Positions 1 through 32,355 of a DNA stretch of 32,355 nucleotides are shown here, one piece after another. The notes under the pieces were generated by a model. It did not search any database and was not told where the DNA came from. It worked only from the letters and a program-made list of their open reading frames with translations. The stretch covers positions 1-32,355 of IMG/VR virus record IMGVR_UViG_3300043331_000205, one strand, 5' to 3'. How positions within the stretch are numbered: position 1 is the stretch's first letter; each line of letters opens with the position of its first letter. This DNA is from a virus. The translations under genes were made by a program, and so were the position numbers.

Positions 1-2
1 CC

Positions 3-353
3 GCCGACGCTGTCCCGCCGGAACGTTGCAGTGTGGGCAGGCCTCATCTTGGTTGCGGCTATGCGTACAAGACAGCCACCACAGAAGAACTAGCAGCCGA
101 GTTGAGGCGTCGGGGGTGGTGGGCCTATGACCAAATGGAATATCGGAAAAGATACGTCGAGATTCTTCGGGAAGAGGGAGCCATCGTCATCGAAAGAGAT
201 GAGAACGGCGAGTGGCCTGAATGGGCGCAGCAATCTGTAGCGGACATGGGGGCGCAAGCTCGGACTACGGGCAAGGGGTACGCCGTTCGTGTGGCAAATG
301 AACGGCTCGACCGACTAGCAACCAATCAACCAGCCAGCAGGGAGAGTGTGTGA
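3..353 (+). CDS. Hypothetical protein, probably cut by the left edge
   Basis: The reading frame is open to the left end of the window, so this is probably the C-terminal part of a longer gene. The first possible internal start is a GTG at 33, but I see no convincing ribosome-binding site in front of it. The visible part is charged and predicted helical, with a run of Glu/Arg-rich helix in the middle (EELAAELRRR). Near the visible beginning a Cys, a His and another Cys lie close together (RCSVGRPHLGC), which could be half of a metal site, but this is weak. Its TGA stop overlaps the GTG start of the nuclease gene that follows, so the two are probably co-translated and the protein may belong to the recombination module. 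I do not recognise the family. Confidence 0.55.
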   Translation, partial: ADAVPPERCSVGRPHLGCGYAYKTATTEELAAELRRRGWWAYDQMEYRKRYVEILREEGAIVIERDENGEWPEWAQQSVADMGAQARTTGKGYAVRVANERLDRLATNQPASRESV

Positions 354-1411
354 ACGACATTAGCAACGCAGGGCATAGCGATTTGATCGCCTGGCTCCGC
401 TGTCCCAACAAGTACAAGTACCAAGTGGTTTGGCACATCCAGGCCAAGCGCCGCTCGGACAAGTTGGCGATAGGCACGATGGTCCACCGCTTCCTTCAGG
501 GCTGGAACCTGAACGAAGATCTCGTTGCCATCCGGGCCGAGTTCGAGAAGCGGGCCGAAGAGACTGCCTTCACGGACGAGGAACTGATCGACAACAAGGC
601 CCTCGTGGAGACCGCATGGGACATCTTCCTGCGGTACCTGGACGAGTGGGAAGAGGATCTGAGGCCGGAGAACATGAAGATCCTGCACGTCGAGGAAGAG
701 TTCACGCTCACCTGGGAAGCCGATGGTCGCACCCTCTCGATCCGAGTCACTCCTGACCTTGTGTACCAGGATCTCCGCACGGGCGTCATCTGGATCAAGG
801 ACTACAAGACGGTGGACTCCATCCCTAACAGCCGTGAGGTTCCCACCTACCAGATGCTTCTGTACCTGGCTGCTGTGCAGGCTGCCTACCCGGATGCCCG
901 AGTGGGCTTCGTGCTCGACTACATCCGGCGTAAGGAACCTGTCCAACCCAGGCTCAACGCCACCCACAACAAGGACTCCAAAGAGTTTGGGCACCTGTTC
1001 GTCAACAGCCTGAAGGTTGTGGACACCACCTACCAGTTGCTCAAAGAGTTCCTGGAGACTGAGGCCCCGGCTCTGCTGAAGGAACCGAACCACATCATGC
1101 GGCTGGAGGAACTGAAGGAATCTTCCAACTTCTTCCAGCGAGACATTGTGTTCCTACCGGACCAGGCCATCGAGAACGCTCTGGATGACGCCACTGGCGG
1201 GCTCCTGGCGATGGAGAGCGCCATCCGGTTCCCCCGAGTGTTCATCCAGAACGGCGGGCAGTCCTGCGACCAATGCGAATTCAAGCCCCTCTGTCTTGCC
1301 GAACTGCGTGGAGAGGGAATAGACTCACTGCTGGAGGCGTTCTATGAGGAACGACCACCGAAGAACGAGTACGAGAGCGAGGAAGAGAGTGCCGAGACCA
1401 ATCAAGAGTGA
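350..1411 (+). CDS. Cas4/RecB-like PD-(D/E)XK nuclease with probable Fe-S cluster
   Basis: A 353-residue protein of the phage Cas4/RecB exonuclease type. The catalytic core is visible as Asp136 in TPDLVY followed by Asp151-Tyr-Lys153 in KDYKT, the D...(D/E)xK signature. A QMLLYLAAVQ helix follows, matching the Q-motif of RecB nucleases. One cysteine near the N-terminus (Cys18 in RCPNKY) and three near the C-terminus (Cys306-x2-Cys309-x5-Cys315) match the four-cysteine iron-sulfur arrangement of Cas4 and AddB. Members of this family resect DNA ends for recombination or repair. The GTG start overlaps the previous stop as GTGA and has a GGGAGAG ribosome-binding site. The next two genes encode a RecA-like ATPase and a likely single-strand-binding protein, which supports a recombination role. 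No CRISPR array is present, so there is no reason to call it a CRISPR adaptation protein. Confidence 0.85.
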   Translation: MNDISNAGHSDLIAWLRCPNKYKYQVVWHIQAKRRSDKLAIGTMVHRFLQGWNLNEDLVAIRAEFEKRAEETAFTDEELIDNKALVETAWDIFLRYLDEWEEDLRPENMKILHVEEEFTLTWEADGRTLSIRVTPDLVYQDLRTGVIWIKDYKTVDSIPNSREVPTYQMLLYLAAVQAAYPDARVGFVLDYIRRKEPVQPRLNATHNKDSKEFGHLFVNSLKVVDTTYQLLKEFLETEAPALLKEPNHIMRLEELKESSNFFQRDIVFLPDQAIENALDDATGGLLAMESAIRFPRVFIQNGGQSCDQCEFKPLCLAELRGEGIDSLLEAFYEERPPKNEYESEEESAETNQE

Positions 1412-1412
1412 A

Positions 1413-2189
1413 GTGAAGAAGCGAGTGGGTACTGAGGCTGCTCCGGCCGAAGTGCAGGAGATCAAGCCCATGTCCCTCAAAGACCGCACCAAGCCGCCGG
1501 GTCACATCGACCGTCTGGTGGGCGGGCTGTTCGGTCCCCCAAAGAGTGGGAAGACCACCGTGGCCTGCTCGGGCGGGAAGACCCTGCTTATCGAGTTCGA
1601 CCCGGACGGAGACGCCACCGAGACCATCCAAGGCCGCACGGACATTGATGTGTTCAAGCCCGCCAACTGGTCAGAAGTGGACAGCATGACCAAAGACCTG
1701 CTCACTGTGGACCGAGAGACCTGGGACTTCTGGGTGCTCGACTCCGTGAGCTTCTGGGCCGAGATCTTGGGAGGCAAGGAACTGGCAACCCAACTAAAGG
1801 CCGGGAAAGATCCCCGGCAGGTCTATCAACGCATCGGTGCCTCCATCAACCAGACCTTCCGTGATCTCCTGACCGGCCCTGCCTCCGTGATCTTCACGGC
1901 GCAGATCAAAGCCGACAACGGGGATGACGACGACAGTGACATTGTGACGATTGGCCCGGACGAGGCCGTGTACCCCGTCACCTTGGCGGTCACGCCGATG
2001 GTGTTCAAGGTGCTCGGGCCTTCGGCCAGCTTCATCGGTCGCACCTTCCGTCGAAGCGACGGCTTCTATGTGAGCTTCAACGACGGCGGACGCAGCCCGG
2101 CCTCGAACCGGCTGGGCCTACAAAGCCCCCAGAAAGAACCTTCCCTACAAGAGATCCTGAAGAGCATCAGAGAAAGGAATGCAAAGTGA
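1413..2189 (+). CDS. Sak4/RecA-like ATP-binding protein
   Basis: A RecA-fold ATPase of the type found in phage recombination modules (Sak4-like, AAA_24-type). The Walker A loop is GPPKSGKTT, and the hydrophobic strand ending in Asp (FWVLDSVSFW) is the Walker B candidate. Such proteins act as minimal RecA-like recombinases or annealing helpers together with a single-strand-binding protein. Three starts are possible: ATG 1344, which would overlap the nuclease gene by 68 bases; GTG 1413, just after the nuclease stop; and ATG 1470, which has AGGAG nine bases upstream and puts Walker A about 20 residues from the N-terminus, as is common for the family. I chose 1413 to match the tight gene packing, but 1470 is a serious alternative. 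The stop overlaps the next GTG start as GTGA. Confidence 0.8.
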   Translation: MKKRVGTEAAPAEVQEIKPMSLKDRTKPPGHIDRLVGGLFGPPKSGKTTVACSGGKTLLIEFDPDGDATETIQGRTDIDVFKPANWSEVDSMTKDLLTVDRETWDFWVLDSVSFWAEILGGKELATQLKAGKDPRQVYQRIGASINQTFRDLLTGPASVIFTAQIKADNGDDDDSDIVTIGPDEAVYPVTLAVTPMVFKVLGPSASFIGRTFRRSDGFYVSFNDGGRSPASNRLGLQSPQKEPSLQEILKSIRERNAK

Positions 2190-2719
2190 GCGCAACAGCA
2201 GTAGTGATTCCGGTCACCGAAGCAGACGTAGAGAACGCCGCCAGTGGAGGCGGAGCCTATGCCACGCTCGAAGTCCCAGCCGACTATCGCCTCATGGTGA
2301 CGGGGGTTGAGGACTGGAAGCAGGAAGGCAAGACGATGGGTTGGGTGTACACCCTGACCATCAGCGAAGAGGCAGGCAAGGGCCTGACCTTCAAGTACTT
2401 CCTCAGCTTCGAGAAGGAACGGCGATCCAAGATGATCCGTTTCTTCGAGGCCGCAGGCAGCCCCCTGGCAGTGGGCCAGAACCAGACCGACCCCAACGAG
2501 GTTGTGGCGGCGGAGGCCGAACTGGGGGGCCGCATCGACTTCCCTCGCAAGTACTACAAGGCCCTGGAGGAAGACGGTGGCACCCCTGGTGACGCCGTGA
2601 CTGCCCTCGGACCCATCTACCGTGAGGTTCGGTGGGTCTTCCCGCTGACCGAGCTAGAGGCTAGCGAGGATACCGACAGCGCAGAGCCCGCAGTCGCAGA
2701 AGTACCCACCTTAGAGTAA
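2186..2719 (+). CDS. DUF669-like putative single-stranded-DNA-binding protein
   Basis: A 177-residue protein beginning with a GTG that overlaps the ATPase stop as GTGA, with AAAGGA seven bases upstream. The layout fits the DUF669 family of small phage DNA-binding proteins: a beta-rich core with the phrase GKGLTFKYFLSFEKE, then a helix with FFEAAGSPL, then GGRIDFPRKYY, and an acidic C-terminal tail (ELEASEDTDSAEPAVAEVP). An acidic tail is typical of single-strand-binding proteins that recruit partners. Neighbours are the Sak4-like ATPase and a Cas4-like nuclease, so a role in coating single strands during recombination or replication is likely. The family match is by eye only. Confidence 0.6.
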   Translation: MSATAVVIPVTEADVENAASGGGAYATLEVPADYRLMVTGVEDWKQEGKTMGWVYTLTISEEAGKGLTFKYFLSFEKERRSKMIRFFEAAGSPLAVGQNQTDPNEVVAAEAELGGRIDFPRKYYKALEEDGGTPGDAVTALGPIYREVRWVFPLTELEASEDTDSAEPAVAEVPTLE

Positions 2720-2726
2720 GCCAACC

Positions 2727-2794
2727 ACCGTGTGCAGGCGCATGGGGAGTCTCATAAGCTTCCCTGCTAGGTTCAAGTCCTAGGCACGGTACCA
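2727..2794 (+). tRNA. tRNA with anticodon CAT (Met or Ile2), very short D-arm
   Basis: The acceptor stem is ACCGTGT (2727-2733) with GCACGGT (2784-2790), seven pairs including one G-U, followed by discriminator A and an encoded CCA (2792-2794). The T-arm is CTAGG / TTCAAGT loop / CCTAG. The anticodon stem GGAGT/GCTTC encloses the loop CTCATAA, giving anticodon CAT with T33 and A37 in their usual places; the variable loop is CCTG. Only 12 bases (2734-2745) separate the acceptor and anticodon stems, where about 19 are normal, so the D-arm is at best a three-pair mini-hairpin. The paired A1-T72 and the absence of the three G-C pairs in the anticodon stem argue against an initiator tRNA. It could be elongator Met, Ile2 with lysidine, or a decaying copy. 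Confidence 0.75.
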
Positions 2795-2796
2795 CC

Positions 2797-3093
2797 ATGA
2801 ACAGTCGCTTAGGAATTTTCTCCCTCCCCATTGTCTATACCGAGGACACTGGGGAGGGCCTGTCCGGCCATCTGGTTCCCGGTGTGGCGATCAATGTCCG
2901 CCCCGGCCTGACCGCCTGGGAAGAAGCAAACACCCTCGTTCACGAAAGCATCCACCACATTCTCCAGAACATGGGCATGGGGTGGGAAGAAGAGGTTGAA
3001 GAGGACTTCGTGCAGAGGATGACGCCGTGGTTGCAGATGTGGCTCTTCCAGAACCCGGAAGTGATTGGGTACATCCTGAAGCTGATGCAATAG
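2797..3093 (+). CDS. Small HExxH zinc metallopeptidase-like protein
   Basis: A 98-residue protein with HESIHH in a helix (residues about 49-54), the HExxH zinc site of metallopeptidases. The size and the EEANTLVHESIHHIL context recall minimal ImmA/IrrE- or SprT-like domains, which cleave repressors or other DNA-associated proteins. I see no clear third zinc ligand motif, so the exact family is open. The ATG starts only two bases after the CCA of the tRNA and has no proper ribosome-binding site, so translation would need either a long transcript with the tRNA unprocessed or initiation on a nearly leaderless RNA made by tRNA processing. It is the last gene of the + strand group and converges with the - strand genes. 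Confidence 0.65.
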   Translation: MNSRLGIFSLPIVYTEDTGEGLSGHLVPGVAINVRPGLTAWEEANTLVHESIHHILQNMGMGWEEEVEEDFVQRMTPWLQMWLFQNPEVIGYILKLMQ

Positions 3094-3097
3094 GGAA

Positions 3098-3120
3098 CCC
3101 GGCCCCTTAGCGGAGCCGGG
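3098..3120. terminator. Candidate bidirectional hairpin between convergent genes
   Basis: CCCGGC (3098-3103) pairs with GCCGGG (3115-3120) around an 11-base loop, in the 39-base gap between the convergent stops at 3093 and 3133. The position suits termination in both directions, but neither side carries a run of T, so an intrinsic terminator is only a possibility. Confidence 0.35.
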
Positions 3121-3132
3121 CTCTGGGTTGCT

Positions 3133-3378
3133 CTAAGCGAGCCTGATGTTCTGCGGGAACGCTTCGACTAGCGCCTCAGCGATCTTCTTGTTGGGTACTT
3201 CGGCATTGCCGTCCTCATCGAACTGCACAGAGGTTACGGCTCGGTCCGTCATAACCTGCTTGCCATCCTCGTTCAAGACGGGATCGCCAGCGTTCGTCTG
3301 AGGGACCTTGATAGTCCAGTACATGCCCGAAGGCAGGTCGGCCTGCTTGATCCCGATTCCCTTGATCTTTACGCCCAT
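3133..3378 (-). CDS. Hypothetical small protein at the end of the late transcript
   Basis: An 81-residue protein starting at MGVKIKGIG. The frame is open further upstream, but the ATG at 3378 has a near-perfect AGGAGG ribosome-binding site just in front (complement of 3382-3387), which decides the start. The protein is probably a compact beta-rich fold with repeated short strands (SGMYWTIKVP, VTSVQFDEDGNAEVP) and an amphipathic helix near the end (KKIAEALVEAFPQ). It lies directly downstream of the beta-hydroxylase-like gene, is the last gene of the - strand series, and ends close to the convergent hairpin. I do not recognise the family. The strong ribosome-binding site suggests it may be made in quantity. 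Confidence 0.7.
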   Translation of the reverse strand: MGVKIKGIGIKQADLPSGMYWTIKVPQTNAGDPVLNEDGKQVMTDRAVTSVQFDEDGNAEVPNKKIAEALVEAFPQNIRLA

Positions 3379-3392
3379 AGTTTCCTCCTTTC

Positions 3393-3839
3393 TTATCGCT
3401 GTACATCGACCACAAGATGAATGCGGTCGGAGTCTCCGTGGTTCCACACAGCATGGAGCCGCTTGTAGGGCACCGGGCCCCACCAGAAGCCAGGCTGCAT
3501 GTACCTGTCTACTTCGTCGGTCTCGTCCCACCAGATCGACTGAGGGTTAGTTCTGATTGGGAGATGCCAACGCTCCCCGAGATCCATCGCATCGACGTGG
3601 GGGTTGACCACATCTCCGGCTCGGAGTCGGTTGAGCATGATGTGGGACGCCCTGCCGCCCACCAGGCCCTCGATCTCGGCAATAGCTGCCCGGATCAGCG
3701 GAGCCTTGGTAAGCCACGCAGGGAACCCCGTGTCGAGGGGATGCGCCATGTCGATCCCGGCCCCGTCCCTGTGGAAAGTGATCTTCTCGATCTCCTGGGC
3801 CAAGGCGTCCAGATCTTGTTCCGATGGCAAGAATCTCAT
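3393..3839 (-). CDS. Aspartyl/asparaginyl beta-hydroxylase-family 2-oxoglutarate oxygenase
   Basis: A 148-residue protein matching the Asp/Asn beta-hydroxylase family (cupin-type Fe(II)/2-oxoglutarate oxygenases). The iron triad is visible: His81-x-Asp83 in NPHVDAMD and the distal His129 in LHAVWNHGDSDRIH. Arg139 in the same segment fits the 2-oxoglutarate carboxylate contact, and WHLPIRTNPQ matches the usual R-x-H-x-P strand after the first histidine. The length equals a bare catalytic domain, without the N-terminal extensions of cellular enzymes. The target cannot be read; such domains hydroxylate Asp/Asn/Arg side chains or small peptides. It sits at the distal end of the tail/lysis transcript, so a virion or host-wall protein is a possible substrate, but this is speculation. 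Confidence 0.82.
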   Translation of the reverse strand: MRFLPSEQDLDALAQEIEKITFHRDGAGIDMAHPLDTGFPAWLTKAPLIRAAIAEIEGLVGGRASHIMLNRLRAGDVVNPHVDAMDLGERWHLPIRTNPQSIWWDETDEVDRYMQPGFWWGPVPYKRLHAVWNHGDSDRIHLVVDVQR

Positions 3840-3848
3840 GGCACCAGT

Positions 3849-4910
3849 TTAGTAGGGAGCCTGGGCACCGGGGTACCCGCCCCTCTGGAACTGGTACTCA
3901 ACCGGAGGCTCCCCGCCCCCTACGTCGGGCACTTCCATCTCAGCCCATGCCAGAAGGTAGCGTCGAGCCCCATCAGGAAGCTCTAGCTCCACCCACGAAA
4001 GCTGGTACCTCCGGGGAGCCGTGGGGATCTCTAACTCAGCGAAGGACACTCGGTAGCGTCTGTCGGCATTGGGGATCTCCAGTTCCGCAAAAGACATCTG
4101 GTACCGCCTCGGGGCATTAGGAATTTCCAACTCTGCAAACGAAACCCGATACCGGCGTGGGGCTGTTGGGACTTCCAACTCCGCAAAGGAAACCTGATAC
4201 CTACGGTCGCTGTTCAGAGAGACTTCGTAGAACGCAGTCAACGACTGAATGACACTGGTGCCTGTCATAGCAGATGTGGTCCACGTGTCTCCTGTGCCGG
4301 TCAGAATTCGAGTGCCGACATGCCCTGCCACATCTGCTGTAGAAGACGATCCCGACCGGGAATCGAACCGCTCGGTGTAGTTGGCGATGGGGGTCTTGGA
4401 GTTGTCATTGCTCTCCGCTCCCAGTGCTCCGAAGAAGAGGTACTCCCGGTTGGTAAGTCCCGAGAGGGTGGCCGAGATTGCTTCAGCCGACATGGAGGTA
4501 TCTATCGTGGTGGCTGGTGTTTCCCAAGCCAGGGTGTTCCCTGCCCCAACCACCGCTTCGACAATATGGATAATGCCTGCAGCGTTGTTGGCCCCTTGAT
4601 AGGTGTTGGTAATGGAGTTGCCAGTTCCGATCTCGGTAGTGACCTTAGTTCTCCAAAGAGAAACCGTGCAGCCGTCTGCAACAGCCCCGTCAGTTTCAGT
4701 TAGCTCAAAGACCTTCTCCCATGTATGGCCGTGAGTATCCGTGACAAGGTGGTAGCTGGTAGCTCCATCCGTTGTATTGTTGTTGTTTGAGACGCACCAG
4801 ATCAGGATCTCTTTGTCCACTGTCAGAGCACTGGTGGGACTGACGCTAACCGAAGCAGCCGAAGCTGTATGGGACCCAAGGCCACGGGGAGTGATTCCCG
4901 AGATAGCCAT
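3849..4910 (-). CDS. Virion appendage-like protein with six C-terminal 16-residue repeats
   Basis: A 353-residue protein in two parts. Residues 1 to about 235 are Ser/Thr/Gly/Asn-rich and beta-type, the composition of tail-fibre or decoration proteins. The C-terminal part is six tandem 16-residue units of the form RRYxxSFAELEhPxAx, followed by a Gly/Pro/Tyr-rich tail (EPPVEYQFQRGGYPGAQ). The repeats would form successive short beta strands or a repeating spike, and their number could vary by recombination. Neighbours are other small virion-like proteins on one side and the hydroxylase on the other. A receptor-binding or surface-displayed role is likely but not proven. The start ATG at 4910 follows the previous stop by four bases. 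Confidence 0.65.
   Translation of the reverse strand: MAISGITPRGLGSHTASAASVSVSPTSALTVDKEILIWCVSNNNNTTDGATSYHLVTDTHGHTWEKVFELTETDGAVADGCTVSLWRTKVTTEIGTGNSITNTYQGANNAAGIIHIVEAVVGAGNTLAWETPATTIDTSMSAEAISATLSGLTNREYLFFGALGAESNDNSKTPIANYTERFDSRSGSSSTADVAGHVGTRILTGTGDTWTTSAMTGTSVIQSLTAFYEVSLNSDRRYQVSFAELEVPTAPRRYRVSFAELEIPNAPRRYQMSFAELEIPNADRRYRVSFAELEIPTAPRRYQLSWVELELPDGARRYLLAWAEMEVPDVGGGEPPVEYQFQRGGYPGAQAPY
3918..4205 (-). repeat. Six tandem 48-bp coding repeats
   Basis: Six head-to-tail units of exactly 48 bp (boundaries near 4205, 4157, 4109, 4061, 4013, 3965 and 3918), each encoding 16 residues that begin Arg-Arg-Tyr. The first four units (SFAELE core) are the most alike; the last two have diverged to SWVELE and AWAEME. 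All remain in frame, so copy-number change would keep the protein intact. Confidence 0.92.
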
Positions 4911-4913
4911 GGG

Positions 4914-5360
4914 TTACACCTGAGTCGCTAAGAACCGAAGGTAGAGGCTGGTGTAGTCCGTGATGGCGTCGGCTTCGGCACCGGACAGGGTGTACGAGCC
5001 ATCTCCGAAGGCATCCGGCGTCGTTCCGGCCGACACGGCTGTGGCTATCAGAGTCCCCGGCGAGCCTTCATTGGTGTAGCCCTGCCGAAGCTGCACAGTT
5101 TCGTTGATTGTGGCACCGCCCGAAGCGTCCTTCCCTCGACGCCACCGAATAGTGTGCCCGGAAGAGGACACTGGGTCCTCCAGGTTGGTCAGCTTGGTGA
5201 CGTAGACATCGGACGTGGGAGCGAGTGCCGTGCGGATGTAGTCCGAGTCGGAGGCTGAAGACTCGTCAATCGTTTGGAACAGGTTGGAAGAGCCGCCTCC
5301 CTGGTCAGTCCAGGAGCCATCGTTAGTTGTGTCAGTTGAGGGTCTTCCGAATTGCGCCAT
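4914..5360 (-). CDS. Putative virion structural protein
   Basis: A 148-residue beta-type protein rich in Ser, Thr, Gly and Asp. It opens with MAQFGRPSTDT and continues with SNLFQTIDESSASDSDYI, a pattern I associate with small phage structural or appendage proteins that share a jelly-roll-like core; that recollection is not a database result. The middle has HTIRWRRGKD and the end TDYTSLYLRFLATQV, alternating strand-like segments. It directly follows the preceding small membrane-protein gene (TAA then ATG with no gap) and precedes the repeat-bearing appendage gene, so all three are probably on one transcript. Likely on the outside of the particle; function unknown. Confidence 0.6.
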   Translation of the reverse strand: MAQFGRPSTDTTNDGSWTDQGGGSSNLFQTIDESSASDSDYIRTALAPTSDVYVTKLTNLEDPVSSSGHTIRWRRGKDASGGATINETVQLRQGYTNEGSPGTLIATAVSAGTTPDAFGDGSYTLSGAEADAITDYTSLYLRFLATQV

Positions 5361-5573
5361 TTACTTCTTTCTCCTGAACGAGCACATCTTACCCTTCCTG
5401 CACCAGTGAAAGCGGCCGAGCGTGAAGCCGGGGTTGGAGCGGAGCCGGACGTAGTTCTCCCGGTCCTTGGAGAGATAGACGATGCGAGCCTTCTTGGGAG
5501 GCTTCCGCAATGAGCCGACGAGAAGCCATCCCATGACGGCCCCAATGCCAGCGAGGATGGCCCCTGGCTCCAT
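5361..5573 (-). CDS. Small membrane protein, basic tail
   Basis: A 70-residue protein with one hydrophobic segment near the N-terminus (AILAGIGAVMGWLLVGSL, about residues 4-21) and a strongly basic C-terminal part (RKPPKKARIVY, FRRKK) with two cysteines (WCRKGKMC). The charge distribution suggests the N-terminus outside and the tail in the cytoplasm. Its ATG shares a base with the stop of the upstream gene (TAATG). It lies just beyond the lysis genes, so a role as an accessory membrane protein of lysis is possible, but there is no family match. Confidence 0.55.
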   Translation of the reverse strand: MEPGAILAGIGAVMGWLLVGSLRKPPKKARIVYLSKDRENYVRLRSNPGFTLGRFHWCRKGKMCSFRRKK

Positions 5574-5851
5574 TAGGCGTCCTGGAAAAGCGTGCCTTCA
5601 ATGGTGCCCGCCACGACTTCCACGTAGACTCCGCCCGAGGCTTCCTTGTAGTTGCCCAGGCCGTAGGAGATCGAGAGGGAGCCGTTAGCCGCCAACTCGA
5701 TCTGTTCCAGGATGATTCCCGAAACAGCCGCTTTGCGGAGCCTAACCGTGGCAACGGCAGCGATGCCAGCCGCTTCCCGGATGCTGAACCCAGCCAGCTT
5801 GTTGACCGCTGTGTGGTTTGTGTTGGCAGTGATTGTGGTAGGTACTTGCAT
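5573..5851 (-). CDS. Small beta-rich virion-like protein
   Basis: A 92-residue protein starting at MQVPTTITANTNHT. The frame is open 18 codons further upstream, but that would overlap the preceding gene, and the ATG at 5851 lies four bases after its TGA, so I take the shorter start. It is rich in Ala, Val, Thr and Gly with strand-like segments (ATVRLRKAAVSGIILEQIEL, SGGVYVEVVAGTIEG), like a small capsid- or tail-decoration domain. I do not recognise the family. It sits between the membrane-anchored metalloprotease and the small membrane protein. Confidence 0.6.
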   Translation of the reverse strand: MQVPTTITANTNHTAVNKLAGFSIREAAGIAAVATVRLRKAAVSGIILEQIELAANGSLSISYGLGNYKEASGGVYVEVVAGTIEGTLFQDA

Positions 5852-5855
5852 CCCG

Positions 5856-6449
5856 TCAGGATAGCAAGTGGCAAGGCACTGCGCTGTCCATAAAGGCATT
5901 GGCATACGCCTCGATGGGCCGCATCGGGTGAGGCAGATGGTCCGAGCGCCAATCGGTCGTCTGTTCGGCCCAAGGGAGGGAAGCCTGGAAAGCCGTGCGT
6001 TCCTCCTGTGTGGTCAAATTCTGGTCCCACACGTGCCCAAGCTCGTGCAGGAACAGCCGTGCCAGGTAAGCCGGGTCGTGGGCATGTCGGTTGAGCACGA
6101 CGGCGTTAGCGAAGGCGTACCCCACAGTCGAGGCGAAGGTGACCTGAAGTTTCCCTCCCGGCAACTCGGCAAAGAGGGGGCGCAGGTCCCGGCGCACAAT
6201 GCTCAGGGTGTTGAGGATGATGGCCCTCTGCTCGGGCGTCCCGTAGTCGCTCTCGGATGTGGCGTAGAAGGTGACGACCACTCCGCCATCCGGGTCGTTG
6301 TACGACAGATCGAGCACGTTCTCCGGTAAGTATTCCAGTTGGGGCGGAATGGCACACTCTCGTTGCCAAGCGTCGGCCTGAAGGGCAGCCCCCATTACGA
6401 GCCCCCCGATTAGGCCAAGGACCAGAGCGTAACGCTGTACCCGCTTCAC
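5856..6449 (-). CDS. Membrane-anchored gluzincin-type metalloprotease in the lysis cassette
   Basis: A 197-residue protein. The start is a GTG at 6449 overlapping the endolysin stop as GTGA, with GAGGA seven bases upstream; a longer ATG frame from 6473 has no such support. Residues 6-24 form a signal or anchor helix (RYALVLGLIGGLVMGAALQ). The zinc site is HELGH at 135-139, and Glu180 in RPIEAYANAF about 40 residues later fits the third ligand of gluzincins. The product should act outside the cytoplasmic membrane. Directly following the endolysin, it could help degrade wall-associated protein during lysis or entry. No similarity to Rz-type spanins is visible. The catalytic motif is clear; the target is unknown. 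Confidence 0.7.
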   Translation of the reverse strand: MKRVQRYALVLGLIGGLVMGAALQADAWQRECAIPPQLEYLPENVLDLSYNDPDGGVVVTFYATSESDYGTPEQRAIILNTLSIVRRDLRPLFAELPGGKLQVTFASTVGYAFANAVVLNRHAHDPAYLARLFLHELGHVWDQNLTTQEERTAFQASLPWAEQTTDWRSDHLPHPMRPIEAYANAFMDSAVPCHLLS

Positions 6450-7204
6450 CCAAAGTTCCTCGGCCGGACCCAAGAGTGGATCTCTACGGCCGTCACGCCG
6501 TCGATGATGCCGGTAACAGCCAGGCCGTAGTTGACCTGGAACTGCCGCACGGCAGCCTCCATGGGGGCGTCAAAGATCTGGGGATTTGGCGACTGTCGCA
6601 TGAGAGCGTCGTCCTGGAAGTACCCGGACAGGCCCGCTCGCATGTCGTAGACAGCGTTTCCTTTGTCATTGAGTTTCAACATTCCTACCTCCGGTTTCTC
6701 GTGTTGCGTACTGAAGTATACCCCAGAAGACAACTCTTCAGGAGTTGCAATCATCTCAAAGTGCATGGCATCGAAGACCGTGTGCTCGTCAAAGTTCCAG
6801 TCCCCGTCCCAGTCCCCGCCCCACTTCCAGACCCGCTGCTCCCTCGCCCGGATGGTGTACACATCCTCAATGATGGGGAGGGCGATGTCGGTGACCAGTG
6901 TGCCGGTGTATGGGTTGTTGGCCGGGTTGATGTCGATAGCGAGGGCCCAGGCGTGGGGGGACCATATAGTTCCCCCGGTGATGCGCCGGTAGTTGTAGGA
7001 TCCGGCCGACCGGACCACGTACCCATGCTGCCGGAAGACCTGATCGAGCAGGCGCACGGCGGGGATGATTAGCTTGTTGGTCCAGGACACGGCAGCGCCG
7101 CTCTTCCAGTCGTAGCGGCCCAGGTCCACGTCGCCTCCGACAGTGAATGTGCCGGGCCTGCCCCACTCCAGGAAGCGCCACGTATTGAAACCTCTCGTCG
7201 CCAT
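6446..7204 (-). CDS. Endolysin: M15-family D-Ala-D-Ala peptidase with peptidoglycan-binding domain
   Basis: A 252-residue lysin with two domains. Residues about 40-155 form an M15/VanY-type zinc peptidase: SPHAWALAIDINP supplies His84 and Asp91, and DAMHFE supplies His148 with Asp145 nearby, the usual S-x-H-x(6)-D and D-x-x-H ligand pattern. Residues about 174-250 form a peptidoglycan_binding_1-type domain (AVRQFQVNYGLAVTGIIDGVTAVEI). The enzyme should cut cross-linking peptides of the cell wall. It has no signal peptide, so release depends on the holins encoded just upstream. The ATG shares a base with the stop of the XhlA-like gene, and the stop overlaps the metalloprotease GTG. Confidence 0.9.
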   Translation of the reverse strand: MATRGFNTWRFLEWGRPGTFTVGGDVDLGRYDWKSGAAVSWTNKLIIPAVRLLDQVFRQHGYVVRSAGSYNYRRITGGTIWSPHAWALAIDINPANNPYTGTLVTDIALPIIEDVYTIRAREQRVWKWGGDWDGDWNFDEHTVFDAMHFEMIATPEELSSGVYFSTQHEKPEVGMLKLNDKGNAVYDMRAGLSGYFQDDALMRQSPNPQIFDAPMEAAVRQFQVNYGLAVTGIIDGVTAVEIHSWVRPRNFG

Positions 7205-7470
7205 TACGCCAACAATGCTACGACGGCCCCGACGCTAGCGGGAGCAGCCAAGAGGATCGACACGATGATTCCGATGGACCAGTTGCGTTGGCTTCGTTGG
7301 GTGGTCTTGAACAGATCAAACTCCGCCCGAGTAATGACCATAAGCTTGAAGTTTTGAAAGTCCCGGTCCATCGCCTGAATCTGCGACGAGACTTGCAGAA
7401 CCAATTCACGTACGGTCATCGCCACTTCGGGCGGTGCCTTCGCTATCGGGTCTGGAGTGCCGTTAGCCAT
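7204..7470 (-). CDS. XhlA-like lysis membrane protein (one C-terminal membrane segment)
   Basis: An 88-residue protein with a charged, helical cytoplasmic part (VRELVLQVSSQIQAMDRDFQNF, heptad-like) and one hydrophobic segment at the C-terminus (GIIVSILLAAPASVGAVVAL, about 67-86). This topology matches the XhlA/hemolysin-type accessory lysis proteins, which work with a holin. The coding region overlaps the r1t-like holin by eight bases and joins the endolysin start, so the three form a lysis cassette. It could instead be an antiholin; the sequence does not decide. Confidence 0.65.
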   Translation of the reverse strand: MANGTPDPIAKAPPEVAMTVRELVLQVSSQIQAMDRDFQNFKLMVITRAEFDLFKTTQRSQRNWSIGIIVSILLAAPASVGAVVALLA

Positions 7471-7666
7471 TGCTTAGTTGCGCTAGACGCTCCTGCGCCA
7501 CGGTCTTGATGAAAGACACAAGAGCCAGAGCCCCAGCAAGTGCGCTACCAACAAGAATGGCCTGCAGATCAGGAAGATCCGAGAGCGTCAGAGTGGCTGG
7601 GATTCCGATGATGAAGCCCTCTACCAGAGTCCACGCAGCCCTTTCAAGAATGTTTGCCCAGTTCAT
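7463..7666 (-). CDS. Holin, r1t-like, two membrane segments
   Basis: A 67-residue protein with two membrane helices (about residues 11-29, AWTLVEGFIIGIPATLTL, and 36-56, AILVGSALAGALALVSFI) and a short charged C-terminal end (KTVAQERLAQLSNG). The N-terminal LERAAWTLVEGF and the second helix running into FIKT resemble r1t-type holins of Gram-positive phages. It lies immediately upstream of the XhlA-like gene and the endolysin, which supports the holin call. Confidence 0.78.
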   Translation of the reverse strand: MNWANILERAAWTLVEGFIIGIPATLTLSDLPDLQAILVGSALAGALALVSFIKTVAQERLAQLSNG

Positions 7667-7676
7667 GGCCGTCAGG

Positions 7677-7916
7677 TTAGCAGGTCAATTGAGCTTCTTG
7701 TAAGAAAGCCAAGACCCCGTATGAGGGTCCGCAGCCCCTTCGTGAGTGGTCAAGTCCGTATTGGTAGCGTGTCAGGTGCGGGGCAGTAGCTCCCCCCTGA
7801 TAGCCAGGAATAGTCCGGGTCTCGGTCGTGTGCAGCACAACCTTAAAGGGTCCGGTGACATACGTACCCCCAGACTGACCGTCGCCTCTCCACTGTGCTG
7901 CAGGGTATCTGGACAT
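7677..7916 (-). CDS. Truncated N-acetylmuramoyl-L-alanine amidase-like ORF
   Basis: A 79-residue frame whose first 50 residues look like the start of an Amidase_2 (PGRP-like) domain: KVVLHTTET supplies the strand and first zinc histidine, then PGYQGGATAPHLT. After that the frame changes character (RYQYGLDHSRRGCGPS) and stops. From 7771 down to 7685 the next frame instead reads HATNTDLTTHEGAADPHTG and on to a TGA, which resembles the AAGDPHTGY stretch in the neighbouring tail-fibre gene. This suggests a shortened amidase joined by a frame change to a remnant of a structural gene. The rest of the amidase (its further zinc ligands) is absent, so it is unlikely to be active alone. It may be a decaying former lysin domain. 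Confidence 0.5.
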   Translation of the reverse strand: MSRYPAAQWRGDGQSGGTYVTGPFKVVLHTTETRTIPGYQGGATAPHLTRYQYGLDHSRRGCGPSYGVLAFLQEAQLTC

Positions 7917-7920
7917 CTCG

Positions 7921-9018
7921 CTAGGTATTCATCTTGCGGATAATGACGCTGTGTAGGTGGCAGGTTTGGGTGGAAGCAGCGTTATCCGAGCGGACTTTTA
8001 CATTGACAGTGAGCGTGCCCGTTAGATCAGAGCTAGTGGTGCCCCAACTCATGCGGGAGTTCTCGGTAGTCACGGCTACACCATCAGTGCCCGACGCTAC
8101 CGAAACCCACTCTTCCATTCGGGCTAAGAGGTTGGCCAGGTTGGAAGCACTAATGGAGCAAACAGACTTGAAAATCAGGGGCTTGCGATTTGTTGCCGAC
8201 GCAGGCATGTTCTCAGCGGTCACCATCTCCACGTCAAAAGCGTTATCAAAGTCGATGGTGATCGTGTACTGGCGAGTAGCCCCGCTGTTATTAAGAATGG
8301 TCATGGCCACTTCTACGTCGATTGTGTCGCCCGCCACCACGCTGGCTAAGTCTGTCGTAAAGACGGTTACATCAGACGTAGAAGCGATACTGGTAGCTGA
8401 GTTGGGGGCGTCTGCATAGGCAGTGTCGCCCCCTCCGCTCGCCAGCGTCATCAGGTTGGTAAGGGTCAGTTTCTTTTTGGCGTTCGACGCTTCGCTGTCT
8501 TCGATCAAGACAAGGTCAGCACCGACAGGGGTGGTCTTGCCAGTGATGGCATTGATTTCTCCCGCCACGTTGTCGTGGATGGCGTCAGTGTCGGCACCAG
8601 GGACGGTGCCACCCTGCGCCCCTGTCGAAAGGTGCGAGTGATCGGCTGATTCCAGGCGGTAGCCGGTATGGGGATCACCAGCAGCGGCATGTGCAGCTAT
8701 GTCGCCCAGCGCCTCATAGAGCGCATCAGCCTCGGCCTCAGTCAAGTACTGAGGGTGATCGTCGTCACCTAATCCTGTCAAGGCACCGTGGTCTGTAACC
8801 CCAGCCGCTAACGCCGACCACGTAGCCCCATCGCTGCGGTAGAGCACATTGGTATCGGTCGCCCAGAACAAAGTCCCAGCCTCAACGGTCGTAGCGTCGG
8901 GCCGGTTGGCAAAAACATCACTCAGGATGTCCTCGCCGTTGTTGAACCGCCCGGCCAAGGTCTCGTGGTGGAGGATGTGGCCGAGTTCGCCCTCGTCAAT
9001 GGTGGTATCAAGCGTCAT
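7921..9018 (-). CDS. Tail fibre / receptor-binding protein candidate
   Basis: A 365-residue protein with typical tail-fibre language: TLFWATDTNVLYRSDGATW, then DHGALTGLGDDDHPQYL, then AAHAAAGDPHTGYR and ADHSHLS, short repeated segments found in trimeric phage fibres. The C-terminal half (about 200-365) is beta-rich (TIDVEVAMTILNNSG, GTLTVNVKVRSDNA) and is probably the distal domain. It starts with an ATGA overlap with the preceding gene. It is followed by the lysis cassette, a common position for the last tail gene. Receptor specificity cannot be inferred. Confidence 0.72.
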   Translation of the reverse strand: MTLDTTIDEGELGHILHHETLAGRFNNGEDILSDVFANRPDATTVEAGTLFWATDTNVLYRSDGATWSALAAGVTDHGALTGLGDDDHPQYLTEAEADALYEALGDIAAHAAAGDPHTGYRLESADHSHLSTGAQGGTVPGADTDAIHDNVAGEINAITGKTTPVGADLVLIEDSEASNAKKKLTLTNLMTLASGGGDTAYADAPNSATSIASTSDVTVFTTDLASVVAGDTIDVEVAMTILNNSGATRQYTITIDFDNAFDVEMVTAENMPASATNRKPLIFKSVCSISASNLANLLARMEEWVSVASGTDGVAVTTENSRMSWGTTSSDLTGTLTVNVKVRSDNAASTQTCHLHSVIIRKMNT

Positions 9019-9347
9019 GGCAATGGGCTCCCATCCGGTGAAGTATATCCGGCCGTGGTCAGGGCAGCATTGAAGGCTGTGATGCGGGCCTCTTCAGTGA
9101 GGTAGGTGTGGCGGTCGTTGTGAGGCGTCGTAACTGCTGCCCAGATAGCAGCGTGGCCGTCCAGTTCCCCCGTGTACTTGAAGATGTTCGAGAGCCGGTG
9201 CCACAACTCCGGCGTCTCAGGAAAGTAGAGGCCCCCATGGTGGGCCGGAACGATCTGAATTCGGTCCCGCTCCACAAACTCGTCCGTGAAGGTGTCAGAG
9301 AACCCCGCCCCTATCCCTCGCAGTTCGGCCAGCTTCACGGTGCTCAT
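9015..9347 (-). CDS. Hypothetical tail-region protein
   Basis: A 110-residue protein between the large tail protein and the tail fibre, overlapping both by four bases (ATGA), so it is almost certainly part of the tail operon. The C-terminal half has TPHNDRHTYLTEEARITAFNAALTTAGYTSP, where the short His/Thr/Tyr-rich phrase followed by a helix looks like the connector segments of phage fibres (compare DDDHPQYLTEAEADAL in the next gene). It may be a small adaptor linking the fibre to the tail. No family is recognised. Confidence 0.6.
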   Translation of the reverse strand: MSTVKLAELRGIGAGFSDTFTDEFVERDRIQIVPAHHGGLYFPETPELWHRLSNIFKYTGELDGHAAIWAAVTTPHNDRHTYLTEEARITAFNAALTTAGYTSPDGSPLP

Positions 9348-11329
9348 GTGGTAATAACCTCCCGCAGACGTACTGCGATGTAACCCTCACCCGGCCGGTC
9401 TTGAATCACTCGGTATTCGTCTACTACGACGTTGTACTCGGTATAGGACCCAGCCAGTTCGTGACGGTAGCCGTCCCGGAAGGTCAGCACTGTCCCCAAG
9501 TCCCCAGAGGCAGCGATGTTGTCGATCAAGGTCTTCCCGTTCCAGCTTCGGTCCTGCATTTGAGCATCTTCGTCGGTGGCGTCAAGCAGCAGGTCCCACA
9601 CACGAACACCCCGGACGACAGTGGCATGGGCTCGCACGTTTAGGATCACAGGTGTTACGGAGGTAGTGCTGTTGTTGTCAAGTTCCAAGCGGATCTGGAG
9701 GTTGCGGAAAGTACGGGTAGTCGCCCCAGTCGAGATGGTGAAGGTCGCTGACTTGGCGTTGTCTGTGTCGTGCGTTCCGGCCGTGAGCCAGGAGCCGTCC
9801 TGGTCCAGCATGTATTTCACTACGACCCGAGCGTTGGCTGGCAGGGGTTCGGTATTGATCGTCAGGCTCAGCAAGATCTTCTCGTCAGCGATGTTGAAGT
9901 CGTTGACGGCACTTTCCATTATCCCCGTGTTGGTGGTATAGGTTCCCCGCTCCAGGCGATACGTCTTGCTCTCTCCATTGGAACTAACAAGATCCTGCGT
10001 CCGGCTGATCCCCACGAAGATGTCGCCTCGGAAGAACACGACAGAGTGCCTTCCCAAGCCGTTCCCTTCCAGATCGTTCCAGTCGGTCAGGTGGTCTACA
10101 GCGTTGCTCCCGAGAGCCCCGACGTTGAGAACCGTGCCGCCCGCTACCCCCTGCGTTACTGTGTCGAGAGTCATCACGCTCCAGTCCGTACCGTCGTTAG
10201 TGCTAGGGCCTCCAAGCATTACGAAGTGGGTTTTCGAGAACTCTGAACCGTAGCCTCCACCAATCTCCTGCAGGTTCCGCTCCGGCCAGTTCTGGTGATC
10301 GAGCACACGACGGGTGTTCTTGTAAACAGCAAACAGGTCTCCGGTTACTTCATCGAAAGCGAACACAACCGGGTTCTGGCCCTCCAGTCCAGCAACGTAA
10401 AGGGTACCCAAGGTGTACATCGGAACAAGCCCCCGGAAACCGGGCAAGCGGACCAGTTCCTCCCCGAAACCGGCTCCAGCAGAAGTTGTTGGTGTGATTG
10501 CCCACACCACGGTCTCTTCGAGAGTGGGGGTAAAGACAAAATACAAGGTGTTTTGTCCTGCGATCCCGTCCCAGAACAAAGGCAAGCCAGTGTTGGCAGC
10601 CCCTCGACCTTCTGTGAGAGTTGCTACGGTAGTTCCGCCTCCAGCAGAAGCCAAAGTCTGTTCCTCGATGGTTAACCCTCCAGCGGCAGGAGCGCCTCCA
10701 TAAACAAACCCCCCTACACCGGGAAGCACTGACCACCCAGCAGTTACATGAACAGCAAAGGCTGACCTATTCCACGACACAATGTCCGCAGTGCGCCCGC
10801 CGAAATAGAGAGCCCCAGAGTCCCCCCAAGCCTCCCTAGCTCCAGAGTCCGACGTAGAGCCAGTCGAGTCGGTTGCTACGAGGTTCCACTCTTCATTGAC
10901 CGCATCCCACTCGTAGATCTTGGCATCCGCAGCAGCAGCATCGAGAGACACCAGGAACAGGCTATCTAACGCCAGGGCCATAACAGACTGCCCCAACGCA
11001 GGATCGCCTGCATCAACAGGAATCAAGGTAGCATGTGGACTCAACCGCAACGTGCCGTACGTGTGGAACGGGTCGATGTTGTATCCCAAGCTGTAGCGGC
11101 TCGGATTCTGTTGGTCAAACACATGAAACCCCTCACCCCCGCTCCAGTCGTTCAAGCTCCACTCCAGAATGTCAGGACGTAGCTGGAACTGTCCTGAAGT
11201 GCCTTGAATAAACCCATTAACGGGCGCACGGAGCGGCTGCCTGTGAAGAACATAGCTGGCCTGCTCCATGTCTTCAGCAATGCGGTACTTCACGCCCCCA
11301 AGCTCGATGGGGAACACTTCAGTAATCAT
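9344..11329 (-). CDS. Large tail protein, beta-propeller-like, nozzle or fibre-base candidate
   Basis: A 661-residue protein, almost entirely beta-rich, with recurring stretches of the type ALDSLFLVSLD, IYEWDAVNEEWNLVATD, GALYFGGRTADIVSWN and GTLYVAGLEGQNPVVFAFDEVTG. Such repeats of strand, turn and aromatic residue suggest a beta-propeller over about residues 110-450. The C-terminal third has IRLELDNNSTTSVTPVILNVRAHA, a further beta sandwich. In podoviruses the tail nozzle protein (T7 gp12 type) is a large beta-propeller protein encoded next to the adaptor, which fits the position here after a connector-like gene. A minor tail protein is the alternative. The start shares a base with the previous stop. 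Confidence 0.6.
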   Translation of the reverse strand: MITEVFPIELGGVKYRIAEDMEQASYVLHRQPLRAPVNGFIQGTSGQFQLRPDILEWSLNDWSGGEGFHVFDQQNPSRYSLGYNIDPFHTYGTLRLSPHATLIPVDAGDPALGQSVMALALDSLFLVSLDAAAADAKIYEWDAVNEEWNLVATDSTGSTSDSGAREAWGDSGALYFGGRTADIVSWNRSAFAVHVTAGWSVLPGVGGFVYGGAPAAGGLTIEEQTLASAGGGTTVATLTEGRGAANTGLPLFWDGIAGQNTLYFVFTPTLEETVVWAITPTTSAGAGFGEELVRLPGFRGLVPMYTLGTLYVAGLEGQNPVVFAFDEVTGDLFAVYKNTRRVLDHQNWPERNLQEIGGGYGSEFSKTHFVMLGGPSTNDGTDWSVMTLDTVTQGVAGGTVLNVGALGSNAVDHLTDWNDLEGNGLGRHSVVFFRGDIFVGISRTQDLVSSNGESKTYRLERGTYTTNTGIMESAVNDFNIADEKILLSLTINTEPLPANARVVVKYMLDQDGSWLTAGTHDTDNAKSATFTISTGATTRTFRNLQIRLELDNNSTTSVTPVILNVRAHATVVRGVRVWDLLLDATDEDAQMQDRSWNGKTLIDNIAASGDLGTVLTFRDGYRHELAGSYTEYNVVVDEYRVIQDRPGEGYIAVRLREVITT

Positions 11330-12219
11330 TAGCCCCTCCAGCGGTTAGCACGCCGAATGAACGGAGCCGAAGGCAGTATCTTGCTCTTCTCGATCTTCAG
11401 CGTGGCCGCTTCCTGGTTCATCAACCGCAGGTACTCAGCCATGATTTCTCGGGAATCTCTCCCGGTCTGGCCGGGCTGCACGGTGCGGTCAGTACGCTTG
11501 CCGGGGTCGTGCGTGTTCGGCACGATGGTCCTCTTCAGCAACCGTGCCGCCGAGCCCAAAACCACCATCTCTTCCTGTCGGGTCAGCAGGTCCGTCACAG
11601 CGTCGATGCGCTTGGCATACGTGAAGAGCAGGGCCTCCCCAGCCGACTTCTGGCCCCAGTCCCAGATCGTAAGGGCTACCCCCGATCCAGCGAAGGTCGT
11701 ATGAACCTCTCGATGGAACCGGAAGGGAATCGTTATGGCATCAGCCTGCACGCCCTCCCTAGCGTGATAGACCGACAGAACCTCCAGGGCGTCGGTGAAC
11801 GAGGCCAGGTCGTAGGTGTACTGTCCGGCCACAAGGGTGATCGAGCCCTGCCCGTAGGCATAGATCCCGTACGCCTCAAACTCCAGGAGAGTGTCCGTGA
11901 TCGCCTGGTCGATCTGCTGGAGCGTAAAGCGGGGGTTCTTCAGCACGACATCGTTGATGGAGTGAGTTGCAGCGGTCGTGCCCCCATAGCCCCGGATCAC
12001 CGTCAGGGTGTTCGAGGCCACCGACTGCACGAAGCACTGCTCACCGTCGCTGAACTCCAGGATGTCACCCTTGGCCCAGTCGGTCCCTGCAGTCACATCT
12101 ACGTCAGTCTCGGAGGCGTCCATCGCCTCAGTGCAGAGCGTAGCGAAGGGCCTAAGCAGGGGCCGGGCGCTGTAGAGAGAGTCCCGAACTCGGGTACGGA
12201 TTAGAGCCTGGGTAGCCAC
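11329..12219 (-). CDS. Head-tail connector / adaptor-like protein
   Basis: A 296-residue protein. The N-terminal part is helical (TRVRDSLYSARP) and leads to a small beta domain (DILEFSDGEQCFVQSVASNTLTVIRGYGG). A long region then contains FTLQQIDQAITDTLLEFEAYG, the helix and order seen in phage connector and tail-tubular (T7 gp11-like) adaptors. The C-terminus is basic and helical (FIRRANRWRG). Its place, after capsid genes and before the nozzle-like gene, supports the adaptor role. I have no motif that proves the family. Confidence 0.5.
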   Translation of the reverse strand: MATQALIRTRVRDSLYSARPLLRPFATLCTEAMDASETDVDVTAGTDWAKGDILEFSDGEQCFVQSVASNTLTVIRGYGGTTAATHSINDVVLKNPRFTLQQIDQAITDTLLEFEAYGIYAYGQGSITLVAGQYTYDLASFTDALEVLSVYHAREGVQADAITIPFRFHREVHTTFAGSGVALTIWDWGQKSAGEALLFTYAKRIDAVTDLLTRQEEMVVLGSAARLLKRTIVPNTHDPGKRTDRTVQPGQTGRDSREIMAEYLRLMNQEAATLKIEKSKILPSAPFIRRANRWRG

Positions 12220-12228
12220 GGCTCCAGA

Positions 12229-12837
12229 TTAGCCGGTTGGGATCTTCCGGGTGAACGAGAGCTTCTTGTCGAGCAGGCCCAGGTCGGGAGCGTTAGCCCA
12301 GCCACGCTTCTTGTTGACCAGTTGAGCCCGAGCACCGAGGAAAGCCTTAATCCATTCGTAGACGGTTCCGGGGGGAGCCTGCAGTCTGGTGATGCCCTCC
12401 GTGTTTGCAGGGTCAAGCTCCAGAAGCCACGCCCCGTCCTTCATCGGGATGCCGTCCCGCAGAGGGTTCGGGCGCTGCGGCGCATCAATGAGTTGCTGCT
12501 CGAAGTAACGGAACAGCCGGGTCGCCATGATTGCCACCAATTGGTCCCGCTGCGATGTGGTCTTCGGCTTCAGAATCGGAAGGGCTTCCTTCGCCTCTTC
12601 GATCTGGTCGGGCCGGAGAGATTCCAGCCGCCGCTCCTGCTGCGCCCGGAACTCCCCGAGCGGCTGGGTGCGGGCTATACGGCCCGTGCGGGGATCACGA
12701 ATGATTCGCACGGGCTCGTAGTTCATAAAGAAGCCATCGCCCAAGTGCTCACCGAGCATGTCCTGGGTAATCCTCTGGTGAGGGTCGATGTCCGACCGCT
12801 CTACGAGGACACTGGGCTTCGTGAACTTGGTCTTCAC
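12229..12837 (-). CDS. Hypothetical protein of the head-connector block
   Basis: About 202 residues, mixed alpha/beta, with FMNYEPVRIIRDPRTGRIAR and a helical stretch of charged residues (RRLESLRPDQIEEAKEALP). The central region contains QRDQLVAIMATRLFRYFEQQL. Two GTG starts are possible: 12846, and 12837, which overlaps the preceding TGA as GTGA; I prefer the latter because that overlap type recurs here. Located between a Cys/His-bearing protein and the adaptor-like gene, so it may be a structural or assembly protein. No family is recognised. Confidence 0.6.
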   Translation of the reverse strand: MKTKFTKPSVLVERSDIDPHQRITQDMLGEHLGDGFFMNYEPVRIIRDPRTGRIARTQPLGEFRAQQERRLESLRPDQIEEAKEALPILKPKTTSQRDQLVAIMATRLFRYFEQQLIDAPQRPNPLRDGIPMKDGAWLLELDPANTEGITRLQAPPGTVYEWIKAFLGARAQLVNKKRGWANAPDLGLLDKKLSFTRKIPTG

Positions 12838-13571
12838 ACTTTCCACAGCCGAGTCGTAGTCACGCCCTGGGACATGAGCCCCTGGCGGATGTTTCCGGCG
12901 TCGTCAAACAGGTTCGGAAGGGTCCGGGCCTGGTGACGCAGGGAGCAGAAGCCAGAGTTGACAGCACCCCGATGTGCCGGGTACTTCTCTACCAGACCGG
13001 GAACCATCGCCCGAGCCCAGCAATTGATGTGGGCGCAGTAGATGGGCAGGAAGTCGTTCCAGTCCCACAGGAGGGTGATGCCCCGGCGCTCGTACCTACG
13101 AAGTCCGAGGGCGTCCTCCCGGTCGCCTGCGGCAGTGTTGTTGATCTGGTCCTCAAAGGGGATTTGGATGATGCGGCCGTCAGGCTGAATCGCCTTGACC
13201 ACATAAAGGACACTGCCTCCGAGTTGCGCATTCGGCGCAGCAAAAGCCAGGCCGACGAGCTTGTCTTCGTCCAGGTGAAACTCCGTGTCATCCAGAGTCT
13301 CGCCCTGCTTGTCAATGACAGCAAAGTACGAAGAGGGGAAGATAGCGTCAAGGTCCATTTCAGGCCAAGGCATGTCAACGTCGATCTCCACCTTGACCCG
13401 CCGTCCCGCACGCACGGTGCGCTTTTTGGACGCCTGGGCCGCTCTAAGAGCCCTGGCCTCTGCCTGGGCATCTTGGATGTTTTCGAGGATCTCGGGAGTG
13501 ACTTCCTCACCTACGGATTCGACAGCCTCGGTCTCTATGACCGGAGCGGTCGCTCTTTTAGCTGTTGCCAT
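12834..13571 (-). CDS. Hypothetical protein with C-terminal Cys/His cluster
   Basis: A 245-residue protein. The first 60 residues are Ala/Glu-rich and probably disordered or helical, ending in a basic patch (ASKKRTVRAGRRVKVEID). The core has SSYFAVIDKQG and GSVLYVVKAIQPDGRIIQIPFED. The C-terminal third carries CAHINC and, about 30 residues later, CSLRH, a Cys/His arrangement that could bind zinc. It is the first gene after the capsid gene and the hairpin at 13595-13620, so it may be expressed less than the capsid. Its function is unknown. Confidence 0.6.
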   Translation of the reverse strand: MATAKRATAPVIETEAVESVGEEVTPEILENIQDAQAEARALRAAQASKKRTVRAGRRVKVEIDVDMPWPEMDLDAIFPSSYFAVIDKQGETLDDTEFHLDEDKLVGLAFAAPNAQLGGSVLYVVKAIQPDGRIIQIPFEDQINNTAAGDREDALGLRRYERRGITLLWDWNDFLPIYCAHINCWARAMVPGLVEKYPAHRGAVNSGFCSLRHQARTLPNLFDDAGNIRQGLMSQGVTTTRLWKV

Positions 13572-13594
13572 GTCACCACTCTAACACAAGGTAA

Positions 13595-13620
13595 GGAGAG
13601 GATGCCGGTTCATCCTCTCC
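13595..13620 (-). terminator. Perfect 10-bp hairpin downstream of the capsid gene
   Basis: GGAGAGGATG (13595-13604) pairs exactly with CATCCTCTCC (13611-13620) around a six-base loop. It lies between the capsid stop and the next start. On the - strand it is followed by TTACCTTG, not a clean T-run, so it may act as a partial terminator or as an RNA-stabilising hairpin at the capsid mRNA end. Confidence 0.6.
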
Positions 13621-13679
13621 GGGTGGATGTTGCCTCAACCGGAAGGCTCCCTTTTGGGACACTTTGTAGGTTACTCGAA

Positions 13680-14576
13680 TTAAGCGTCGGTCACGACGGC
13701 GACACCGGCGTTGTTCTCAATCTCACCCACGCCATAGTCAGCAGAGCCAACAAGCACCCAGCCACGGATAGGAGCCCAACGCATGGGCTCAACCCGGACA
13801 TCGTACTTGGTGACCTTGCCCAGAGCGTAGTTCTTGACGAAGACAGCACCGGAGCGATCCGCACCGAGGTTCAATGTAGGAGAGTTAGTGGTGTTGAAGA
13901 AATCAATACCAAACCACTCACCGAAGTAGCCAGGACTGGAGTTTTTGCCAAGCATCCCCGTCTGTCCAGCCTCGAATCGAATCGAATGCTGAACGTTTGC
14001 AACGGTTTGCTGGTTCTTCAGGGCTGCCCGAATGTCACCAGTTTGGCGAGGGTGTCCAAGGAACACCAGCGGGCCAAGAGAGGCAGCATCCAGAGACTCC
14101 AGCGTATAGATAGCGTCGAGCACATTGTCCAGCGAGAAGTCCACGCCGGTTGAGCCTACCGAGTTTGAGAACCCGTTAAGCAGCGCCGCAATGTCAACGT
14201 CCATCTTGTCCGCAAGAGCCCGCCCAATCGTATCCAGTCGAGCACCGTGAGCCGCAGGAATATCCGACAGTTCGAGAACGTCCGTGATCGTCACCTGGAA
14301 GCCAATCTCTGCAGCCGTGATGGTTACAGAAGTGGTCGTCAGTGCCGTGTTGGTCGTTTCAACGCCCTGTGCCACTGCAGCCGCAGTGAACTTATCGGCC
14401 TTCGGGAACTTGTACGCCAGCGAAGCCTTGCCCACGAGCGACTCTGCACGAAGCAGAGGGATCGAGACAACGGCAGCCATGAGCGCACGCAGAACCTCGT
14501 CCGTGATCCACGAAGCGTAGGTCACGTCATCGTAGGTCGATGTGGTAGTCGGGTTGGTTGCGAAGTCAGAAGCCAT
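13680..14576 (-). CDS. Major capsid protein, HK97-like
   Basis: A 298-residue protein with the look of an HK97-fold coat protein without a large N-terminal delta domain: an N-terminal arm (ATNPTTTSTYDDVTYASWIT), a spine-helix region with RALADKMDVDIAALLNGF, and the P-domain and A-domain strands (LGPLVFLGHPRQTGDIRAAL, FGEWFGIDFFNTTNSP). It is preceded on the transcript by a coiled-coil, scaffold-like gene and followed by a strong hairpin. AAAGGGGG lies ten bases before the ATG, a good ribosome-binding site that fits high expression. I infer the fold from composition and gene order; no structure comparison was made. Confidence 0.78.
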   Translation of the reverse strand: MASDFATNPTTTSTYDDVTYASWITDEVLRALMAAVVSIPLLRAESLVGKASLAYKFPKADKFTAAAVAQGVETTNTALTTTSVTITAAEIGFQVTITDVLELSDIPAAHGARLDTIGRALADKMDVDIAALLNGFSNSVGSTGVDFSLDNVLDAIYTLESLDAASLGPLVFLGHPRQTGDIRAALKNQQTVANVQHSIRFEAGQTGMLGKNSSPGYFGEWFGIDFFNTTNSPTLNLGADRSGAVFVKNYALGKVTKYDVRVEPMRWAPIRGWVLVGSADYGVGEIENNAGVAVVTDA

Positions 14577-14602
14577 TTTTGGTTATCCCCCTTTCTAAAG
14601 AA

Positions 14603-15145
14603 TTACTGTTGTCGGATCAGACCGCTTTGCACATAGAAGTTTTCCTTCGAGAAACGAACTCGGCCTTCTCTAAGGGCCTTATCCGCAGCTACCGGATCTG
14701 TCTTCGCCAACTCGGTCAGTTGAGCACTGTTCAGCATTTCCGTTCCGGGGGTTAGCTGGCCCCCTTCACCGGCCTTGCTCCCAGCGTTGCCCACCAACGC
14801 CAGACCTTTGTTGGTTTCGGACGATTCGCCCGCTTCTCCACTCGCTTCCTTAGGAGCCTCAGATTCAGTCTTCGTAGGAGCCGGGTCCTTCGCCGGTTCT
14901 GGCGTAGCCGCCCCGATCCCCATTCCTTCAGACCAACTCTTGACGGACTCAGCCGTGACTTCCGCTCCAGCGGTCGCAGTAGCGAACGCCTTTGCCTGGG
15001 TCTCGTTGAGCCCTCCGAGCAGTTGTGCCTTCAGGATTCGGTTCTCGGTTTGCGCCTGAGCCAAAGCCGCTTGGGACTTCTCATGCTCTTCCTTGTACTT
15101 CTCCTGCGACTCTCGCAGTTCACGAATGTCTGTGGTTTCTGCCAT
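14603..15145 (-). CDS. Scaffolding protein candidate
   Basis: A 180-residue, charged protein directly before the capsid gene. Residues 1-45 are a heptad-like coiled coil (LRESQEKYKEEHEKSQAALAQ). The middle is acidic and Pro/Glu/Ser-rich (EPAKDPAPTKTESEAPKEAS) and probably disordered. The last part holds a helix (LTELAKTDPVAADKALREG). This layout and position are typical of phage scaffolds, which assemble inside the procapsid and leave. GAAAGGAAAGGA precedes the ATG. There is no visible protease motif. Confidence 0.72.
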   Translation of the reverse strand: MAETTDIRELRESQEKYKEEHEKSQAALAQAQTENRILKAQLLGGLNETQAKAFATATAGAEVTAESVKSWSEGMGIGAATPEPAKDPAPTKTESEAPKEASGEAGESSETNKGLALVGNAGSKAGEGGQLTPGTEMLNSAQLTELAKTDPVAADKALREGRVRFSKENFYVQSGLIRQQ

Positions 15146-15222
15146 TGTCCTTTCCTTTCACGATGCCCTATTCACCTGGATATTTAGGCTACGTAGACGG
15201 CCCAGGGTACCGCCAAGACTTT

Positions 15223-16674
15223 TCATTCTAATGACTCTCCACGGAGGCGTTGGAAACCCACCGCCCTGCCGCCTTCAGTCCTCGGTCGTACTTTGTTTTG
15301 GAGGAATGCACGAGCAGAGGATAGTGACCGTTCCATCTCCTGCGCTATATCCGCCTGGTTTCGCCCCGAACGGGGAGCAACTCCAAGGGAAAGGTCGATA
15401 AGATCATCGGGGTCCAGAGTACCAAGGTCAATCTCTCTGCGGAACTGGAGCACCAAACGTGCCGCCTGGGACATGCCTTCAAACGCTTCCTTAAAGGGAA
15501 CATCCGGGCCTAAGAAGTCCACAATGGCTCCGGCATCTCCGGCCGAAAGCACATCTCCCAGCCCGGCTGCCTCGCCCGCCTCCAGGACCGAGGACTCGGC
15601 GTAGATCTCGTAGATCTCGTCGTCGGCCTGGCCGGAGAGGAAGTCGAACATGCCCTCGGAAGTGAGGGTGGGAATGCCTCGGTATGAGAGGATCTCCTGG
15701 AAGGCAGAGAGTGCCTCCCGGTTTTCCTCAAACCGCTCAAACACGTCGTATGTGGTCTGAATGGTCTTGGCGCTCTTCTGACCACGGATCAGCCGGTTGA
15801 TGTCTTCCCGAGGGGCCTCGTGGCCCTCGTACTGGATGTTCAACTGGTTCACCATATTCTCGTACTCCCGATAAGCGTCCACCGACTCAGCCACGTTGAG
15901 GCCCTGCTTGCGGAACACGTCGATTTCGGGATAGCGGGCCATGAACACCTGAGTCTTCGAGACCTGTTCGAGCAGCCGGTCATCCGACCAGTCCTCGTGC
16001 TCGGCCACGAAGATGAGAGACTCGATCTCGGCGTTGCCCCGGAACTCTTCCGGCACGATGCCGGTGCCCAGCCCAGAAGCCACGGCACGCTCATAGGCCG
16101 TAAGGAAGTTCTCTCCGGTCGGAGACTCAACCTCGCTCACATTGCCAGCAAAGAAAAGGCTCTGCGTCCGAGCCATGTTGTCAAGGTCACCCTGGCCCAT
16201 CGAGCCGTAGGTCGAAGGCTGCCCCGTCTGCCCGAAGATGGCAGCCATCTGCTCAGGAGACGCCTCGAAGTAAATCTGTTGCCCGCCCGGCAAGGTGTAA
16301 ACGGCAACCCACTTCTCAGCCGCCTCGGTCCCGGACGGATCGGTGATGCGGAACCACTGGGCTCCGCCGTAAATCTGCAGAGTCGGTGTGGTCTGCACCA
16401 CTGGGGTCTCGGCAGGAGCAGCAGTAGAGCCAGCGCCAGCCGCCCCGCCGCCTCCACCCCCGCCCGTGCCGGACCCAGTGCCTCCCCCTGTGGATGTGGT
16501 CCCAGAGCGAGAGGGCCGGGGAGCCGCCTCCTGTTCCCCGGCAGGCTTTACATAACGATTCCCGCCGTGCTCGACGGCGATGGTCACTTCAGTCTCCCCA
16601 TTCAGGCGAGCAAGCTCGATCTGGTCTTCCAGCGGAAGCATTCGGAACCCTTGGTCAGACAAGCCGTAAGGCAT
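15223..16674 (-). CDS. Virion-associated protein with Gly-rich linker
   Basis: A 483-residue protein. After a short N-terminal domain (about 1-45) comes a low-complexity Ser/Thr/Gly linker (about 53-90, with seven consecutive glycines), then a beta-containing segment (QWFRITDPSGTEAAEKWVA), then a long mainly helical C-terminal part with many acidic residues. The start shares a base with the stop of the upstream gene, itself another Gly-linker protein. The position between the giant protein and the scaffold suggests an internal virion or ejection protein co-packaged with its neighbours. I do not recognise the family. Confidence 0.6.
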   Translation of the reverse strand: MPYGLSDQGFRMLPLEDQIELARLNGETEVTIAVEHGGNRYVKPAGEQEAAPRPSRSGTTSTGGGTGSGTGGGGGGGAAGAGSTAAPAETPVVQTTPTLQIYGGAQWFRITDPSGTEAAEKWVAVYTLPGGQQIYFEASPEQMAAIFGQTGQPSTYGSMGQGDLDNMARTQSLFFAGNVSEVESPTGENFLTAYERAVASGLGTGIVPEEFRGNAEIESLIFVAEHEDWSDDRLLEQVSKTQVFMARYPEIDVFRKQGLNVAESVDAYREYENMVNQLNIQYEGHEAPREDINRLIRGQKSAKTIQTTYDVFERFEENREALSAFQEILSYRGIPTLTSEGMFDFLSGQADDEIYEIYAESSVLEAGEAAGLGDVLSAGDAGAIVDFLGPDVPFKEAFEGMSQAARLVLQFRREIDLGTLDPDDLIDLSLGVAPRSGRNQADIAQEMERSLSSARAFLQNKVRPRTEGGRAVGFQRLRGESLE

Positions 16675-17828
16675 TAGGCTCCCCCTCCCCCGAGCACATC
16701 ACGAAGAGATCGGTAGCGGTTCTCGATGCGGTCGATGAACTTTGAAGACTTGGCAACGGTCGGATGGAAGCGCAGTCGGCCTTCGAGAGAATCAGGCGAA
16801 GCCCCAAAGGCAGCAGCGTTGCGTGCCACTGTGGGTGCATCGCCGGTCGGGCCCAGGACACCGAAGACGTTCGAGGCGTAGAAGCGCATGTAGTCCTCTT
16901 CGGAGACGCCAGAGGGCTTGTTACGGAAGAGGAACTTTGCATCAGGGCTTTCGAGCACCCGCCGTTTGGCCCACGTAGCGAAGTCGAGCGCCTGCGCCGG
17001 GTTTCCCGCCACGGTCTGCACGTACTGGCGAGCAAGGTCTTTCGCATTGGGCGCATCGGCCAAAGTGTAGAGACGCCAGGTCTCGTTGATGCGGTCAGCA
17101 AGCTGGTCGATGTCGAACATCTGAGCCGTGGTCCGGCCACCGCCGCCACCACCGCCACCGCCACGTCCGCTGCCGGTCGTACCGCCTGCCGGAAGGTCGC
17201 CGTACGTCCACCGCTGCTGGAGATACTTTCGCCCCATCTCGATGAACGAGCGAATGTTCTGAGGGTCCTCGGGGTGGAGCGGGCCCTTGCCCCCGCCGAA
17301 CACGGCGGATTGCATGTCCTCCCAGTAGTAGTCAAGGAAGCTCCCGGCAAAGCTGGCCGGGTCAGCAAAGCCAGCGTCCTTCGCACCAGCCGTAAGAATG
17401 TCCTGAAGGTTGGTCGCCACCGTATCCATCCAGCCAGGGATCTCCCGCTGGGGCCCACGGCCCGCCAACAGAAGCTCGGCCTCGGCAGGCAGGATGCGGG
17501 ACGCAAGCAATGCTGCGTACGCAGCCTCGTAGCTAAGGATGCCATCGTCGTACAACCCCTGCACCTGTGAGGCTGTGAGGTTGCGTCCTATCTGGTTGGC
17601 CTGCGAATCGTCTTCATCCTCGTCCGCAGGCCCGAGAGACGGAGCCCCGCTCCGCACCACTGAGCCTCCGCCGCCTGCCGGACGCTGCACGCCACCTTCA
17701 CGAGCAGCCGTCGAGAGGCCGGACTGGGGAGTAGTGGACCAGAGCCCACCGGACACATAAAGACGAACCTGCGAGTCTGCGACGATACGGGATTCTCCAC
17801 TCATCTTGTTATAGATGCGGGTTGCCAT
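16674..17828 (-). CDS. Virion-associated protein with two Gly-rich segments
   Basis: A 384-residue protein. It begins MATRIYNKMSGES and has a disordered acidic stretch (GPADEDEDDSQ), a helical region starting NLTASQVQGLYDDGILSYEA (a small-helix packing pattern), then a run of nine glycines inside TGSGRGGGGGGG and beyond, and a helical C-terminal domain ending YRSLRDVLGGGGA. Its start is nine bases after the stop of the 2128-residue protein, using the same CATTCCAAC spacer as two other junctions here. It resembles its downstream neighbour in architecture, so both may be internal capsid or ejection proteins. No enzymatic motif is visible. Confidence 0.6.
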   Translation of the reverse strand: MATRIYNKMSGESRIVADSQVRLYVSGGLWSTTPQSGLSTAAREGGVQRPAGGGGSVVRSGAPSLGPADEDEDDSQANQIGRNLTASQVQGLYDDGILSYEAAYAALLASRILPAEAELLLAGRGPQREIPGWMDTVATNLQDILTAGAKDAGFADPASFAGSFLDYYWEDMQSAVFGGGKGPLHPEDPQNIRSFIEMGRKYLQQRWTYGDLPAGGTTGSGRGGGGGGGGGRTTAQMFDIDQLADRINETWRLYTLADAPNAKDLARQYVQTVAGNPAQALDFATWAKRRVLESPDAKFLFRNKPSGVSEEDYMRFYASNVFGVLGPTGDAPTVARNAAAFGASPDSLEGRLRFHPTVAKSSKFIDRIENRYRSLRDVLGGGGA

Positions 17829-17840
17829 GTTGGAATGTTA
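17826..17840 (-). promoter_or_regulatory. Stop/start junction spacer, copy 1
   Basis: On the - strand the stop TAA of the giant gene is followed by CATTCCAAC and then ATG. The same TAA + 9 bases + ATG layout recurs at 24626-24640 and 26444-26458. No Shine-Dalgarno sequence lies between stop and start. Confidence 0.5.
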
Positions 17841-20800
17841 CCTCGTCCCAGCCAGGTCAAAGGCAATGTCATCGGTCGGGCGAAAGTCCTCGGGGTTGTA
17901 GATGTACTGGCCGTTCACCCACAGCCACACGAGGCGTCGTCCGAACTGGTCAATCTCGGGGAACCGAGGATCGGGCACCAGCCAGATCGAGCCCGCCGGT
18001 GCACGCTGCAGCATGTTGAACAGTTCTCGGTGGGCAGCCTCGGCCGCCTCAGGGTCCGTGCTGTACTCGGGGGCCCGCAAGCCGATAAGCCGAGCGCCGT
18101 ACGCTTGGGGGCGTCCCTGCTCGTCCCCAACCGTGAACTCAGGTCCAGGCAGCAGCATCGGACTGAAGGTTGTGCCCTGGTTAGCGTTCTGCGAAACCTC
18201 CATCGAGTCACCGTCGATGACGTTCCACACGTACGGCTGGAAGCCGTTCGCCTCACGAGGATGTCCCGAGGGCGGAGTCGGAGGCTCCCAATCATCCGGC
18301 CACACGCCGAAGTCATCAGCGAACGCCTGGTCCCACGTAGTCTTCCAAGCGAAGCCTGGATACGAGTGCGCCATCCACGCATAGGCATCCCGCAGCGTGG
18401 TGATGTCCTGCTGAATGTTGGGGTCCTCCCGAGGGTCCTCGTAGAACTGCGAGGCCACCCGCATATCGTCTTGCAGCGCCCGCAGGAAATCGACCCACTG
18501 ATCCGGGTACTGATCGTCCCCCGGACTCACCATGGCAATCTGTGCGAGTGCTTGGTCCTGCGCTGCCCCACGGAAGTCGGCTTCGTTGAGATACCGACCT
18601 ACGGTGAGGGAGTGCAGCGGGTTCTCTCGGTTCTGAGCCAGCTTCCCTTGGATGGCCTCGATCAACTGGGCCCCGGTGTACGAGTCGCCCAGATCAACGC
18701 CCAGCAGACGTGCCTCTTCGCTCAGTTGAGCAGCAGGCACCGTAAAGACGTACTCACGAATGTACGCCGGGAAGCCACCCGATCCTTCGATGACGTTGTT
18801 GGAACGCCACTGGTCATTCAGCGGCTCGCCGTCGTTGAGGAAGTCAGCATCCTCTGGCCGATTCTCCATGATCCACTGCACCGCCTCGGAGTAGATGTTC
18901 CGGGCTGCACGATCCTGCACCACGAAGTAGTAGCCAATGGCACTCAGGAGCACATCTTTGGCAGGGCGGGGAACCAGCCAGCCCAGCTTCTTGTACTGCT
19001 CGAACTTCTCTGCTCCCACGTTGCCGGGGAAGTGCTGGAAGGGGGTCGAGCCTTCAAGCTCAGGAATCTCATCCACCTTCAGCGTGTTCCAGGTCCAGCC
19101 AGACACCAACTGAGGCACGAGTCCGGGGAACTGGAGAATGAGCTTGTCCCTCTCGCTGACCGGGAGGTTGTAGAACGTGTTACGGATGGCACTGGCCGCA
19201 TCAGCCCGTGCATTCTCATCCTCCGGCCGGGCAGCAAGCAAGGCCCCCTCACGCTCCGGTAGGAGAGTGGGGAAGATCTTCCCAGCTTCCAGCCAGATTT
19301 CTTCGAGATCCTCCAGCGTGGGGTCGGTGTTGAAGCGGGACGGCACAACCTGCCGGAGCAGAGTCCGCTGCAGCAGAGCCTCGCCCGCCTCTTCCAATGC
19401 CGTGTACGCAAAAGCCTGAAGCAACTGGTTCACCAGATCCTTCTCGGATGTGCCTGCCTGGCCGTACGCCAGCAACTCTTCCCACGCTTCCTGCGTGCCG
19501 AGAATGCCCTTGATCGAGCGCACCGCCTGTGTCGAGCCCTGCGTGTCCCCGATGAACTCCATGAGAGACCACGGAGCCGGGAACTGTCCACCCGTCCGCA
19601 GGCCGGTAGCTGCCGCCATGCGCATGAACGACGACACCCAGCCTCCGCCCAGGAAGCGTCCCAGCGGTGACGGAGAGCCGTATTCCACAGTCGGAAAGAA
19701 GCCCGGAAGCTCGTCCCGCATCCACCGCTCAAAGGCGTTGTATTCCTCCGGGCTCTGCGCCGGATCGGGCACGAAGTAGTCGATGAAAACGGTGGGAATC
19801 ACGCCCAGGCCAGGGAGCAAAGAGAAGAATGGATTTTCGCCTCGGTGAGGCAAGAAGGTTGCCGCTCCCAAGTCAAGGCCCTCAATGTCCACATCGTCCC
19901 CGAACGCCACGCTCAGGGGCCAAGGTACCCGAAAGCTGAGGTTCTGGTTCTCCAATTCAAAGTCGAGAGCAGCCACACGAGAGACCAAGGCGGTAGTGCG
20001 GTTAGGCAGAATCGGTACCGGGTAGTGCCGAAGAGCCTGGTCGATCCACCCGCTGATGCGAGGGTGATTCTCCCCAATGAAGTGCCCTCGCAACACCGGC
20101 TTCGAGAAGACCCGGTTGAGGTAGTAGCTCCACATGTCGGCCCACGGCTTGCCGAACGGTGCAACATGCCGGGCCGCCAGGCCAGCCGGAGAGTCCAGAT
20201 GCCACGAGTACATGATGCGATCCACCGCACGAGTGGCAGAGCGATCTGCAAGATTCTCCAGGTAGGTACGAGGCACTACCTTCATCCCAACAAGGCGCTC
20301 GTCCAAGAACCCAGTAGTCGCCCGAGAGAGGGGAACCTCAAAGCCCATCTGGACAGCCATCTGCTCGTACTGGTCCGGCTCCAGAATGCGATAGCCCTGC
20401 GAGTCCATCAAGGACTCCAGGCGCTTCATCTGCCGGGTGCGCTCCAGCACCGAGATCAGTTCTTGTCGGCCAGCCTGCGGCTGCAGAAAGAGCGTGTCCA
20501 GCATTCCCCGGACGCCCTGGAAGGCATTGAACGCTTGGGGGTCCTGCGCCCAGCCGGGCAGGGGGCCCAACTCTCGAAGCACATACTGAGGGAGCCCAAC
20601 CGAGCGTCCCCGCTTGATGGACTGCTCGACGGCGTGGGCCCACGCAGCGTCAGTGCGGGCCGGGTTCTTGGGGTTGCGAGTCAGCCACTCCCAGATGTTC
20701 TCGTAGTTGCTGATGGCATCTTCCTTGGTCATCGGACGGGACACCTTGGTGATGTGGTCCTGTACCAACTGGTTACGCATCCAGTTCTGCTGGCTGTCCC

Positions 20801-23800
20801 AGAATGTGTCGAAGCCCCCAGCACGCCACTGAAGGAAGCCGGGGTCTTCGAGGAAGAAGTCGGTCAGTCCCTTAGCAACGGACTCGTGCTCCCACGAACC
20901 CACAGGAATGTCACGGAATACTTCTCCGGTTGCTTGGAACATGCTGCTCTGTCGTCCATGCAGTTCCCGAGGCACTGCTTCCTTAAAGCGGCGGAGGCGA
21001 CTCTCAGCGATACGGCTCACGGGACCTAAATTGGCATGGCCGCCGCTAATCCGACGCAGGCCGTAGTCAACAGTCCGCACTGCTCGGGCTGCATTTCGAT
21101 CCGCCCATGCCTGCAGTCCCCTAACTCCGTAGTCGTGGATGATGCGGTAGTACTCGTCCAAGTGAGCGACCGCTGCGGTCGAAGGACGCATCACCTTGTC
21201 GAACAGGAAGAAGCGACGGCCCGCTTCGTACCAGCGTCCGGCCGAGTCCTGGAGCTTGCGTCGGCCCCACTTGTTCCACTCGTTGAAGAACGCTCGGGTG
21301 ATTCGGTTCTTCCCCTGCATGTTGCCTCGGAGGATGCGGCCAAAAATGCTCCGGGCTACCAGCAAGTCGATAGGAGAAATAGGAAGATTCACGCTCATGC
21401 CCTCCGTCTGGGGAGTCAGCACTTTCTTAATCGTAGGAGGAAGATCCCGTCCGGCCGCAGGGTCAATCCGACGCTGCTGGCCTCGACGCCAGGGAGCATT
21501 GCTTCGCAAAATCTCCCACTGCACGGCACCCTTCTCGTCCAGCAGGCCAGGGATGCGGCTCAGGATCGAGTCGTTCTTCACATAGTCCTCGTACGTACGC
21601 AGGATCAGATCTCCCATACGCTTGCGCTGGTTGGGGTCTCCCAACCCCTGCAGAGCCTCAACCAGCTTGTTCGAGGTTGCCTGGAGACGGGGCATCTTGT
21701 GAGAGAGCAACGTGCGAGCCTGCGCTGAGGAACCAATGGCTTCCGCTTCCTTACGCATGATGCTCTGGATAAACCGAGCCCCATCGTCGGACATCTCGGG
21801 AGCCAGCTTGGTCACGTTGTTGGCGAGCCAGTACGGATCGAGTTGTGGTTCGAGCTTCCGAGCGGCTCGGAACAGTGTCAAGCCATCTCCCTTGTGGGTC
21901 TTCGAGGTTGCAATAGAAAGGTTGACCAGTTTGTCGTTGTCGTAGTCGAGTACGATGCGCCCAACCAACTGCTCACTGCGGTAGAGAGGCAACGTCAGTT
22001 GCGAACCATCCTCAGCAACGTGGGGCTTACCGATCCCATCACGCATTCCGGGGGCAGGCAACGGATCAATCGGCTGAATGTCCTTCCCCCCGAATGCCCT
22101 CACGAAGTCATCTGTGGGCTGGGAAGTGTAGTCCGCCAAGAGTCGAAGCTCGTCTGCGCTACGCCCGTCGATTCGGCGCTTGATCCCTTCCAAAAGCTCC
22201 CGCTGCTGGAACAGCCGAGTAGCGTCGTCCGCCGTGCCCGTGCTGGCCTTGCGGGCCAAGAACTGGATCGCCTGGTCCAAAGTATCGTACGGCTGCCCGC
22301 CGATAGTAAAGCCCTCCACCAGCGGTCGAATGTTGCCCTCCGCCAACTGCGAATAGATTCGCACTTCATCAGTCAGGTCCGCCGTGGCCTGACGCAGAAT
22401 GTCCACGTCGTCGGAATGGCGCAGCGAAACTTCGGACGCAATGCCCATGAACTCGTTAGAGAACTCGTCAAACTTAGAAAGATCATCGGAGAACAAAGTG
22501 GCGAAGGTTTCGAGCACATCATTGGTCATCGAGGACCCGTACAACTCCACGCTCGTGCGGTTGGACACGCTGGAAGTAAAGCGGCGGGCCGTCTCCACGA
22601 TGTCGTTCCCCGGATCGTCCAGGGTCGCCTTCACGACGTTGCCTCGATACTGGGCCCACATCAGGTTGTCTACCTGGCCTGGCTCGCCTCCCAAGAGAAT
22701 CGCCTCCGTGAACAGTTCCTTGGCCTTGTCCAGATTGCCGTTTTGGACAGCCCGGTGGAACTGCATCATCTGATTATCAGGCATCCACTCCGTTGCCGAT
22801 AGCATGGCCCGTCCGCCCCGCTGCGTGGAACTCACCAGGGAATCAAAGACCTGTCGTCCGGTGCGGGAGTTGACCAGGCCCATAACGTTGTCGGCTGTAG
22901 CGAACTGACGCAAAGCAGCGGCTCCCTTGGCCGGTGCGAAGACCCACGTTGTCGGATCGAAAATCGTCATCAGTCCGAAGTCGATGCCCAGGCCGAAGAA
23001 GGTTCCCTCCAGGCCCCAGATGGCGGAGGGTTGGGCGTCGTACTCTGCGATCTCGTCAAGGATGGCCCGGAACTCGCCATCGGCTACCATCTCTCGGATG
23101 TCATCGTCGCTGAGAAGCAGTCCGGCCCCCACAGCCAGACCGCCGGTCAGTCGGCCCCAGTCATCCATCAGGTCAAGAGTCGAGTAGTCGGCCCGGAACT
23201 GGTTCTCTTCGAGGGCTTTGTAGTAGACATCGTTCTCTTGGTCGAACGCCTGTTGGCGCATCTGCTGAACCTCGTCCATGTTCTCCTGGTTGCCGAGAAA
23301 GCCATCAAGCAGGAAGGCCGACGCAAGCTGATAGTCGCCCCCAGCCGCTTCGAGCAGGAAGGTCTGGGCCTCAGGAGTCATCTCTTCAAACGACACATCT
23401 GCCGTCACGGCGAGGTTCTGTGCGAAGCGAGCGTCCGCCTGCTCCTGGAGCTTCTGGTTGCCGACGATCTTGGTGGGCTCGCCCATGCCCCCAAAGGTCA
23501 GGGCGGAAGGACCCAACAGCATTGCAGCGGGAATCTTGTCGAGCACCTGCATAGCCGTTGGCAACGGAGCCTTGTCAGGATTGCCGGTTAGGGTTGCAGC
23601 CCACCCCCAGACCCCCTGCGAAGCAGCCATGAGGAAAGCGCCCCAGTTCGGGCGGTCGTCCACCTGAGAGCCTTCGATCCCGGCCCGGTATTCCTCGAAG
23701 AGCTTGGCGTACTGTTCCTCAAATGCCGACTGCACTCGGGCCTGCTCGGTGTCCTCGGGATCGGGCAGGATCAAAGAAGCGGCTCCCTGGCCGATGAGGT

Positions 23801-24224
23801 TGTTGATGATGGTCTGTCCCAGCCCCCGCTTCATGTCCTCAGCACGTACCTGATTGCGGGCCAGCCGATCCGCTTCATCAATGCGAGCCTGAGTCAGAGC
23901 CGCCCGAGCAGCGTAGCCCTCAGTTGCCTGGCGATCCATGTCGAGCATCGACTCGTCCAGGAAGCCAAGGTCGGCCGGATCGTAGGAAGTCATCTGCGAG
24001 ATGCTGCCTGTCGCACGAGTGCGGACATAGGCATTCTCGAACTCCTGGGCGTACGTACGCTGCGCCTTCCGCAGTGGGCTCTCCCATCCACGCTCGTGAA
24101 CCCGAAGCTCGGGGTTCTCGCTCGCCCGAGAGAACAAGTTGATTACGCCGTCAGGATTGGTGTGGCCGAAGCTCTCCACCACCGAACGGCTCCGGGGTGC
24201 GCCGGGGCGTCCCCCCCTCGCCAT
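17838..24224 (-). CDS. Giant virion protein (2128 aa) with C-terminal SNase-like domain
   Basis: The largest gene of the window. Its position between portal and capsid genes, and its length, suggest an internal virion or DNA-ejection protein. Most of it is helical, charged and without familiar motifs; near residues 735-800 a strand/helix segment (VNLSIATSKTHKGDGLTLF) could be a small alpha/beta domain. From about residue 1995 to the end it looks like a staphylococcal-nuclease (TNase) domain: VIDGDSMEV supplies the two aspartates, ARLIGLRAPEYS the first arginine and the glutamate, and DQFGRRLVWLWV the second arginine. The position of the third calcium ligand (Asp40 in SNase) is Arg here, so activity is uncertain. 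The start overlaps the upstream stop as TAATG. I see no DxDxD motif that would make it a virion RNA polymerase. Confidence 0.75.
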   Translation of the reverse strand: MARGGRPGAPRSRSVVESFGHTNPDGVINLFSRASENPELRVHERGWESPLRKAQRTYAQEFENAYVRTRATGSISQMTSYDPADLGFLDESMLDMDRQATEGYAARAALTQARIDEADRLARNQVRAEDMKRGLGQTIINNLIGQGAASLILPDPEDTEQARVQSAFEEQYAKLFEEYRAGIEGSQVDDRPNWGAFLMAASQGVWGWAATLTGNPDKAPLPTAMQVLDKIPAAMLLGPSALTFGGMGEPTKIVGNQKLQEQADARFAQNLAVTADVSFEEMTPEAQTFLLEAAGGDYQLASAFLLDGFLGNQENMDEVQQMRQQAFDQENDVYYKALEENQFRADYSTLDLMDDWGRLTGGLAVGAGLLLSDDDIREMVADGEFRAILDEIAEYDAQPSAIWGLEGTFFGLGIDFGLMTIFDPTTWVFAPAKGAAALRQFATADNVMGLVNSRTGRQVFDSLVSSTQRGGRAMLSATEWMPDNQMMQFHRAVQNGNLDKAKELFTEAILLGGEPGQVDNLMWAQYRGNVVKATLDDPGNDIVETARRFTSSVSNRTSVELYGSSMTNDVLETFATLFSDDLSKFDEFSNEFMGIASEVSLRHSDDVDILRQATADLTDEVRIYSQLAEGNIRPLVEGFTIGGQPYDTLDQAIQFLARKASTGTADDATRLFQQRELLEGIKRRIDGRSADELRLLADYTSQPTDDFVRAFGGKDIQPIDPLPAPGMRDGIGKPHVAEDGSQLTLPLYRSEQLVGRIVLDYDNDKLVNLSIATSKTHKGDGLTLFRAARKLEPQLDPYWLANNVTKLAPEMSDDGARFIQSIMRKEAEAIGSSAQARTLLSHKMPRLQATSNKLVEALQGLGDPNQRKRMGDLILRTYEDYVKNDSILSRIPGLLDEKGAVQWEILRSNAPWRRGQQRRIDPAAGRDLPPTIKKVLTPQTEGMSVNLPISPIDLLVARSIFGRILRGNMQGKNRITRAFFNEWNKWGRRKLQDSAGRWYEAGRRFFLFDKVMRPSTAAVAHLDEYYRIIHDYGVRGLQAWADRNAARAVRTVDYGLRRISGGHANLGPVSRIAESRLRRFKEAVPRELHGRQSSMFQATGEVFRDIPVGSWEHESVAKGLTDFFLEDPGFLQWRAGGFDTFWDSQQNWMRNQLVQDHITKVSRPMTKEDAISNYENIWEWLTRNPKNPARTDAAWAHAVEQSIKRGRSVGLPQYVLRELGPLPGWAQDPQAFNAFQGVRGMLDTLFLQPQAGRQELISVLERTRQMKRLESLMDSQGYRILEPDQYEQMAVQMGFEVPLSRATTGFLDERLVGMKVVPRTYLENLADRSATRAVDRIMYSWHLDSPAGLAARHVAPFGKPWADMWSYYLNRVFSKPVLRGHFIGENHPRISGWIDQALRHYPVPILPNRTTALVSRVAALDFELENQNLSFRVPWPLSVAFGDDVDIEGLDLGAATFLPHRGENPFFSLLPGLGVIPTVFIDYFVPDPAQSPEEYNAFERWMRDELPGFFPTVEYGSPSPLGRFLGGGWVSSFMRMAAATGLRTGGQFPAPWSLMEFIGDTQGSTQAVRSIKGILGTQEAWEELLAYGQAGTSEKDLVNQLLQAFAYTALEEAGEALLQRTLLRQVVPSRFNTDPTLEDLEEIWLEAGKIFPTLLPEREGALLAARPEDENARADAASAIRNTFYNLPVSERDKLILQFPGLVPQLVSGWTWNTLKVDEIPELEGSTPFQHFPGNVGAEKFEQYKKLGWLVPRPAKDVLLSAIGYYFVVQDRAARNIYSEAVQWIMENRPEDADFLNDGEPLNDQWRSNNVIEGSGGFPAYIREYVFTVPAAQLSEEARLLGVDLGDSYTGAQLIEAIQGKLAQNRENPLHSLTVGRYLNEADFRGAAQDQALAQIAMVSPGDDQYPDQWVDFLRALQDDMRVASQFYEDPREDPNIQQDITTLRDAYAWMAHSYPGFAWKTTWDQAFADDFGVWPDDWEPPTPPSGHPREANGFQPYVWNVIDGDSMEVSQNANQGTTFSPMLLPGPEFTVGDEQGRPQAYGARLIGLRAPEYSTDPEAAEAAHRELFNMLQRAPAGSIWLVPDPRFPEIDQFGRRLVWLWVNGQYIYNPEDFRPTDDIAFDLAGTR

Positions 24225-24628
24225 TACCTCAGCCCTCGGCCGGTGCTCTGGACGGCCAGCGAACGGAGCAAGGCTGCGGCCATCTTCCGCAGATGTGGCG
24301 TCTTGGCAAACTGAGCAATCGAAGCGAGCTTCTGCGCCTGCGTCATCTGCGCCATCAAATCAGAATTCATGGGGAGCCCCTGAAGGGGTCCGTCACCGGG
24401 CCCGACAGAGAGCCCACTGGTGATCGGCTCCTGCGATGCAGGCATAGATGCCAGCTTCGCCAGAGGCGATCCCATATCAACACCAACGTCCGCCCCGGCA
24501 GCAGAGACCTGTGCGCTCCGGGGAGGCAGGGCGCTCGTTCGCACACCGCCCTGGCGGGCTATCGACTGAAGTTGTTTGCGCTGTCCATGCTGGAACGATG
24601 ACCCTTGAAAGATATTCGGGCTAGCCAT
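24224..24628 (-). CDS. Short protein between portal and giant virion protein
   Basis: A 134-residue protein with a Gln/Ser/Gly/Ala/Pro-rich, probably disordered body (GGVRTSALPPRSAQVSAAG) and a helical C-terminal end with basic residues (QAQKLASIAQFAKTPHLRKM). It is placed directly after the portal gene (nine-base spacer) and overlaps the giant gene by TAATG. It may be a packaged small protein or a portal partner. I do not recognise it. Confidence 0.6.
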   Translation of the reverse strand: MASPNIFQGSSFQHGQRKQLQSIARQGGVRTSALPPRSAQVSAAGADVGVDMGSPLAKLASMPASQEPITSGLSVGPGDGPLQGLPMNSDLMAQMTQAQKLASIAQFAKTPHLRKMAAALLRSLAVQSTGRGLR

Positions 24629-24640
24629 GCGGGAATGTTA
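24626..24640 (-). promoter_or_regulatory. Stop/start junction spacer, copy 2
   Basis: Portal stop TAA, then CATTCCCGC, then ATG of the next gene. Seven of the nine spacer bases equal copy 1 (CATTCCAAC). Confidence 0.5.
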
Positions 24641-26446
24641 CACCGACTGGAGCGGACTCGACAGCAAACGCTGCATGGGAGGCAGTGCCATGCTCGGGGG
24701 AGCCTGCCGGGCGCTGCCCGGTATGCCTCCACGGGCAAGGGACTCGGCCTGCTGCAGTGCCTCGGCACCTGCGTCTCCCCCCGCTCCGGGCGGGACCAGG
24801 CCCGTCCCCGGCGAAGGAGCAGGAGCCTGCAATGCCTTCACCAATTCCTCAATGGCATCGTCAATAGAAACTTCTTCCTTGTCGAGTGCAGCAAGGAACT
24901 GAGCAGCGATCTCCAAATTGCCCTGGCTCGCCTGTTGCAATACGCCAAGCATGACTGCCTTGCGAGTGTCAGCCCGAGCACGCCGCAGTTCCTCCACCGT
25001 AGGATCGGGGAGGAAGTTCAGGTTCTCTCGCACAGTCTCCGCCGACAACACTTCGTTCGAGAGCCACATCGCCATGCGCATCTCCCGGCTCTGGGGGTCC
25101 GACCCAGCCCCGATGCCGTAGGTCACGGACACGACGTAGTGCCCGTCCACATCGGTCTTGGGGTTGTAAGTCTCCGCCGTGCGGTAGATCCGGTCGTCGC
25201 CATGAATGGTCTTCTCGCCAGCGCAGTAGATCTCGTCAAAGCGAAGCATCATGCCAGAGATCTTGATGAGCAGACGCTCGAACTGCTTGTGCGCCAGCGC
25301 CAGCCGTGCGTCGATCTGGCCCATGCTGGCGTCGATGCCTCGGGCCGAGATGATCGAAGCACCCGGCTCCCCCGTCAACTGCTGAGGGAAGGCCGACTGC
25401 TGGCGAAGCTCATCACCCAGGCGAGCGATCAGGTCCTTGACATCGAACCGGCCGCTGCCCTGAATGCGCTCCATCCGAGCATCGTGCGAGCGAGCGTGCA
25501 ATGTGCCTGCCGGGCCGAAGTCCTCGGGGTTGAGCACGTTGAACTCCAGGACCGGAGGGAACACATCTTCCTCGGTCGCCATGATCGTGAGGGACATCAG
25601 GCGGTGAATGGTCCGCATGACGTGAAGGGCCTGGTCGAAGAGACCCCGGCGCTGTCCGTCGAAAGACGGCCGGACTTCCTCCACCACAGGAACGAAGCCG
25701 AGCTTGTTCTCTTCCCGTGCCAGGATCACTACGCCGTCCTTGCGGTTCTCGGTCGTAGCGTCGGCCACTGCCAGGATGAACTCATCCCTCTTGAACCAGA
25801 ACCACTCTTCCAACATCTCGCCGTCCTGCTTGGGCAGGCGGTCTTCAAACTCAGGGTACTTCGCTCGGAACTCGGCCCGGCTGATCCGGCGAGCAACGAG
25901 CGCAGTCTGCACGTCACCCTTCTGGTCTTTCAGCAGGTAAGTGTGCCGAGGATCGAAGCGAAGGATGTACGGGTTGCGGTCGGCTGCTGGCACGGTGAAG
26001 TCAGCCCACACGCCAAAGATGACAGCCCCGGCTCCGGCGTAGTCGCCACCACCCAGGGCCAAAAGTTCGAGCAGGTTGCTCTGCTCCCACAACTCCAAGA
26101 GCCGACGCTCTCGCTTACGAGCCTTCTTCTTCCCCACCGCCCGATCCTGCACGACAGGCACGGGGCAGCGAAGGGTTGGCATCTGGCTGCCGAAGATGGC
26201 AGACCAGTGGGCAATGCCCATCTCCACGATGTTCGCAACAGTAGGAGCTTCGGCCGTCTTGGTCAGGTCAGGCCACACCATGTCCCACTCGCCGTTCGCA
26301 ATGCGGGTAACTTCCTCGACCCGATCATGCCATCTCTTATGAAGCTCCACCAGAAAGTCACGCTGCGCCCGAAGGTCAGCACCGGAGGGTTGGGCTATGG
26401 TGGCAACGGTGCCGTGTTCGACACTCTGATAACCGGGCTCGATCAT
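24638..26446 (-). CDS. Portal protein
   Basis: A 602-residue protein right after the large terminase gene. Features typical of portals: an N-terminal helical/charged region, a wing domain with the long strand run (NPYILRFDPRHTYLLKDQKG), a conserved-looking aromatic-rich region (EEWFWFKRDEFILAVAD), a central stem helix region with GRFDVKDLIARLGDELRQQ, and a Pro/Gly/Gln-rich C-terminal tail (APSPGTGLVPPGAGGDAGA). Portals form the dodecameric ring through which DNA is packaged. Length and order (terminase, portal, virion proteins, scaffold, capsid) fit well. Confidence 0.82.
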   Translation of the reverse strand: MIEPGYQSVEHGTVATIAQPSGADLRAQRDFLVELHKRWHDRVEEVTRIANGEWDMVWPDLTKTAEAPTVANIVEMGIAHWSAIFGSQMPTLRCPVPVVQDRAVGKKKARKRERRLLELWEQSNLLELLALGGGDYAGAGAVIFGVWADFTVPAADRNPYILRFDPRHTYLLKDQKGDVQTALVARRISRAEFRAKYPEFEDRLPKQDGEMLEEWFWFKRDEFILAVADATTENRKDGVVILAREENKLGFVPVVEEVRPSFDGQRRGLFDQALHVMRTIHRLMSLTIMATEEDVFPPVLEFNVLNPEDFGPAGTLHARSHDARMERIQGSGRFDVKDLIARLGDELRQQSAFPQQLTGEPGASIISARGIDASMGQIDARLALAHKQFERLLIKISGMMLRFDEIYCAGEKTIHGDDRIYRTAETYNPKTDVDGHYVVSVTYGIGAGSDPQSREMRMAMWLSNEVLSAETVRENLNFLPDPTVEELRRARADTRKAVMLGVLQQASQGNLEIAAQFLAALDKEEVSIDDAIEELVKALQAPAPSPGTGLVPPGAGGDAGAEALQQAESLARGGIPGSARQAPPSMALPPMQRLLSSPLQSV

Positions 26447-26458
26447 GCTGAGATGTTA
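26444..26458 (-). promoter_or_regulatory. Stop/start junction spacer, copy 3
   Basis: Terminase stop TAA, then CATCTCAGC, then ATG of the portal gene. The same 3+9+3 layout as copies 1 and 2, with a partly conserved spacer (CAT-x-x-C-x-x-C). Confidence 0.45.
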
Positions 26459-28408
26459 CATCCTCCGCCCACGGCCTGGGAGATTTCCACCCCGAAGTTG
26501 GGCAGCCTCAGCCAGAGTAGACCGAATGCCGGTACGGTGCCGGATGATCGGAGGACCTCCCCGGCGTTGAGCAGCCGCAGCTTGGTCGATCACATCATGC
26601 CTGGCGTGGCCCGCCACTCCGTTTGCAACCCAAAGCGCAATCGCCCCGTCCTGTTCTTCCGAGAAGGGAAAAGCGAGCAGGTCCTCGATCAGTGGTCGCA
26701 GCTTTTCCTTGTCCGCCTCGGTGTGCGAGGGGAAGGCGATCAGTCCGTTGCCGAAGAGCGAGGCCATCGCAGCCACGCCGTACTCTTCGTCCCACTTCGA
26801 GCCGGGCTTGTGGCCCTTGCCTACCGTGCGGTGATCAATCACGATGGTGCCCGCTGCCTTCGCACGCTCCATGAAAGACTCATCACCCATGAGGGTCGGA
26901 GCGAAGTTGGTCTCAACGGCAGAGAACTGCACACGATGGTCTCGGTACTCTTCCCAAAACTGGTAGAAGAGGTTGTGTCGGATGCCGGTGGCTCCGAGGT
27001 TCGAGCGCACGAAGATGTCCACAACCCTGCGGACTCGGGTACTTGGATCGAATGCCAGTAAGAGGGAGAATGCTCGCCCGGTCGTCGCAGGGTCTACCCC
27101 CAGTATAAGGATCTCGTGATCGAGCACCGTGCCGAGCGAGAAGTTGGCTCCCAAGTCAAACGCCTTGTCGATGTGGTCCTGCCGGAAGATGGCCTCGGTC
27201 TCTTCGACATCCTCCTGCTGCCACACGAGCTTCCACCGCAGAGGGTTGCCAGCGAACTCGGTGCGAATGTCAAGCAGGCCCGGCCGGTAAACCTCGCCTT
27301 CGATGGGGTCCTCAAACAGCCCTCCCTCCAAGGCCCAGTACTCAGGCCAGCTTGGGCGCTCGTCCTCCGTGAACTCGTCCAGCAGAGCAGGGATGGAAAC
27401 GAGCCGGTAGGTCGCCAGTCCCTTCCACCGCTTCTTCCACACGCCGTACAGGTCAAAGGGAAGCAGCCGGGTGCCGTTGATGACGGTCTGCCCCTTGTTG
27501 GCACGAGAGCGGACTTCCCCAGTGAACCAGTTGTCGATCTTCTGGCGCATGGTGGGAGACATCTGGTTGTCGGTCACGAGAGCATCGTCCAAAATCAGAA
27601 CATCGAGGCGGGTTCCGTAGATCAGCTTGCCGATGCCGAGGGCTTGTACGGTCGGGTCACGCTCTCCAGAGGTACGGTGGCGCACCACGATACGAGATGC
27701 CTGCCACTCACCTGCCTCGTCGCCCTGCGGACGCCAGCCGTTGAAGTCGTCAATGAGGTTCCCCTCACGTCCCTCGTACAAGTGGCGCTCGGTAAGGTGC
27801 CTCTTCACCCGGTCAAGCAGAGCGTTAGCTTGCTCGCCGTTCTTCGAGACGATGGCGATGCGCACGTTGGGGTTGCGAGCGATGCGATAGAGCACGTACC
27901 AGAGCGTGACGAGGGTGGACTTCCCCGACTCGGGGTGTCCGAGAATCTGCACGATGCGACCCATCGGGTCAGCCAGGTTTTCAGCGATGCGCTTCTGGTG
28001 CTCTGACAGGATCACGCCGAAGTACCGCCACACGAACGCCTCGAACGAGACCTTCGACAAGTCGGGGTACGCCCATTCGGCCCCGGACTCCCGCACGGCC
28101 CGCACACGCTGGGCCCACTGGAGATCCTCAACGGACCACTTCTCCCACGAGGACTTCAGCGTGTAGCCGAGGCCCTCCGCCGCTTTGCTGTAGCTCCACC
28201 CATGCTGGACCAGTTCAAAGAACGCCCTCTTGGCCCACGACTTATAGGCAGACGTGCCCTTCTTGTCGGGCGGGTTGACTACGAAGACCGGATCGAGCCC
28301 GGACCCAATGGGCGGCTTGACAAAGAACCCCGGCACACCACTGCGCCAGTAGCTCTCGATTTCATCCCACGCCTTCTGTGGGTCAGCGATTGGTCGTCCG
28401 GCAGACAC
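26456..28408 (-). CDS. terL: Terminase large subunit (TerL) with N-terminal helix-turn-helix-like region
   Basis: A 650-residue packaging motor. The ATPase part has Walker A GHPESGKSTL (about 156-165) and Walker B DVLILDDAL (about 268-276). The nuclease part begins with LILGVDPATTG (about 431-441, first catalytic Asp) and continues with VETNF and, near the end, HDVIDQAAAA with further acidic residues. Residues about 62-100 (ELVQHGWSYSKAAEGLGYTL, then SSWEKW) look like a helix-turn-helix, which is the usual DNA-recognition feature of a separate small subunit. No TerS gene is visible immediately upstream. The start is a GTG at 28408. The portal follows after nine bases. Confidence 0.9.
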   Translation of the reverse strand: MSAGRPIADPQKAWDEIESYWRSGVPGFFVKPPIGSGLDPVFVVNPPDKKGTSAYKSWAKRAFFELVQHGWSYSKAAEGLGYTLKSSWEKWSVEDLQWAQRVRAVRESGAEWAYPDLSKVSFEAFVWRYFGVILSEHQKRIAENLADPMGRIVQILGHPESGKSTLVTLWYVLYRIARNPNVRIAIVSKNGEQANALLDRVKRHLTERHLYEGREGNLIDDFNGWRPQGDEAGEWQASRIVVRHRTSGERDPTVQALGIGKLIYGTRLDVLILDDALVTDNQMSPTMRQKIDNWFTGEVRSRANKGQTVINGTRLLPFDLYGVWKKRWKGLATYRLVSIPALLDEFTEDERPSWPEYWALEGGLFEDPIEGEVYRPGLLDIRTEFAGNPLRWKLVWQQEDVEETEAIFRQDHIDKAFDLGANFSLGTVLDHEILILGVDPATTGRAFSLLLAFDPSTRVRRVVDIFVRSNLGATGIRHNLFYQFWEEYRDHRVQFSAVETNFAPTLMGDESFMERAKAAGTIVIDHRTVGKGHKPGSKWDEEYGVAAMASLFGNGLIAFPSHTEADKEKLRPLIEDLLAFPFSEEQDGAIALWVANGVAGHARHDVIDQAAAAQRRGGPPIIRHRTGIRSTLAEAAQLRGGNLPGRGRRM

Positions 28409-28418
28409 ATCTGCCAGT

Positions 28419-28505
28419 TTACGGGATCGAGACGCCCAAGAAGCGGGCGAGCCAGATCACCACGATGATGAGAATGATTAGGTAGAGAACTCTCTCTGGT
28501 GTCAT
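28419..28505 (-). CDS. 28-residue single-span membrane protein
   Basis: A very short frame with ATG at 28505 overlapping the upstream stop as ATGA and a GAAGG ribosome-binding site a few bases before it. The protein is almost only a membrane helix: VLYLIILIIVVIWLARFLGV, preceded by MTPER. The basic and polar ends suit a single-pass inner-membrane peptide. It precedes the terminase gene by ten bases. The overlap and ribosome-binding site make it credible in spite of its size. Its function is unknown. Confidence 0.6.
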   Translation of the reverse strand: MTPERVLYLIILIIVVIWLARFLGVSIP

Positions 28506-28738
28506 GCCTTCAGTTTACGCTGGCGGATCTGCTTCCGCTCGACGTACGGCTTGACCTGAGACTCCAGGAACACCCGCCAGCCCTCGTTGTGCTCGAAGTC
28601 GTGGAGGTACCAGTGTGCTTTTCCACGGGGGCTGGGGGCCTCTTCATACCTCTGCATGCGACCGGCAGGGGTTTTAAACCACTGCCCGGTCGCCCGCTCG
28701 GACATCGGGGCGCTTTCGGTAGGGAAAACCCGGTTCAT
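28502..28738 (-). CDS. Hypothetical small protein
   Basis: A 78-residue protein beginning MNRVFPTES. The longer start at 28762 is less likely, because ATG 28738 overlaps the preceding stop as ATGA. It contains a Trp/Phe/Tyr-rich core (GQWFKTPAGRMQRYEEA, HWYLHDFEHNEGWRVFLESQ) and a very basic end (VERKQIRQRKLKA). The basic tail suggests nucleic-acid or membrane contact. It is part of a chain of overlapping small genes between the nucleotide-metabolism genes and terminase. I do not recognise it. Confidence 0.6.
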   Translation of the reverse strand: MNRVFPTESAPMSERATGQWFKTPAGRMQRYEEAPSPRGKAHWYLHDFEHNEGWRVFLESQVKPYVERKQIRQRKLKA

Positions 28739-28857
28739 GCTGCAGGTCCTACGAGATACCAACCGGGAGGCAGGGGCTCATACGTTGCGATGCTGGTCGT
28801 CACTGTGGCCCACAAGACGAGGGCGAGGACGATCAGGGCCACGAGCAGATAACGCAT
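28735..28857 (-). CDS. 40-residue membrane or secreted peptide
   Basis: MRYLLVALIVLALVLWATVTT is a clean N-terminal hydrophobic helix, followed by a short Pro/Gly/Tyr-containing tail (YEPLPPGWYLVGPAA). The TGA overlaps the next ATG as ATGA, and the frame lies partly inside the end of the upstream hydrolase gene in another frame. This could be a signal-anchored peptide in the envelope. The chain of overlaps supports translation, although GGTGG in front of the ATG is only a weak ribosome-binding site. Confidence 0.5.
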   Translation of the reverse strand: MRYLLVALIVLALVLWATVTTSIATYEPLPPGWYLVGPAA

Positions 28858-29311
28858 CGTCCACCATCCTACCGGCGACATCTTCCGCCCCGTTGATGTT
28901 GAAGAACACCGCCGCAGCGTGATCCTCGTCGGTCTCGCCGTTGAGCCACTGCAGCATGTGCCGCAGTGCCGAGCGCCGGTACCGATGCAGTTCCTCCACG
29001 CCCTCTGCCAGCGTCCAGTTGGGAACACCGGGGCGCACGTCTGGGTACTTCGCCTTGGCTTTGGTTAGGTGGGCTGCCCACCGTACGAGCATGGGCCCGT
29101 GGAGGACGTTGGTGAAGTCGATCTTCCCATCCTCTACGTCACGCACCATGCCACTGTCGAACTGGTGTCGAGCACCAGAGTCTTTGACCTCAAACTGATC
29201 TGGTTTGATGATGTGAAACTTCCCTTCGTTGTATTCGGTCCAGTGAAAAGAACAGAGGCCGTAGTCGAGCACAGTTGCTTCCAGGTCGCAGCCTGTGATC
29301 TGGCACTTCAT
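28778..29311 (-). CDS. dATP/dGTP diphosphohydrolase-like (DUF5664) protein with N-terminal zinc knuckle
   Basis: A 177-residue protein, start ATG 29311 overlapping the upstream stop as ATGA. Residues 1-25 hold Cys3-x4-Cys8 and Cys20-x2-His23 (MKCQITGC, LCSFHW), a zinc-knuckle pattern. The rest matches the DUF5664 family, annotated as the N-terminal domain of dATP/dGTP diphosphohydrolases: FDSGMVRDVEDGKIDF at about 51-66, then RYRRSALRHMLQWLNGETDE with a His in DEDHAAAVFFNI. Related MazG-like (MazZ) enzymes remove pyrophosphate from purine dNTPs in phages with altered purine bases. No purZ gene is seen here. The 3' end overlaps the 40-residue peptide gene. Together with the neighbouring nucleotidase it suggests reshaping of the nucleotide pool. 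Confidence 0.78.
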   Translation of the reverse strand: MKCQITGCDLEATVLDYGLCSFHWTEYNEGKFHIIKPDQFEVKDSGARHQFDSGMVRDVEDGKIDFTNVLHGPMLVRWAAHLTKAKAKYPDVRPGVPNWTLAEGVEELHRYRRSALRHMLQWLNGETDEDHAAAVFFNINGAEDVAGRMVDDALSARGPDRPRPRLVGHSDDQHRNV

Positions 29312-29916
29312 TTCATTGCCTCGATGACTTTGATGGCCTCGTCCCAGCCGACTGCCCTGATGCCCCCATGGAACTCGGTGTTCCACGGCTGCGAGAACAG
29401 GATGCCCGGCCTGGCCCCGGCCCGAGCTTCGGTATTCCAATCACTGATGTTGGTCACGCTGTCGTCCAGCAGGGAGACGGCGTTGTAGTGGCTCTTCTTC
29501 TCCCCGTACCCTACGAAGGCAAGGCTCCGATAAGGCACGGCATTCCTCTTCAGCCATTTGCTGGTGTGTTCCACCGCAATGTCGTGGCCGAACGAGTGGT
29601 ACAGGCGAGTGGTCACGATACGAATGTGCCACTCAGAATCGCTGAGAGCCCACAGGCCCTCGATGGCTCCGGGGATCGGGTCACCGTTGAGCCAGATGGC
29701 CCCATCCTCCACGCCTCGGCGGAAGAGGAAGTTCCACGCACCCTCGGGGATGCCCCAATCCTTGTGCATGTCCCACGACGCCCCGCCACCCATCTGCGAC
29801 CGCTGCTCCGCTCCGGGAAGCTCCCGGCGCAGAACGCCAGCCGAGTAGTCGGTGACGGCCTTGGTGAAGTCGTACACCACTCCGTCCAGGTCGATGTTAA
29901 TTATCGGTCGGTTCAT
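29308..29916 (-). CDS. 5'(3')-deoxyribonucleotidase-like HAD phosphatase
   Basis: A 202-residue protein of the HAD superfamily. INIDLDGVVYDF carries the nucleophile aspartate and the acid/base aspartate (DxDGV). Later segments RIVTTRL, NAVPYRSLAFVGYGEKKSHY and SLLDDSV correspond to the usual Thr, Lys and Asp-Asp motifs. These enzymes remove the phosphate from deoxynucleoside monophosphates in the cytoplasm. ATG 29916 is chosen over the TTG at 29931. The start lies inside the end of the upstream gene, and the stop overlaps the hydrolase ATG, so the two enzymes are probably produced together. Confidence 0.82.
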   Translation of the reverse strand: MNRPIINIDLDGVVYDFTKAVTDYSAGVLRRELPGAEQRSQMGGGASWDMHKDWGIPEGAWNFLFRRGVEDGAIWLNGDPIPGAIEGLWALSDSEWHIRIVTTRLYHSFGHDIAVEHTSKWLKRNAVPYRSLAFVGYGEKKSHYNAVSLLDDSVTNISDWNTEARAGARPGILFSQPWNTEFHGGIRAVGWDEAIKVIEAMK

Positions 29917-30241
29917 CAACCTGTTCCGCAACGAACTCGGGAGACGCCTCGAACTCCACGCCCTCTTCCTCGATGATCTCGGGCAGGTAGTTGGGCACGA
30001 TATGCAGCAGCCCGGACTCGGGATCCGGCTGCAGGTCGAGCCCGGAGAAGTTCTCCGGTGGTGTCCACTCCATAGGAATAGCGATGGGCTCTTTGGCCGT
30101 GGTGGTGATGTACGTCAGCACGAAGCCCATCTGCTGTAGCCGCTCCTGCATGTGTCGATTCTCCTGCAGGAGACGGATGTTGGTTGCGATTATGCGCCTG
30201 CGCTCGTCACGCTGACGCCTGGTCGGTCCAGTTCTACTCAC
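29897..30241 (-). CDS. Hypothetical protein with basic N-terminus and acidic tail
   Basis: A 114-residue protein. It begins with a very basic stretch (RTGPTRRQRDERRRIIATN) that continues in a helix (LQENRHMQERLQQMGF, coiled-coil-like), then has a Pro/Glu/Asp-rich half (DPESGLLHIVPNYLPEIIEE) ending in acidic residues. A DNA- or RNA-contacting helix is possible. Its stop lies 20 bases inside the nucleotidase gene. I do not recognise it. Confidence 0.6.
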   Translation of the reverse strand: MSRTGPTRRQRDERRRIIATNIRLLQENRHMQERLQQMGFVLTYITTTAKEPIAIPMEWTPPENFSGLDLQPDPESGLLHIVPNYLPEIIEEEGVEFEASPEFVAEQVDEPTDN

Positions 30242-30244
30242 TCT

Positions 30245-30418
30245 TTACCTCTTCTTGTCGAACATGGTCTCACGGAAAAGGTCCATGCCTGACTTCTGGC
30301 GACCCCCTCCAGCATTGCTGGCCGGAGCCCGGCCGGATCGAGCAAGGCGCTTCCGCTCTGCCGAACCGCTCACGGAATAGTGAGAGGCGACTTTGTTGTG
30401 TTGCTTCTTATTTGGCAT
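30245..30418 (-). CDS. Small basic hypothetical protein
   Basis: A 57-residue, basic protein (MPNKKQHNKVASH, AERKRLARSGRAP, LFRETMFDKKR). A longer start at 30445 is possible, but ATG 30418 has AAAGGA eight bases upstream and overlaps the preceding gene by only 11 bases. The high content of Lys, Arg, Ser and Gly suggests a nucleic-acid-associated or disordered protein. No family is recognised. Confidence 0.6.
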   Translation of the reverse strand: MPNKKQHNKVASHYSVSGSAERKRLARSGRAPASNAGGGRQKSGMDLFRETMFDKKR

Positions 30419-31466
30419 TGTCATCATCCTTTCTGTCGTCTTCAACGCTCTCGGCCGAATCGTTATTCCCTACGACCAGAGAAATGATACCGTCATCCTC
30501 CGTGATCCGACCCGACGCCTTGGCATTGGCGACGATCTTCGGGAAGGAAGTTCCCTTCATCCCTCGCCGCAACGCCTCTTCCCGCAGGTCAGCCCGAGGC
30601 ATCTCCCCAAGGTTCTGTTCGAGGATGGTGATGAGAGTCTGCTGGCTCGGTGCCCGAGCGATAGCCAGCCCGCTCTTCAGACGGAGGGCTACGGATGTGC
30701 CCTTCTTGGTCGGGACGGCAAACTCCTGAAGCTCGAACCGGAGCACATCCGGGCGAGAGCCATCCTTCACCTTCTGCGTCGAGAGCACCACGGAGTCGAG
30801 GGGCGGGTTGGGGTCATCGTCCGTGGCACGCTTCCACGTCGGCTTCATCTCGTACACCATGTCGGCGGAACCTCGGAGGGCACCCGAGCCTCGAAGATCC
30901 TTAGTGCTCTTAGTCTGGTGGTGGTTCACCACAACGGTCGCCCCAAGCTCGATGAACTGCTTCAGGTAGTTGGTGAAGTCGTTCATGTCACCGGCGTTGT
31001 TCTCGTCGCCAGGGTGGAAGTAGTCAACGAGGGGGTCGATGACAACCAGGCGAGGCTCAACTCGCTGCACCAAGGCCAGGAGCCTCGCCCGGTCATCGCC
31101 GTCCGCCTGGGAGCCGAGGGACAGGGAGTCCAACACCCATCCGACGTTCTCGGAGACGAAATCCGCCTCTCGGCTTTGACGCCAGGCGTCCACCCGGCCA
31201 CGAAGGCCGGTCTTCCCTTCGGAAGTCAAATAGAGAACCCGGCCCTGTTCGCTTTTATTCCCGACCCAGGACCACCCTGCGGCCAGGCTCAGGGACCAGT
31301 CCATCGCCAGCAGGGACTTCCCCACGTTGGGCTCGGCGTGGACCACGACCAGGGACTCGGCTGGGAGGTAGTTCTCGATCAGCCAGTCTGGCTCGGGGAT
31401 CTCGTTGAGGCCCGCACCCCAGAAAACCCGGATGGGGGCCTGCGGAATGTAAATGTCGGTGCTCGT
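30408..31466 (-). CDS. RepA-like (AAA_25) ATPase, start codon problem
   Basis: A RecA-fold ATPase: Walker A HAEPNVGKS, Walker B RLVVIDPL (about 139-146), and a VVVNHHQTKSTKDLRGSGAL segment typical of RepA/DnaB-like phage helicases, with a helical, acidic C-terminal part (about 250-352). The only standard start is a GTG at 31346, just before Walker A. Yet the frame stays open and protein-like upstream to 31466 (IPEPDWLIENYLP, the usual lead-in of this family). At 31466 there is an ACG with AGGAG five bases before it. So either ACG is the start, or a base change has altered an ATG, or one base was lost or gained after the ATG at 31495. I annotate from the ACG (352 codons). Confidence 0.6.
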   Translation of the reverse strand, partial: TSTDIYIPQAPIRVFWGAGLNEIPEPDWLIENYLPAESLVVVHAEPNVGKSLLAMDWSLSLAAGWSWVGNKSEQGRVLYLTSEGKTGLRGRVDAWRQSREADFVSENVGWVLDSLSLGSQADGDDRARLLALVQRVEPRLVVIDPLVDYFHPGDENNAGDMNDFTNYLKQFIELGATVVVNHHQTKSTKDLRGSGALRGSADMVYEMKPTWKRATDDDPNPPLDSVVLSTQKVKDGSRPDVLRFELQEFAVPTKKGTSVALRLKSGLAIARAPSQQTLITILEQNLGEMPRADLREEALRRGMKGTSFPKIVANAKASGRITEDDGIISLVVGNNDSAESVEDDRKDDDNAK

Positions 31467-31491
31467 GGTGTCTCCTACCCTTGCCTAGCTG

Positions 31492-31641
31492 TCATGCCTG
31501 ACGAACGTGGTTCCGCCCGGCTTTATTCCCAGGTACTCCTGGGCCGAGCGGTTTCCCGATGCGAGCCCGGTACCTCTCTCCCTTCTTCCGGTCCCGCCCG
31601 ATCTTCCGACCCTTGGCTTTGGCCTTCTTCTGCTCAGCCAT
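31492..31641 (-). CDS. 49-residue basic protein
   Basis: A short frame with its ATG sharing the A of the preceding stop (TGATG). It is very basic: MAEQKKAKAKGRKIGRDRKK, then RYRARIGKP and a Gly/Pro/Asn end (GPGVPGNKAGRNHVRQA). Such a composition suggests binding to nucleic acid or ribosomes. The stop overlaps an ATG (ATGA at 31495), which would start a six-codon frame in front of the ATPase. The coupled arrangement makes it credible despite its size. Confidence 0.6.
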   Translation of the reverse strand: MAEQKKAKAKGRKIGRDRKKGERYRARIGKPLGPGVPGNKAGRNHVRQA

Positions 31642-32009
31642 CAGGGTGCCAATGGGAAGATCTGGGAGTACTGCTCCAGAGCCTCATGCTTCATCTGGGA
31701 GATGAGGGCCTGGTCGTCCCCCGAGAGCCGAGGCAGGTCCCAAGACTGGATCTTGTTGATGTAGCTAGAGTGCCCAACCCGCTTCCCCTTGACGGTGACC
31801 TTGATGGTTTGGATCTCGGCCACCGGCTGCTCCCCTCTCTCGTGCTCGACCCTCACTCCGTCGATGCGGTAGTTCGCCTGGGCGTACCGCAGCCGCCCAG
31901 AGGGCAAGGAGCGCACGGCGGGCATGGTCACGGTCACCGGCTCGGCCAGCGGGAAGTAGACGGTGCGGCTGTGGAACTCACTGGTCTGGGGCTTCTCAAA
32001 GAGGCTCAT
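31641..32009 (-). CDS. Hypothetical protein, first gene of the leftward transcript
   Basis: About 122 residues beginning MSLFEKPQTSEF. The body is beta-rich (TVYFPLAEPVTVTMPAVR, YRIDGVRV, IQTIKVTVKGKRVG) with a C-terminal helix (DDQALISQMKHEALEQYSQI). Start choice is uncertain: ATG 32009 has no ribosome-binding site, ATG 32051 or 32048 would sit only about 13 bases after a TATACA box (near-leaderless), and a GTG lies at 32114. It is the most upstream gene of the - strand series in this window and could be an early gene. I do not recognise the family. Confidence 0.5.
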   Translation of the reverse strand: MSLFEKPQTSEFHSRTVYFPLAEPVTVTMPAVRSLPSGRLRYAQANYRIDGVRVEHERGEQPVAEIQTIKVTVKGKRVGHSSYINKIQSWDLPRLSGDDQALISQMKHEALEQYSQIFPLAP

Positions 32010-32065
32010 GTCGGTACCAACGCCCAGGTTGTGCTCGTTATTCCGCATCATGACGGAAAAAGTTT

Positions 32066-32085
32066 GTATAAGGGTCCGTATAAGG
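32066..32085 (-). promoter_or_regulatory. Two GTATAAGG repeats, 12-bp spacing; candidate promoter/operator
   Basis: GTATAAGG occurs at 32066-32073 and 32078-32085 on the + strand, i.e. CCTTATAC twice on the - strand, next to TATACA, a fair -10 box for the leftward genes. I see no good -35 box at the right distance. The spacing is close to one helical turn, as for a dimer-bound operator. Confidence 0.45.
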
Positions 32086-32121
32086 CAAAAACCCCGATAT
32101 TCATTGGTTCGCACACGTAAA

Positions 32122-32162
32122 CGTGACGGCCCGCAATACCGTAGGTTGCGGCCGTCGTCACG
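32122..32162. repeat. Imperfect inverted repeat
   Basis: CGTGACGGCCCGCAA (32122-32136) and TTGCGGCCGTCGTCACG (32146-32162) are complementary with a small bulge, around a nine-base loop. It could be a hairpin in RNA or a protein-binding palindrome; it overlaps the first TCACGGT repeat. Confidence 0.6.
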
Positions 32163-32176
32163 GTGGTCATCACGGT
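32158..32176 (+). repeat. Two TCACGGT repeats, 12-bp spacing
   Basis: TCACGGT occurs at 32158-32164 and 32170-32176, spaced by 12 bp like the GTATAAGG pair about 90 bases away. Such phased short repeats are typical of regulator or replication-initiator binding sites. Confidence 0.5.
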
Positions 32177-32355
32177 AAAGCGAATATAAAGAGACCGGGC
32201 CGGTGGAGGCATCCTGCGGATGGGAGGGGTCCTGGAGGGTCGGCAGAGGGAGTGCTGGGTGTGGTTTGGGTGACTTAGGAGGAAAATGAACAGGTTCTAG
32301 GCGGATTGGGGGGGAATCAGGGTATTCCAGGCATTTTCGGGGTGATCCGCTCCTT

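What the first reader, a model, noticed from the sequence alone, without database searches (positions are those of the whole stretch)
17838..24224. Giant 2128-aa virion protein with C-terminal SNase-like domain
The C-terminal part has VIDGDSMEV, ARLIGLRAPE and DQFGRR, matching the D19/D21, R35/E43 and R87 positions of staphylococcal nuclease, while the D40 position is Arg. A nuclease carried inside the particle and delivered with the DNA would be a direct weapon against host DNA or RNA, or a DNA-handling tool. With one ligand changed, a binding-only role is also possible. Most of the protein has no recognised domain.
Basis: partly seen in the sequence, partly recalled or inferred. Interest (0 to 1): 0.7.

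Follow-up and report, generated by a model that had tools for sequence, protein, structure and literature searches.

The report
Giant phage protein with nuclease tail
An uncultured bacterial virus encodes a 2128-residue protein beside its shell genes that ends in a staphylococcal-nuclease-type domain, and the same tail with its key catalytic residues is kept in every complete relative we found, which suggests a DNA- or RNA-cutting tool that travels inside the virus particle.

Summary
Residues about 1995-2128 of the 2128-aa ORF are a divergent staphylococcal-nuclease (SNase) domain. The window sequence alone matches nothing in Pfam, PHROGs or PDB. A profile of 20 homologous tails finds only SNases in PDB (best E 7e-6). 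An AlphaFold model aligns to SNase at Z 11.8 over 99 residues.

I found 28 distinct homologues, all from uncultured viral contigs or MAGs. D19, G20, D21, R35, D77, D83 and R87 (SNase numbering) are invariant in all 29 sequences, and residue 43 is E (25) or D (4). Position 40, Arg here, varies (M12 R7 N5 D2 L1 Q1 S1), with at least 8 changes on the tree. All members with an intact 3' end keep the domain.

Gene order TerL-portal-small ORF-GIANT-two ORFs-scaffold-capsid-neck is conserved. Podophages of Beephvirinae have an unalignable giant in the same slot.

Best explanation: a head-internal, probably ejected protein carrying a metal-dependent nuclease whose D40 ligand is dispensable. The fold is near-certain, presence in the virion likely, activity and delivery inferred. 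Some relatives also carry ParB-like domains mid-chain. No cultured phage matches the giant, and the 2017 polyvalent-protein survey's main text does not mention SNase.

The parts
17838..24224 (-). Giant 2128-aa ORF, probable head-internal/ejection protein
   Evidence: one frame; homologous ORFs (complete ones 2.1-2.6 kaa) in the same slot
17841..18242 (-). C-terminal SNase-like domain, residues about 1995-2128 (motif core 2002-2101: 17922-18221)
   Evidence: profile vs PDB only SNases E 7e-6; AF2 model, Foldseek E 2.9e-5, VIA Z 11.8
18207..18215 (-). D2004-G2005-D2006 = SNase D19-G20-D21 (metal site), invariant in 29 of 29
18066..18092 (-). R2045-E2053 = SNase R35-E43; R2050 at the D40 position
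   Evidence: R35 invariant, E43 E/D, position 40 variable
17937..17951 (-). D2092-R2096 = SNase D83-R87
   Evidence: both ends invariant 29 of 29
19065..21542 (-). Conserved, mostly helical core (residues 895-1720) with PFGxPW motif and three-Gly motif; no known fold found
   Evidence: AF2 pLDDT 64, pTM 0.49; no significant PDB/BFVD match
26456..28408 (-). Terminase large subunit
   Evidence: phrog_38 E 4.9e-51
24638..26446 (-). Portal protein
   Evidence: 25-27% identity to annotated Beephvirinae portals
24224..24628 (-). 134-aa ORF next to the giant, found in the nearer relatives
16674..17828 (-). 384-aa ORF following the giant, possible co-ejected protein
   Evidence: conserved neighbour; function inferred
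15223..16674 (-). 483-aa ORF, possible co-ejected protein
   Evidence: conserved neighbour; function inferred
14603..15145 (-). Probable scaffold (180 aa, before capsid gene)
   Evidence: position; conserved neighbour; function inferred
13680..14576 (-). Major capsid protein
   Evidence: PF25209 E 1.1e-9, phrog_544 E 1.4e-11

Best explanation
The gene encodes a giant, mostly helical head-internal protein of a podovirus-lineage phage. It is packaged next to the portal and probably leaves the head with the genome. Its C-terminal tail is a genuine SNase-family OB-fold domain in which the acidic metal site (D19/D21 plus E43) and the phosphate-binding arginines (R35, R87) are under strict selection, while the D40 metal ligand is not. 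The most likely function is a metal-dependent, probably attenuated, phosphodiesterase that becomes active once it meets divalent metal in the host cell, where it cuts host nucleic acid or processes DNA at entry. Shown here: the fold, the family, the residue pattern and the gene context. Inferred: presence in the virion, ejection, catalysis and substrate.
For: Profile A5 finds only SNases in PDB, E 7e-6. AF2 model Foldseek E 2.9e-5; VIA Z 11.8, rmsd 2.5, 99 residues. SNase-type phrog_452 'endonuclease' matches 12 of 17 members at E<=0.05, best 2e-12. D19, D21, R35, D83 and R87 are invariant in 29 of 29 and E43 is E/D, although mean pairwise identity over the N-terminal 894 residues is 22%. Position 40 changed at least 8 times on the tree while D19, D21, R35 and R87 never did. 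The tail is present in every member with an intact 3' end. Conserved TerL-portal-giant-scaffold-MCP order; Beephvirinae and ct2KA10 have a giant ORF in the same slot, and Beephvirinae phage Abafar has podoviral morphology (PMC11536984). Giant ejected proteins exist in other podoviruses (N4 vRNAP, PMC12633501).
Against: D40, one of the Ca2+ ligands of SNase, is absent in 27 of 29. The C-terminal helix of SNase beyond about residue 122 is not matched. No proteomics or enzymology exists. An active nuclease inside a filled head would endanger the phage's own DNA unless held inactive. The core fold is unrecognised, so its similarity to known ejection proteins could not be tested.
Confidence: 0.55

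Rival explanations
1. A non-catalytic nucleic-acid clamp: the SNase pocket binds a DNA end or backbone phosphate (R35, R87) to hold the genome end in the head or to guide DNA during ejection, without cutting.
For: D40 absent in 27 of 29; no sign of how packaged DNA would be protected from an active nuclease; SNase-fold domains can serve as binding modules (for example Tudor-SN, general knowledge).
Against: The acidic residues D19, D21 and E43 are as conserved as the arginines; a pure phosphate binder would not need the general base E43 or the metal-site aspartates.
Confidence: 0.25
2. A packaging or head-maturation nuclease: the tail acts during assembly (trimming or resolving DNA at the portal) and not in the host.
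For: A free SNase-type endonuclease gene lies directly before the terminase gene in cyanomyovirus S-BM1, and a free SNase lies about 3 kb from terL, on the opposite strand, in sister phage ct2KA10; the giant gene itself follows the portal gene.
Against: Fusion to a 2-kaa internal protein is an odd way to supply a packaging factor; terminase normally has its own nuclease.
Confidence: 0.15
3. A polyvalent effector in the sense of Iyer et al. 2017: an injected multidomain protein whose variable modules attack host defence or metabolism, the SNase tail being one module. This overlaps the best explanation and differs in purpose only.
For: Several relatives carry ParB/Srx-like domains mid-chain (L169 552-613, L170 651-721, L172 803-853); the middle part of the chain is highly variable.
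Against: The window protein itself has no second recognised domain; the tail is universal, not swapped as effector modules usually are.
Confidence: 0.3
4. A relic or chance resemblance with no SNase relationship.
For: The single window sequence gives no Pfam or PDB match.
Against: Family profile, predicted fold and residue conservation all agree.
Confidence: 0.01

Closest known systems
Staphylococcal nuclease / SNase family (PF00565)
   Same: OB-fold beta1-3, alpha1, beta4-5; D19, D21, R35, E43, D77, D83 and R87 in register
   Different: Position 40 is Arg here and variable in the family; Thr41 is Ala; long beta2-beta3 insertion in the window (about residues 2012-2043); C-terminal helix of SNase not matched; fused to a 2-kaa protein
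Free phage SNases (phrog_452 'endonuclease'; cyanomyovirus S-BM1 protein next to gp17; ct2KA10 ORF)
   Same: Same domain family; best PHROG for 12 of 17 members; tblastn of the L170 tail hits cyanophage endonucleases at E down to 2e-6
   Different: Stand-alone proteins of about 130-150 aa; S-BM1 keeps D40, ct2KA10 has N40
Giant gp9 of Beephvirinae Streptomyces podophages and the 1764-aa ORF of ct2KA10
   Same: Same genomic slot between portal and scaffold/capsid genes
   Different: No detectable sequence similarity by hhalign; no SNase tail found in them (first 30 kb of the Beephvirinae genomes only)
Polyvalent proteins (Iyer et al. 2017, PMC5512222)
   Same: Very large phage proteins encoded near virion genes, predicted to be injected, with variable enzymatic modules including ParB-like DNases
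   Different: The paper's main text has no mention of SNase/staphylococcal and says ParB-like DNases there are not accompanied by other DNase domains; here ParB-like and SNase domains co-occur in relatives
Ejected giant proteins of Schitoviridae (N4 vRNAP)
   Same: Giant protein of a podovirus packaged and ejected (PMC12633501 abstract)
   Different: That is an RNA polymerase; no RNAP or other known fold was found in the giant core here

Membership tests
SNase superfamily (fold) | SNase OB-fold | tested here: met
   AF2 core blocks mostly pLDDT above 85; Foldseek E 2.9e-5; VIA Z 11.8 over 99 residues
SNase superfamily (sequence) | Significant sequence-profile similarity to SNases | tested here: met
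   Profile of 20 homologues E 7.3e-6, and every listed match is SNase; single window sequence alone not significant
Catalytically canonical SNase | D21, R35, E43, R87 present | tested here: met
   29 of 29 for D21, R35, R87; E43 as E or D
Catalytically canonical SNase | D40 Ca2+ ligand present | tested here: not met
   R2050 in the window; D in only 2 of 29
Catalytically canonical SNase | Metal-dependent cleavage of DNA/RNA | not testable with these tools
   needs an assay
Phage virion / ejection protein | Gene in the head structural cassette with conserved order | tested here: met
Phage virion / ejection protein | Found in particles and ejected | not testable with these tools
   uncultured phage; needs mass spectrometry
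Phage virion / ejection protein | Fold similar to known ejection proteins | tested here: inconclusive
   core model low confidence, no significant match
Polyvalent proteins | Two or more disparate enzymatic domains in one chain | tested here: inconclusive
   met in relatives L169, L170, L172 (ParB-like plus SNase); only SNase recognised in the window protein

The most novel reading that the evidence does not exclude
A lineage of uncultured podophages packages several copies of a 2-2.6 kaa protein whose tail is an active SNase that works without the D40 ligand, is silent in the metal-poor head and switches on in the host cytoplasm: a virion-delivered nuclease of a kind not mentioned in the main text of the 2017 polyvalent-protein survey, sometimes paired with a ParB-like DNase in the same chain.
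Probability: 0.35. Interest if true: 0.78.

Novelty: new variant of a known kind. Interest (0 to 1): 0.6.

Why it matters
Virion-delivered enzymes act before any phage gene is expressed, and few with a clear catalytic domain are known outside N4-like RNA polymerases and peptidoglycan hydrolases. A universal SNase tail on a giant head protein gives a concrete, testable case of a packaged nuclease, and poses the question of how a phage carries a nuclease next to its own DNA. The family is also a natural experiment on SNase chemistry: position 40 is released while the other active-site residues are fixed, so it can show whether the D40 ligand is dispensable.

Tried and rejected
Single-sequence searches of the protein and of its tail against Pfam, PHROGs, PDB and cultured phages: nothing. 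Pattern scans of IMG/VR with the single giant or terminase sequence: nothing; alignments of distant portals were needed to reach relatives.

A first hhalign run used a wrong-strand ORF for Immanuel3; it was repeated with the right ORFs and still showed no similarity to the Beephvirinae or ct2KA10 giants.

Core fold search: low-confidence model, no significant hit in PDB or BFVD; best BFVD row E 3e-3 at TM 0.19, not used.

GBSV1-NSN (PMC2390534), which came up as a possible phage SNase, has only 10% identity to S. aureus nuclease and is said to be unrelated to known nucleases; not used as precedent.

Literature searches for a virion SNase and for SNase D40 mutants in open text found nothing usable. 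The kinetic effect of losing D40 is therefore not cited; my recollection is that D40 mutants of SNase keep reduced activity.

L178, whose ORF ends without the tail, stops 13 bases before its contig end, so it is not counted as lacking the domain. One pattern search of the own record was uninformative.

Full report
WHAT IS THERE. The window is a whole IMG/VR virus record of 32355 bases. The ORF 17838-24224 lies on the minus strand and gives one unbroken 2128-aa protein. Its start overlaps the stop of a 134-aa ORF. Reading along the minus strand the order is terminase large subunit (28408-26456; phrog_38 E 5e-51), portal (26446-24638; by similarity to annotated portals), 134-aa ORF, the giant, ORFs of 384 and 483 aa, a probable scaffold, and the major capsid protein (PF25209 E 1e-9). 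After these come neck and tail genes.

THE TAIL. The window sequence alone has no Pfam, PHROG or PDB match, even for the isolated tail in Pfam and PDB. An alignment of portals from the window, Beephvirinae phages and ct2KA10 found portal relatives in IMG/VR at about 50% identity. Their neighbouring giants then seeded alignments that found more giants. Among unique sequences whose 3' end is inside the contig, all carry DGD[T/S] near the C-terminus; the four without it are cut by the contig end.

Twenty tails were aligned (A5). The profile of A5 against PDB gives SNase at E 7.3e-6, and every row shown is SNase. AlphaFold2 with A5 gives pLDDT 78, with most core blocks above 85 and low values only in the 48-68 insertion and the termini. 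Foldseek's 50 listed matches are all SNase, best E 2.9e-5. VIA-align gives Z 11.8, rmsd 2.5 over 99 residues, model 24-150 on SNase 7-122. Independently, phrog_452 'endonuclease' matches 12 of 17 full-length members at E<=0.05, best 2e-12 at L170 2304-2394.

THE ACTIVE SITE. In 29 giants D19, G20, D21, R35, G38, D77, D83 and R87 are invariant; Thr41 is always Ala; E43 is E in 25 and D in 4. Position 40 is M12, R7, N5, D2, L1, Q1, S1. On a maximum-likelihood tree of the core (residues 895-1720), position 40 needs at least 8 changes. The SNase region holds 10 invariant columns in 100 against 33 in the other 2028 (p 1.8e-5). It has mean pairwise identity of 41%, against 30% for the core and 22% for the N-terminal 894 residues. 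A dead domain kept only for its fold would not be expected to fix the general base, the metal-site aspartates and both phosphate-binding arginines. A canonical SNase would be expected to fix D40 as well. The pattern therefore points to retained but altered catalysis; this is inference.

CONTEXT. The order TerL-portal-(134 aa)-giant-384-483-scaffold-capsid-neck is conserved in about two dozen contigs as far as each extends. The same slot holds a giant ORF of about 1640 aa in Beephvirinae and 1764 aa in ct2KA10, without detectable similarity to this family. Beephvirinae phage Abafar has podoviral morphology (PMC11536984). This makes a head-internal, possibly ejected, protein the natural reading, by analogy with P22 and N4 ejection proteins (abstracts). 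I found no proteomic evidence for this family.

RELATED OBSERVATIONS. Some relatives have ParB-like domains in the middle of the chain (similar sequence at that place in L171 and L174); no such match was found in the window protein. ct2KA10 carries a free SNase on the opposite strand about 3 kb from terL, with Asn at position 40. Cyanomyovirus S-BM1 carries a free SNase with intact D40 directly before its terminase gene. Fusion of a free phage SNase onto the giant is a plausible origin (inference). The giants of three relatives find no match among 50,697 phage records, nor does the window's.

COMPARISON AND NOVELTY. The tail is a member of the SNase superfamily by fold and sequence, but not a canonical SNase because the D40 ligand was tested and not met. 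As a type of protein the giant resembles polyvalent proteins. The main text of the 2017 survey does not mention SNase and states that ParB-like DNases in such proteins are not accompanied by other DNase domains (PMC5512222); its supplements were not read. I rate it a new variant of a known kind.

LIMITS. Residue 40 chemistry, metal use, substrate, packaging and ejection are untested. The core model is of low confidence, so nothing is claimed about its fold. A shared fold shows no function. The relatives are uncultured contigs, so hosts are unknown; the MAG bins that hold three of them may be mis-binned viral contigs.

Noticed in passing
L169:552-613 aa, L170:651-721 aa, L172:803-853 aa of the giants: ParB/Srx-like domains in the middle of several relatives (PHROG E down to 2.6e-5; Pfam ParB_N in 2 members), apparently two copies in L172; no match in the window protein.
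   Followed up: partly
window 21825-22097 (giant residues about 710-800): Variable-region stretch shared by the window and L167 (LVNLSIATSKTHKGDGLTLFRAARK in the window) that by eye recalls an acetyltransferase motif; no database match.
   Followed up: no
L003:2-385 (-) and L004:24788-25222 (+): Free SNase-like protein with a hydrophobic N-terminus and Asn at position 40 in sister phage ct2KA10.
   Followed up: partly
L231:1444-1902 (Synechococcus phage S-BM1): Free SNase-type endonuclease gene directly before the terminase large subunit gene in a cyanomyovirus, suggesting a wider link between phage SNases and packaging genes.
   Followed up: partly
window 3849-4910 (-): Probable tail or fibre protein with about six tandem copies of an RRYxxSFAELEIPxA-like motif.
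   Followed up: no
window 6446-7204 (-): Endolysin-like ORF with Peptidase_M15_4 (E 2.4e-11) and PG_binding_1 (E 4e-8) domains.
   Followed up: no
window 3393-3839 (-): 148-aa ORF that by eye resembles aspartyl/asparaginyl beta-hydroxylase-like oxygenases; not tested.
   Followed up: no
window 19770-19856 (giant residues 1457-1485): Conserved FLPxxGxNPF...PGxGxIP block that contains the only strongly hydrophobic stretch of the protein (1466-1485), a possible membrane-contact segment of an ejected protein.
   Followed up: no
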